Part shown: in pieces, positions 1 through 64,000 of the stretch
How positions within the stretch are numbered: position 1 is the stretch's first letter
Layout of the letters: every line of letters starts with the position of its first letter
DNA from: Leuctra nigra
Taxonomy: Eukaryota > Arthropoda > Insecta > Plecoptera > Leuctridae
NCBI GenBank assembly: GCA_934045905.1
Contig: OW203763.1
Span: 50,618,194 to 50,682,193, forward strand
Reading direction: 5' to 3'
Length of the DNA stretch: 64,000 nt
Notes under the pieces: model-generated
Seen by the model: the letters and a program-made list of their open reading frames with translations, nothing else
What the model was told of the DNA's origin: nothing
Database searches by the model: none
Program-made: the position numbers and the translations under genes

Positions 1-1921
1 CTCCAGGATCGTAGGATACTCGGCTATTGATGTATTTCGGGATCCAGTTATCTTCTTTCTCAATGTCGAATCTGAATTCTCTGGTTTGTCTCAGAGTCTC
101 CAAGCAAGCGTTGTCGTGATTCAGAAGATCAGTGCGGAGGTCGTCTCGAATTGTAAGCTCATGGCAAGTCGGGTTTTGATTCGGATTATCAAGACGAAAA
201 TTTTCTTGAATTGGATCATAGCATGTCAAAACTTGACTCACGAGATCGAGACAAACATCACAATTCGTAATTTCAGCTTTTTGACTCACGGGCTTGAGAC
301 AAGAATAATCATGATTTGAAATGTCAGGTTCTTGACTCACGAGGTTGAGACAAGAATAATCATGATTTGAAACGGAAGGTTCTTGAATCACGGGATTGAG
401 ACAAGAATAATCATGATTTCTAACTTCAGGTTCTTGAAGTACCACCTTTGATGTCCCAGCATTTATGCTTACGAATGGTTGTTCATTGCGGTAACCAATA
501 ATCAGTTTTTCATCCACACGCGCGAATGCAATTGCCTGTTGATCCAACCATGTTCTGCCTATCAACAAGTCCATTGGCTGGGCCTTGTCAGGTACAATCA
601 TCACGTCAACATCGTCACCAATCACTCCGTCAATTTCGATTTTTGCTACAGTCTTCCCTAAAGGCTTTGTGATGTTGTTGGTCTCTCCAAATCCTACGAG
701 CGTGGTTGTCGTCGGCTCTATCTTCAGCTGGCAACGTATCGCTGCTGAAGCTTGGATTGTGCACGCAGAACTACCTGGATCGATGAGAGCTTGAAGTTCT
801 TCGTTGCCAATCTTCGCTGTCTTGATGTATTTTGCAGGGCCAATACCAGCATCTGACGAGATCAGACGTTGGGAATCTTCTGACTTCTTGCAATACTTCT
901 TGGTATGACCTTCCATACCACATTCCGTGCACTTGAATGGACGCCGTGCTTCTTGGCAATCACGTGAAATATGACCGATCTTGTCACAATTGTAGCATTT
1001 ATCCTTCGTGCTCTGACCGTTCACAGCAGATGATGTCGTCTGAGGTTTGTCTGTACTACTACTCGATGATGTAGTAGATGACGTTTTACTTATCTGATCG
1101 GACTTGTTCTTCGAGTCTCCTTGATTCGAATTACTGTCTGACTGAGCCGGTTGCTTCGATGCATTCCCATATTCGTTCTTTGCACGTGCTCGTGCACTTC
1201 GTTCACGATCAATTTCTTCAAGTTCGGCAATATCTCTAAGCAACTCATCTTCATTTTCGTGATTTCTTGAAGCTAGTGAATTGCTAAGGGATTGTGATAA
1301 CAAACCAATGACAATTTGCTTTTTCGTGTCTGCAAAAGTCATTCCTAGTTTCTTGCACAGATGCACTTTAGTGTGGAAGTACAGATGCACACTTTCTCCT
1401 TCCTTCTGGTCTCGTTCATTCATTCTCCTCCATCGTTCTGATAGACTAACCTGTACCATGTAGGTAGCTCGGAAGGCCTCTTTGAATGAATCCCAGGTGG
1501 TGATAACATCATATCTGTTTAAAAACCACTGACGAGCGGCGCCGGTTAAGTGAGACCTAGCTGTCTCTAACTTGACGGCATCAGGCCATTTGTACAGGAC
1601 GCTAGTAGCTTCGAGTGATCGTATCCACTCACCAGCATGCTGACCACCTTCTCCGTCGAAGTCGAGAATCACTTTTACCAAGTCTGGCAGTACCACTGAT
1701 GCAGATCCTGTGTTTATCTTGTCAAACATCATTGTCATCATTTCGTCACGTCGACGGTTGTCTTCCATCATCATCTTCATGATCGCCGTCATAGATGTTG
1801 ATATACTACTTGCTTCGCTGGGTGCTGGACTGGAAGTTCGTGGTGCAGTCTTACTCTTTTTCCCTCTCGTTGGCTTGCGTGTAGACACACGAGGGCGGAT
1901 TGCATTTGCAGCAGGCTGCAT
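1..1921 (-). CDS. Gag-protease part of Gag-Pol, element C (partial at window edge)
   Basis: The minus-strand frame starting with ATG at 1921 stays open for about 640 codons to the window edge. It encodes a basic N-terminus, then a capsid-like gag with the typical WIRSLEA / AARQWFL / SFKEAFRATY pattern. Two CCHC zinc knuckles follow at about residues 309-322 (CYNCDKIGHISRDC) and 330-343 (CTECGMEGHTKKYC). The retropepsin starts near residue 380 with the active-site motif LIDPGSSACT and ends with LLIGRTWLD. The active site is DPGS rather than the common DTGA/DSGA, a variant I believe occurs in some gypsy lineages. After the protease there are four degenerate copies of a 20-residue repeat (NHDYSCLN core), coded by 60-base direct repeats at about 240-440. 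No stop or frameshift was found, so the element may be young. The reverse transcriptase is expected beyond position 1. Confidence 0.85.
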   Translation of the reverse strand, partial: MQPAANAIRPRVSTRKPTRGKKSKTAPRTSSPAPSEASSISTSMTAIMKMMMEDNRRRDEMMTMMFDKINTGSASVVLPDLVKVILDFDGEGGQHAGEWIRSLEATSVLYKWPDAVKLETARSHLTGAARQWFLNRYDVITTWDSFKEAFRATYMVQVSLSERWRRMNERDQKEGESVHLYFHTKVHLCKKLGMTFADTKKQIVIGLLSQSLSNSLASRNHENEDELLRDIAELEEIDRERSARARAKNEYGNASKQPAQSDSNSNQGDSKNKSDQISKTSSTTSSSSSTDKPQTTSSAVNGQSTKDKCYNCDKIGHISRDCQEARRPFKCTECGMEGHTKKYCKKSEDSQRLISSDAGIGPAKYIKTAKIGNEELQALIDPGSSACTIQASAAIRCQLKIEPTTTTLVGFGETNNITKPLGKTVAKIEIDGVIGDDVDVMIVPDKAQPMDLLIGRTWLDQQAIAFARVDEKLIIGYRNEQPFVSINAGTSKVVLQEPEVRNHDYSCLNPVIQEPSVSNHDYSCLNLVSQEPDISNHDYSCLKPVSQKAEITNCDVCLDLVSQVLTCYDPIQENFRLDNPNQNPTCHELTIRDDLRTDLLNHDNACLETLRQTREFRFDIEKEDNWIPKYINSRVSYDPG

Positions 1922-2498
1922 TTTCTCAACTAAGTATTTTTTAGAAACGAATTCTACTCAAATGTTGGGTGATGGCTTTTATATCCCACTTCTGATGTTG
2001 AAACTTACACTAATAACGAATATTAGTTCAGTTTTTAGAACGAAATAATATTTATCAGCCGTGTGCTTCAAATATTTTATTTCACTCATCAAAGACAACA
2101 ATTTTAAGCCAAGTCATACATTCATCTGTCCTCCTAAAACAATCACTCTCTCTCTCTATTATCAAGATGGCTTTTCACAAGGTTCATATAGGTACACTAT
2201 TATTAATATTTATAACACATCTGCCCCTTCATAAGTCTCAACGAGATCCCTTATTTCGACAACTTTAACCTTAATCAAGGTTAACTCAGCAAGAGAATCT
2301 GCCTCAGTCATCATGAATGAACAATACTATCAAAAAGTATGGTTAGTGTGCGATACACCGCTCACCGTAGTTCGAATCGCAGTCGTAAGCGAAGAGAAGT
2401 CAATCGAAGCGAAACGATGCTCGTAACTCGAAGTCTTGAATTGTAGTTGAAGTTCGTGGTTCCCACGTTGTAGCATCAATTGTAGATTGTAGCTCGGG

Positions 2499-2518
2499 CC
2501 CTCACGTTGGCTGCGCCA
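2499..2518 (-). promoter_or_regulatory. Primer-binding site of element C
   Basis: The minus strand reads TGGCGCAGCCAACGTGAGGG two bases inside the LTR end. The TGG start matches the CCA end of a tRNA, and the two-base gap is the same as in elements A and B of this window. I did not assign the tRNA species. Confidence 0.6.
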
Positions 2519-2520
2519 AT

Positions 2521-3529
2521 TGTAGTCGTGTCAGTAACCTCGGCCGCTGACAGCGTCCACCTTAACACCACGAGCAAGTCGTGGTGTGTCTTTGCCTAGT
2601 GGCTAGCTCAGACATAGATAGGTCGATGGGTTTGAGCATAGAAAAACAATGAATTAATCAAAGTAGGAACTGGGAGACTACAAATAATCCACACAGGTGG
2701 TTTTATTATACAAAGGCATCAATGTTCAACTCAAGAGCTACTGAACTGAACTGTAGGCATAAAATAAATAGCACATGGTTTAAGTAGAAAAATGCAAATG
2801 GCCTCCGGCCCATGAAGTTACTGGATTGAACAAGAAAGAAAAGTAAGTAATTAAATAATACAGTGTGGCAATGCCAACACTTACCTCGAGAGCCTCCTCG
2901 ACAGATTACTAAACACTAGAGTCAAAATGGGCTAGCACTTTGGTTCGCGAACCTCTGTGCACATTTAACCTGGTACCTACTTTACCCTTCTCATACGTAT
3001 GTCAAATTGTAGAAAGCATAAAATAACGGAATAGTAATGGAATTTCGAAATACAAAGCAAAATTGAACAATGGTCTATCCGAGACGAAAACCGAAGAGAA
3101 CGAACAGGACGTCTTGATCAGAGAACGTCCCTCAAGAAAACCACGAGGTTGGCAAAACGTCGGTAGCAAGCAAGACAATCAAACGCCTCAAACTCACAAA
3201 CTGAATCGAATGAACGAAACCAGCTTGGCTCTACAAATAGACTAAGGGCAAGACTTCTTAGCAAAAACACAAATGAAAGTCTAAGAAAACATTCATAGAC
3301 AAAAACTAAAAGGCGTGAGCCGTATGTGAATTTACTTTACCATGCTTCCCGGTTTACCCTGGCTCGCGGAGTTCACGTCGGAACTCCTCGGTAGTCGACA
3401 CGAAAAGACATCGAGGGAAGTTACATGATTTACGAGCAAGACAAAATCTCATCCCTTCAGTTACATCCGGTAATGGAAAAATTACTTGTACAACGTAGGT
3501 CCTGACGTCAGCTCGCGTCAGAACCTACA
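2521..3529 (-). repeat. LTR of element C
   Basis: Read on the minus strand this stretch starts TGTAGGTTCTGACG and ends GACACGACTACA, so it has the TG...CA ends of an LTR and abuts the primer-binding site. An AATAAA polyadenylation signal lies near 2699-2706 on the minus strand. The outer boundary is inferred from the TG and primer position alone, since the partner LTR is outside the window. Confidence 0.55.
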
Positions 3530-3559
3530 AGGTCGTGAATAATCTACTTAGACCGAGTA

Positions 3560-5470
3560 GTGGCGCTATCACTCGGCCGAACAGATAACTAATATTAAAC
3601 ATGTGGGAAAATTCAAAATACAACAAGTGGAATAAATGCTAGGTAGGTAATAGTTTTTTAAACTGTTACACACCAATGCACTCCATCTCTCATCATCTTC
3701 CCACCATCGCTCCTGCTCCACAATCTCATAGTTTTCCACTCCTCTTGCCATCAAATCACCTCGTATTTGCTCCTCCCATCTATCTCTCGGCCGCCCCACA
3801 CAGCTCTTTCTGATGACTCTAGTCCTTTCAAACGCCATGTTGGGGATTCTTTTCATGTCCATTTTTCTCATCTTTCCATACCACTTCTACCTCTCTCTTC
3901 CAATTTTAAATAGTAAACTTTCTACACCTAACTTCTTTCTCACAAAGAAAGAAGTTTTTTTTTCTTCTTTCTGTCCATTCTTGTGATACCAACAATACTC
4001 CTCAGAAATTTCATTTCTGCGGCTTGAATCATTGACTCTTCCCTCCATCCCATAGACCAAGTTATTGCACCATATATAAGAATAGTAACATAACTTGTAT
4101 AGTAATATTTTGATTTTTTTCGGCAAAATCTTCATTCCATAATAATTTTTGAAATTGTTGATAAAATTTCGACGCCAATTGTACTCTTCGATTTACTTAC
4201 ATTGCAATTTTTGCATCATCAGTAATTGTGCTTCCTAAGTATTTAAATGTATTATTAATTTCAATTTCTTGATTACCTAAGCATACTAAACATACTAAAC
4301 ATACTAAACATACTGATTCACTTTTCTTTCTACTTACTGACATTCCAAACTCTTCCGTTACCATCTTCCACTTGTCAACCTTCGTCTGTACTTCCTCAGC
4401 GTTCATCCCCCACACCATAACATATCAGCAAACATCATTGTTAATGAATCTTCTCCATTTCCCCTTTCCACTGTCCTGAACATTTCATCCATTACTGTCA
4501 CGAACAATATTGGCGAAAGAACACTTCCTTGAAGAACACCTGAGTTCACTGAAAACCAATTTGTGTTACCAGCACTAGATGTACGCAACTCATGCAATTT
4601 ATATACAAGCTTTGAATTCTGCTAATAAGGCCTTTTGGAATTCCCTTTTTTCTGAGTGATTCCCATACTTTTTCTCTGGGAGGTGATCAAATGCCTTTTC
4701 TATGTCAAGAAAAGTCATGTACACTCGAACCAATAAAAATTGGTACTCGAAAAGAAAAGGATTGGCTGAGTTTGATGGTATCATCCCATGAAGGCTGTGT
4801 TAACGCATCATCTACCTCTAGTAGGTGAGCTCTTATTTCATTGAAAATAATTGTTAATTTATTTAATTGTGATAATTTAATAATTTAAATAATTTAAATT
4901 TAAATAATTTAAATTTAATAATTGTGATAATAATTTCATTTATTGATTGTTAAGGAACCTTACCAGCAGCCAATCCTTTTCTTTTCGAGTACCAATTTTT
5001 ATTTGTTTGAGTGTACATTGGATTATCTTGTTCCCATTTGTTCTCCATAATCATTCTTAAAGCAAAGATTAAGTCAGTGGTGGACCTACCACGCCGAAAT
5101 CCATATTGCTCTTCGCTCAGTTTATTTTCCAATAAACATCTTATTCTCATTTCTAATATCTTTTCATAGATTTTGACAGCGTGGCTCGTTAAAGATATGC
5201 CTCTATAATTTTGACAATCCTTTCTATTCCCTTTTTTTAAAGAGAATTGAAATTAAACTTTTCGTACAGTCCTCTGGTACATTTTTTTTACTCCAAGCTG
5301 CACTTACAATTCTGAACATCCAATCAACTCCCAGATCTCCTGCTGCCTTTAACACTCAACTGTGAGTTTATCAACTCCAGGAGCTTTTACATTCTTCATT
5401 GATTTTATTGCTATTTCAACTTCACCTCTCATAATGGGATACTCTTCTTCTTCTTCTTTTTCTTCTTCTT
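3560..5470 (-). pseudogene. Degenerate non-LTR (LINE) reverse transcriptase
   Basis: Several minus-strand frames give pieces of one LINE reverse transcriptase. In order they are the K-x-PG-x-D region (about 5400), EEQYGFRRGRST (about 5100), FLDIEKAFD (about 4700), GVLQGSVLSPILF (about 4550), a FADM remnant of the catalytic FADD box (about 4430), FKYLGSTI (about 4230), and a C-terminal GRPRDRW...ERWWEDDERW tail (about 3700). Stops, frameshifts and a MITE insertion interrupt it, so it cannot make protein. A short run of the 9-mer CATACTAAA has expanded at 4279-4312. The clade is not assigned; the C-terminal GRP..RW motif is shared by several LINE families. Confidence 0.75.
4724..5011. mobile_element. 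288-bp MITE inserted in the LINE
   Basis: The ends form an inverted repeat of about 46 bp starting CTCGAACCAATAAAAATTGG on the left, with a few mismatches on the right. Both ends are flanked by TGTACA (4718-4723 and 5012-5017). Removing the element rejoins the LINE coding sequence just before its FLDIEKAFD motif, which confirms the boundaries. The interior is AT-rich and non-coding. The sequence around GCATCATCC and CAGCAGCCAATCC resembles part of the repeat at 11150-11330, so it may be a family with several copies. Confidence 0.75.
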
Positions 5471-5873
5471 TTTCTTTAATTAACTCAAATTAAATTATTA
5501 TATGAATGTGTCAATATATCAAGTGTCAATTGTTAATGGCGCATCCAAATGGTGGATGGAAATTTTATGAATTAAGTGGTCTAAGCCAAAATGCATGAAC
5601 TTGTTGTATCTTGCAACAACCATTTCATATTATTTTCGCCAATTATTTAAAAAAGGGCAAAAAAGGACTGAATTCATAAAAAATTGAGAAAAAGGCATTT
5701 TCAGGCAAAATGAAACACATTATTTTTGAAATCAGGAACATATGAAACAAATTTATATATCATTTTTAGACGTGTTTGAACAAAAAACTAAAAAAGAAAA
5801 TGTCCTAAACATCCTAGTCCAAGTAATTATGTTAATTTCATTACTATTTAATGGCGGCAAAATATCTGTAATT
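5471..5873. other. Non-coding spacer
   Basis: AT-rich sequence with a short pyrimidine run (TTC)n near 5445-5480. I see no coding, RNA or repeat-end signal in it. Confidence 0.5.
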
Positions 5874-5881
5874 AATGTTAA

Positions 5882-6316
5882 TAGGGCTGTGCGAGATTGA
5901 AATTTTTTATGTCGAGCGAGATTGAGATTATTTCATAAAAGTCGAGCGAGATCGAGCGAGATATTTTACCTTCGAGATCAAGAATATTCAAGCAAGATTA
6001 TACTTTTTTTTAAATATTTTTTTTTGGTGGAAGAGAAACACTAATGCAAATTGTCAGCCACACAAGAATAACATTTGATAAGTATGCACAACTGTCTGCT
6101 TCATATATTAAACAATACAAATCAAATTTATGGATGATACAAAGAAAGTTAGCGTGCGTATTCCTGTAAAAATAACAAAAAATTGGAAATCTTGATGGCT
6201 CTTAGTTGATATGCTCGAGACTTGAAAATTCGAGATGGTAATTTGAACAAACGATCGAGATCGAGATGGAGTTTCATATTCGAGATTCGAGAACTTTCGA
6301 GTCTTGCACAGCCCTA
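5882..6316. mobile_element. hAT-type MITE, 435 bp
   Basis: The ends are TAGGGCTGTGCGAGA and TCTTGCACAGCCCTA, and both sides carry the 8-bp duplication AATGTTAA (5874-5881 and 6317-6324). An 8-bp duplication with short TAG-type ends is characteristic of hAT transposons. The interior is non-coding and full of GAGATCGAG-type short repeats. Confidence 0.85.
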
Positions 6317-6340
6317 AATGTTAATAACTTGCTTCTACTC

Positions 6341-7550
6341 ATAGGCGTGCGCAGGAGAAGGGGGGGCCAACATGGGCGCTGGCAGGATTAATGACAGGGG
6401 GGTAAAGTTCAAGGGAAAAAAATACCACTGGTTAAGGGGGGTGTGGAAGGCACCTTGCCCCGCAGGGCGTTTTTAGGTTTTTTGACACTTTGAAATAAAT
6501 TTTGAGACATTCTGTGAGCATTTTCTTTAAATTTTTTTTTTAAAATTTTATACACCTTTTCACTACAATAAGGTGAGGGGGGGCATGCCCCAAAACCTGG
6601 TCCGGCAGAGCGTTTTAGTATTTTGGGCACTTCAAAATGAAATTGAGACGTTTTAAGGTGCATTTTGTTCCCAAAACTTAATTTTTTCACGACATAAAAA
6701 TACACATTGACATGAAAGGTTGTTCGGGGGGCAAAGCCCTCGAGAAAATATTCCCTGAAGAGAATTTTTTATGGGAAAAACCTAGAAATTCATGAAAAAT
6801 CGTGTTTTCGGAAGGTACTTTATAGTAGGGATGTTCACGATTACGATTTAATCGAATCGATTAATCGATTATGACATTCAAAACGATTAATCGATGTTAG
6901 TACAAATAATCGAATTACATCAATTTGAATTTGCCGCCTTGAAAATGGTTGCATTTTACAACATCTAAAATGGCAGCCTTCATTCTGTCCACATTTTTCT
7001 TTGTGTGCGTAATATTTTAGTGATAAATTTATGTTTAGTGTAGGTATTTTCCCAAGTTTCAATGTGTATTTCTAATTCGCATTACCATTTATCAGTGATG
7101 ATTAAATGAATTACGGCACATTACAGCGTATTTGAAGTAAAAATGAATGACTTCCCGGACACATTTCATTGTTGATGTTAATATTGCCGTAAATGACGAT
7201 ATGATGACCACCCTGAACATGATGATATCAATACGATTTAATTCGATTATTAATCGATTTAATTTACGAAAATCGAATTAATAATCGATTTAAATAAAAT
7301 AATCGTTTAACATCCCTACTTTATAGGCATTGTTTTCCAAAATTGTGTGTTTTGATCAACCCAGTACTTGAGTCCAGTGATCTGAGCAACTCCAGTCTGC
7401 CCCGCAGGGAGATTTTTTTGTTTAATAAACCCATTTAAAACAAAATTTTGACACTATGAGGACCACATTTTATAATTTTTTAGTTGAGCCGACCCATTAG
7501 GGGGGGGGGGGGGGCAAGGCCCCCCTAGCCCCCCCTGTGCGCACGCCTAT
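6341..7550. mobile_element. Non-autonomous element with perfect 13-bp inverted ends
   Basis: ATAGGCGTGCGCA at 6341-6353 is the perfect reverse complement of 7538-7550. G-rich and C-rich runs lie just inside the ends. No clear target duplication remains. It contains the younger MITE 6826-7318, so its own length was about 710 bp. Internal short motifs (CCCCGCAGGG, GGGGGGCA) recur near 14500-14860 and 26100-26400, suggesting related copies. Confidence 0.6.
6826..7318. mobile_element. hAT-type MITE, 493 bp, nested
   Basis: The ends are TAGGGATGTT and AACATCCCTA with a perfect 8-bp duplication CTTTATAG (6818-6825 and 7319-7326). Subterminal sequence on both sides consists of repeated ATTAATCGATT motifs in inverted orientation. 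It is non-coding. Its ends match those of the longer hAT element at 20848-21801, which suggests a shared transposase source. Confidence 0.88.
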
Positions 7551-7689
7551 GCAAGTTCTACTTGATTGCTCAATGTCAGTCTAAAAAATGTATGGACTTT
7601 ATGTTTCAAGGTCTATCATCATTTTTACAGCTAATGTATTTTATTTAGGTAATATTGTCCTCGAAGTTTACCCCAAGTGCAGGTTTAAA

Positions 7690-8361
7690 GTTGACACTCG
7701 ACACTAATGTTCGTGTAATGTTTTCAGCACCACTTCCACGGGCCGCTTCAGTTCACACTAGACACTAATGTTCGTGTAATGTTTTCAGCACCACTTCCAC
7801 GGGCCGCTTCAGTTCACACTAGACACTAATGTTCGTGTAATGTTTTCAGCACCACTTTCACGGGCCGCTTCAGTTCACACTCGACACTTATGTTCGTGTA
7901 ATGTTTTCAGCACCACTTCCACGGGCCGCTTCAGTTCACACTAGACACTAATGTTCGTGTAATGTTTTCAGCACCACTTCCACGGGCCGCTTCAGTTCAC
8001 ACTAGACACTAATGTTCGTGTAATGTTTTCAGCACCACTTCCATGGGCCGCTTCAGTTGACACTCGACACTAATGTTCGTGTAATGTTTTCAGCACCACT
8101 TCCACGGGCCGCTTCAGTTCACACTAGACACTAATGTTCGTGTAATGTTTTCAGCACCACTTCCACGGGCCGCTTCAGTTCACACTAGACACTAATGTTC
8201 GTGTAATGTTTTCAGCACCACTTCCACGGGCCGCTTCAGTTCACACTAGACACTAATGTTCGTGTAATGTTTTCAGCACCACTTCCACGGGCCGCTTCAG
8301 TTCACACTAGACACTAATGTTAGTGTAATGTTTTCAGCACCACTTCCACGGGCCGCTTCAG
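7690..8361 (+). repeat. 61-bp tandem repeat, 11 copies, each with a 3' splice site
   Basis: The core GACACTAATG occurs every 61 bases from 7700 to 8310. Each unit has a CTAAT branch-point-like motif, a TTTTCAG acceptor and the first 24-28 bases of the downstream exon. One copy (7883) reads CACTTATG instead. The last copy runs into the real exon at 8338, so the array is a tandem duplication of an intron-exon junction. Confidence 0.92.
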
Positions 8362-8566
8362 TTCTGCTGGTTCAACGTGTTCAACAATCACTTCTTCCTC
8401 GGCAACGAGAGTGCTCAGGTTGTGATCGACTTCCTGGGACAGGAGGACGTTGCCGTAGTTATGGATCCGCCCTTCGGTGGCCGCGTGGAGCCGCTTGCCA
8501 AGACAGTGGCCAGTCTCAGTCGACAGCATCGGGAGTTACATTACCTCACAGAAGACAAGCTTAGAG
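8338..8566 (+). CDS. ZCCHC4: ZCCHC4-like rRNA N6-adenosine methyltransferase, internal exon (MTase core)
   Basis: The exon lies between acceptor TTTTCAG and donor AGAG|GTACGG and ends in phase 1. Its 76 codons include FCWFNVFNNHFF and MDPPFGGRVEPLAKT. The DPPF box is the catalytic motif of N6-adenine methyltransferases, and its context matches animal ZCCHC4, the nuclear enzyme that methylates one adenosine of 28S rRNA. The phase fits the exon at 16284, which continues the homology. Earlier exons (GRF zinc finger, N-terminal fold) and the C-terminal zinc-finger exons were not found in this window. Alternative start within the exon (CTTCAG|TTCTGC) is possible but less like a normal acceptor. 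Confidence in the family is high; expression cannot be judged. Confidence 0.85.
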
Positions 8567-9025
8567 GTACGGGTTTATTACAATACAATAGGTCCAAAGC
8601 TAGCAGAACTTAAGCTGCTGCAAGCACGATGATTTGCTTTTTGTTGCAGGCACTTTCTTGGATACAAAGTGCCTCTTGGAGACGAAATGTTTGGACGAAA
8701 TGATTTGAAATTTTTATCATGATTAGATAAGAGACAAACTTAGGGTTATCACTTGGTACATTTTTAATTTTTTGCTTCGTTAATCAGTGAAAATTAGTTG
8801 AGTTTTGGTGAAAAATTAGCTATTTTCATGTCTCGCTGGATGCCATATCAAATTTAATTTAAAAAATTTGTTAAGTAACAACTCTAAGTTCAGCCTTTTA
8901 AAACACACTTGTAAAATTTTAGACTAAATTGGTTCACGGGTTTGGTCACGGGTAATCATATCCTGAATAGCATAGTTTTGGGCGGTTTTGTTGAATAACC
9001 AGCACCTATTTAATAGTCCAGTCAG
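8567..9025. other. Intron sequence before the TTAA element
   Basis: AT-rich intronic DNA directly after the donor at 8567. No repeat ends or coding signal were seen. Confidence 0.5.
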
Positions 9026-9693
9026 TTAAGGTTCATTCCAAAACAAACCACCCAACGAGTTGTTTCTGACTTTCTTTGATTTCCATGAAATTTGGCACAT
9101 TCAATCATACCATAGACAGTAGCAACCATGATTTTTTTTTATAATTTTGGGGCTCTTGGTTACAAAGTTATGGCGGGGTCAAATTTTGACCCGTCGGTGA
9201 CCTTTTCGCGAGTTACTTTGGTTTTCTTGGAATTACTCAGCTCCTATCAGAGCTACAGAGCTGGGAATGGTCTCATTGGAAAGGAAATTAAATTTCCTAT
9301 CTAAATAAGTGACTTTCATATCAAGGACATCTTAAGGCGGATTTTACCTATATGATGCCAAGTTCTACCGCCATCAGCGCAGTGCTCTCAGAGAGCTCGT
9401 TGAGCACGGATGTATTGCTTTTATAAGCAAACCTATTTCTCCGCTTGTAACATTCTTTGTGTGAGTGCGAGAGAGAGAGAGAGATGTATCTATCTCTGTC
9501 TCTCTGTCTCACAAACTCATAAACAGTCACGGCTGGTCTGGCAGGTCGTAAACAGGCAGGTAGTTGACAGTAAACCCAAACATGCAGCTGTGATCTCACA
9601 TTTCAAGAATCTCGGAAGAAAGAGCCCGGACAATGATTCAACTCTGGATGCAGAGGCACATTATAATACATATTTGTTCATATTTCTGTAACT

Positions 9694-12417
9694 CAGAGGT
9701 AGAAGGCAGGAAGTCAATTTTCTCAATTGTCTCGTCCTTGCACACTTCTGGAATGATGTAATCAAGATCTAACCATTGCCTTTTGTTTGACTGATGTTAA
9801 CAAATTTAGTTTTATTGAGGTACATACGTATTCAACACCATTAAAAATATTGTTCAATGAATGAGGGATGAAGTGCTTTTGAGCTGAAAAATTATTTAGC
9901 CCTAATTGACTACCGGCATTCTGCTTCTCATGTACCGAATTCTACATTCAGTTGAATGCTTCATCTTGCAATAATTACACCAAAGGTGCTAAATTAATTG
10001 CAATTCATATAATTCTTGTCTTACAACAATCATCGGATCTTCCGAACAAAATTTACATAGAAACCTTTGTATCAATTATTGACACAATTAGTTCAGTTAC
10101 CCAAACTAATTGATTCTACCGAGTTTTATCGAGGAGAGAAAGTACCTAAGTAATCTGGCCACATGAAAGAAGAAATGAACACAATGTTTCCAATAAAAGA
10201 AATACGCTTTTTATTCGAAAATGTATTATCAACACGGCAAAATATTAAATTTTCAGCTATGCGCTGACTCAATAATTCGATGTTTTTATTTGCAATCGCC
10301 CCTTTATAGGGCAATGAAAATTACATAACGGTACAAACATTGTTACGACTGGCTTATCAATAATCGTTGTAAATTACAAACGACTACAGCTCGTTCACAA
10401 TTACAAATAACAATATAATTATACATAAAATATATTACGTATTATAAGCCTATAATATTGATAATATCATTGCAATATAACTGTCCCAATGCCGAAATGT
10501 TTTATACTGTTTTCCACGATTCCAAAGAATATGAAATGTCAGACAAAATACTGATTTGGTAAAACGAATCCCTAGCCCAAAAAGTGTACTCGCGAAACAG
10601 TGATCACTCTTTTAGATGCCTACCTCCAAGTTTCTTATTTTTCAAAAGTAATTTGTCTTCAACATAAATTGAAAGTAGAAAAATCGTCACATGAATCATA
10701 AATATAACGTAATAAATAACAAAATATCACAAACAAATCAGCTAATAGGTAAAATGCCCAGTAATCTATTGCCCAATGCATCCGACTTCCTGACTGGGTT
10801 TTTTCGTGGTATTCCCTCAGTCGACAGGCAAATGCTGGGAAGGTACCCTACTTATAGGCCACGACCGCCTCCTTCCCACCTTCCATCCTTACCTAATCTT
10901 CACCATCATCTCCCAATCATCATCATAATCATTAATCCGTCGCCATTAGCCTCGCTTCAGAACAGTGCGACGTTAAACCCCAGACAAAAAAACATCCGAC
11001 TTTACGCTCCGTTGTTCCCGCCTAGTGCAAGTTGATAATATTTCGATGGTGTATAAGAACGTGCATAATTTTACATTCAAATGCCCAGTTCTCTCAAATG
11101 CCCCTGACAAGTAGTTTTTGACTCTGAGTTTCAAAGCAATCGAAAGTTATAACAGGAAATTTTCATTTGATTTTCAATTGATGGCATCATCCAATGAAGT
11201 AAGTGTGCTAACTCGCCAACCATAGAGGTAAGAATCTAACTCTAGTAGTATAGGTTAGCTCTGATTTCATTGATAATAACAAGGACTGATTGTCAAAGAA
11301 AATGACCAGCAGCCAATCCGCTTCGTTCAGATGCCGTTTTTACTTTTGGCTGATAGGTATTTCTTTACTAAGTGTACCTTTGAACTCAGCGATGGTATTA
11401 GCTATACTGCCGTGGCAACAATGTCTTCGCCATGGTAACAGATTGAAATTGTATTATTGGTACATGGGTACAAATCTGTACTTCAGAGGTAGAATGCCGT
11501 AAGTCAATTTTCTCGTCATTACGTTGCACATTTTTGGAATTATGTAATCAAACTCAATCAATTTCAATTTGACTGATGATACCAAATCAATCCCACTTTA
11601 TTCCCTGGCAGGGGGCGCGGGGGGGGGGGGGGGGAGGGGGAGATCGCGTATTAGATGCCTACACTTTTAGATGCCTACCTCCAAGTTTCATATTTTTCAA
11701 AAGTAATTTCTCTTCAACATAAATTGAAACTAAAAAAATTGTCATATGAATCATAAATAAATCGTAATAAATAACAAAATATCACAAACATATAAGCTAA
11801 TAGGTAAAATGCCCAGTTATCTAATTTGTTCCCGCCTAGTGCAAGTTGATAATATTTCGATGGTGTATAAGAACGTGCATAATTTTACATTCAAATGCCC
11901 AGTTCTCTCAAATGCCCCTAACAAGTAGTTTTTGACTATGAGTGTCAAAGCAATCGAAAGTTATGACAGGAAATTTTCATTTGATTTTCAATTGATGGCA
12001 TCATCCAATGAAGTCTGTGCTAACTCGTCAGTAGGATAGGTGAGCTCTGATTTCATTGATACTAACAAGGACTGATTGTCAAAGAAACTGCCAGCCAATC
12101 CGTTTCCTTCAGATGCCGTTTTTACTTTTAGCTAAAAGGTATTTCTTTACTAAGTGTACCTTTGAACTCAGCGATGGTATTAGCTATACTGCCGTGGCAA
12201 CAATGTCTTCGCCATGGTAACAGATTGAAATGATATTTATTGGTACATGGGTACAAATCTGTACTTCAGAGGTCGAAGGCCGTAAGTCAATTTTCTCGTC
12301 ATTGCGTTGAACATTTTTGGAATTATGTAATCAAACTCTATCAATTGCAATTTGACTGATGATACCAAATCAATCCCACTTTATTCCCTGGCAGGGGTCG
12401 CGGGGGGCGTGGGTGGG
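9694..12417. repeat. Diverged internal duplications inside the inner TTAA element
   Basis: The block 10605-11635 recurs at 11660-12417 with many substitutions; shared landmarks are TTTAGATGCCTACCTCC, TTGTTCCCGCCTAGTGC and TTCGCCATGGTAACAG. A third partial copy of the end of the block lies at 9694-9820. The first long copy is longer because it holds the SINE at 10789-10992. No protein is encoded. The block contains GGCATCATCCAATGAAG and GCCAATCC segments related to the MITE at 4724-5011. Confidence 0.75.
10789..10992 (+). mobile_element. Arthropod SINE copy (5'-truncated)
   Basis: The stretch GGGAAGGTACCCTAC ... GGCCACGACCGCC ... GTGCGACGTTAAACC followed by GACAAAAAAA resembles the 3' body of a SINE family common in arthropods. 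It is flanked by the 10-bp duplication CATCCGACTT (10779-10788 and 10993-11002) and is absent from the second copy of the surrounding duplication. No tRNA-type A or B box is visible, so the 5' part is missing. Confidence 0.7.
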
Positions 12418-12628
12418 GGACGTAACATCGAATCCGCGTGAACATCAAATCAAACCCAAATGAACAATGATCAAACCGTGCCGCGTGTTCAGTCTCTCAT
12501 ACATTATGTCTTACTCTTGTACAGTATAAAACGGTAATCTTGATTTCTTTCAAAAGAAGAATAAAAATAATTATGTCCACAAAAGTTTGTAGACTCACAA
12601 AACATGTGTCCTTATACTTTAATTCTTA

Positions 12629-12680
<52 letters not shown>
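12629..12680. repeat. ATT microsatellite
   Basis: About 17 uninterrupted copies of the trinucleotide ATT. Confidence 0.95.
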
Positions 12681-13932
12681 GACATTCCTTGTCTACTAAT
12701 TAGAAAATTAGTTTTGTACAACACAGTCCAATCACACTTTGCCGCGTAAGCAAAGTCAGTCATTCATCAGATTCAGCTACCGCGAAATGTAAACCAATAC
12801 ATCCCCCCAGCCATAAACAGTTTATGCTCGCTACCTGACCAGACAAAGGCCGACCAAGACCGACCAAGACCCTCGCCAAGACCTAACAGACTTCCCCCCT
12901 CCCCCGCGCAGGCATGCGGGTGTCAGCACTTGAGATACACACCGCTAGTGGCGCGACTAGCCGGCCCAAGACATCGCACAACTTTTCCAGAGAAACAACA
13001 AAATAAGTAGCATCACATAAACACACAGAGTGACGTTAATATAAGTCCAATCAATGTCAAACTGTCGGCATTGGATTCAAGATGGTTTGACGCGTGTAAT
13101 GAACTAGTTTGCAATATATTTGAAATACCCTTATTTAATATGTAGGCAAAAGAAAATGACATTCATGTATGTGTGATTTAGGGGGACAAAAAACATTTAT
13201 TTTTTATTTTTTGGGAACATAAAAGGGTGTTACAAACCAACCCTCAACAAAGTAGACAGTATAAAGATACTTACAACAAAATCGTAGCGAATTCTATAAT
13301 ATAGTTACAAAGTTGCATGTGTATTACTATCTGTATTTTAAAAATCGATTTTCCAAAGATTTCCCGGAAAATTATCAAACTAGATTTTTTTCATTAATTT
13401 TATTTTTCAGTCTAAGTGCATATAAACTGATATCAATACTAATTTCAACTCATATTGAACGGTAAGATCCACCTTAAATTGAACCACACAATTGACCTAC
13501 ATCTAGGTAAGGTCAAAGGTCAATAGGTCGAAAACACTATCTTCGATTTTTTTTTAACTTGGCAATATTATTCTACATATATGTAGGCACAATCACACAA
13601 AATTTGGAGATGGCTAACAATTTCATTTTCGAGAAATTAATTATTGAACATTATATTGCCTCTAAATGTAGCAATCCACCGTATGTAGTATACCAGGTAT
13701 ACCATTGTAGCCGTATATTTGCAGTATTACCTGCAGTTTAATGAAATGGAACTCTGTTTACATTGTCACATTTATATTTTCCACGCTAAGAACTGACTCT
13801 TCTGTAATCTTACCTCGATATTATTTACTTGCCAGCAGTCTAGTCTAGTGACTGCTTTGCTACCCTCCTCCTCAATCTTGTACGTGCGTACAATCTACCT
13901 CAAAGGTGGACATGCACTGTGGTCAGTACATG

Positions 13933-14955
13933 CAGGAGCGAAGGGGTGGAGTGACTAGTGAGGGTCATTTACCCCCCCCCCCCCCCCCACTTTTCATCTT
14001 GACAACCACAGAGATGAAAAATTGCACAAATTTGCTCCATTATGAGGTTAAATTCTTATAATTTTCTCAAGTTTTGCTAAACTAATTGAACAGAGTTTTT
14101 ATCCAATGATGAGACAATGACTCATTTCACCAACTTAATAATCCTCATGAACACAATTCAATAATTAGTTATTACACTTTAAACTGACACATACAGTGAG
14201 ATTTGTCTTATTGTTTATTGCTTATAGCTGTTGCTTAATGCAATCTTTTCCAAAGAAATTCCAAAGTAGAGTAAATAATTGATTCTCTTTTACTAGAAAT
14301 TCAAAAGATTCCCTGTGGGACCAATGGGGGTGTTATCAAATAACAAATAGTTACAGATTATATTGCAGTTTGTCTAAAAGTTTCCCCAAGAATATTGAAT
14401 ATCCCACATTTAAAATTTCTTTGAAAAAGATGCAAAAATTCAAGCACAAGCTTAAAAATCGATTATTTTGTATCAAAAATTAAAAAAAATATCACTGCAG
14501 GGCTGATGGGGATTCTATAAAAAAGAAGTGATTATTTTACATTTGACTAAAGTTTCTACAGGCTGGATATTGCATGTCACACATTCTAAATTTCTTTGAA
14601 AAAGATGCCAAAATACTTAATAGCTTAAAAATCGATTATTTTGTATCAAAGATTAAAAAAATGCCCTGGGGGCTAATGGGGATTCTATTAAAAAAAAGTG
14701 ATTGATTATATTACATTTGACTAAAGTTTCTAAAGGATATTGCATGTCACACATTCTAAATTTCTTTGAAAGGATGCCTAGGTAAATATAGCCTCAAATT
14801 CAATTCTTTTGTATGAAAATATTCAAAAAGGGCCCTGCAGGGTGAACTGGGGGCTGGCCCCCCAGACCCCCTTATGTTGGCGCACTACCTTTCTCACATT
14901 CATCAAACCCTGAAAATTTGACTCCTCCACTCAAAATAAAGTTCATACGCGCCTG
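13933..14955. mobile_element. hAT-type non-autonomous element, 1,023 bp, nested in the TTAA element
   Basis: The ends are CAGGAGCGAAGG and its imperfect complement CATACGCGCCTG. Flanks are AGTACATG (13925-13932) and AGTAAATG (14956-14963), 7 of 8 matching. Inside are a poly-C run and about three diverged tandem units of roughly 177 bp (14280-14770) marked by AAAATCGATTATTTTGTATC. No transposase is encoded. Confidence 0.7.
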
Positions 14956-15236
14956 AGTAAATGGCTTAGACGAAATGCAAGTTCGTCATCCTTTGGGGGA
15001 TATGTGAAGTAGGTATAGAGATGACCCGTGCGGAAAAGAAATCGGACATTAAGCTCTTCGGGCATAATCTTCTCTAAAACGAATGCAAGCCACCAGTGGC
15101 CGTCGTATTGCACTGTGATATATTCTTCAATGTCCCCCATAGTTAGATCATGTTCAGAACACCATCTTCATCCAAGGTGGTTGAATAGTCCTTGATCTTC
15201 ATCCCCATCAGACTCAAAATCATCCTGATCAGACAT
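14956..15236 (-). pseudogene. Small transposon-borne ORF of unknown function, interrupted
   Basis: On the minus strand an ATG at 15236 starts an acidic peptide (MSDQDDFESDGDEDQG). An in-frame TGA follows at codon 23, and the frame then continues through GDIEEYITVQYDGHWWLAF and FTYPPKDDE before entering the hAT element at 14955. The central part resembles a compact beta-rich (chromo/Tudor-like) fold with aromatic residues, but this is only an impression. It is the only protein-like sequence in the interior of the long-TIR TTAA element and may be a relic of its gene. The in-frame stop and the insertion make it non-functional here. Confidence 0.45.
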
Positions 15237-15890
15237 CCAAGATTACAGAAGAGTCAGTTCTTAGCGTGGAAAATATGAATGTGACAATATAAACAGAGTT
15301 CCATTTCTTTCAATAGAAGGTAATACTGCAATTACTGCTACAATGGTATACCTATGGTATACTACATACAGTGGATTGCTATATTTAGAAGCAATATAAT
15401 GTTCAATAATTATTTTCTCGAAAACGAAATTTTTAGCCATCTCCAAATTTTGTGTGATTGTACCTACATATATGTAGAATAATATTGCCAAGTTTAAAAA
15501 AAATCGAAGATAGTGTTTTTGACCTATTGACCTTTGACCTTATCTAGATGTAGGTCAATTCTGTGGTTGAATTTAAGATGTCCTTGATATGAAAGTCACT
15601 TATTTAGATAGGAAATTTAATTTCCTTTCCAATGAGACCATTCCCAGCTCTGTAGCTTTGATAGGAGCCGAGTAATTCCAAGAAAACCAAAGTAACTCGC
15701 GAAAAGGTCACCGACGGGTCAAAATTTGACCCCGCCATAACTTTGTAACCAAGAGCCCCAAAATTATTAAAAAAATCATGGTTGCTACTGTCTATGGTAT
15801 GATTGAATGTGCAAAATTTCATGGAAATCAAAGAAAGTCAGAAACAAAAATGTTTTTATTTTGGGTGGTTACTTTTGGAATGACCCTTAA

Positions 15891-16283
15891 GTTAAAAATT
15901 AGGGGTTTGATGATAGTGTATTTCGTCAACCTATTTTGTCTCCAATCGTGTCCAAAAAAGTACCTGCAACAACCGGCTAAATCGCTTGCGCCTTAACTAA
16001 TTAATATACTTTTGAAAATATCAGCATGTCTTTTCTGCATGGTCTCAATGTTGAACTGAAAGGAAAACTGTAACTTTTATCTTCAAATTTGTTTACTTCT
16101 TCTTGTCGTATTATGATGCAGAACACAAAAAACTATTCATACTATATTTCAAATATTAACGATTTCTCATGAAGAGTGTAATTCACAGATCCCTCCTTAT
16201 AAGTCCAGATCTATTTGAACCGACGTTGTATATCATGTACTGAATGATGTAGGGATGCGTCTGTGTATTGTATTGTGTTTTAG
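15891..16283. other. Intron sequence before the second exon
   Basis: AT-rich intronic DNA ending in the TTTTAG acceptor at 16283. No other feature was seen. Confidence 0.5.
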
Positions 16284-16394
16284 TGTTGTGGATGTTCCCC
16301 TACTTCATGGAGACGCACATTCAGTCGAGTCTGTCTGCCTTCACAATGCTGGACTACAAGGTGGACTACACCAACCATCCACTCTTCACCACAG
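16284..16394 (+). CDS. ZCCHC4: ZCCHC4-like methyltransferase, next exon
   Basis: The exon follows GTGTTTTAG and ends ACCACAG|GTAAAT. It enters in phase 1 (joining the G of the exon ending at 8566) and leaves in phase 1. It encodes LWMFPYFMETHIQ and FTMLDYKVDYTNHPLF, which match the ZCCHC4 segment just after the DPPF domain (aromatic FPYF and MLDYxVDY motifs). The intron between the two exons is 7,717 bases and almost entirely nested transposons. No further ZCCHC4 exon was recognised between 16395 and the gap at 27970, so the remainder may lie beyond the window or in missing sequence. Confidence 0.85.
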
Positions 16395-17596
16395 GTAAAT
16401 ACCAAGACACTCACATAAATAACATTGTGATAGCCTCTTTATTATTATTATTATTTTATTATTACTATTTAGTATTTATTGATTGATACAACTTTGACTA
16501 ATGCTACTATACATGTTTCAATTATTAATAATAGCAAAGATTAGAGAGTAGGGAAGATGAACCATTCAAATGGGAGAAATTCGACGGGTGAATCAAAATT
16601 TTTATAAGTACTTTTGCTAGTAGCACGTCTGACCACTCATAGCGCCACTAGTAAGTTACTTCTGCCGGGCGGAGCAAAGTTCCCCCCGCTACCCGTCAAC
16701 TGCAACAGTTGCAGCCATCTCGCTTGCTCTAGGAGACAGCGATGCTCCTTCTCTCTCTGACATAGTTGTATCAATTGCAACACTGTACACATTATCTATC
16801 GATAAATTATTTTGCTCGAGGCTACCACATGTTGTCAACACAGCCTGTGGAGCCTAATAATTCACTGATAATATTGTGTTTGTTTCTTTCAATCATTCAT
16901 ACTCGACTACTTTTACCTACATACATAATAATGTCATTACGGATGAAAGTATAACAGATTCCTCCTTATTGTTTTTAATATCAGTTGATCTATTTATTGA
17001 TGAGAGACGAATTTTTCTTCCAATCCCTCTTACTTAATTTTATGTAAAAAGATAATTTTGTTTAAAAATCATTATTTCAAATGCCTTTCTTGAGAATTTA
17101 CTTACGTCCTCATGAGGTCTATTTAATCTAATAATTTAGATACGACAGAGTAAGGGCCAGTTTTTCAATACTCTATTAAATTTTAAACAGTTGATTAGGA
17201 CTATTGTGCCATGGCAACAAGCAATGACATTCCTTGAATGCCCGTTTTAACCTTAAGTACTGGTTTAGCAGGACGTATTTTTTTTAGAATGTAAACAATT
17301 TTTAAATGATTCTTGGACACTAGAATAATCCCCCCATCAGCCCCCCCCCCTTCCTACGCGCCTGTCGATTATCGATACTTTTGTTTTTTATTTTATTCAT
17401 CTGATCCAAATTTTAGGCTCCCCACATTAGTCCTGAGCCCCCCCCCCCCCCCTTGCACCATCGAAGTTAGGCAGTGCCTTTGTGGTACAACATATTATAA
17501 GCAAGCATTCATATCAATATATATATGTATTAATATTTTATAATCCCAACTTCAATTACTTAATCATATACCAATTATTCTCACTGTGGTTTTATT

Positions 17597-17675
17597 CGTA
17601 GTTCCCTCAAATGATGGGAAGGTTCCCTACTGATAGGGCACGGCCGTCTCCGTCCCATAAGTTCCATCAAACACC
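17597..17675 (+). repeat. SINE fragment
   Basis: TTCCCTCAAATGATGGGAAGG ... TAGGGCACGGCCGTC matches the central part of the SINE at 10789-10992. Both ends of the SINE are missing here. Confidence 0.55.
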
Positions 17676-17716
17676 AAACCCACATGCAACATGTTAGTTT
17701 TGTAAACACGTCTTTA

Positions 17717-18101
17717 GGCTGCAAACACAAGTGGCGGTTTTTTCATGCCCAGACGCGGCATGCAAAAAACCGCGACATTTTTCTTGGTCGAACACACGGG
17801 GCGTGGAAGACACGACGGTTTTTAACAGCTGTCAAGGTCATGCTATGTAAGCTGTACAAAAACGTCGTGCGAAATGACCGCCCGTGTGTTTGCTCTCGTT
17901 TGAATCTTCCGGGGTGGGCATGAAAATAAACGCGACATGTCGCGTCTGGCCGGCATGAAAAAAATGGCCGCGAAAAAAAAACTGCCTCGTGTGTTCGCTC
18001 CCATAAGACTTGATGAGATAAGACTCTATCTTCTCGGCGTCACGCCGGCGTGCAAACGCTTTGGCTGGGCATGAAAAAAAACTCCCCATGTGTTTGCTGC
18101 C
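17717..18101. mobile_element. MITE, 385 bp
   Basis: Inverted ends of about 35 bp start GGCTGCAAACACAAG on the left and GGCAGCAAACACATG (complement) on the right. TTTA lies directly outside both ends. The centre holds a perfect 14-bp palindrome CGCGACATGTCGCG (17930-17943), and the interior repeats GGCATGAAAAAAA in both orientations. It is non-coding. Confidence 0.7.
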
Positions 18102-19203
18102 TTTATCTTTAGAAGCCAAAACTTGTTTGAACCTCTGAAGGCCAATTCTTGAGATTCACGTTTTCAAACCGTTTTACGTTTGCATTGTATAAAACTTGAA
18201 ACAGTTGACAACTATTTAGCGGTAATCCTTCAACTATTTTACGTTAAAAACAGTGAAAACGTACACACGGTTTAGATTTAAATTACTAAATGGATTATCA
18301 TTATTAGGAAATTCTTCACGATCACAATAGAAAGAAGTAAGAACGTGATATTATTGATCCTAATATTTTACCAATATATCTGAATAATTTTACAAATGTT
18401 TTGGTACGGCAGTGTAAGAAATTGATATCATGAGCAGTTGACAAGATTCTGTCGCGGTGAATGTTGTTGTTGTGGAACTCTCGACATGCCGGTGGGCGAA
18501 AACCGGTCCATGGCAGAGAGATATATATAGATATACACTACACTATAGCAGAGGTATTCTCACTCCACCAATGAACGTGAAGCCTTTTCGACATGAGAAA
18601 TATTGGGGTATCCCGGCATCGTTAGCGCATATATCAGCACTAGTGGTAAAAATATGAACTAACTGCTAAATTTACCCATTGAGCCGTCGTTGCATTTATA
18701 TGCTATGCACGATGTTCTTTTGTTTTATATCAGATATTTACAATTAAACTATAAAATGAACTATAAAACCATTAAATAAACAGCTATTCTGCGTGCCAGC
18801 AGGCACATCAAGTGTAAACTATGAATTAGCGGTTGAGCCATCGTCAGAAATTGGTCATCAAGTAGTTCACTCTTCACGCTATCGACGTCGCTCAAATCAC
18901 GGGGGCCTACCAGATTTCCCGAATCACAGGGTCTGTAAAGGCTTCACTGCGGTCAATGTTGTCAGTATAGGAGTGAGACAACCGTCTCTACTAGTATGAA
19001 TGTAGTAATGATGTCCATGAATCTTGACCGGTCTAAGCCGAGTGCGTAGCTAGTAACTGTACGATATTGCAACAGTGTAGGGAAGGCAGTCTAGCGGTAG
19101 GCGAGGGGCAAGGGGAGCGATTGATAGCAGGGCTCTCTCCTGGTCAGACGTGCTACTAGCGACGGTACTTAGAAAATTCTCAACGCGTCCGTGCTCACCT
19201 CCG

Positions 19204-20838
19204 TGCTCACAGAGGTGAGATCACAGTGCTATACCGCCCATGCTTAGTCGGTGGATGCTTGTTATCACGACGTCTGTCGACAGCAGACGGCAGAGCGCCA
19301 TGATTATAGTGTCATATGAAACATTGAGAGCACGGTGGTATACACAGAGGTGGGATCACAGTGCTATACCGCCCATGCTTAGTCGGTGGATGCTTGTTAT
19401 CACGACGTCTGTCGACAGCAGACGGCAGAGCGCCATGATTATAGTGTCATATGAAACATTGAGAGCACGGTGGTATACACAGAGGTGAGATCACAGTGCT
19501 ATACCGCCCATGCTTAGTCGGTGGATGCTTGTTATCACGACGTCTGTCGACAGCAGACGGCAGAGCGCCATGATTATAGTGTCATATGAAACATTGAGAG
19601 CACGGTGGTATACACAGAGGTGAGATCACAGTGCTATACCGCCCATGCTAAGTCGGTGGATGCTTGTTATCACGACGTCTGTCGACAGCAGACGGCAGAG
19701 CGCCATGATTATAGTGTCATATGAAACATTGAGAGCACGGTGGTATACACAGAGGTGAGATCACAGTGCTATACCGCCCATGCTAAGTCGGTGGATGCTT
19801 GTTATCACGACGTCTGTCGACAGCAGACGGCAGAGCGCCATGATTATAGTGTCATATGAAACATTGAGAGCACGGTGGTATACACAGAGGTGGGATCACA
19901 GTGCTATACCGCCCATGCTTAGTCGGTGGATGCTTGTTATCACGACGTCTGTCGACAGCAGACGGCAGAGCGCCATGATTATAGTGTCATATGAAACATT
20001 GAGAGCACGGTGGTATACACAGAGGTGAGATCACAGTGCTATACCGCCCATGCTTAGTCGGTGGATGCTTGTTATCACGACGTCTGTCGACAGCAGACGG
20101 CAGAGCGCCATGATTATAGTGTCATATGAAACATTGAGAGCACGGTGGTATACACAGAGGTGGGATCACAGTGCTATACCGCCCATGCTTAGTCGGTGGA
20201 TGCTTGTTATCACGACGTCTGTCGACAGCAGACGGCAGAGCGCCATGATTATAGTGTCATATGAAACATTGAGAGCACGGTGGTATACACAGAGGTGAGA
20301 TCACAGTGCTATACCGCCCATGCTTAGTCGGTGGATGCTTGTTATCACGACGTCTGTCGACAGCAGACGGCAGAGCGCCATGATTATAGTGTCATATGAA
20401 ACATTGAGAGCACGGTGGTATACACAGAGGTGAGATCACAGTGCTATACCGCCCATGCTAAGTCGGTGGATGCTTGTTATCACGACGTCTGTCGACAGCA
20501 GACGGCAGAGCGCCATGATTATAGTGTCATATGAAACATTGAGAGCACGGTGGTATACACAGAGGTGAGATCACAGTGCTATACCGCCCATGCTAAGTCG
20601 GTGGATGCTTGTTATCACGACGTCTGTCGACAGCAGACGGCAGAGCGCCATGATTATAGTGTCATATGAAACATTGAGAGCACGGTGGTATACACAGAGG
20701 TGGGATCACAGTGCTATACCGCCCATGCTTAGTCGGTGGATGCTTGTTATCACGACGTCTGTCGACAGCAGACGGCAGAGCGCCATGATTATAGTGTCAT
20801 ATGAAACATTGAGAGCACGGTGGTATACACTCACAGTG
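19204..20838. repeat. 135-bp satellite array, 12 units, with 810-bp higher-order period
   Basis: CCCATGCT recurs exactly every 135 bases from 19238 to 20723. Units differ at two visible sites: TGAG/TGGG in GAGGTGRGATCAC and T/A in CATGCTWAGT. The order of variants in units 1-6 is repeated exactly in units 7-12, which gives a six-unit higher-order repeat of 810 bp. Since 135 is a multiple of three, one frame reads across units and stops only at TGA variants. The reading frame is a consequence of period, not evidence of a gene. Confidence 0.93.
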
Positions 20839-20847
20839 CTATACCGC

Positions 20848-21801
20848 TAGGGATGTAAATTTTCCTGGAAAAATTGCTTTGGGAAAAAAACCTCAATTTT
20901 TACCTCAATTTTTTCTGTTTTTTTCCTGTTTTTTTCTGGAAATATTGGAAAAATTTAAAAAATAACTGTCCTTGAAATTAGAGCTTGAAATAGCAGTGAA
21001 AATTTGGTGCTTATGGTGTTTTTGGTGTTTGTGTTCATGGATGGTACTCTACCGATTCTGATTTTGTGTCGGTGGTTTCCTCCGATTCTGAATCGGACAG
21101 CGAAAAAGAATTGTTTAATAATAAGTAACGATTTAATCTCTTGAACGATACCACATTCATCGGAATACGGCAAAAAGTCACAAACTCACATGTCGTAGTC
21201 TGGGGTCGTTGAAATTTAACCTTACGTTCGTTTTGTTAATTTACTCCTTAATGTTATAATAATGCCCAGTGTCCACTATAATGTCTTCAATTAATTAATG
21301 ATTAGATTAGATACAAATTTTGGTACAATGCAATTCTTTAGCTTTCACTGGCAGATATAGGTATATTTTTTTCGCTTGTGGATTTACAGAAAATTTAAAA
21401 TTAAATTTTGGATGGTTTTTAATAGAACTGCTTTTGTGCATTTAATGGTACAGTTTTCCTTCACAGAATGTGAGGTACCTACTGTTACTTTTTGCCTTGT
21501 TTGATTGTAATTTACTATGTCGAACTATCAGGGACCATTCGATACCAAATCAAAACTTGAATTCTTATGTTCGCATTTAATAACACTAATAATATAATAA
21601 GAAACCAGTAGGAATGTCATACATTCAACATTTATGTAAATAAATGTGAATTTGTGTCAAAATCTTACTCAAACTAGGAGATAAGGAATTTTTTAATTGT
21701 TCCTAAAAAATGCAATTTTTCCTGGTCTTCGGGAAAAAAACGGAAAAAAACAGTTTTTTTTTCCAAAGTTTCCTGTTTTTTTCCGACCCCTTACATCCCT
21801 A
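20848..21801. mobile_element. hAT-type element, 954 bp, inserted in the satellite
   Basis: The ends are TAGGGATGTAA and TTACATCCCTA, with the 8-bp duplication TATACCGC (20840-20847 and 21802-21809). Subterminal inverted stretches are TTTTCCTGGAAAAA-rich. It interrupts the last, partial satellite unit, whose remainder continues at 21802-21866. No hAT transposase reading frame was found. Confidence 0.88.
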
Positions 21802-21866
21802 TATACCGCCCATGCTAAGTCGGTGGAGGCTTGCTATCACGACGTCTGCAGACGGCAGAGCGTCCT
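21802..21866. repeat. Terminal satellite unit remnant
   Basis: CCGCCCATGCTAAGTCGGTGG and the following bases match a 135-bp unit but lack part of its palindromic centre and then diverge. It marks the edge of the array beyond the hAT insertion. Confidence 0.8.
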
Positions 21867-22120
21867 AGCGGCCAACGCATGAACGTCTGCGTACTGCCGG
21901 CGCAACGCAGGTCTCTTTCACGACGCGAGCGAGATGACTATTTAATTTCTGTATTTCAATATTAAAATGATGTGCTGATGGTTAAGTAAGAAAGTCTATC
22001 ATAGTTTACGCCAGAAGGGTCATTCAAGATCAAAATTTCTATGCAGAATATATATTGTCTGAATCACAACATTCGTGTAATGTATTGCCTTTTTTTTATC
22101 AATGTCCCAAACCGATACAT

Positions 22121-22429
22121 CGATGCTTCAATGCTGTTTTGAGACATCTCCAAAATCATAGTTTTTAGTTAAATCGGATATATAAGATTTCAATATGATG
22201 TCTCTGTACAGAACGAGGACATTTACACAAGGTTATTTTAATGGACAACATGATGTCTCAGTACAGAACTGGAGAATGTTATGGAGAGACATCCGCAATC
22301 TCGTGGAAGCAAATGAAACTAAAAGATATCTCAGTACGGGACTGGATAGAGTTTGAAATTCTGAATCCAATGATATATAATTTAATTTTTTTTTTTTTTT
22401 AGATGTCTCAGTACCGCATTGGAGCATCG
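22121..22429. mobile_element. MITE-like element, 309 bp
   Basis: Inverted ends of 29 bp (CGATGCTTCAATGCTGTTTT on the left; about five mismatches) are flanked by ACAT on both sides (22117-22120 and 22430-22433). The motif GATGTCTCAGTACAGAAC recurs four times inside at 22198, 22251, 22326 and 22403 with variation. Confidence 0.6.
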
Positions 22430-22433
22430 ACAT

Positions 22434-23450
22434 GATCATTAGAATCGATTTAACAAAAAATAATCGTTAATATTATCATAATTTTTTTCAATATAAAAAT
22501 AATTACGTAAGATGCGATGGCCGAAATAGACCTTCAATTAAGTATTTTTATTATCTTCCAGACGCTCTTCAAATCAAATATTGCACAATAAAGACAAAAC
22601 GTAATCCACTTTAAAAACGATACCTGAGAAAGTAACAAAAATCGGAAGTAATTTTTGCAATATTACGAATAAATAAAATCTAAAAATTCAACGCTGAAGA
22701 GTATAGTGTTATCAAAAAATGGGCATGTATTTTAAAAATCAAAAAATACTTGGCACATCGTGTAAAAAGAAGCACAGGCCAGAAATCTCTAAAATACACT
22801 AAAAATCAATTCACCAGGCATTTTTTGATTTTTTTTAAATATTTTGTTGACACATTATTTTTATATCACTACTTCTCAGTGCTGATTTTTTTTTTTATTA
22901 CCATAATATTTGTAGTTGAAGAGACTTGCATGGTGTGACGCGCGGAGTGCTTTTATGCGGATCACAATTTTTAAGTTATGTTCACAACTTGTAACACATA
23001 TCGGAGCAACAATGACTACTTAATTCCTTAGGTCCGGCCGTTTCCGAAATATGGGTTTAAAATGGTTCCGAAAAGCACTGACACCTTGAATTAATTTATA
23101 ACTGCTAATATTTCAAGCCAAAAAATATAAAAACTTTAATAAGTAAAACATTGCAACAAATTACAAAATATATGTTGAAAACAATATTCTAAAAGCATTG
23201 CAATTAAACCACTCGAGTTGGTATTTTACTTCCCTTGAGTCATGTCTTTGAGCAAGAAATTTGTTATCTGAAAATTGAATTTTTTTGTATGCATACAAGT
23301 CATGGTTGTATAATTACAATATCTAGGAATTAATTTTAAATAATAAGTTATAAATCTGACCCGTCAACGAGCCAACAAATGCCCGTCCTCGAGTGGAAAA
23401 TTCAATAATTTTGCATTTATATAAAACAAACGAAGTTCATGCAAGCTATG
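22434..23450. other. Non-coding AT-rich region
   Basis: No coding or RNA signal was recognised. It contains long T and A runs. Confidence 0.45.
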
Positions 23451-23634
23451 AATAGGCGATTTAACAAATTATCTGGGTAATAATTTTCATATGCAGTTTG
23501 ATTTCCAGGTATGTACCTTAGTGGCGGGTTCAACAATGTAAAAGCCCCCTTCATAGCTAGTTGGAAATCAAACTGCATAATATGCAAATTATTTGAAAGC
23601 AGAGCCACCAAGATAATTTGTTAAATCGCCTATT
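23451..23634. mobile_element. Short foldback/MITE, 184 bp
   Basis: AATAGGCGATTTAACAAATT at the left is repeated in reverse complement at the right, ending CGCCTATT. A second inner inverted segment (CAGTTTGATTTCCA) extends the stem. No target duplication is clear. Confidence 0.65.
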
Positions 23635-23996
23635 GCAGTATCATTTTATTTTCGTATTACTTTTTTATTAATATTCTGTACCTTCCGCATTATAGTGTTT
23701 TTAATTACGTGATAAAAGTAGTAATATTTTCTGTTTTCTGTGTTCTGTAAATTTTCTTTTACAAATTCTAGCAGGAAAGAATGTATTGCTTCAGAAAAGA
23801 ATATCTTTATCGTGTTTTTTTTTTACCAATCAAACTTTCCTATAGGTACTAGGCGTAATTATTAAAATGTTAAGTTACAACCGTTCTACCATTTTTTTTT
23901 ATCGATGACGGAATAATTGTCAAGTTTGCTATTAAAAACGTACAAAGCGTCTGAAGACAGCTTGTTTTAGTTAAGTTTGTATCAGTGGTTTGTATT

Positions 23997-24043
23997 AGAG
24001 AGCCTAGATGGCTGAGAGCTTAGAGAGCCCATCTAGGCTCTCT
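23997..24043. repeat. Perfect 15-bp stem hairpin
   Basis: AGAGAGCCTAGATGG at 23997-24011 pairs perfectly with 24029-24043 across a 17-base loop that itself repeats GAGAGC. Confidence 0.7.
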
Positions 24044-26755
24044 AGTTTGTATGCGCGCGCGCTAGGTACCCGCGTTTTCCGCCAGGCGCGCTTGCAAGTT
24101 GCTTTTCATGATGATAAGCATCCAGCTCTCAGCACTTGGTAAATTCACCTCTTTGTATTCCACCGTGATTGAGAGTGATCTTTTGTGAACCACTAAAACA
24201 AAGCAGGGTATGATGGCTGAATGGGAAGCCGATTTTTTTTGTAGAGTAAAATGGCGGTTATAGCTGTTGTGTCTTGGTCAAGGTGGTCACTTTGATTGAC
24301 ATTTCATTGGCTAACTTTTGGAACAGCAACCCCATCTAAATTTGTTTTGCGTGAACAAGCCCATTCACTTGATGCTTTTCTTGCTTTTCGATATTCATAA
24401 CTCTTTGTCTAATATCTACAATTGTTTTTTGTAATGTCCTCTAAAACTGCTTCAAACCTCCCGATGCTGGCCACAGCTGAAGATACTTTATTTATTTATT
24501 TATAATTTCACAGCTGAGCTTAGGAGTTCAATACAAGTCATACATGTTCCAATGGCTGGTCAATGTGTTTACAAAGTAACAATTTTAGTGAGAATTTCGT
24601 TGAAAGTTTTGATGTTGTCAGGCATTTTGCTGTATACTGTTGGGGAAGTTTGTTCCACTGCCTGGATGCTTCTTCTAAGAAACAACTGGCAGCCGGTCAG
24701 ACTTGTATTGTGGAAGCAAGCCCGATTCATTTCAAAACTTGCGGAAACTTTCCTCCTTGGATCCGAAATTAAATCATTTCCGAAATGTATGAAATGTATA
24801 AAATGTTTATATATCTTGTTTGAATATATCCCGATACGTAATCACTTACAGACTGAGAAATCAAGTCAATGGGCTTGTTCACTGCCATTTGCTCTCACCA
24901 GGATCGCTAGCATATTTCCTGTTTGAAAATGGCGCCGACTAACATTCTAGTTCCATTTATTCTCACTAGTCACTCGTAGCGCTTGTGAAGTACTTATTAA
25001 AAATGGCGGTGCCCAGTTTTGAGCTAAGCTGCGTTTACAGTCCGTGTTGCTTGCAGCCGGCAACGCGTATTGACCAATCAGCAGCCAAGGCCACCTGTGT
25101 CGCAGCGACACGGCGACGCGGCACAAAAGATGAGCATGGTTCATGGTAGAAGAATATTACTGTTTTACGAGCAGTGTTAAATTCAGGCATACCTCGGGGG
25201 GGGCAGTGCCCCCCCCCCGAGGTATGCATGTGCCCCCCCCGGCACAAATACCTATTCAAAATACCTTCAAAATAATATGTGCAGAAAACACGTAAAAATA
25301 GACGGATTATGTCAAAAACCTTCCAAAACGGTTAGAATTGAGGTAAAATTCCAAAAATTTTCCGGGGCTATGCGCCCCGGACATGCATATCCTAACTTAT
25401 GAACTTATGAACTTATGCATATGCATAAGTTCAATAAATTTACCTATTATTAAATCTCTTAGACCATTTTTTGGATATTTTTCAATTTGTAATTCCCCAA
25501 AATAGCTATACACTGTGATTCAAAATTGTACCTAAACGAATGACCTTGATCAAAAATTTTCTCGGGGGCTATTTGTACAACTACAAGCATATTCATAAAT
25601 TAACTTCCCCCCCCCCCCCCCCCCCCCCAACATAAAAAAAGTACCCCCAAAAATGCCACCCCCAACTATTCAAGTGCCCCTCCCGAGAGCCCATTGCGCA
25701 TGGTGGGCGGGGCTTCCACGCAGCTGCGATGTCACCTCGTTCACGCGGGAGACTGGAGACCAGCGTCGAGCATTGTAAATCATTGCGTGTAGTGTTGATT
25801 TCATTCACTCATCATTGTATTCCGGTGGGGTGGGGGGGGGGGGGGGGATAAAATTTGGAGTGTGCCAACATATAAACAATACAGTAATATAACCATAGAT
25901 CGTCTTATAATCTGAACATTTCTAATCGAGAACAGAGAAAAATTATTCCACATTAACACATACCTACACTTATGAACTCAATTGGGAGGCTGTCAGGGCA
26001 TTTTTAGTAGTTTCAGTAGTTTTTTTAGTATCATAATAAAGTATGTACACTTGGACAGTAGATTTTCTAAAATTTCCTAAACAATCAAAAATTCGAGAAA
26101 GAAACGACCTGCGGGGCAACAATTGGAAGGTTGTTTGCTTCAGTTTGTGCATTTTAAAGCCCCAGAATCATTTTTAATTTGATTAAATTCTAAAGATGTC
26201 CCGCAGGGCTTTACTGGGGGCTGAGCCCCCCAGACCCCCCCCCCCCCCCCCCTCTAGTTGTCGCAATCGCCCCTATGATGGAAGTACTTCCTACACGCCT
26301 GGAGATCAAAACCGTAGGTACTTTTGAGTTTGACTGCCAAATTAAAAAAAATCTGGTAAGCCCTCCAGACCCCCCCCCCTCCGCGGCAAACGAATTTTGT
26401 TTCCCATATATGACGTGCCATACAGTTATCAATTTTCCTTAAAAATTGCCCTGATAGAAGGGCCTCTGAACCCAGGCGCATAACCCGGTATATGTATAGT
26501 TTCTTATTAACTTGCTAGACGTGTTTTAGCAAAAATAAAACAAATAAACAAATTGTATATTGTTTTCAAAGACGAAGCGTAAATAAACTGCTACGCAATA
26601 TATCATGCATGCGTGATTTGGTCTTACATATTTGTCATTGTATAAAGGATCGACAATGATGGATGGTGGGAGGGTAGAGATGCCGTCCCTGCAGCTTTTG
26701 CATCTCGTTTGAAGTACCTAAATCACGAAAAACTTCAATCAGGGGCTCTAATCTA
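24044..26755. other. Gene-poor region with G/C homopolymer tracts
   Basis: I found no convincing gene. There are long poly-G or poly-C runs at about 25197-25219, 25607-25628, 25832-25848 and 26236-26252, and degraded sequence resembling the G/C-rich non-autonomous elements near 6400 and 14800. The 24970-25150 segment shares ATGAGCATGGTTCAT with 27460-27480, suggesting another dispersed repeat. Confidence 0.5.
25187..25227. repeat. G/C hairpin
   Basis: GCATACCTCGGGGGGGG is followed after a very short loop by its complement. The stem is a near-perfect palindrome with C and G runs on opposite arms. Confidence 0.75.
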
Positions 26756-26852
26756 TATAACGAAAACGAAATCATTCCGGCCTGGAATCATTTCATATAA
26801 ATGTTTTCCTTATGGCAGTGAAATGATTCCAAGCCGGAATTTTTTCGTTATA
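26756..26852. mobile_element. Hairpin MITE, 97 bp
   Basis: TATAACGAAAACGAAATCAT pairs with the right end, and CATTCCGGCCTGGAATCATT continues the stem, leaving a loop of about 25 bases. The TA at each end could be a target duplication. Confidence 0.6.
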
Positions 26853-27714
26853 AAATAGGGAGCCTGGAAGGACTACACGGGAATCGAACCTGTATCGCAA
26901 ACCTAGAGCAATATTTAATATCGTCAACATTTTGAATAGTATACATGATCAGATTGCTTCTAGAGTATATTATAAGCTGCAACAATAAATATACAATCTT
27001 GTGATCACTCAGCCAAGACTAAAGAAATTAATTTGTTATTAAGTGGGAAGTTTCCATTGAATACCTACCAAAACAATTGTAGCAATTTTATATTGCAGTT
27101 GGTAAATAATTGTAAATTATCTTAATCATATCATATCCATGTTATTGCGCCATTCCTCTCCACACATTCATTCATGTATTTCCACATAATCATTTGGACG
27201 ATTAAATTTAATTAATGAATTTTATAATCATACAGTATTTGTGGAAAAATCATTTCATATATCACGTAATCAACTATTATCATTATCACCTCGTTATTGA
27301 AAGGTTGAAAATATTACTTTGAGCCAAGTTATGTCGTCTGTTTCTACGTTCTAACGCAGCCAGAGCAAGCTCGGTGTGAACGAGGTGACGTCATGCGCGA
27401 GACCGAACGAAACTCGTCCGCCGGAATGGCACACCTCGCCTAACCAGTGATAGTTCCACTATGAGCATGGTTCATCTTTTTCGGTTGCGGCTAGAGATTA
27501 TAACTGCTGTGATCGCCGATATTTCTTGTTTTCTTGTATTTTACAAGCAATATACCACAAGAAGAATATTTATATAAACATTTGTTATATTATGTAGTGC
27601 AAATGATTTATTTTCTCTTCTTTAAAATTCAACCTTGAAACGATTCTATGCATGTTGCTTCTAGCAGCAACCGTTGCTCTGGCGGACTGTAAATGCACCT
27701 CTAGTCTGCCTAAA
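26853..27714. other. Non-coding spacer with a tRNA-like fragment
   Basis: A minus-strand GGTTCGATTCC at about 26881-26891 matches the tRNA B-box consensus, but no complete cloverleaf or A box is present. The rest is AT-rich with a GC-rich patch at 27350-27450. Confidence 0.4.
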
Positions 27715-27908
27715 ATTCGAGATATGTTTACCTATCAATTTGATACTCTTACGATGGAATAATGGGCATAAACATGCTAGAATAGATCATTAGTTTACAT
27801 TAAATGAGCTAATATTCGTTAACAATACCTATAAATAATAAAATATAATGCGCTGACCGGGAATTTGTCAATATACTCTAAAAATGGATAGGTAAACATA
27901 TCTCGAAT
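27715..27908. mobile_element. MITE with perfect 22-bp inverted ends, 194 bp
   Basis: The 22 bases at 27715-27736 (ATTCGAGATATGTTTACC core) are the perfect reverse complement of 27887-27908. The interior is AT-rich and non-coding. Confidence 0.75.
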
Positions 27909-27969
27909 ATATGTAGTTATCGCCTTCGTCAGTTATCCACTACCTTCGTCATGCGCACACTGCACTGTA

Positions 27970-28169
27970 NNNNNNNNNNNNNNNNNNNNNNNNNNNNNNN
28001 NNNNNNNNNNNNNNNNNNNNNNNNNNNNNNNNNNNNNNNNNNNNNNNNNNNNNNNNNNNNNNNNNNNNNNNNNNNNNNNNNNNNNNNNNNNNNNNNNNNN
28101 NNNNNNNNNNNNNNNNNNNNNNNNNNNNNNNNNNNNNNNNNNNNNNNNNNNNNNNNNNNNNNNNNNNNN
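27970..28169. other. Assembly gap, 200 N
   Basis: Exactly 200 N bases. A round number usually means a nominal rather than measured gap size. Confidence 0.99.
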
Positions 28170-28206
28170 CTAAGGCCTGGTAGGCGTAGGACCAACTTTG
28201 GATTAG

Positions 28207-28309
28207 CTAACTATCGATAGTTAGTAGAATTTAGTGAATCCTATTGGCTGTGGAATTCGCGCCAACTGGATTCATTGGCTATTTGCTCACTAACTATCGA
28301 TAGTTAGTG
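28207..28309. promoter_or_regulatory. Paired TATCGATA palindromes with CCAAT-type boxes
   Basis: TATCGATA sits at the centre of an 18-bp palindrome (28207-28224) and a 22-bp palindrome (28288-28309). Between them are two CTATTGGCTG/CATTGGCTAT motifs, each an inverted CCAAT box. TATCGATA is the insect DREF (DRE) core-promoter site, so this could be a housekeeping promoter. The two palindromes could equally be the ends of a small repeat. No transcript can be assigned. Confidence 0.35.
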
Positions 28310-28574
28310 ACTCAGTTGATAGTAGTTGTTTGTGGCTGAAATTTTGTGACATTTCGACTCCCGTATATTAATTTTAGAAGTTTTTGCATATCTGCATGTT
28401 TTTGCATTTTATTTTGCCACTTGTAAACTGTTTAATAGCCGCTCTATCACGTACATCGCTTACTTGCGCGAATCCCAACTGTCTTCAAGTTTATTTTTAT
28501 TTTTCAAAAGCATTACAATAATGGTGACATTGGTCTAAGTTTATTATACCCTTTTAAGATAACAATATCTTGTG

Positions 28575-28811
28575 TTAGGGCATAACTATTCTACTTACTA
28601 GGAAAACGCTCGGTGTAACGCGTTGATGAGCGAGCACAGAACATGCAACATTCCCAGACACGATACACGACACTGCAGATAAGTCGATTTTCTCTGCAAC
28701 TTTCCAATCTCCATATAAATACTTTGGATGAATTTCAGATCCATTGTGTCGTGACTTTCCTTCATACTTTTTCCAGCTTTGACAACCCATACTAAACTCG
28801 TAAAATGACAA
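28575..28811 (-). CDS. Unrecognised short ORF
   Basis: A 78-codon minus-strand frame contains a protein-like stretch (CQSWKKYEGKSRHNGSEIHP, then KYLYGDWKVAEKID). I do not recognise a family, and no splice sites decide its limits. It lies close to the TATCGATA pair but points toward it, so the two may be unrelated. It could be chance. Confidence 0.15.
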   Translation of the reverse strand: MSFYEFSMGCQSWKKYEGKSRHNGSEIHPKYLYGDWKVAEKIDLSAVSCIVSGNVACSVLAHQRVTPSVFLVSRIVMP

Positions 28812-28819
28812 ATTATTAA

Positions 28820-29199
28820 TACTTGACTGATTGGGCTTAACATGTTTAAAATTTTAGATTATGTTGGTCTTGATCACCATGCAAAACTTGAACTTAATCG
28901 GAACATTTTGATTGTCGATCAATCAGAAGATAGAGGATTTGGCCTTTGTACTGCATCCGATTTGATATGAGCTAGTTTTACCTTGCTTTAATTAGGTATC
29001 TTTGGTTTTACTGTAAATTGTGGACCGCTTGGCTGCTCTACAGGCCTTGGAGCAGAAGCTTAAAGAAGGCAGGGATGAAAATGTATAGCATACATTTTAC
29101 AAATATTTCAAGATTATGGAATAAAATGACCTAAAAATGACAAAACTTTTGAAACTAACGACAGATTAGACTGAAAATTGGCAAACACATCTAAAATGT
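28820..29199. other. Non-coding spacer
   Basis: No gene or repeat signal was recognised. Confidence 0.4.
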
Positions 29200-30360
29200 T
29201 GGTACCAATGACCACACCGTTCCTTCTTCTTCAACTTCTTCGGGATTAATTATGTTCTCTTTCCCGATGAGATTACCATTGCTAACATCGTCAAGATTAT
29301 CGTCTGATTGAATAGACATGATTTCGGGTTGATGAAAAATTACTCAAAAATAAAAAAATTTAACTTATCTACAATTTCAACTTACAATACAAAAATGATG
29401 TTACTGATAACGTATTGATAAGATGATCCCACTTCTGACACCATTTGTAGGATTGGCCTTTATGAGGGGTAGTTTATATCTAATATTTGTTTTCTGACAC
29501 CAAGTTATTTTATTGAAAAAATAACTAAAAAGTTTTAATTTTGATAAGTTCGAAAGTTTCTAATTATATAAATTCGGGCGTTGGGTACAGACTGTGAAGC
29601 CTGTAATTGTAGATAACGTTTTTATATAAGTTTGTAGAAAATAGATAATCGATTAAAAACACTTCCCGATTTTGAGATTAATAATTGAATAGAAAATCTT
29701 GTCTTGATTAAATAAATCTTTAAGATGTTTACTCGATTCTGAATATAAAGGATGATGAAGATGTTGGAATGTTTTGGAGGGATGGCTGGACCAATGTGCT
29801 CACCTTAGAACTTTGTAGACTTGTTGCAGATCAGTTGTAAATCAGAAGATTTATTTTTGGTAGAAATGTCACAACACTTTGATGTAAATTTCAAACACTT
29901 TACATTTGTTCACTTGATTTAAATAATACTTGTAAAACTCGAGGGATATTCCCTTTCTTGAAGTTGAAAGAATATAAAAGACTTAGAAAAATTTGTAAGA
30001 ACGAAGTTAAATTAACATTTGCAAGAAGAACCGAAATTTACTAGAAGTTAGTAAATGTTTAAAAGAACTTAGAAATCTTGAGGCATTGGTCAATCAAGCG
30101 ATCCTGTATGACCAGAAAATGAGTAGACAAGTAGTCCTGTCGACTCGAGGGTGAGGGAAGACAAGTAGTCCTGTCCGTCCACTGGTTCATATGAGCAAGA
30201 CATCCCCTTATATACCCAATTTTGGTCATAAAAAACTGAACTTGAAAATAGTGCAAATATTTGACATAGGTGTCAGTAGCAAACAAGAGTTTGTCAAAAC
30301 AGCTGATTGAAAGAACAAGATAAAACCTAGGATTATAATAAAACATCTGATTTGCTACTG
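29200..30360 (-). mobile_element. Truncated LTR-retrotransposon remnant related to element B
   Basis: The minus strand shows an LTR-like stretch (about 30360 to 29446), the same tRNA-Leu primer site as element B (29443-29426, two bases from the LTR) and a gag start at 29319 (MSIQSDDNLDDV). The gag ends in a stop soon after SLVPTF, which parallels the LVPSF segment of the B gag. The rest of the element is missing. The outer LTR boundary is approximate. Confidence 0.6.
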
Positions 30361-30421
30361 CCATCTTGAAAAGAACATATGTTTTTTAAGGATGAACCTT
30401 AAAGAACCTTTAAGAACCTAA

Positions 30422-31015
30422 TTGATTATAAAGGTTCGAGTTCCGGTTCTTGGGGGAAAAAAGTATAACGGTTCCGGTTCCAAAATTATAAAGGTTCATA
30501 CCGGTTCTAGGTTCCGGTTCGGGTCCCTGGCGTGTATCATGGCTTACTCTAGTTCTAGTGCTCTTTCCAAAAATGTTATTGAACAATTAGCAATAAAAAA
30601 ATCAGATGGACTAGTGTTAGAAGAACACAGCTCCAGAAAAAGTGAAGTATGGAAAAACTTTAAATTAGGTATTTTTGATCAAAGGTAAACACGAACCTTT
30701 TGCTTATTGTGTGAAGTGTCGGGGTGTGGTTACTTACATGCCTAAAATCGGGACTGGTAGCTTACAAAGACAAAAAAGTGCCAGAGTTCCAATCCAGGCC
30801 ATCGTTTGGCCTGGATTTGCAGCTAGAACTCCGACACCTTTTTGTCTTTGTAAGCTACCAGTCCTGATTTTAGGCATGTAAGTAAAATTTTTGAAGAAGG
30901 ACATTTCAGCTACTTGCAAAGGGTGTTTGGTCTCAGCAGCTGTGCGCTTCATAGCAAAAGATTTGCGACCTTCTAAAGCTGTCGATGATTCGGGCTTTCC
31001 GAATTGGTTTTGAAC
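30422..31015 (+). pseudogene. Broken hAT transposase with BED zinc finger
   Basis: From an ATG at 30539 the plus strand encodes SEVWKNFKLGIF, then after a frame change KHEPFAYCVKCRGVVTYM and TGSLQRQK, which fit the start and end of a BED zinc finger (CxxC and the SL-x-R region). Further down, AAVRFIAKDLRPSKAV matches the hAT segment that follows the BED finger. A stop in the first frame and the palindrome at 30731-30884 break the gene. The GGTTCC-rich stretch before it is repetitive and probably non-coding. Confidence 0.65.
30731..30884. repeat. 154-bp near-perfect palindrome inside the hAT remnant
   Basis: TACTTACATGCCTAAAATCG at the left end and its complement at the right end form arms of about 70 bases (a few mismatches), meeting near CCAGGCCATCGTTTGGCCTGG. 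Both arms encode the end of the BED finger, so this is an inverted duplication of coding sequence. Confidence 0.85.
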
Positions 31016-31735
31016 AGGTATCTACACAATATTTCTTCTGATGGAGAAAGTAGATTCTTGATGGTCGGACCAAAGGCAAATAGCACTGAACTTGCTGATT
31101 GCATAGCTGAGCTTCCTTTACATTACTGACTTAAATGGCACACAAGTGCAAGCCGACAAACAAAATAATTAACTTCCATTCCCCTAGATCCAAAACATCC
31201 GTGTATCAAATTAATATCGGTCACTATAGAGTTTGTGCTTGCACTGCCTCGTCATGAATCTAACTACGGCTCTAGTTCAGAACATTGTAAAACTTTTATA
31301 AGATAGGTACTAGGTACACTCAGCACAACAAAAATTGATCAGTGAACAAATTTGAATGACTGACTGGTCATGTTCCATAATATGTTCCAAAGCTTGTTAT
31401 TAATATTATCATTGAAATGTGAGGTCACGTAGAGTGAGACAAGGAGATCACTTGGACTTACTTCTGATGGTGCGATCTAACATTTTTCAGTCAATCAGGT
31501 TAGTTGAACGATCAAATTTAGTTGTGCCAAGTGTACCTTACCGTTATTGAGATACTACCTAGTTATTAACAGAGTAGGAACAACGTGTAAAAACTTTTTG
31601 TTCAGGTAGGTAAGGTAAATCTATGAAAGAGTAAACACTAAACCTGAACCTAAAAGAGTAGATATACAGTAGATGGCTACAATAGAATTGTGTAGGTAGA
31701 TTGTTAAACATTACGTTACCTTCAATAGTGAGGGA
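31016..31735. other. Spacer before the P-like element
   Basis: Contains possible further degraded transposase sequence near 31020-31130. Nothing else was recognised. Confidence 0.4.
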
Positions 31736-31989
31736 TGTAAGCACAAAAATAGTGCAAAATGTGATACATATTTTTCCTTTGGCAGTCTTATAGGAAATTT
31801 TCCGCTCTTTCATAATTTCGATATCCTCAAAAAATCGGGCGGCCATTTTGGGCCCCAGGGCTGTCCAAAGTGCCAAAAAGTGTGTATTTCAGTGAAATTA
31901 TAAAACTTTTGTAAATTTATTGTTCTTGTATAATAAACGATGTGTCAGGAACGTACGATAAAAAAATAAAAATTCTTAGTCTAACCATG
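31736..31989. repeat. Left terminal inverted repeat, outer part
   Basis: Inverted match to 62405-62669, including the segment with ATCGGGCGGCCATTTT (TTGCCGCCCGATTTTTTG on the right). The right arm has a short extra piece near 62641-62655. Confidence 0.8.
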
Positions 31990-32150
31990 TGTAGTGATTT
32001 GTAGGTGATTACATGGTGTAACAAATAAAGACACGTGCATCTACAATAATTCACTCCGTTTATTCGGCCATCTTCCTTACATCCTCTTCTGCTCACCGCC
32101 TGCTATCATGTCGTATCCTTCCTCGGCTCACAGCCTTGTAGGATACTACA
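31990..32150 (-). repeat. 3' LTR of element A
   Basis: Begins TGTAGTATCC and ends AATCACTACA on the minus strand. It contains AATAAA (minus strand) for polyadenylation. The polypurine tract GAAGAAGGAAGGGA lies immediately upstream at 32151-32164. Confidence 0.93.
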
Positions 32151-32390
32151 TCCCTTCCTTCTTCACAATTGAACTCATAATCAAATCTTTCTGAATATCA
32201 TAATTAGTAGAATATTACAATGAATAATATGTACCGATGGAATCCGTCTTCGAGACACATAATCGCATAACTGTAACACAAAATCATAATACATAATCTT
32301 TCTATATCTATTATTATAATATGAAAAATGAGAGGAAATGATAACAATAATAAGCATGTATATGATAATCTTTCACACACATATTCCATA

Positions 32391-35300
32391 TTAGAGTTCA
32401 TAATCTTTCTGGAGAAAGCCTGGAAGTCGTTTATTTCTCTGTGGTCTTCTTGGTGTTCCAATCTCTGCTGTTTCCGTCAACTCCTTCCCGTCCGGGGGTT
32501 TAGGTTCAGCAGCAGGTAGAGGAGCAGTTCCCGTTTCTATTTCTTGCACCGCAGACTCCTCAGCAGTCCGGTGAAATTTCTTCACAAAAGTTGAATTTCG
32601 TCTAAACCTGACTCCCTCTGGGGTTTCTATGACCAACGCACTTCCCTCTTTACCAACAACTTTGCATGGAGTGGGATGGTAGGGCGTAGTTAGTTTATTT
32701 TTCTTTTCTTGTCTTACCAGCACCGTATCACCTTCTCTGATTTCTGATGGTCTTGCACTTCTCCGTTCATCGATATACTCCTTTCCTTTCTCTTTCCTAG
32801 CTCGATCTCTGTCTCTCATTTCCTCGTCGATCCCTGAACATCTGTCAACATCTGGAAGTTTAGTTCTGATAGGACGATTGGATAAAAGTTTAGCTGGAGG
32901 TATACAGGTTGTTGAGTGTGGAGTATTTCGGTACTGGAACAAATATCTTATTAATTCCCTCTTCCAGTCTAGTCCTGTTCCCTGAGCTATCTTCAATCTC
33001 TTCAAAATAGATCTGTTCTGCCTTTCTACTTGGCCATTGGCCTGTGGCCAAAGTGGTGTAGTGTGATGCAACTTGATTCCTAGTTGTTCCAGGAATAACA
33101 AAAGTTCCTTACTGATGAATTGCGGACCATTGTCTGAATGAATCCAGCTCGGCAGTCCATATCTGGCAAACATTTCTTCCAATTTCACTTGTACCTTAGC
33201 TGCGGTAATTGTACGCATTACTTCTACTTCAATGAACCTACTGTAATAATCTACAACTACAAATAGATGTTCACCTGAAGGCATAGGTCCCATAAAATCC
33301 ATGGCAAGGTGATCCCACGGCTTGTCTGGAAGTTCTGTTCGCGTTACTGGTACCGGTGGATCTGGTAGTCCAACCAGTTGACAACCTTTACATCGTTTGC
33401 AAAATTCCTCTACATCCTTATCCATACTAGGCCACCATACCTTGGTCCTGAGGTGTGTCTTCATTCCTGTCATTCCTAGGTGTCCCTCATGTGCCAACTC
33501 TAGAGCCTGTCGTCTGAGAGTTGTAGGTATGACGATCCGTCTGCCTCGTAGAACTATTCTTCCTACTGGACACAGTTCCTCACGAATCAGCCAGTATCCT
33601 CGGGGAGCATCTCTCCAGTTACCTGTTCGAAGACTCTCAAGAACAACTACTAGCTCTGGATCGCTGTCACTTGCACGTTCTACTTCTCTGGCAGTCATGG
33701 CATTGGGAACAGAATTTTCAGTCACCCACCTGACATGTTCCTCTTCTTCATCGACATCTCCTTTAATGCCGGGTTTAGGTTCCTTCTCCAGCAGTCTGGA
33801 CAGTGGATCAGCTATGTTCGATTTCCCTGGACGGTACTTGACTTCATAGGTGTACGGCTGCATTCGAAGAACCCATCGTTCTATTCTTGCACTCGGCTTG
33901 GACCTAGTTCTGAAAATAAACTCAAGGGGTTTATGGTCAGTACACAACACAAACGGCATATTGTATATGTACTGATGGAATCTTTCGCAGGCCCATACAA
34001 GCCCCAGCGCTTCTCGTTCAGTCTGAGAATATCTTCTTTCAACACTGCTTAGTGTTCTGCTCGCATAACAAATTACTCGGGGTCCATCGCTGTGCTGTTG
34101 AACCAGGACGGCTCCGAGACCAAATGGACTAGCATCAGCTATTACCGTTGTCTTCTTCTCCTTGTCGTAGAATCCAAGGCATTCAGCTTGAGTTAATCGT
34201 CTCTTCAGCTCTTCAAACGCTGCATCCTGTTCCTTCTTCCACACAAATGTTACTCCTTTTCTAGTCAACGCTCTCAACGGTTCAGAGATGGTAGCTAGGT
34301 CGTTGATGAATCTACCGCTGTAATTCACCAGTCCTAGGAAACTTCTGACCTCCTCTGCATTTTCTGGTTTACGGAAATTTCTTACAGCATCAACAGACTC
34401 TTCTGTTGCCTCAATGCCGTTGCTTGTGACCCTGTGACCCATGAAAGTTACTTCACTGACTCCAAACTTGCACTTGCCTTCGTTCAAAGTCAGTCCCTTC
34501 TCTTCTAGTTTCTTCAGCACTCGTTCCAGTCTATGGTCGTGTTCTTCTTTGCTTCGCCCAAACACAATCACATCATCCTGGAAGTTACAAGCTCCTTCTT
34601 CACCTTGAAGAATCTGCTGCAATACTCGTTGAAAAATCTCGGGAGCACATCGGATGCCAAATACTAGCCTCTTGAACCGGTGTAATCCAACGTGTGTAGC
34701 AAATGTTGTTATCTGCCTTGATTCCTCTGCTAGTTCCAACTGATGATACGCACTCGATAAATCGAGTTTGCTAAAGAACTTACTCCCGTTCAGTTCCTGT
34801 AGCATTTCGTCAGTAGTTGGGATAGGAAATCGCTCTCGAAGAACTGCCTCATTCGCTCTTCTCATGTCTAAGCATAATCGAATTCCCCCATCCTTCTTCT
34901 TCCTGATGACTACTGGAGATACCCATGGAGTTGGACCCTCCACTGGCTCAATTATGTCCAGCTTAGTTAACTCTTCAATCTTCCTTTTCACTTGCTCACG
35001 AAGTTGGTACGGAACTCTATTAGTTGACAATGCGACTGGTTGTACAGTTTTATCAATCGGAATAGTAAGCTGAAAGTCTTTCAATTTTCCAATCTTATCA
35101 CCGAAAACAGCAGGAAACTTCTTCACGTAGTCCACCTCTTCTTTCACTGCAGCAATCAGATCAGCACCAATTTTCAGTACCCCTACCTCCATTGAAGTTT
35201 TCTTCCCGAGCAGGGTAGGCTCTTCTTCTTCAATTACGTAGAAGTCAGCAACCGTTTCACTACTTCGTATTTTAACAATTGCCTTGAATTTACCAATAAC

Positions 35301-35936
35301 ATTCAGGGGTATGTGATTACCATAACCGTAAAGCTTGCGGTTACTGAGCTTTGAGGTGCATTCAATATCCAATCTCTTGCACTCTTCCCAAACACTCTTG
35401 CTCATCACGTTGCACGAAGCACCAGAGTCTATTAAAACGCTTGTTTCAACTCCCCCTAAATCTATCGTTATCTTTGCAGCATCTGCAGGCACACTGTTTC
35501 CAATAGACTTGATTACATGAAATGTATATTCTTTCTTAGGCTTACCGTAGCTAGTCGTACAATCATCTGTATCATCCGAATCCGAAGAATTAACTTGACG
35601 CACCTTCTTTTCTTCCTTCTTCTTATTTCCATCCTTCTTCAGGTCGTCGTCCTTCTTCCCCTGGCAGCACCGGCTGTAATGTCCCACCTTGTTGCAGTTA
35701 TGACATTTTGCTTCTTTCGCGCGGCATGACGAATGGTATATTTTATGACCTACTGCGCCACAACCAAAACAAATCATGTTGTTTTGACCACTAGTTTCAA
35801 ACTTTCTTGGTTTGAAGCCTATCTTCTGAATAGTTTCTTTATGTTCCAAACTTTGACCTTGACCTTCAAGCTCAGCTGCGTGTCTGTTCGCAGCCTCCCA
35901 CGCCCTACTAGTCTTGAGCACTTCTACCAAGGTCAT
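32391..35936 (-). CDS. Element A gag C-terminus and Pol polyprotein
   Basis: An open frame of 1,181 codons. It carries two knuckle-like motifs near residues 55-90 (the second, CHNCNKVGHYSRCC, is a normal CCHC; the first has H-x6-C spacing). The retropepsin starts near residue 170 (LIDSGASCNVM). The reverse transcriptase covers about residues 300-480, with catalytic box FQDD in place of the usual Y-x-DD. RNase H follows near residue 600 (ADASPFGLGAVL). Integrase has an HHCC finger near 820-860 and D, D, E at DFMGP, HSDNGPQF and GQVERQN. No stop interrupts Pol, but gag is split and frameshifted, so the element cannot move by itself. It reads opposite to the THAP transposase of the outer element. 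Confidence 0.9.
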   Translation of the reverse strand: MTLVEVLKTSRAWEAANRHAAELEGQGQSLEHKETIQKIGFKPRKFETSGQNNMICFGCGAVGHKIYHSSCRAKEAKCHNCNKVGHYSRCCQGKKDDDLKKDGNKKKEEKKVRQVNSSDSDDTDDCTTSYGKPKKEYTFHVIKSIGNSVPADAAKITIDLGGVETSVLIDSGASCNVMSKSVWEECKRLDIECTSKLSNRKLYGYGNHIPLNVIGKFKAIVKIRSSETVADFYVIEEEEPTLLGKKTSMEVGVLKIGADLIAAVKEEVDYVKKFPAVFGDKIGKLKDFQLTIPIDKTVQPVALSTNRVPYQLREQVKRKIEELTKLDIIEPVEGPTPWVSPVVIRKKKDGGIRLCLDMRRANEAVLRERFPIPTTDEMLQELNGSKFFSKLDLSSAYHQLELAEESRQITTFATHVGLHRFKRLVFGIRCAPEIFQRVLQQILQGEEGACNFQDDVIVFGRSKEEHDHRLERVLKKLEEKGLTLNEGKCKFGVSEVTFMGHRVTSNGIEATEESVDAVRNFRKPENAEEVRSFLGLVNYSGRFINDLATISEPLRALTRKGVTFVWKKEQDAAFEELKRRLTQAECLGFYDKEKKTTVIADASPFGLGAVLVQQHSDGPRVICYASRTLSSVERRYSQTEREALGLVWACERFHQYIYNMPFVLCTDHKPLEFIFRTRSKPSARIERWVLRMQPYTYEVKYRPGKSNIADPLSRLLEKEPKPGIKGDVDEEEEHVRWVTENSVPNAMTAREVERASDSDPELVVVLESLRTGNWRDAPRGYWLIREELCPVGRIVLRGRRIVIPTTLRRQALELAHEGHLGMTGMKTHLRTKVWWPSMDKDVEEFCKRCKGCQLVGLPDPPVPVTRTELPDKPWDHLAMDFMGPMPSGEHLFVVVDYYSRFIEVEVMRTITAAKVQVKLEEMFARYGLPSWIHSDNGPQFISKELLLFLEQLGIKLHHTTPLWPQANGQVERQNRSILKRLKIAQGTGLDWKRELIRYLFQYRNTPHSTTCIPPAKLLSNRPIRTKLPDVDRCSGIDEEMRDRDRARKEKGKEYIDERRSARPSEIREGDTVLVRQEKKNKLTTPYHPTPCKVVGKEGSALVIETPEGVRFRRNSTFVKKFHRTAEESAVQEIETGTAPLPAAEPKPPDGKELTETAEIGTPRRPQRNKRLPGFLQKDYEL

Positions 35937-36103
35937 TGCCGGACCAATTTAAATGGCAATTTCCAAATTTCCAACAATTTCCTTCGTAGTTCACGAGAAT
36001 AGACCTTGTCTAGAACTTGATCCCTTATCTGATCTTCTTCTTGTGTACCAAATTCACAGGTAGTACTAATCTGCCGTAATCTAGTCACAAATCCATCGAC
36101 TGT
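35933..36103 (-). pseudogene. Element A gag, middle part with frameshift
   Basis: The minus strand continues gag after the B insertion (FVTRLRQISTTCEFG; VYSRELRRKLLE). It hits a stop at 35933 while the correct continuation (VLKTSRAWEA) lies in another frame beginning near 35936. A small indel around 35940-35955 therefore breaks gag independently of element B. Confidence 0.75.
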
Positions 36104-38759
36104 TGTAATATCGGCCTTTAGAGCGGAGAATGTAATGAATTTAACTAGTTTAATCAGGACTTCTGACACCAGTCTATCTATTGTGGAAGACAGACAAAAC
36201 CGTTTATGTTAATATAAAAATACGAATGAAAGGGGTAAGATTTGATTTGTCAAGATGTTACCTTGGAATGAAGGCGCTGGGGTACAGGTTGTGAAACCGT
36301 GTAAGAGCAGAATCGTTCGAATAAAAGGCAGATCTCGAAGTGATGAGTCGTTTATGAGCAAAGATCTCTCTTTATGAAAATTGATCTCTTATGATCGTAG
36401 AAGTCTTCGAATTGAATAATAGAAATCTTATTTTTAATTGAATGAAATATCTGAGATAAAATAAAGTTCTGTAGATACTCCTTGAATAGTTATTGATTGG
36501 ATAATAAATGGTCGTTTACTACCAACTAATATCTCTTGATTGAATAAGTGAATTTAGATAAGGACCTTGTCTTCTAATGAATGAAATTAGTAAAATGAAA
36601 ACTTGATCTCTGAAATGATTATTCAAGTATTTCTTTTTAGGTTATGAATGAGTCTTATATGGAATTTAATTTATAGGGAAAGGTTTGAAGGAATTGTATT
36701 TACCAAGATTGGCTCACCTCGATGGCAGGGTAATCCTTGGAAATTAGTAATCCTTTGGTATCCGTTTAAACACTGTTTATTATTTAAAACGAATTTTTGT
36801 TCAAGTTTATAAAACACGACACTGAATATTATAAACACTTTAAAATTGAAAACACTGTCTGAAGTTATATAAATGTTTAAAAATATACTTTGATCAATAA
36901 AATTATAGGAACTCTATAAACACACGTAAATAATGTTATTAATTTTAAACTTATTTAAAAACACAATATATTTATGTAGAAGTTAAATTGAATGTTTATT
37001 TTCGATTAAAACACAATAAATCTGTTTTTCACAATTCGCTGTGTACAATGTATAATTCTGAACCAAAGAGGTGTGAACATGTCAAGAGCTAGAATCAGAC
37101 TGCCCTGAATGAAGGGGAGAGATGAGCTTATATAGATTCTCCTTGTCCTTGAGGGGGTGATGTCATAGAGGGGTGGCTAGACAAAGGGGTAAGCTTTGTC
37201 CTTGACTACAGGTGTTCATTCTTACACTTCCTGATTGGTGTTAGGTTGTTCTTTTAGAAGTTTCTATTATTGTGCAAAATTTTGGATAATAGTAAAATTA
37301 GATTTGAATGATGATTAGATTGATGGGATTATGAAGTTATACAATTCATGTGTTGTTTGATTATTAAACTTGTATTTATGATTTTAAACTAACTAGAAGA
37401 TATCTAGAATATACTAAAATTAAAACACACATAAACTAATATAATAGTTCAATTAATAGTCTTATTGGACAAGATAATTAGTGTAACCATGGTGTAGATT
37501 GGTTAATAAATGGTAATCTATATTGGACAGGTTTGACAAATATTTATACCTAAATGTTTATTGTCCATTAGATTGTCTTGTAGACATAGGAAGAATTGTG
37601 CAGAGCCTCTAGTACACAAAGTATAATTGAACTGATTAATACTAAATGATTCTTTGATATTTTACTAAACTACATGGCCTTTTAGTAATGGCTTAAAATA
37701 TTTATTATTTTTGGTTGAATGACAAATTATAGAATGAGTCGACAATGTAAAGTTATACAAACTTAATTTGCTATTCGGGGTTTTTATTTAGTTTATTAAA
37801 TTGGAATATAAAGTAAGTTGTTTTTGTTTGAACAGACAAAATATAATATGAAATAGTGGACTCTGAATAATTATACTTTGCTTTGTTCAGTATTTTGTTG
37901 TACTAGTGGAATGTTTTCCCTAGGACGTTTTGTAGAATATAAACTAGGGTTTCTCATTGTTCTCTATGGAATTTATGAGCTAAAATTAATAATTATTATT
38001 GGAATATAAAACTAGTGGAATAATAGTAATTAAGTTTGCTCATTTCTCTAAGGAAATCATGAACTATAGATAGTGATTGTTTTTGTTTGAACAATTAAAG
38101 TATAACATGAAGTAATAGATTCTATATAATTACACTTGTAATTGTTCGGTATTTTGATACTAATGGAATATGTTACATGTGCCTTTGTTTGGCCTTGGTT
38201 GAACTTGGCCTAGAATGGGGGTGTGTCTAGGAACTAGGTCAGACACAGGGGTGAATGCTCGGTCTTGTAAACAGGTGTTTTGTAACACCCTTCCAGGAGG
38301 CTAGGGAATATTAGAGGTCCTTTTTGGAGGCTAGAGCTCCTTGGTTGGTCTAGATCCTGAGGGGTTGTGTCTATGGTTTGGTTAAGACAAGAGGGTGTAA
38401 GTTTGTCCTTGAAAACAGGTGTTATAATACTACTCTTCCTGGATGTTAGATTTTACAGAGACCCTTCTGAGAGGCTAGGATTTTACAGACACCCTTCTGA
38501 GAGGCTAGACTTATAAAGCCAAGCTTTGTTCTAGTTTCTTTCTTTGGCTGTGTGTGTTTTATTCCATTAGACTTTTATAGATCATTTAATTGATCGTGAC
38601 CTAATATATCTATTGGATTACTATCTAGGTGAGTACTGATTTAAAAAATAGATGAATCCTCATTGAGAGCAGTCTTGATAATAGTACAGATAAGGAACTA
38701 ATGATTTAGATAAATGTTTGAGTGAATGATTTTATATGAGTAGTTGTGGCTACTGTACA
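36104..38759 (-). repeat. 3' LTR of element B
   Basis: 2,656 bp with ends TGTACAGTAG and CGATATTACA on the minus strand. Includes a 29-bp direct repeat around CCCTTCTGAGAGGCTAG at about 38453-38515. Very AT-rich; no coding content recognised. Confidence 0.95.
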
Positions 38760-39094
38760 AGACGGCTCAACAACGGGAAGTTCAGACTATGGTCTTCAAG
38801 ACCAAGACTGAACGAAAAGAAAATTATGAAATCATGAATGAAATCATTATTTACGATATTTGATGTGTTGAATTCTTCACGTGGTTTCTGTAGTGTCGTT
38901 GAAGTGCTGTAGAGACCGGGTCGGTAGAGGGACGACTCGGTTTCTAGCTCTGGTGGTCTCGCAGATAGAGACGGCCAGGTAGTAGCGTGAAGGTGTCGAA
39001 CGGTGTCGTGTGGTGGAAGTCGAGTGATGGTGGGGCTCTCGTGTGATATGGCTAACGGTAGGTTAGCAATTGTGGAACGCCATGTGTCCACTGA
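38750..39094 (-). CDS. Element B possible terminal exon
   Basis: A minus-strand frame is preceded by a strong acceptor TATTTTTCAG at about 39094 and runs open to a stop at the edge of the 3' LTR. It encodes a Thr/Ser/Pro/His-rich peptide (SHESPTITRLPPHDTV; SSLYRPGLYSTSTTLQ). It could be the last exon of an accessory message. Evidence is limited to the splice signal and length. Confidence 0.3.
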   Translation of the reverse strand, partial: SVDTWRSTIANLPLAISHESPTITRLPPHDTVRHLHATTWPSLSARPPELETESSLYRPGLYSTSTTLQKPREEFNTSNIVNNDFIHDFIIFFSFSLGLEDHSLNFPLLSRLVQ

Positions 39095-40456
39095 AAAATA
39101 TTGAAAACAGCAATAGAGTAGGGTTACGAACATTTTTGGGGTATATTTGTTTCGTTTGGGGACATTTGATTTTGTGAAAATATTTTTCTAATTTAACTTG
39201 GATTTGTGACCAATTATGATTTAAGCTATTACAGAATTAATATTATATGAACATGAACTATAATTTGTATATAAGTGTCTATTGAGGTTAAGAGTGAACA
39301 AAATTTCAATTTTGAGGTTGAACAATGGGCAAGTTGATGATTAATTACACAATTGGGGTTGCATATTTAAAATGAATTGATTCATGGATATGAGTTGTGT
39401 CGTGAACCGTATTAGTGATCACCTTATCATCTAAAAGACATATGGAAATGTTAGACAGATTACTTTCTGAAGGATACATAGTATTATATGTATGACATGG
39501 GTGACAATTGTATGAGAATGATACAGTATGATGGGATGAAACAATACGAAGTTATAGTTGTCGGAGGATGCACACACATCACACACAGGACCTACAGTAG
39601 GAAAGATAGATGTAGAAGATTGTTGTTGAGAATGATGTAAGGTACTTATCGAAGTTTGTAGACTCAGCGAAGACAGTTGTTTCCATATCCCAAGTAAATA
39701 TTATGGTTTTCGCCATATTGAAATGGTTGACTTGAACGCCGTGATTAGAGTAGCGGAAGATTTGTGAACTAGTACCATGTGAGAAGGACAGGACACTTGT
39801 TGAATGAGTATGTTAGGCCGGCCGGACCCATAGGTGGAGACACGAAGATAATTACAAACACCAATGTGAATTTACGTAAAATATAATTGAATTTAAAGAT
39901 ATGAAGTACAAAAGTTAAACATAATATAAGAATATAATGGTAATTTTCTAATTGTAAGCTAAGAGGTATGATTATATTTGGTTTCCTAGATGGTAGATTT
40001 GAAGTAATGTACAATGAATTATAATTAAATGAATGATGTGACGGATGATGGAAATTGTTATGAGATGAAATTGTCTAATTACTAATTATAATTAAGGCAC
40101 CAAATATTTCTATTCTAAAACTGATTCTAATAATATATTCAACAAAACTTTGGTATAAAAATTAATATAGACTAATATATCTTTTTGGCAAACAGGACTA
40201 TAGAATTGATTAAATAATGATGTAATGATAAAAGTAATACAGATGAATGTCTATGGAATGAATTGATCGGAAATTTGTAAGTTATTTGAATGTTGGATAA
40301 GGTTAAAATTATGAAGTGTAAAAGGGGTTTAGATGGAGTTTGGAATTAATAATATGAAGTTTAGAGTGGATAACAAAATAAGGGAATGGACTTAAAAATA
40401 ATCAAAGATATTTGGTGAACCTTATAGACTAAACTAAGGATTAGAATAATGTAAAG
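38760..40456 (-). other. 3' non-coding part of element B
   Basis: Apart from the possible exon at 38750-39094 this region has no convincing ORF; a frame at 39769-40014 looks like chance. It is AT-rich and may be 3' untranslated or intronic sequence of the accessory messages. Confidence 0.45.
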
Positions 40457-41209
40457 TTAGAAATGTTCGGCTATTATACAAGAATTGTCTGTTAAAATAC
40501 AGACCAATTCAAGAAAGGAGGGATCGTGGTGGTCCTCTTCGATGTTTTGCAGAGCCTCCTCAATGTACATCACATCTCCCTGAGGAAGTTCATTTTCGAT
40601 AATGGATGAATTGAATTGATTTGTTTCTTCTTGGATATTTTGAACTTGTCTAGACGCGATATCGTCTAAAAAAGTTTTTAACGCTTCATCTTCCTCCATT
40701 TCGATGAGATATATTTCTGTTTGCAAAATTTCCTCATCTTGATGGGTGTTGGTCGCTTCCTCTATATCTACTTCCATCATTTCATTTTCGGGAGTCACTG
40801 GCTCCACCAGTGGACAGTAAGTGTCTTTCTAAAGGTAGATAATAGAAAATTTGGGATGATGATTCTGGGTGGAACTGTATGAAAATCTGAATACATTTGA
40901 TTTTGAAACATGAAAAGGAAATAAATTTGATTTTAGATAAATGAGGATTGGATAGTTTTAGTTTAATATAACTAAACTTTGTTCTAAATTTGATTGATAC
41001 ATAGAATAATTTTGAATGAAATAAATTAAGTAATTTCAATAATATAAAATATTGAAAATAAAATACATTTATAAAACATGTTAATTTGAATAAATTTTAT
41101 AATAAAACAAAAGATTTTTAGGCGGGGTAGGGATTATAATATTAATTACTAACACAAGAAAGATAAAAATTAAAAAATGGAAATTACTCACCAGATCCTT
41201 GTTATCCAT
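40457..41209 (-). CDS. Element B accessory ORF3, two predicted exons (129 aa)
   Basis: A minus-strand ATG at 41209 gives six codons (MDNKDL) to 41192, followed by an excellent donor CTG|GTGAGTAAT. An acceptor TTTAG at 40833-40829 starts the second exon at 40828. The reading frame joins in phase and continues (KDTYCPLVEPVTPENE) to a stop at 40457. The product is strongly acidic (MMEVDIEEATNTHQDEE; LIEMEEDEALKTFLDDI). An acidic, short, nuclear-type regulator is imaginable, but no family was recognised. An intron kept inside a retroelement implies that genomic RNA escapes this splice and a subgenomic RNA uses it. Confidence 0.5.
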
Positions 41210-41727
41210 ATCGATTTAATAATAATAATAGCACAACTTGTCTTCTCGAAAGATTGTTGTTGAATGATCCTTTCTAGAGGGTAGGTTTTAAAAATTTTGG
41301 TGTGTTGTTCTCGCGGGTAGGTAAGAGGGTGGGGGTGTTGTATCTTGTTCTTTAGCTGTGGTTGGCCGCTGATTTTGCCCAGCGTCCGCACATTGTGAAA
41401 AAGGGGGGGGGGGGGGGTATCATAAATTGGAAGTGTCAAGCGCTTGAAGTTGAGGGGTAAGATTTTTGAAGGTTTTGTCGAACTGGGAAGAAAACATAAG
41501 ATTTGGTTTTCAAGTTGAAAATAAAGATATAACATTGTCAAACCGAGATGTGTGTGTGTGCTCCTCTAAAAATAAATATAATTATTTTAGATTATTTATG
41601 TATTACCTGTTACCTATGGATGTGACCTGAAATATAAATTACACGTTAAGCCACTGTTTTTCGGGGTTTCTTGCTGTTCCATAACGTAGGAAAATAATTT
41701 GCGAGTCTGAACTTTTATGTCACAGAT

Positions 41728-42183
41728 TCACTGGGGTAAAAGGGATAGTTCCCGTACTAATGATGTTGGTACAATTTCAAAGTACAAGGACGGGTCTTGT
41801 CCTGGGTTTATGGGGAGAAAAGATTCTTTTTCAATTTCTTGGTCAAGTGTATCGAGAGTGTTCAGTAACTGTGGACCGTGTTGATCAAATATATACTTGA
41901 TCATTTCCTTGATGTTTTGGTCCAGAGGTTTAAGCCAAGTAGCGGCTTCTTCGATCAGTGAATTAATTGTATTGATAGAGTGATCTTGGTAGAAGATGGG
42001 AAAAGTTTCAACTTCATGAATCTCTCGTAAGAGAATTTGCCAAGTTAAATGATCGAACTCTACATCAATAAATTGGTGGAGATTAAATAGTCGCGTAACT
42101 GGTACACTTGAATATGTGTTGGGCTGTGCATTAGGTGTATAATTATTTCTATTAACAACTAAATCATTGTCCTCAGCCGACAT
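41728..42183 (-). CDS. Element B accessory ORF2 (151 aa)
   Basis: A Met-initiated frame rich in Asp, Glu, Leu and Ile (LTWQILLREIHEVETF; IKEMIKYIFDQHGPQLL; LDTLDQEIEKES), suggesting a mostly helical acidic protein. It follows two pyrimidine-rich (CT)n tracts on the minus strand, with possible acceptors CTGCGAG and GGGATAG close to the ATG. No family was recognised, and there is no membrane segment. Length and composition argue for a real protein, but this is inference. Confidence 0.5.
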   Translation of the reverse strand: MSAEDNDLVVNRNNYTPNAQPNTYSSVPVTRLFNLHQFIDVEFDHLTWQILLREIHEVETFPIFYQDHSINTINSLIEEAATWLKPLDQNIKEMIKYIFDQHGPQLLNTLDTLDQEIEKESFLPINPGQDPSLYFEIVPTSLVRELSLLPQ

Positions 42184-42238
42184 TGTATTTTGTTGTTCTA
42201 TCCCAGCGTTGAACGCGTGTCTCGCAGCGTGGTGTTGT

Positions 42239-42305
42239 GAGAGAGAGAGAGAGAGAGAGAGAGGTCGGGGTGTGGAAGAGCGAGCGGGAATACTTGGACT
42301 CGGGA

Positions 42306-42350
<45 letters not shown>
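42239..42350. repeat. Two (GA)n microsatellites
   Basis: GA runs at about 42239-42262 and 42309-42350. On the minus strand, the sense strand of element B, they are long CT tracts and could act as polypyrimidine tracts before the exon at 42183. A shorter GA run is at 43495-43512. Confidence 0.9.
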
Positions 42351-42354
<4 letters not shown>

Positions 42355-42460
42355 GTAGCGTGAGATTGTTGTGAGGGAGGTTAACCGGGTTAAGAAGAAA
42401 TTTGCTTCAGACTATTAGCGTCAAGTTCAGTTAAGTAATGTGTTTTGTTTTTGTAGATAT

Positions 42461-42999
42461 TTACCAATTTCTTGGTTTCGGCTGCATCTGGGAAACATTG
42501 AACGACAGGTCTGCGACGTCGACTTGGCGACCGTATGTGCGGCTGAATGCAGCCTGGACACAGTTGTAGCGCCGTCTCATGTAGAGCTCCGGTAGGGATG
42601 GAATTGCATATGGATCATTACGACGTCGGTCAAGTGCTACTATCAAGAGGCGATGGTATAAATCACGGATATACCAGGTGTTAATTAGAACTGATGGTAA
42701 TTCACCCATTTCTTTTTTGCTAAATACGCGTTGTACGTTGTGTGTAGTAAAATCGAAAGTCGACTGGCTAGGGTAGTACTGATAACCTGGATCGTCCGGG
42801 AGATATGTGTAATTTTGCTGAATTGGAGATGGATTAAAAATAGGCGATCTTATCATATTAATATATTTGGCATTGCTGCCAAATGAAAGTGGGTAGGAAA
42901 CGAGGTATTCCAGCTCTCTCTGATGGGGTGGACGTTCTGTCGGCTTCTCTTGTCCTTTGTTATTGCAGGTAGTTTTCGGGTATTGTTGTCCGGACATCT
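42461..42999 (-). CDS. Element B accessory ORF1 (178 aa)
   Basis: ATG at 42997 is preceded directly by a splice-acceptor-like TTTTCTCGCAG, so the ORF may begin an exon of a subgenomic message. The protein is Pro/Tyr/Gln-rich at the N-terminus, then has a helical-looking part (VLINTWYIRDLYHRLLIV, IPSLPELYMRRRYNCVQAAF). It ends PKPRNW where the stop TAA is part of a donor-like GTAAATATC, so it could instead splice onward. There is no signal peptide or membrane segment and no known family was recognised. It lies where an env gene would be in errantivirus-like elements but does not resemble Env. Confidence 0.55.
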
Positions 43000-43592
43000 G
43001 CGAGAAAACAGTTACATGTTGATGTCTTCTTTAAACACTTGTTGTACAGTTTGGTGTAGTCATGGCAAACACAATAGGATGGGTTGGTTGGCTTGGATCT
43101 GAAACATGAAGTTAAGTTGGTGTTATAGACAAAATGATTTGCGTGAGAAGTAATTGAAATCTTGATGGGATTTGAACTTGATCAATAATTAAGTTATGTA
43201 TTAGTTAGGGATGTCAAAACAAGACAAGATCGATGTCATGAATATGTTTATAAGTATAGAATAACGATATAAATAAATATCTAAATTTATTACATAAAAG
43301 AAACATCTCCGTGGAGAATGACCATTATTATTATCCAATTATGATGATATATAAGAGAGATGCTTACTTAGACCGATCGCTCGATTCATAAATATTTACG
43401 ACTGTTTCGAGTGGAGACTGTGTCGACCCAATGGAATATTATAAACGACTGAATGGAATATTAATTGTCTAAACATAAATTGCGAGTTATACAAGAGAGA
43501 GAGAGAGAGAGAATTATTGGAATATTTGAAGGTTTGTTTGAATAAACAAATTGATTGAATTAGAACGTCGATGAGATAAAATCTTTCGAAAT
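43000..43592 (-). other. Spacer between pol and accessory ORF1 of element B
   Basis: Non-coding, ending with the acceptor-like TTTTCTCGCAG at ORF1. It carries no recognised protein. Confidence 0.5.
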
Positions 43593-46500
43593 TTATTCTG
43601 AATCGGAGTCTTTGGGCTTTTGCGTGAATCTTCCGTCTGAAGGAGGTTTGTTTGCATAATTAAACAGCATTAGATCTCGTAGGTTATACTGGCTTGTTGT
43701 GGCACGCGAATATGGAGGTGTGGCGGTATCATCGTCTGAAGTAATTGAATCATAACTTATTGATGGGTCCGCGGTGATATTCTGTGAGAGTAAGCTGTCT
43801 TCGCTCATACTCGGAGTTTCTTCGTGTTTGGCGCGAGAGATGCGCGCGTCGTCATCCTGAACAGCTGTTTCCGTGTTCGAACTCGGTGCTTCCACGAACG
43901 TGTCGCTGATGTCTATTGGATCTACTGAACTACTACTAGCGCCAGTGGTTTGTAACGGGGTGGACGCAATGAGGTGAGTTGCATTGCTGATGTCTGTTAT
44001 ATTTTGTGAAGCTTGCTCATTGTTGAGATTCGTGGATTTTGGGGTAAACCAACTCGTATTTGCTTCACTTTCAGACATTCCATTCCTATTCTTCGAGGGT
44101 GAAGTTGTCGGCGTGCGCAACTCAGCGTGGTGAATTTTACGATCTTGACCTTCGGCAGCAGCTTCCTTGGGTTCTGCATCCTCGCTCTCCGAGTTTGATG
44201 ATTGGCTGGAATGACTGGAAGGGGAGGAGGGGAGGGAACCAAGATGGCTGGTAGATGTTGACGCCGTCGCTCCGGACTTCGGAATGAAATTTTGTTGTGA
44301 TTTCGGGTGAATATTTTGATTTTGAGTATCATTTGTAGGTTTAATAATTATAATGTCTTCGTCTTCGAAGTCTGAGATATCGTATGGCCATTCTGAGTAG
44401 GATGCTGCGAGGTTATCTTGAGAGGTTATGTTTTCTTTGTCTTCCTTGTCTTTGTGTTCATCATCAATGAGATTTAGATTCCCATCATATTGGTCGGGAT
44501 GAAATGTTTTAAACGCTTTTAGTCGAGCACTATGTACTGTTTGTATTTTTCCTGTTTGTAAATCTTGAATTTCAAAATTTACTTTGGATTTAGCAGAGAT
44601 TATTCTACTTGGTCCTTTGCTATAATATTTGCTGAATTTACGCCCACTCATTTTGTCATAGACAGGAGTGTGTACAAACACTAGATCTCCTGGGGCGTAT
44701 TGTATATCTTTTGATTTTCTGTTGTAATATTCTTCTCTGACTTCCACATTCTTTTTGAGAGTTTCCCTGGCGAGTTTGAAAGCTTGTTGAAGTCGTGATA
44801 ATAATCGTTGTGTGAATTCGCTTCTAGGTTCGTCTTTCGAGGCTCGACTCGGGGTGAGGACTGATTCATAGGGCAGTATGGGATCACGTCCATGGGTTAG
44901 GAAGAAGGGACTTTCACCACTGGATGAAGAAATGTTGGTACGTAAGGCAAATTGTATCATCCCTAACAATAGATCCCAATCTTTTTCATGAGCATAGTGA
45001 CTAAGCATTGCTCGTATTGTACGATGATAACGTTCAATCATATTACTTGATGCATGATAGCTTGAGGTGCAGATGTGCTTGATTGACAATAGTTTACACA
45101 CTTCATTGAAGAGATGAGATGTGAAATTTCCACCTCGGTCGCTTACTAACTCGAGTGGCGTTGAATGTTCGGCTATTAGGTGATCTACAAGTGCGGTGGC
45201 TACTGCTTGGGCAGTTTGACTGTGTAGGGCTACTAAAATAACCCATTTTGAGAAATGATCTACCATGCTTAGGATATAGCGATTTTGTTTCTTTGTTGTT
45301 TTGAGTGGACCCAAAATATCGATACTGTATCTAATACCGGGCCCAGTGAGCTCAGAGAATCTTTGTAATGGAGGTCGGTCTTTAGTGACTGGACGTTTTG
45401 ATGATTGACAGCTTACACAGTGCTTGATGAATTCTTCTATATCATGGAACATTCCTTTCCAATAGACTCTAGATTTTAGTAATTGTTGAGTCCTATGGAT
45501 TCCAGAATGTGCTGCAAAGCCTGGTAATGAGTGGAATGTGTTCATTATTTGATTTTGCATTGTTTTAGGAATCACAAGGCGATCATGGCGTTCTGGGGGA
45601 ATTCGGATCTTGTAGAGAAGTTCATCATCGTCAAGTGAGTACAATGGATCACAAGAATTATTTACTAAGAGTTTCTTGATGAGAGGTGATAATTCAGGAT
45701 CAGATCTTTGTAATTTCTTAATGTAGAATCTGTCCATTATTGGTTCGAATGGTAATTCTTCTCTTAAGAGATTCAATTGTAGATAATTTCCTTGTGGGTC
45801 TGTGATGGGTGAATCTTCTTGGGAACAAACATTTTCATTTAGTTTGAGTTGATTTTCAATTTCTTGAAATTTCTTGTTTCGGGGAGGTTTTTCTTTCTTC
45901 TTAGCTTTTATTGGCTTGATTTCTTCTGGGGGATTTGTTGTATCATTAGTAAAGAAAGTTGAATTTTCGATTTCTGGTGGGAACTTACAGATTTCAGAAC
46001 TAGACATTTGAATTGTTGGATCATCATCATTGTGGGGAATTCGAGAGAGACTATCAACATGGGGAATTTTACTTCCTGGGACATATTTCAAATCAAATGA
46101 ATATTGACTTAGAAACAGGGTCCATTTAGTGAGACGAGAACTATGACTGGGTAATTTGAGAAGATATTGTAGAGCACGATGATCCGATTGGGCGAGAAAA
46201 TGTTTGCCAGCTAGGTAAACGTGGAACTGACGAACTCCATATACCAATGCTAAAAGCTCTAGTTCGGTTACTTGATAGTTACCTTCGGCTGGTTTTAATT
46301 TCCGGCTTGCATAGGCAATAGGTTTTTCTTCTCCATTTATGTTTTGGGAAAGAATAGCACCTATTCCGATACCGCTTGCATCTGTAGTAAGAATAAAGGG
46401 CATGTCAAATCGAGGAAATGCGAGTATTGGGGCAGTACATAATAAATTTTTCAGAGTATTGAATGCTTGAGTGTGCTGATCTGACCAGTGGAATCTGGCA

Positions 46501-49500
46501 TGTTTGCGGGTAAGTTCATTTAATGGTTGGACAATGTCTGCATAGTTTTTGACATATTTTCTGTAGTATGAAGTCAGTCCAATGAAAGTTCGTACATGTC
46601 CAACAGTTTTTGGTTGAGGAAAGTTTTTGACTGACTCGATAAGTCGAGGATTAGTTCCAATACCATGTCTAGAGATAGAATGTCCTAAGAAGACAACTTC
46701 TTGATTGAGGAATGTACATTTGGAGGGTTTGAGTTTCAAACCGGCTTTTTCTAGCCTTTCAAAGATGAGTTTCAACTTTTTAACATGTTCTTCGATTGTT
46801 TCAGAGAAGACTACGATGTCGTCCAGATATCCGACGCAGTCTTTATTCAAGACGTCTTGGAGTACGTAGTTGATGAGGCGTTGGAAATTTGCCGGACTAG
46901 TACAGAGACCAAAGGGAGAACGACAAAATTGATAAAGGTTGGTAGCCGTACAAAAAGCTGTAATGTGTCTATCTTCTGCTGCTATAGGAATGTTATTAAA
47001 AGCTCCATGCAGATCAATTGCTGAGAAGTACTTTGCTCCTCCTAACAAATCAAGAACATCTGATATTCTGGGACAAGGTGTAGACTCTTGGACAATATGC
47101 ATGTTAGTTTTTCGAAAATCAATGACTAACCGGTATTCATTTGGTTCTCCGGGTTGTGTTCGTTTGCTCACGAGTAAGCAAGGCGAAGACCAGGCACTCC
47201 TAGAATGTTCAATTATGCCTTGATCTAGGTGTTCTTGGATTAATTTGTCCAAAATTTCTCTTTGATAATGAGGTAGGCGATATGGAGCTTGTTTTATTGG
47301 TTTGACATCTTTATTTATGGTGATGCGGTGTTCGATTAGAGGGCAATATCCAATTTCATCGCCTTCTAGGTAGAAGATATTTGCATACTCTTGTATCAAG
47401 TCTTTTACTGCATGATATTCTTCTGGAGGTAGACTTCCAAGTTTGCACTTTTCATGTAGGATAGTAAATCTTTCTCTTAGTCTTTCTTGATCTTTGGGTA
47501 TATTTGATCCATGGGTGGTAGAATAGTTGTCTATGGCTGCAACTAGTAGAGGATATTCATTAGTAGTATCGTGTGGTGAAGGTTCATTTTCATCTTCACA
47601 GTTGCATTGTTCTAGATGTCCTAACAGAGTATTTTCTGTAATTTCGGCATTGACATTAGATATGTTGACAACTAGGATTTTCAATAGTAAGTCTTCACTT
47701 TCTGTGTAGAGAGCATCTGCAGCTCTGATACCTAGTGGTAGGACGTCAAGTGGTTTAAATAACATAGTTTTCTTGTCATTTGGATCACTCTTTCTATCGA
47801 GTAGACGTTTTTGTTTCACTTTGACAAACATCTCTGTGTTTGGTGGAATTATTTGACCTTTGATTGTTCGTACTTGAACTTTCTGTGGTTCGTATCTTGA
47901 TTTGTCACTTTCAATAGTGCAAGTTGGATCAGGATTTGTCAAATTTTGATTATTTGGGGTATGATTTACACTTTTGGCAAGACGAGATGACTTACGTGGA
48001 TTTTTATCAGGACATTTGGGCTCTCTTGAAGACTTATAATTAGGATAGGGAGGCTCACTTGGAGACTGATTATATTGGGGAGGCTCTCTTGGAGACTGAT
48101 TAAAGTATTGGGGCTCATTTAGAGGTTGATCATAATATTGGGGCTTTCTTGAAGACTTATTGAAGTATGGAGGCTCATTTAGAGGCTTATTATCCGGATT
48201 TGGAGGCTCGTTTGGAGGCTTAATGGAGTAAGGAGGCTCTTCTTGAGACTGATTAGGATGAGGAGGCTCTCTTGGAGACTTATTAGAGTAAGGAGGCTCT
48301 TTTTGAGACTGATTAGGATAGGGAGGCTCTTGTTGAGACTTATTAGAGTATGGAGGCTCTTTTTGAGGCTGATTGGGTTGAAGAAGCTCTTTTGGAGTCT
48401 TGTAAGGATGAAAACGACCTGCCTTCCTAGCTAGAGAAGTAGGTTTCATAGGTTTATCAATTAGATATATATTACAAGTATTAGAATCAAAATCAAAAGA
48501 TACCTTCCTTTTGATTTGAGGGTTTGAGTTATTTTGACCATAGGGATTTATCACTGGTGGAGAGGTGTACATCTTCTTCATCATGATAGAATCTTCTATT
48601 TTACTATTTCCCATTACTGAAGAGGGTATTTGAGAGTCTTCTAGGTATTGAAGTGGCCACTTTGATACGTTAGATTCTTCTTTGTCTTCTTTCAGTAATT
48701 GAGGAGATTGGGTCATGAAATTCCAGTTAATAATCTTATTATCTAGGTTAGTAGTTGAAACCATTGAGGGGCCTGGATAGATTGGCCAGTGACACACTGT
48801 TATCTGTACATTTGTGTCCTGAAATGCTTGAATCAAAATAGGTCTTACATATTTCCATGGGATGCCACCTAGTCCACTTCCTATTGCTGGAAGTGCTAGT
48901 TGTGTGACTCCGTGGTATATGCACAATCTTTTTAGACCAATCAAAGCTTCTTCTATACGAGGTAGAGTTGTTTTCTCATTGAAACGTTCTTTTGTTATCA
49001 TGTAGAAGATAAAACGTTCTTTTTCTTGGAGAGATGCTACTCTTTGATCCTTGTGATGAATTGCTTCTCTTAATCTTTCAACGTTGCCATAACGATTTTG
49101 AAATTCTAAGCTAATTTCACTCATTGGTTTCATGTCTCTTGACACGTTATGTGCAAGGGAAATATTATTAGGAGATAAAAATATATTACACTTAACCTCC
49201 ATTAACTTGAATGTATTTGAAGTAGGAGGAATGGACACAACATGAGTTTGATCAGACTCATATTGATATGAATGATTATTTACATTATTTACAGGGGTAG
49301 AATATGAAAACTCCAACTGATTTCCTTTCATTCTAGACTGATTAGAATCATGGGATTTTAAATTCTTTGCTTGTTGACCTTCTGTATTGTTACATTCAAT
49401 ACTAAGATCTTGATCTAAGTCTACTTGAATGGACTTATTACTAGTACTAACTCTACTTTTTAAGGGGTATTCTACTATGCCTAGTAACTGATCACTGCTC

Positions 49501-49901
49501 ACAGTACTGTTGGCATAGGGAATAACATTTTCTTCTTCATGTATACACCTGTTTTTGGTGTCTAAAATTAAATTATAATTAGCAATGAAATCATATCCAA
49601 TTAAACCTGCGAAATCTCCAGTGTCGAGACTGTCTTCACATATGACGAAATTAAAAGGATACTGATCTCTACCTAATTGTATATCTAATATAGCATAACC
49701 TAGTATGGGCAATAAATTTCCTGTTACAGAAAATATTGGACGTTCAAACTGATATATGGGAACATTCGCTCTTTTAACGATATTTTCGTGGATCAAGCTT
49801 ACTTGGGCTCCACTGTCAAATAGCATCAAATAGGGAATTTTCTCGGAATTGTGGGGGTTTATTACATAACTATGTACAGTGGGTTTATCCTTTTCCTGCA
49901 T
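43593..49901 (-). CDS. Element B Pol polyprotein with macro domain
   Basis: An intact 2,102-residue frame. The order is retropepsin (LFDSGAQVSLI near residue 29; GLIGYDF), a linker, a TARG1/OARD1-like macro domain at about 233-372, a proline-rich repeat (EPPYPNQSQ-type, about 500-635), a beta-rich spacer, reverse transcriptase (about 850-1050; YLDDIVVF near 1022), RNase H (TTDASGIGIGAIL near 1170; SDHRAL), HHCC finger near 1457, integrase core with D, D, E (DILGP, VSDRGGNF, MIERYHR at about 1529, 1587, 1624), a C-terminal GPSRII segment near 1766, and a roughly 290-residue Ser/Asp/Glu-rich tail. All catalytic motifs of the enzymes look intact. The size is well above the usual 1,000-1,200 residues for gypsy Pol, mainly because of the macro domain, the repeat and the tail. 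Confidence 0.93.
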   Translation of the reverse strand: MQEKDKPTVHSYVINPHNSEKIPYLMLFDSGAQVSLIHENIVKRANVPIYQFERPIFSVTGNLLPILGYAILDIQLGRDQYPFNFVICEDSLDTGDFAGLIGYDFIANYNLILDTKNRCIHEEENVIPYANSTVSSDQLLGIVEYPLKSRVSTSNKSIQVDLDQDLSIECNNTEGQQAKNLKSHDSNQSRMKGNQLEFSYSTPVNNVNNHSYQYESDQTHVVSIPPTSNTFKLMEVKCNIFLSPNNISLAHNVSRDMKPMSEISLEFQNRYGNVERLREAIHHKDQRVASLQEKERFIFYMITKERFNEKTTLPRIEEALIGLKRLCIYHGVTQLALPAIGSGLGGIPWKYVRPILIQAFQDTNVQITVCHWPIYPGPSMVSTTNLDNKIINWNFMTQSPQLLKEDKEESNVSKWPLQYLEDSQIPSSVMGNSKIEDSIMMKKMYTSPPVINPYGQNNSNPQIKRKVSFDFDSNTCNIYLIDKPMKPTSLARKAGRFHPYKTPKELLQPNQPQKEPPYSNKSQQEPPYPNQSQKEPPYSNKSPREPPHPNQSQEEPPYSIKPPNEPPNPDNKPLNEPPYFNKSSRKPQYYDQPLNEPQYFNQSPREPPQYNQSPSEPPYPNYKSSREPKCPDKNPRKSSRLAKSVNHTPNNQNLTNPDPTCTIESDKSRYEPQKVQVRTIKGQIIPPNTEMFVKVKQKRLLDRKSDPNDKKTMLFKPLDVLPLGIRAADALYTESEDLLLKILVVNISNVNAEITENTLLGHLEQCNCEDENEPSPHDTTNEYPLLVAAIDNYSTTHGSNIPKDQERLRERFTILHEKCKLGSLPPEEYHAVKDLIQEYANIFYLEGDEIGYCPLIEHRITINKDVKPIKQAPYRLPHYQREILDKLIQEHLDQGIIEHSRSAWSSPCLLVSKRTQPGEPNEYRLVIDFRKTNMHIVQESTPCPRISDVLDLLGGAKYFSAIDLHGAFNNIPIAAEDRHITAFCTATNLYQFCRSPFGLCTSPANFQRLINYVLQDVLNKDCVGYLDDIVVFSETIEEHVKKLKLIFERLEKAGLKLKPSKCTFLNQEVVFLGHSISRHGIGTNPRLIESVKNFPQPKTVGHVRTFIGLTSYYRKYVKNYADIVQPLNELTRKHARFHWSDQHTQAFNTLKNLLCTAPILAFPRFDMPFILTTDASGIGIGAILSQNINGEEKPIAYASRKLKPAEGNYQVTELELLALVYGVRQFHVYLAGKHFLAQSDHRALQYLLKLPSHSSRLTKWTLFLSQYSFDLKYVPGSKIPHVDSLSRIPHNDDDPTIQMSSSEICKFPPEIENSTFFTNDTTNPPEEIKPIKAKKKEKPPRNKKFQEIENQLKLNENVCSQEDSPITDPQGNYLQLNLLREELPFEPIMDRFYIKKLQRSDPELSPLIKKLLVNNSCDPLYSLDDDELLYKIRIPPERHDRLVIPKTMQNQIMNTFHSLPGFAAHSGIHRTQQLLKSRVYWKGMFHDIEEFIKHCVSCQSSKRPVTKDRPPLQRFSELTGPGIRYSIDILGPLKTTKKQNRYILSMVDHFSKWVILVALHSQTAQAVATALVDHLIAEHSTPLELVSDRGGNFTSHLFNEVCKLLSIKHICTSSYHASSNMIERYHRTIRAMLSHYAHEKDWDLLLGMIQFALRTNISSSSGESPFFLTHGRDPILPYESVLTPSRASKDEPRSEFTQRLLSRLQQAFKLARETLKKNVEVREEYYNRKSKDIQYAPGDLVFVHTPVYDKMSGRKFSKYYSKGPSRIISAKSKVNFEIQDLQTGKIQTVHSARLKAFKTFHPDQYDGNLNLIDDEHKDKEDKENITSQDNLAASYSEWPYDISDFEDEDIIIIKPTNDTQNQNIHPKSQQNFIPKSGATASTSTSHLGSLPSSPSSHSSQSSNSESEDAEPKEAAAEGQDRKIHHAELRTPTTSPSKNRNGMSESEANTSWFTPKSTNLNNEQASQNITDISNATHLIASTPLQTTGASSSSVDPIDISDTFVEAPSSNTETAVQDDDARISRAKHEETPSMSEDSLLSQNITADPSISYDSITSDDDTATPPYSRATTSQYNLRDLMLFNYANKPPSDGRFTQKPKDSDSE
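48030..48400 (-). repeat. Proline-rich peptide repeat coded by 30-36 base units in pol B
   Basis: GGAGGCTC recurs about every 30-36 bases and codes for EPP in the repeated unit SxxEPPYPNxS. About 13-15 diverged copies are seen. It probably forms a flexible linker between macro domain and reverse transcriptase. Confidence 0.85.
48780..49205 (-). other. Macro (ADP-ribose-binding type) domain inside Pol B
   Basis: The segment contains SLAHNVSRDM, RFIFYMITKERF, LPRIEEALIGLKRLC, HGVTQLALPAIGSGLGG, and ends with an ITVCHW strand. This follows the TARG1/OARD1 macro-domain pattern motif by motif. The catalytic lysine of TARG1 is kept (ITK). The catalytic aspartate position is glycine (GSGLGG instead of GLD), and the phosphate loop GAG is replaced (PMSEIS). 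ADP-ribose binding is uncertain and hydrolase activity is doubtful. Function in the element is unknown. Confidence 0.85.
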
Positions 49902-49954
49902 GTAATAACTTCTGTTTGTAAGAAGTAGCAGGGAATTGATTAATCGATCTTGTG

Positions 49955-51514
49955 TTAATCCGAGGAGGTTCCTGGCATGTTGCGAAACCCCATAGCTTTC
50001 TTCTTATATTCATTGGATTGTTGTGACCCATTTACTGCACCATTGCCATTTGCTGCAGTGACTTCAGCATAGGTTTTTGCTGGTGGGTTCTGTGGAACAC
50101 TTGGTGGAACTTGTTGATCCTGAGTTTGATTCCATTGTTGGACTTGGGGGTTGATATGATTCAGATCCTTATGATATCGTCCAAGATTGTGTTGAGGGTC
50201 AACTTGGGGGCCACTTACAGCTCCTGGGAGGAGAGAATTAGGAGGCAAGACTTGGGATTGGGGAATATATGGTTGTTGATTTTGTTGTTGGTTGTATTGA
50301 GGAGGAGGATATGTATGATAGTTGGGTTGGGGGTATTGTCGGTTTCCTTGGCGAGGTTGATTGTTGTTTTGATTTGGATTGTAGTTCCTTTGAGGACCAT
50401 TGTTATGGTAGTTATTAGAGATGCCTCTGCGTTCATTGTTCCTCTGACGTAGAACACATTCCTCGATTGAATGAAATTGGGATTTGCAATAGTTACAAAA
50501 GATATTGTTGTTTGAATCGTATCTAGTGTACTGATTTGCTATTCCTCTTGGTTGATTTTGATAATTTTGATAATTAGAGGGGCGATTGTTTATAGGACGA
50601 TTTGATTGATTTGAGTTGTTCCTGAAACTTTGATCATGAAGAACCTTTCTGGGTCCAAAGTTTTGTCGAACAGGACGTTGTTGAATGGCGTTTGAATTCA
50701 ATTGCCGTTCCTTGTTGGAAGGTGGTGTTGAATCATTGAAATCTTCGCTTATCTTGGGTTGTACCACGTTGACTTTGGTTCTGTTAACCTTTTGTTGTTC
50801 CAGTTCCATAGCCAGTTCTAATGCTTTTTCAATTGTTTTAGGTTTCTGCAATCCGATGAGGGAACTGCCGCTTTCCACGCGCAAACCATTGACGAAGACA
50901 CGAACAAGACTACGATTGATCAACTCACGAGTGATTATAACTTCCTCGGGCTTCAAACCTTTAGCTTTGATAGCCAAAAGTCCAGCCAATTTCAATCTAG
51001 TCAGGTATTCTTTAGCCAATTCTCCGGGTTTCTGGCAAGTTTTGTAATAGCTCTGAAGCAAATCATCAGAGATGGTTTCGGGTTTATACCAATCGATAAG
51101 GGCTTTACTGACCTCCTTCCAAGAACTTTTACCAAGTCCAGGGTTACTTTTCAAATAGTCCGCTGCTGGACCAATTAAGCGCAATTTGAGAATTGCTACT
51201 TTCGTGGGATCATCCCAATATCCCAATTTTCCAGCTTCATTAATAGCTTTGACAAAATCAATGGATGATATGGTACCTGAGATTCCAGAGAAGGAGGGAA
51301 CGAGTGGGAGGAGACTACCTACATTAGGTTTCTTATCAGAATCTGAGGTAGTTCTTGGGGTAATAACTGGGGTTTTGATTGAACTTGATTCTGGGATTAT
51401 TATTGGATTGGAGGATCCTTCTCCTCCATCAATTGTAGGAGTAACAGCACGCTCTGCGCCGGTGTTACTAACTATGCTAGCGTCTTTCTCATCTTCATCT
51501 GAACTTCCTGGCAT
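49955..51514 (-). CDS. Element B Gag
   Basis: An intact 519-residue frame starting at 51514. An acidic, serine-rich N-terminus is followed by a capsid-like region (LLPLVPSFSG; LRLIGPAADYLKSNPG; SSWKEVSKALIDWYK) at about residues 65-260. One zinc knuckle CNYCKSQFHSIEEC lies near residues 338-352. The C-terminal third is rich in Asn, Gln, Pro and Tyr. The stop at 49955-49957 overlaps the upstream extension of the pol frame, which is open from 50003 in the -1 frame. A Gag-Pol fusion by -1 frameshift is therefore possible, though I see no classic slippery heptamer in the 49-base overlap. Confidence 0.92.
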   Translation of the reverse strand: MPGSSDEDEKDASIVSNTGAERAVTPTIDGGEGSSNPIIIPESSSIKTPVITPRTTSDSDKKPNVGSLLPLVPSFSGISGTISSIDFVKAINEAGKLGYWDDPTKVAILKLRLIGPAADYLKSNPGLGKSSWKEVSKALIDWYKPETISDDLLQSYYKTCQKPGELAKEYLTRLKLAGLLAIKAKGLKPEEVIITRELINRSLVRVFVNGLRVESGSSLIGLQKPKTIEKALELAMELEQQKVNRTKVNVVQPKISEDFNDSTPPSNKERQLNSNAIQQRPVRQNFGPRKVLHDQSFRNNSNQSNRPINNRPSNYQNYQNQPRGIANQYTRYDSNNNIFCNYCKSQFHSIEECVLRQRNNERRGISNNYHNNGPQRNYNPNQNNNQPRQGNRQYPQPNYHTYPPPQYNQQQNQQPYIPQSQVLPPNSLLPGAVSGPQVDPQHNLGRYHKDLNHINPQVQQWNQTQDQQVPPSVPQNPPAKTYAEVTAANGNGAVNGSQQSNEYKKKAMGFRNMPGTSSD

Positions 51515-51620
51515 GGTTGTTGGGTTTTATAGAAGACTTTCAAACAATGGGGTTAACTTTTCTACTCTTTCGACTTATTATACCGAATAATAACGTAGCT
51601 GATAAGGTATCAATAAGAAC

Positions 51621-51638
51621 ATCCCACTTCTGACACCA
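51621..51638 (-). promoter_or_regulatory. Primer-binding site of element B (tRNA-Leu)
   Basis: The minus strand reads TGGTGTCAGAAGTGGGAT two bases from the LTR. It is complementary to the 3' end of insect tRNA-Leu (CCCACTTCTGACACCA), as in some Drosophila gypsy elements. The same site is present in the remnant at 29426-29443. Confidence 0.85.
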
Positions 51639-51640
51639 TT

Positions 51641-54296
51641 TGTAATATCGGCCTTTAGAGCGGAGAATGTAATGAATTTAACTAGTTTAATCAGGACTTC
51701 TGACACCAGTCTATCTATTGTGGAAGACAGACAAAACCGTTTATGTTAATATAAAAATACGAATGAAAGGGGTAAGATTTGATTTGTCAAGATGTTACCT
51801 TGGAATGAAGGCGCTGGGGTACAGGTTGTGAAACCGTGTAAGAGCAGAATCGTTCGAATAAAAGGCAGATCTCGAAGTGATGAGTCGTTTATGAGCAAAG
51901 ATCTCTCTTTATGAAAATTGATCTCTTATGATCGTAGAAGTCTTCGAATTGAATAATAGAAATCTTATTTTTAATTGAATGAAATATCTGAGATAAAATA
52001 AAGTTCTGTAGATACTCCTTGAATAGTTATTGATTGGATAATAAATGGTCGTTTACTACCAACTAATATCTCTTGATTGAATAAGTGAATTTAGATAAGG
52101 ACCTTGTCTTCTAATGAATGAAATTAGTAAAATGAAAACTTGATCTCTGAAATGATTATTCAAGTATTTCTTTTTAGGTTATGAATGAGTCTTATATGGA
52201 ATTTAATTTATAGGGAAAGGTTTGAAGGAATTGTATTTACCAAGATTGGCTCACCTCGATGGCAGGGTAATCCTTGGAAATTAGTAATCCTTTGGTATCC
52301 GTTTAAACACTGTTTATTATTTAAAACGAATTTTTGTTCAAGTTTATAAAACACGACACTGAATATTATAAACACTTTAAAATTGAAAACACTGTCTGAA
52401 GTTATATAAATGTTTAAAAATATACTTTGATCAATAAAATTATAGGAACTCTATAAACACACGTAAATAATGTTATTAATTTTAAACTTATTTAAAAACA
52501 CAATATATTTATGTAGAAGTTAAATTGAATGTTTATTTTCGATTAAAACACAATAAATCTGTTTTTCACAATTCGCTGTGTACAATGTATAATTCTGAAC
52601 CAAAGAGGTGTGAACATGTCAAGAGCTAGAATCAGACTGCCCTGAATGAAGGGGAGAGATGAGCTTATATAGATTCTCCTTGTCCTTGAGGGGGTGATGT
52701 CATAGAGGGGTGGCTAGACAAAGGGGTAAGCTTTGTCCTTGACTACAGGTGTTCATTCTTACACTTCCTGATTGGTGTTAGGTTGTTCTTTTAGAAGTTT
52801 CTATTATTGTGCAAAATTTTGGATAATAGTAAAATTAGATTTGAATGATGATTAGATTGATGGGATTATGAAGTTATACAATTCATGTGTTGTTTGATTA
52901 TTAAACTTGTATTTATGATTTTAAACTAACTAGAAGATATCTAGAATATACTAAAATTAAAACACACATAAACTAATATAATAGTTCAATTAATAGTCTT
53001 ATTGGACAAGATAATTAGTGTAACCATGGTGTAGATTGGTTAATAAATGGTAATCTATATTGGACAGGTTTGACAAATATTTATACCTAAATGTTTATTG
53101 TCCATTAGATTGTCTTGTAGACATAGGAAGAATTGTGCAGAGCCTCTAGTACACAAAGTATAATTGAACTGATTAATACTAAATGATTCTTTGATATTTT
53201 ACTAAACTACATGGCCTTTTAGTAATGGCTTAAAATATTTATTATTTTTGGTTGAATGACAAATTATAGAATGAGTCGACAATGTAAAGTTATACAAACT
53301 TAATTTGCTATTCGGGGTTTTTATTTAGTTTATTAAATTGGAATATAAAGTAAGTTGTTTTTGTTTGAACAGACAAAATATAATATGAAATAGTGGACTC
53401 TGAATAATTATACTTTGCTTTGTTCAGTATTTTGTTGTACTAGTGGAATGTTTTCCCTAGGACGTTTTGTAGAATATAAACTAGGGTTTCTCATTGTTCT
53501 CTATGGAATTTATGAGCTAAAATTAATAATTATTATTGGAATATAAAACTAGTGGAATAATAGTAATTAAGTTTGCTCATTTCTCTAAGGAAATCATGAA
53601 CTATAGATAGTGATTGTTTTTGTTTGAACAATTAAAGTATAACATGAAGTAATAGATTCTATATAATTACACTTGTAATTGTTCGGTATTTTGATACTAA
53701 TGGAATATGTTACATGTGCCTTTGTTTGGCCTTGGTTGAACTTGGCCTAGAATGGGGGTGTGTCTAGGAACTAGGTCAGACACAGGGGTGAATGCTCGGT
53801 CTTGTAAACAGGTGTTTTGTAACACCCTTCCAGGAGGCTAGGGAATATTAGAGGTCCTTTTTGGAGGCTAGAGCTCCTTGGTTGGTCTAGATCCTGAGGG
53901 GTTGTGTCTATGGTTTGGTTAAGACAAGAGGGTGTAAGTTTGTCCTTGAAAACAGGTGTTATAATACTACTCTTCCTGGATGTTAGATTTTACAGAGACC
54001 CTTCTGAGAGGCTAGGATTTTACAGACACCCTTCTGAGAGGCTAGACTTATAAAGCCAAGCTTTGTTCTAGTTTCTTTCTTTGGCTGTGTGTGTTTTATT
54101 CCATTAGACTTTTATAGATCATTTAATTGATCGTGACCTAATATATCTATTGGATTACTATCTAGGTGAGTACTGATTTAAAAAATAGATGAATCCTCAT
54201 TGAGAGCAGTCTTGATAATAGTACAGATAAGGAACTAATGATTTAGATAAATGTTTGAGTGAATGATTTTATATGAGTAGTTGTGGCTACTGTACA
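51641..54296 (-). repeat. 5' LTR of element B
   Basis: Same length as 36104-38759 and identical wherever compared. It supplies the promoter for the element on the minus strand. Confidence 0.95.
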
Positions 54297-54628
54297 ACTG
54301 TTTCCCCCTCTTTTTGGGACATTCCACGAAGTTTTATTCGTTGCACAGGAACATTTACACCAGGCTTGAAATGGTTCGTCAAATATGCTACTGTCGCGGC
54401 ATAAACATCAACTCCTTCGCCAGGACTGGCGGTTCCAACAATAGAAAAATACACGTCTTGCACAGCTGGTCCAGCTCTATCCAACAATAAAGCTCTACGT
54501 TGCGTCTTATTGACTATATTCTTACTATCTGCATACAGTTCGAAGGAACGTAGCCATCGCGTCCATCTTTGTCCAAGCGTGTCTGGTTCGTTCTCGCAGT
54601 CAAATGCTTTCAACCTACAGTCTTCCAT
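54287..54628 (-). pseudogene. Element A gag, N-terminal part
   Basis: The frame begins with ATG at 54628 and encodes the start of a gag (RWTRWLRSFELYADSK; RRALLLDRAGPAVQDVYF; GVNVPVQRIKLRGMSQ). It is cut at about 54301 by element B; the remaining few codons are B LTR sequence. The rest of gag resumes at 36103. The gag type is that of compact animal gypsy elements of the mag/K02A2.6 kind. Confidence 0.8.
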
Positions 54629-54688
54629 AATGACGTTAGAATAATCTTACTTCTTACTTGACAAGATGTGGCTTCCTTTTCATTGAAT

Positions 54689-54702
54689 CATCCTCGTCGC
54701 CA
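54689..54702 (-). promoter_or_regulatory. Primer-binding site of element A
   Basis: Minus strand TGGCGACGAGGATG starts two bases from the LTR. The tRNA was not identified. Confidence 0.65.
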
Positions 54703-54704
54703 CT

Positions 54705-54865
54705 TGTAGTGATTTGTAGGTGATTACATGGTGTAACAAATAAAGACATGTGCATCTACAATAATTCACTCCGTTTATTCGGCCATCTTCCTTACATCCT
54801 CTTCTGCTCACCGCCTGCTATCATGTCGTATCCTTCCTCGGCTCACAGCCTTGTAGGATACTACA
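54705..54865 (-). repeat. 5' LTR of element A
   Basis: Same length and nearly the same sequence as 31990-32150; one visible difference is ACATG versus ACACG near 54749. Confidence 0.93.
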
Positions 54866-54868
54866 CCA

Positions 54869-54930
54869 CAAGGTCCACTCGATCTCCGCCTAGCGGACAA
54901 GCGGCCAACCGCTAAACAAGGTCGTCGCAC
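54869..54930. repeat. Inner part of left terminal repeat of the P-like element
   Basis: CAAGGTCCACTCGATCTCCG followed by a weaker match (GCGGACAAGC, CCGCTAAAC, AGGTCGTCGCA) is repeated in reverse complement before 61449. Confidence 0.8.
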
Positions 54931-55033
54931 CGGCACATTAGAAGCCATTGTGGAGCCCACACGTGTGATTTTCATGGCCGTCATCATGTTACGAGTGTAG
55001 TGTTTTTATGAAAGTTACGAGTTATATTATAAA

Positions 55034-58000
55034 ATGACTGGATGTGCAGCACCGAATTGCACTCGCCATTCTAGGCAGGGTTTTAGATTATTTAGATTCC
55101 CAACATCTCCTAGGAGAAAAAGTAGATGGCTGCAAAACTGCCGGCGGGATAAATGGACCCCCAAACCATCTTCAAGATTATGCGAGGTTAGTATATTTAC
55201 TTTTTACTTGCCTACCAGTCATGTTACCATTCTATTACATGTCTTACTACATTCACTGAAGCTTATAAACTTGATCTACATATTAGAAGATTATCTAGGT
55301 ACTTTTTAACAATCTCTTATTGAGTGAAGACAAATTTTAGTTTGAAGGTTATGCCATGCTATTACCTTCCTAAACAATATCTTTTTGCGTTTTGCCTTGA
55401 TTATGTTCACAGCAATGTTTAGCTAAGGTAAGGACTCTAATAATACTAATTATTTTCAGATCCATTTTGAAGATTCCCAGTACGAGAGTTTTCATAGCGA
55501 CAAGCGAAAACTGAAACGTATAGCAGTACCCACACTCTTCGATGTTCCCAACGCTCCAAAATTACTGACAAATAAAAGACCCAGGAAGCAAAGATCTGTT
55601 GAAATGGTAAGTAGCATGAAGACCTTTTGGGTAATAGGCGACTTCATTCGGTTAATTTACGATAAGCGTCTTCACTTTGACCTTGATCGTGTTAAATGAA
55701 GGAGCAATTCTAGATTGAAGACGCTTATCGTAAAATTACCCTTCATTCTAGCATTGTTTCTTCGTCCCACAATGACGAAGGCTTGAGTCACATATCGTAA
55801 ATTTACCCCATTTTGTTAACTCTAGATCCACAAAATGCAAATTGGCAAAAATTTGGTTTCTGTAGTACCTAGAGAAGAAACTTGCAAATGCATGACTATC
55901 AATTCACATCCGATACAAAGGCTTGCTTATCAACTCATTACACAGAGCATTTTCTCACTTTTCCAAGTAATAATAATACCTACCTAATGTAGAGGTATTG
56001 TTTTGAGCACTTGAAGAGGATTGTATTCAACAATTAAGTCATAACATCTTCCGTATCCATGTCACTTCTTCTCTTCTCCATTTCTCTTATCAATCATTTC
56101 CTACTTGTATGGAAATTTCGTTCTGCATTGTTCTGTTGTGCATCTAAATCAGTGGTAATATTGGAAGAGCATCCAAGCATTTGCTTTTCTTTTCATAGCT
56201 CAGGAAAAACCACGGTGAAAGCCATCAGCAGGATGTGTGTAAGGATCGTGATTCTAGTCTACAGTAATTCGCGAATTCTCTTTCTAGGTAGTTTGTTCTT
56301 GACTATTGTCTTGAATGATATTAAACTTTGGGTCTGCTCTTCATGCTTGCAATTCTCTACCTACTGAGGCTGAATGGGAAACAGTTGTTATAGTTTTTAA
56401 ATTAGGTTCCTACTTGGTATCAAGTAACAACTTGATAACAATGGGAATAACTACCTACTCTGAGAGTATTTTTGTACCTAGTTTTATTGCTTTCACAGTT
56501 GTCTCCAGAAGAAAGTGGCAATGATGTGCCGCAGGATCATCATTATGCCAAGGCCGCCACTAGCGACACGGTTCCTGTATACAGCACTGCCAACTGGTCG
56601 GTCACGGAGTGGGAGTACACAGAGGAAGATGATGTTGTTTCAGAAGTTGTGGTGAGTACATACTTTATTACTAATTAATCAACATAGAGGTCTGCACTGC
56701 AGTAAATGTTAATGCATCCTACCTACCTACCTACTTTCGTAGAATGTCTTGTTCATATGGACTTGAAACATCATGAATGCTTAGAAAAATGAAGCACAGG
56801 TACTAGTGTCGAAGTCAAAGCTTTTGTGTAGCTAAAAGTTCATAGACTTTTAATAAGGGTGTTACATGTCTTGGGATTTGCTTGGTTTAGTAATTAATTA
56901 ATTAATTAATTAGGTACATTAGTTTTATTTTGATTTTAATCCACTTCTAAATTTTAGGATGACCTTCCCACTCTTGCTACTGATGTTCCACATGCATCTC
57001 GGGAGGAGACCGTCATCTCTAACAGCCTTACATCATCAACTGCCAAGGCCTGTGACCCCAGTGAAGACGCTACTTCAGACCATGACGGGGATTTGGAGGA
57101 GACCGTCGTCTCTATCAGCCTTGCATCGTCAACTGCTGAGGCCTGTGACCCCAGTGAAGTCGCTACTGCAGACCGTGATGGTGATTTAGAGAAGAAGCGT
57201 CTCCAACGTAACATCTGGAGGCTGCAGAAACAACTGGCGCAGTCAAGAAAGGAGAATGTGAATTTACGTGCAAATGTGAACAAAAGGTTGGGATTTTTAA
57301 GTGAAAACCATCGGAAGTTTTTATTAAGCGGCAAAAAAGTATCTCAGTATTCCCCAGAGATGATAAAAGAAGCCCTTCAGATTAGGTATGCTGTAGGATG
57401 GAAAGGATACAAGTTCCTAGTTCAGAGAGGGTATCCATTGCCATCCTACAGCACAATATGCCGCAAGCTTCAAAAGGCGGATTTCAGCCCTGGCTTGTTG
57501 AGGGACATTTTATTTTATTTGCAAATTAAATCGAAGTCATGCCATGCCAGAGAGAAAGATTGCATGCTAGTCCTTGATGAGATGGAGGTGGCCCAAGGCT
57601 TGGAGTTGGCCCATAACATGCAACGTTATGTTGGCAACAGCACGTTGGGGTCGGCTGCAACTGATGAGGATTTGGCGTCACAGTTGCTAGTTGTGATGGT
57701 GAGAGGTATAAACAGCAACTGGAAGCAAGTGGTTGGGTATCACTTGCTTACAAAAACCAATCGGGACGACAGCCTAACTGATTTCATCAAGGAATCTGTT
57801 CAGGCTGTCGAAGAAGCCGGTTACAATGTACGAGGCATAACAAGTGATATGGGCCCCAAGAACCAGGCGATATGGAAAGGTTTTGGATTGTACAATGGAC
57901 GTTTCTGTACAAAGTTTGTTGTAAATCATCCTGTGCATGAAGATAAACCATTCTTCATGTTTGCCGATGTGCCCCACCTTCTCAAAAACCTGAAGCAGGC

Positions 58001-59366
58001 ACTAATTTCCCATAAAATTACGTTGCCTGCTTCTACTGTTCAGGAGGAGAAGCTGCCATATTCCAAAGTGAAGGTGAAGTATCTGAAACAACTCCTTGAA
58101 CTAGAAAAGCAAAACAATTTCAAATTGGCGCCAAAACTGACAGATCGGCACTTAGACCCAAACCAATTTGAAAAGATGAAGGTGTCGATGGCAACAGACA
58201 TTTTTTCAGTTAATGTGGCATCTGCGCTAGAGACACTCGTATCATTGAACCTGATGAGTCGAAAGGCGTTGGCCACGGCTTGGTTTTTACGTCACATCCG
58301 TACGTGGTTCGACGTAATGAACAGTCGGGCCCAGAAAACGGCAATAACAAGGAAGAAAAGGTATGTTCAAATGAAAAAACTGCAAGACACAATTAAACTG
58401 ATGAAAGAGGTGAAGATTGGGGACGGTCGTTGGAAGCCTGTTCAGTCTGGATTTATTCTGTCCACGAATAATCTAATTTCTTTGCAGAGATGTTTATTTA
58501 AAGAGGGATACAATTACTTTCTTACGTCTCGGGTGAATCAAGACTGCTTGGAGAGTTTATTCTCTGTGCTACGTAGGCATGGAAATAACCATCCAAGTTG
58601 TTTGCAAGCTATTCATGCACTGAAACTGATTACGGTGTCACAGTTTATAGAAAAGCATTCGGAAACGTCCAGCAACTACGACAATGATGGAGCAAAACAT
58701 TACGTAGCATTGTTTTCCAATGCAAATAAAAACAAGTCATCAAGTTCATCGGCAGATGTAGGCTTGTGCTGCCCCATGCCTAGATACGGAGTTCGGATTG
58801 ATGATACACCGTTCAATGGCGATGCTGCTGAAGAAAATGCACTGAACAACTTGCTGGGAGCAGTACTTCGAACTGTTCGCCTACGGAACCAGCTATGTTC
58901 TTCTGACTGCGAGAAACTCTTCATTCAGTCTGGCGTAAGAAGAAAGTCGGTAATTGCCAGGAGGGAGGAGGTCATCATCGACAAAAGAAGTAAAGGAAAT
59001 CAAACTTACCCATCCCACAATATGTTCCAGTATGTTAAGCTTATTGAACAAATAACAGCACATCACCTGAAGTTTTGTAAGAACCATAAACACCTATTAT
59101 CCCATACTCTATGTAAAATCACAGATATAAATTCACCCCATGTTATCTTGCTAAAGTGTTCAGAAGATTGCAAAGCCCTAACGTTTGTCATCAAGCAGTT
59201 CATTCGCGTGAGATTGCACATGCAGTCAACGGACATTAAAGAAAAGGCAAAGGTGTCTCGTAGGAAGAAGGCATTCGGTTCAAAGAGTGCAAATCGAATT
59301 TCAATCTCTTATGATGATGTTAGCGTACCAGGTGGTAATGCGACGATTACCAGATATGAGTATTAG
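55034..59366 (+). CDS. THAP-domain P-element-like transposase, four exons (953 aa)
   Basis: Exons 55034-55186, 55460-55606, 56499-56651 and 56958-59366 all join in phase 0 with GT-AG introns (GAG|GTTAGT, TTTTCAG; ATG|GTAAGT, TTTCACAG; GTG|GTGAGT, ATTTTAG). The N-terminal 85 residues form a THAP C2CH finger (CAAPNC, then CEIH across the first intron, and AVPTLF). A duplicated acidic 36-residue segment and a coiled coil (about 229-262) follow. The rest matches P-element/THAP9 transposases: LDEMEVAQGLE (first Asp), ITSDMGPKNQAIW (second Asp), FFMFADVPHLLKNLKQA, and NQDCLESLFSVLRRHGNN (catalytic Glu). No stop or frameshift was found, so the enzyme may be active. It would bind the terminal repeats of the outer element and cut and paste it. 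Confidence 0.92.
55653..55738. repeat. Hairpin in intron 2 of the transposase gene
   Basis: TTTACGATAAGCGTCTTCA pairs with TGAAGACGCTTATCGTAAA across about 41 bases. It may be a tiny foldback element. Confidence 0.7.
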
Positions 59367-60558
59367 CCATGTTTGTTGTTACCTACCTATTAGTTACGAC
59401 AAGGACGACTGAGTATTTTAGTTTGTGACATCATCATTATGATTCATCATGTGAACCATCATGCTAGGTAATTGGTTTTTCATGCATCACTATACATCTC
59501 TCCCTGCTACAGACATGATGTACTAGTTTGTGATACCTACTTATTTTTATGAAATGTAATTTTCTATGGTGTCTTCTGCATTGTTCATATCCTCATCATT
59601 TATCTAGATTCATGTTTGCATAGGTTTTCTTGTTTACATTCTTTATGAATGTTAAATTATTATAAGTTGTTTTGAGAGTGATTTTCTAGAAGGTGACTTA
59701 TGGAACAAATTATTACTACCAATACTATTTGTTTCCAATTACCTATATTATATAGGTACTGTGAATTTGGTGTGATTTTTTACAAGGTGACTAATCGAAC
59801 ATAATAATTGTTACCAATATTTCTTACCTAAATATTGTGATTGTGGTGTAATTTTCTGTCGAGTGTCGACTGAGCGATTGGATAGGTATCCTGATGATAT
59901 ATCAATCCCTTTGTACGTATAACTTTTTCTGGTAGGTAACTCCTTTCTAAGGTTATACCTTAGAGTTATACCAGAAGTTATAGTGTAGATAATAGATATA
60001 GCATTATTTTCTACAGGGTGTCAAGTCAAACTAACTTTTACCAACATGATTGTTTTACTTCTTAGTTCGAAAGTGATGTTTTAAAATTGATGGTATTGTG
60101 AACATTGCATAATTATATTTCATTCATTGCGATTGTCTTTGATGTGTCGAGTGGAACACATTATTACTACCCATTAATATTTTATTTGTCATAATTACCT
60201 ATATTATTGACATAATTTTCTAGTATAGTCCGATGTAAAAATATTTTGTAAGAGTGGTGATGATTATTTTTTATCTCGGCATTCGATTTGATTAAATCGC
60301 CATACATTATCAAAGACAATTATTCACTGTTTATTTTGTTGTCCAGTGTGATCGAACATCCTTTTTCCCCAAATTACATTGAGGTGTTGGTTTGGTATGC
60401 TTCCAATAAATTTCTAAATATTTATGAAAATTTCGAAGTATTTATAACGGAAAATAAATGTTACATTTCTTAATTTTTTATTCAATTATGAATATTTTCC
60501 TAAATACTGTAAATACATTCATAATTTTCACTTTTGCCGTTTGTATAATATTTTATTA
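59367..60558. other. 3' region after the transposase gene
   Basis: AT-rich with TAGGTA-type short repeats; it probably contains the 3' UTR and polyadenylation site. AATAAA signals occur near 60407 and 60453. Confidence 0.45.
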
Positions 60559-60562
60559 TTAA

Positions 60563-61237
60563 GGGGAATGTACAATGAATTTTGGACTCAGCTAATATAA
60601 CTGGCACAACCTTCAAACTTTAGAATCAAATAACAACTTACTCAAAAAAAAAAAAAAAAAAACTTTTTTTGACAAATTTTATGGATTTTATTTAGTTTTT
60701 TGCTTAAAATCATACATTCACCAAATTTGCTACTCCTTTTTTGGTATTTCAAAATACAAAAAATTATTTTTTTATTTTAGTTACCAGAGGCACACTGCAT
60801 AAAACAACGTGGAGTTTTTCAAATAAATTTACTTATTTTATCAGTTAAAAATGTTTGAATAAATTTAAAAAAAATAATAGCACTAAATATGTCAAATTAA
60901 TAGGTAAAAGTAGTAAAATCAGAAATGTACGTATTCAACAAATTTTAACTCCTAAAATAAGTAAATTTATCAGAAAAACTCCACGTTGTTTTATTCAGTG
61001 TGCCTCTGGTAACTAAAAAAATTTGTAGTTCTTTGTATTTTGAAATTCAAAAAAGGATTAGCAAATTTGGTGGATGTATGTTTTTATGCATAAAAACTAA
61101 ATAAAATCCATAAAATTTGTCCAAAAAAATTTTTGGTTGAATTTTTATTTTTTTTGAGTAAGTTGTTATTTGATTCTAAAATCTGAAGGTTGTGCCACTT
61201 ATATTAGCTGAGATACAAAATTCAGTGTACATTCCCC
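60563..61237. mobile_element. TTAA-flanked foldback element, 675 bp
   Basis: The ends GGGGAATGTACA and TGTACATTCCCC are bordered by TTAA at 60559-60562 and 61238-61241. The two halves are inverted copies of each other over about 280 bases each (shared CAGAGGCACACTG and AACGTGGAGTTTTTC). No protein is encoded. Confidence 0.85.
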
Positions 61238-61389
61238 TTAATGTATTGCATTCGTATTACTGATTTCAATTTAAATATTCCTTGGTAACATAGTTTCCAT
61301 ATTACCGTTTGAATTTTGCCGCTATTTCCCTCTATGTGGGAGACAAACATGGCGGATTACTGATTTAACATTGTGGAAGTGGTTGCGAT

Positions 61390-61449
61390 GACCTGGTTTA
61401 GGCGGTGGAACCGGCTGTCCGCCATCTGGCGGAGATCGAGTGGACCTTG
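61390..61449. repeat. Inner part of right terminal repeat of the P-like element
   Basis: Reverse complement of 54869-54930, ending GGCGGAGATCGAGTGGACC at its strongest part. Confidence 0.8.
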
Positions 61450-61463
61450 CTACACCATGGTCT

Positions 61464-62402
61464 AACGAAAGTTGTATTTATTCAAGAAATTAAAGATGTC
61501 GGCGAGTAAGCTCTAAAATAGCCGCCATTTTCAGGGAATTCGTGTTTCAAGGTTGCAGTTGCTTATGTATGTTCATATTATGGGCATTTAACTTAAAAAT
61601 CGATGGATCGCGAAATTAACCCTTTGGGGGGTGGGGGGTGGAGACCTAAAGGTTTCGATGTGTGTAAAATAATCCATAGTAGATAGAGACTAATAATTTC
61701 TTGCACACACTAATAAAACTGTGCTCTGTTCGAAAAAAATCACGAGATCCCAAAATTATGCCGCCATCTTGGATGAGACGCGTTTATATTTCGTTATTTT
61801 GCGCACAGCAGTTGAAAAATGATGATAAATTGGCTACTTTGCTCATCCCTTGTTCACTGCAAAGGTATTGAGTCACCGCCTCCTGAACTAAAATTACATG
61901 TTAAAATCCCTATCTTGTGACATTTTATCAACACACAAATGAAGTTTTAGGGAGAACGGTTGGAGATACATAGAATATGCAAATTACAAATGTCTTTATT
62001 AGAATTAGTGCTATATTTTATGTCAAATAAACTTTTTCGTATTGTATGGAGAACGTACTGAAATTGACAAAAAAATAAATATAAGCTCTTTTTATCCAAG
62101 ATGGCGGCATTATTTTGAGTTCTCGTTTTTTTTTTGAAGAGATCACATTTTCTTTAGTATGTGCATGGAACCATTTTTATCTAGCTAGTGTGGGCTATTG
62201 TATACACATCGAAACCTTTAGGGCTCCACCCCCCACCCCCCAAAGGGTTAATTTCGTGACCCATAGATTTTTAAGTTAAAAGTCTATAATATGAACATAC
62301 ATAAGCAACTGCAACCTTGAAACACGCTTCCCTGAAAATGGTGGCTATTTTAAAGCTTACTCGCCGACATCTTTAATTTCTTGAATAAATACAACTTTCG
62401 TT
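61464..62402. mobile_element. Foldback element with long inverted arms, 939 bp
   Basis: AACGAAAGTTGTATTTATTC at the left is mirrored at the right. The arms match for about 250 bases (shared AAAGATGTCGGCGAGTAAGC, AACCCTTTGGGGGGTGGGG) and more weakly toward the centre. It separates the inner and outer parts of the right terminal repeat of the P-like element. The target duplication is unclear. Confidence 0.75.
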
Positions 62403-62404
62403 GG

Positions 62405-62669
62405 GCCTAGAATTTTTATTTTTTTATCTTACGTTCCTGACACATCGTTTATTATACAAGAACAATAAATTTACAAAAGTTTTATAATTTCACTGAAATA
62501 CACACTTTTTGGCACTTTGGACAGCCCTGGGGCCCAAAATTGCCGCCCGATTTTTTGAGGATATCGAAATTATGAAAAAACGGAAAATTTCCTATAAGAC
62601 TGCCAAAGGAAAAATTAGTATCACATTTTGCACTATTTTGGCAAATGTATGTGCTAACAGCCCTCACTA
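62405..62669. repeat. Right terminal inverted repeat, outer part
   Basis: Reverse-complement partner of 31736-31989. It is separated from the inner part of the arm (ending at 61449) by the foldback element 61464-62402. Confidence 0.8.
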
Positions 62670-63045
62670 CAATGAAATAGTGATTACAGAAACTTCTAGG
62701 TGCTAGAAGGTAGTCTAGAGCAAAGAGAGTAATATAGCGGTCTAGAGGTAGAGACTCTGCTAATACTAGACTAGATAGACATAAAAACTAGTAGTGCCTT
62801 GATGTTGTTAGTTCTAATATTTAAAGACATGGGTTGTTTATAACTGTTGGGAACCACTGTCCCAGTAATTAGGATATTTTTCACTCAATAAAGTGAGGTT
62901 ACAGTTTCTACAATTCACTTTTCCAACCTCTTTAAAGAAACAAACTTAAAGCACGAAGATAATTATGAAGGCAGGCAGTAATATAGGTATATATTTAGTT
63001 TAAGAAATTAATAAAAAAACTTATGTACTATTTGTTTCACAATAA
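62670..63045. other. Spacer
   Basis: No gene or repeat end was recognised apart from short TCTAG-rich sequence at 62695-62780. Confidence 0.4.
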
Positions 63046-63330
63046 AGTGAATGCGAGCTGTCACCAACAGCTGACGTACGAATATTTTCGTGAGCACACG
63101 AAAATTTTCGTGTGGATAGCCACTTCGCATTATTTGCGCCTTTTACGTAAACGCACACCACTGTCACGAATATTTCGTTTTCGTAGCTGTCAGTCTGCAG
63201 TCAAACGGCCAGCTGTCATAAACAGCTGATGCACGAATACGAAAATTTTCGTGAATGCGAGCTGTCACCAACAGCTGACGTACGAATATTTTCGTGAGCA
63301 CACGAAAATTTTCGTGTGGATAGCCACATC
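63046..63330. repeat. Direct repeat pair with internal palindromes
   Basis: About 80 bases starting GTGAATGCGAGCTGTCACC occur at 63046-63125 and again at 63251-63330. Each contains CGAAAATTTTCG, a perfect 12-bp palindrome, and CAACAGCTGACG. A third CGAAAATTTTCG lies at 63240-63251. Confidence 0.85.
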
Positions 63331-63395
63331 GAATAGAAACACTAACATGACGGGCGCAGCTCAAACCTGCGACTGCCAGACCCGCGAATGCTCAA

Positions 63396-63454
63396 AACCG
63401 CTACTTCTTGGTTCAAAACCGCTACTTCTTGGTTCAAAACCGCTACTTTTCAAA
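63396..63454. repeat. 21-bp tandem repeat, about 2.8 copies
   Basis: TCAAAACCGCTACTTCTTGG is repeated in tandem; the third copy diverges after GCTACTT. Confidence 0.85.
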
Positions 63455-63905
63455 ATGGCGGGCTGTCATGCTCAGAGTAGCGAATGCTCAAACTGGCGAA
63501 AGTTCAAAATTGCGACTGTCATATATCGTACATTTGACAACATTGGTTCTGTAGATCCGTGAAGTAAGTACCAAGAGTTGTTTATACTACTTTATCTTGT
63601 CGATAAAGAAGTTTCTACTTTGTTTCGTTCAAAAAGTTTGTCTACCAAATTATTTCATGTTTAATAATAAATTAGAGCTGCAATGAAGTTAATGTTGTAA
63701 TTTTTTTGGGGAATACATGAATAATATGGTACCTACCTAGAGAACGTACTAAAAGTAGGTAAGTATGTGGTAGGTAACTGAAATCTTCAAACCCTTGGGT
63801 TGACAAAATAAAGGTTAGGTTGCCACCCTATTTTGATGTTAGAACTCCTTTCTTGCATCCATATTTCTAGCTTCCAGGATTATAAGACGGGATTCTATTA
63901 TCTCA

Positions 63906-63995
63906 ATGCAAAGTGGTAAGGAAAGTCAAAAGAAACGCAGTTATATAGAATCAGGCTCTGGATCACTTGGCCAAAGTAAAAAGCGTATTTTGGAG
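63906..63995 (+). CDS. Possible first coding exon of an unidentified gene
   Basis: ATG at 63906 gives 30 codons of a basic, Ser/Lys-rich peptide (MQSGKESQKKRSYIESGSGS) ending GAG|GTAAC, a plausible donor. The window ends a few bases later, so it cannot be followed. It could be the N-terminus of a nuclear or transposon-encoded protein. Confidence 0.3.
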
Positions 63996-64000
63996 GTAAC

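Follow-up and report, generated by a model that had tools for sequence, protein, structure and literature searches.

Why should the polyprotein of a retrotransposon hold, between its protease (PR) and its reverse transcriptase (RT), a relative of TARG1, a cellular enzyme that strips ADP-ribose from proteins and DNA? The question is raised by a stretch of 64,000 nucleotides (hereafter, the window) from the stonefly Leuctra nigra, in which a preliminary description had reported a TARG1/OARD1-like macro domain within an uninterrupted Ty3/gypsy Pol frame. According to an excerpt of the genome note (PMC10280035), the contig containing the window is the X chromosome of this species.

Element B and its macro domain

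The Pol frame is indeed uninterrupted, and it lies on the minus strand, which the preliminary description had not given, in an element that we call B (Table 1). In a self-blastn comparison of the window, regions 36103-38760 and 51640-54297 were 100.000% identical over 2658 bp. The 5' and 3' LTRs are thus identical, indicating that the insertion of element B is recent. LTRs, a short target duplication and a putative primer binding site, which we take to be of the tRNA-Leu type, identify element B as an LTR retrotransposon; gag, the order PR-RT-RH-IN and an RT nearest to that of Ty3 place it among Ty3/gypsy (Metaviridae-like) elements. Its full order is Gag / PR-macro-RT-RH-IN, with the macro domain between PR and RT as had been claimed. 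The open Pol frame comprises 2136 codons, is shifted by −1 relative to gag and overlaps with it, so that a Gag-Pol fusion produced by frameshifting is likely. A Pfam scan of the Gag-like ORF gave no match. Pfam matches to the protease were stronger in relatives of element B than in the window copy.

Table 1. Features of element B, by window position; the last two rows refer to the separate loci L027 and L028.
Feature	Position	Strand	Basis
Whole Ty3/gypsy element B, 18,193 bp	36104..54296	-	LTR pair and target duplication; ends placed at TG...CA by eye
5' LTR, 2656 bp	51641..54296	-	self-blastn
3' LTR, 2656 bp, identical to 5' LTR	36104..38759	-	self-blastn
Target site duplication ACTGT	54297..54301	.	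direct reading
Target site duplication ACTGT	36099..36103	.	direct reading
Putative primer binding site TGGTGTCAGAAGTGGG	51623..51638	-	direct reading; 5' LTR end plus two bases
Gag-like ORF, 519 aa	49955..51514	-	upstream ORFs of relatives align with it
Pol ORF, 2102 aa from ATG, one open frame	43593..49901	-	ORF list
Aspartic protease, Pol ~21-120	49542..49841	-	Pfam gag-asp_proteas / RVP_2, both under cut-offs
TARG1/OARD1-type macro domain, Pol 231-371	48789..49211	-	alignment and model
Kept catalytic Lys codon (TARG1 K84 position), Pol 304	48990..48992	-	alignment
Gly codon at TARG1 catalytic Asp position, Pol 345	48867..48869	-	alignment
Reverse transcriptase, Pol 920-1076	46674..47144	-	Pfam RVT_1 5.7e-32; Ty3 RT 4ol8 7.6e-51
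RNase H, Pol 1139-1267	46101..46487	-	Pfam RT_RNaseH_2 4.2e-36, RT_RNaseH 1.1e-34
Integrase zinc-binding and core, Pol 1444-1616	45054..45572	-	Pfam Integrase_H2C2 1.8e-17, rve 1e-13
Larger stop-to-stop frames between Pol and 3' LTR	40457-40828, 41728-42411, 42461-43030	-	
LINE ORF1-type protein, L027	3974-5677	+	
LINE ORF1-type protein, L028	4008-5666	-	

Small stop-to-stop frames of unassigned function lie within the ~4.8 kb that separate Pol from the 3' LTR. Element B was apparently inserted into a macro-less Ty3 element (element A; Pol 32391-35936, 1181 aa), and the terminal pieces of this outer element, at 31990-32150 and 54705-54865, were 99.4% identical by self-blastn. The same comparison revealed tandem arrays at 19208-20847 (unit ~135 bp) and 7689-8364 (unit ~61 bp).

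The macro domain was identified by sequence and by predicted structure. Pol 231-369 matched human TARG1 (C6orf130/OARD1) over 139 residues (phmmer E 4.4e-23), and a profile of 33 domains, human TARG1 among them, matched TARG1 with E 1.7e-62. The structure model supports a macro fold and extends the domain to about Pol 371; the resulting limits differ by a few residues from the 48780..49205 first proposed. Pfam Macro scored the isolated domain at 20.9 bits, just under the 22-bit cut-off, and gave a sub-threshold match to residues 308-355 in the full Pol. Chance or low-complexity resemblance is ruled out by phmmer, the 33-domain profile and the model comparison. By overall sequence and predicted fold, the domain belongs to the TARG1/OARD1 family.

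Its active site agrees with what had been read from the letters: the catalytic lysine (K84 in TARG1) is kept, whereas the catalytic aspartate and the glycine loop of human TARG1 are missing. Glycine replaces the aspartate (which we take to be D125, the partner of the lysine), the loop reads MKPMSEISL without a glycine, and asparagine stands at the Asp of GDLF, presumably an adenine contact. The window copy is thus a member of the fold family by descent and not a predicted TARG1 enzyme. In the window family, catalysis is predicted to have been lost through the change of Asp to Gly and the missing glycine loop. The preliminary description had suggested binding without hydrolysis; this is doubtful given the asparagine in GDLF and the altered loop, and the window copy may neither cleave nor bind ADP-ribose.

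Macro-bearing Ty3 and LINE families

Genome-wide searches covered the Leuctra nigra genome alone. Using the window domain as query, the best 150 of 354 candidates were scored, all at E ≤1.3e-15; for human TARG1, the best 150 of 382 were scored. The two queries pooled gave at least 203 distinct match places, a few of which were fragments of broken domains. Fifteen places, window included, were 99–100% identical, and in 13 of them the Pol frame was 2136–2138 codons long; eight fetched copies of this family showed 0 or 1 base difference in 468. Together with the perfect LTR pair and target duplication, these 15 places rule out a misassembly or single-copy artefact.

More distant families share the architecture. 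Protease followed by macro was found in 18 of 20 loci (the 18 being L009-L026), whose RTs range between 90% and 42% identity with that of the window copy. Downstream of the macro we detected RT in 17, RNase H in 16 and integrase in 15 of these loci, which were 9.9-kb cuts with several copies stop-broken or cut off. Protease and macro also occurred together in L031, L034, L037 and L040 (L031 and L040 being judged without RT sequence) and in L059 (RT 41%). Locus L060 seems to be cut by another insertion.

We then compared 90 RT places, taken from 145, for a macro domain 0–8 kb upstream on the same strand. The macro was present at 15/15 places with 95–100% RT identity, 15/21 at 69–95%, 5/5 at 50–69%, 12/14 at 45–50%, 4/16 at 42–45%, 8/13 at 40–42% and 0/6 under 40%, where places without a macro may be broken copies or have macros outside the best-scored matches. 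The domain is a standing component of Pol in a clade of Ty3/gypsy elements, including families down to 41–45% RT identity. Macro-less relatives were L057 and L063 (RT 46%) and element A (RT 34%); L057 has a protease and no macro within the stretch fetched. Because such relatives exist, Ty3 elements as a whole can do without the domain. In an RT tree, the 16 macro-bearing rows grouped together (83/76; 84% of 200 bootstrap trees), and the two macro-less rows fell outside. This grouping suggests that the macro was gained once within a Ty3 clade, with the caution that the long branches of L063 and element A meet, that there are two macro-less rows, and that the macro rows include near-copies.

Many of the remaining macro places encode LINE ORF1-type proteins. 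Open reading frame 2 was examined in L027 and L028; both have endonuclease frames downstream, and L027 an RT frame too. Fourteen of the 18 non-Ty3 macro ORFs scanned (L027, L028, L029, L033, L043, L044, L047-L049, L051 and L053-L056) matched PHD, SAP or SGNH/GDSL-type domains next to the macro, in some cases below Pfam cut-offs, and L054 had matches to PHD and OSK. The macro stood alone in the other four, of which L030, L042 and L045 clearly resemble LINE ORF1s outside the macro and L035 does so weakly. A PHD in CR1 ORF1 was reportedly described by Kapitonov and Jurka in 2003. The ORF1s of CR1/L2/RTEX-type LINEs contain an SGNH esterase, according to sections of PMC3905857 and PMC5408684. Esterase and, on that earlier report, PHD domains are features in common with the stonefly proteins; L028 differs in having a TARG1-type macro between the two. 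The domain may have its larger reservoir in the LINE ORF1-type proteins.

An L051-type macro ORF lay on the opposite strand to a Ty3 RT in this genome at C9:11614687 / C9:11619065 and at C4:34494722 / C4:34499100, at the same distance of 4378 bp from the RT (in a 1575-aa frame) in both places. A similar pair occurred at C2:23.73 Mb. Perhaps the repeated pair is a composite element that spread.

Conservation and origin of the domain

Active-site residues were tallied in 47 aligned domains from transposable elements (the window, 45 loci and L059; near-copies counted). The catalytic lysine was present in 43 (missing in L015, L041, L049 and L051), the aspartate likewise in 43 (missing in the window, L049, L054 and L059) and the loop glycine in 45 (missing in the window and L049). 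A thinned alignment, A1, gave similar values for its 32 element rows: Lys 30, Asp 29 and loop Gly 30. On these residues, most of the families look catalytically competent. Most relatives examined keep the Lys-Asp pair, so the window copy, whose family is altered in three places of the active site, is a degenerate exception. No row but the window has Gly in place of the Asp, or Glu within the loop; Asn at the Asp of GDLF is shared with eight other A1 rows. Catalysis may have been lost a second time in L059 (233-2401, plus strand; a Ty3 family), whose macro carries Asn in place of the catalytic Asp.

Selection was estimated from Nei-Gojobori counts in 13 pairs. Five divergent pairs had a usable dS and gave macro dN/dS values of 0.169, 0.174, 0.152, 0.177 and 0.172; dS was near saturation in these informative pairs, and four further divergent pairs were saturated for the macro. 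Divergent-pair values, where computable, were 0.03–0.05 for RT, 0.05–0.06 for RNase H, 0.02–0.06 for integrase, 0.10 for protease (one pair) and 0.36–0.62 for the linker that follows the macro. RT evolves more slowly than the macro. Within families there were too few changes (L014-L015 1.03, L022-L023 0.171, two undefined). Among the LINE macro pairs, two yielded 0.096 and 0.187 with dS close to 2 and the other four were saturated, as was one Ty3 pair in the same comparison. The window lineage showed no relaxation (window-L014 0.174 vs L011-L014 0.177), suggesting that the macro fold of this family stays constrained despite the predicted loss of catalysis.

These values bear on the reading of the domain as a passenger, that is, a captured host domain that persists only because Pol is one uninterrupted frame and that would now be a folded spacer separating PR from RT. 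Three observations are compatible with a passenger: the window family has lost catalytic residues yet shows full frames and a recent insertion, a macro-less relative with RT 46% exists, and the macro changes faster than RT. However, a spacer needs no active site, and Lys and Asp are kept in Ty3 and LINE domains alike; the macro dN/dS of 0.15–0.18 is also well below that of the neighboring linker. We consider a passenger quite unlikely.

Where the domain came from was addressed with database searches and a macro tree. Pol 225-380 gave 239 candidates among 5.8 billion proteins, none at E ≤0.001, and the isolated window domain gave 32 candidates in the protein database and no match. The profile search with A1 found 215 matches among 2866 candidates, 123–284 aa long among the 120 listed; this search admits only proteins near the query length, so long transposable element proteins could not appear. 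In IMG/VR, P0001 had no match, and the L026 domain had five pattern matches and no relative. We found no description of a macro domain in Ty3/gypsy Pol or LINE ORF1 among the open-licence papers that our searches listed. Human TARG1 and animal OARD1 are small proteins (in the size range of the matches listed), unlike the stonefly copies, which are domains of Pol or ORF1. DarG, a DNA ADP-ribosyl glycohydrolase and the antitoxin of DarT, has its macro domain in a bacterial toxin-antitoxin protein, whereas the stonefly domain is of TARG1/DarG type in retroelements.

The macro tree had 50 rows: 34 domains from transposable elements, human TARG1 and 15 database proteins. The element rows were taken from 46 domains of at least 120 aa by dropping 12 near-copies, with fragments L013, L021 and L036 excluded; the database rows came from the 120 matches listed (14 with a named organism, one an unnamed eukaryote) and include no insect host protein. 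The Ty3 rows fell in three groups: ten including the window (99/96), L025 with L026 (100/98) and L031 with L034 (85/85). Unlike the macro-bearing rows of the RT tree, therefore, the Ty3 macros were not all united. The fewest changes on the tree were 3 for Ty3, 5 for LINE and 3 for host, of which the starred branches force at most one each. The AU test rejected neither a single Ty3 clade (p = 0.257) nor a single LINE clade (p = 0.433), nor a clade of all element macros apart from the host proteins (p = 0.612; likelihood higher than that of the free tree by 3.68); thus, one domain lineage may have passed between LINE ORF1 and Ty3 Pol.

Capture from a host OARD1 gene, the origin first proposed, is plausible, but the AU tests do not reject a single element-borne lineage passed between retroelement classes. 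We did not identify the host gene among the best 150 of 382 human-TARG1 genome matches, where an exon-split gene would be crowded out. The best-scoring places for human TARG1 include L027 (52%) and L043 (53%), both LINE ORF1-type. PF01661 gave 76 genome matches (best 150 of 222 candidates scored); the four best were short pieces, in frames of 64–101 codons, that could represent exons from other macro genes of the host. We tentatively entertain, as a possible but less than probable reading, that one TARG1-type ADP-ribosyl hydrolase became a module common to insect retroelements by moving between LINE ORF1 and Ty3 Pol. It would be kept competent against an undescribed host restriction that ADP-ribosylates the particles or nucleic acid of retroelements, and a few lineages, the window's included, would have made it non-catalytic.

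Possible function in retrotransposition

To the question of purpose, the reading that we favor, at about an even chance, is a lineage-wide ADP-ribosyl hydrolase that erases host ADP-ribose from the replication complex of the element, with the window family having a binding or structural module. As part of Gag-Pol, the macro would enter the virus-like particle together with RNA, RT and cDNA. Host transferases would attach ADP-ribose to the replication complex, on single-stranded DNA or RNA or on Glu/Asp of Gag or Pol, and its removal by the macro would let reverse transcription or integration proceed, to the benefit of the element. As targets we favor nucleic acid first and protein second. The macro of the window family is probably non-catalytic, serving in binding or structure.

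Support for an eraser comes from the fusion to Pol, which would bring the domain into the particle, and by analogy from two other systems. LTR retrotransposons of bdelloid rotifers bear dUTPase, GDSL esterase or DEDDy ORFs; the dUTPase lies between PR and RT, the slot of the macro in element B, and captured enzymes are common to LTR and other retroelement classes (excerpts of PMC5408684, whose text does not use the word macro). The dUTPase is another enzyme of nucleic-acid hygiene in the same slot. An orchid Ty3/Gypsy lineage contains an AlkB m6A demethylase active in vitro (partial text of PMC9289625). There, as in the stonefly, a Ty3/gypsy lineage acquired an eraser of nucleic-acid modification; on the same text the orchid AlkB differs in being a separate ORF, in a plant, with other chemistry and demonstrated in vitro activity. 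In the portion of PMC4977317 that cites Basta et al. 2009, epsilon-like endogenous retroviruses of ray-finned fish carry macro-domain ORFs. These too are macros in retroelements, but as additional ORFs of vertebrate retroviruses and not internal to Pol. Enzyme capture by retroelements is thus known; what appears unusual here is the spread over diverged families, the conserved active site and the occurrence in retroelements of two classes.

Should the domain be active, ADP-ribosylation would limit retrotransposons so strongly that retroelements of two unrelated classes retain an eraser against it, and the ADP-ribosylation of their nucleic acid or particles would become a host defence open to direct testing. 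Catalytic and degenerate forms in one genome offer a natural experiment on the purpose of the domain.

The same domain could act on another target, stripping ADP-ribose that antiviral PARPs attach to protein and not acting on nucleic acid. This role is generally assigned to the macro domains of RNA viruses. Among the BFVD neighbors of our model are insect flavi-, negev- and virga-like virus proteins and VP8 of Kadipiro virus. TARG1 also cleaves ADP-ribose from Glu/Asp, and its lysine is called catalytic, according to a passage of PMC8501950. We regard a protein target as possible but less than probable, and in the eraser reading it is placed second to nucleic acid. Least probable of all is a pure ADP-ribose reader that would anchor the particle, or the integration complex, at damage sites or ADP-ribosylated chromatin; this reading is opposed by the hydrolase pair kept in most families examined and by the window family's lost glycine loop and GDLF asparagine, both disfavoring tight binding, though it accords with the unrelaxed constraint on a domain without its catalytic Asp and with the pairing of macro with PHD or SAP in some LINE ORF1-type proteins.
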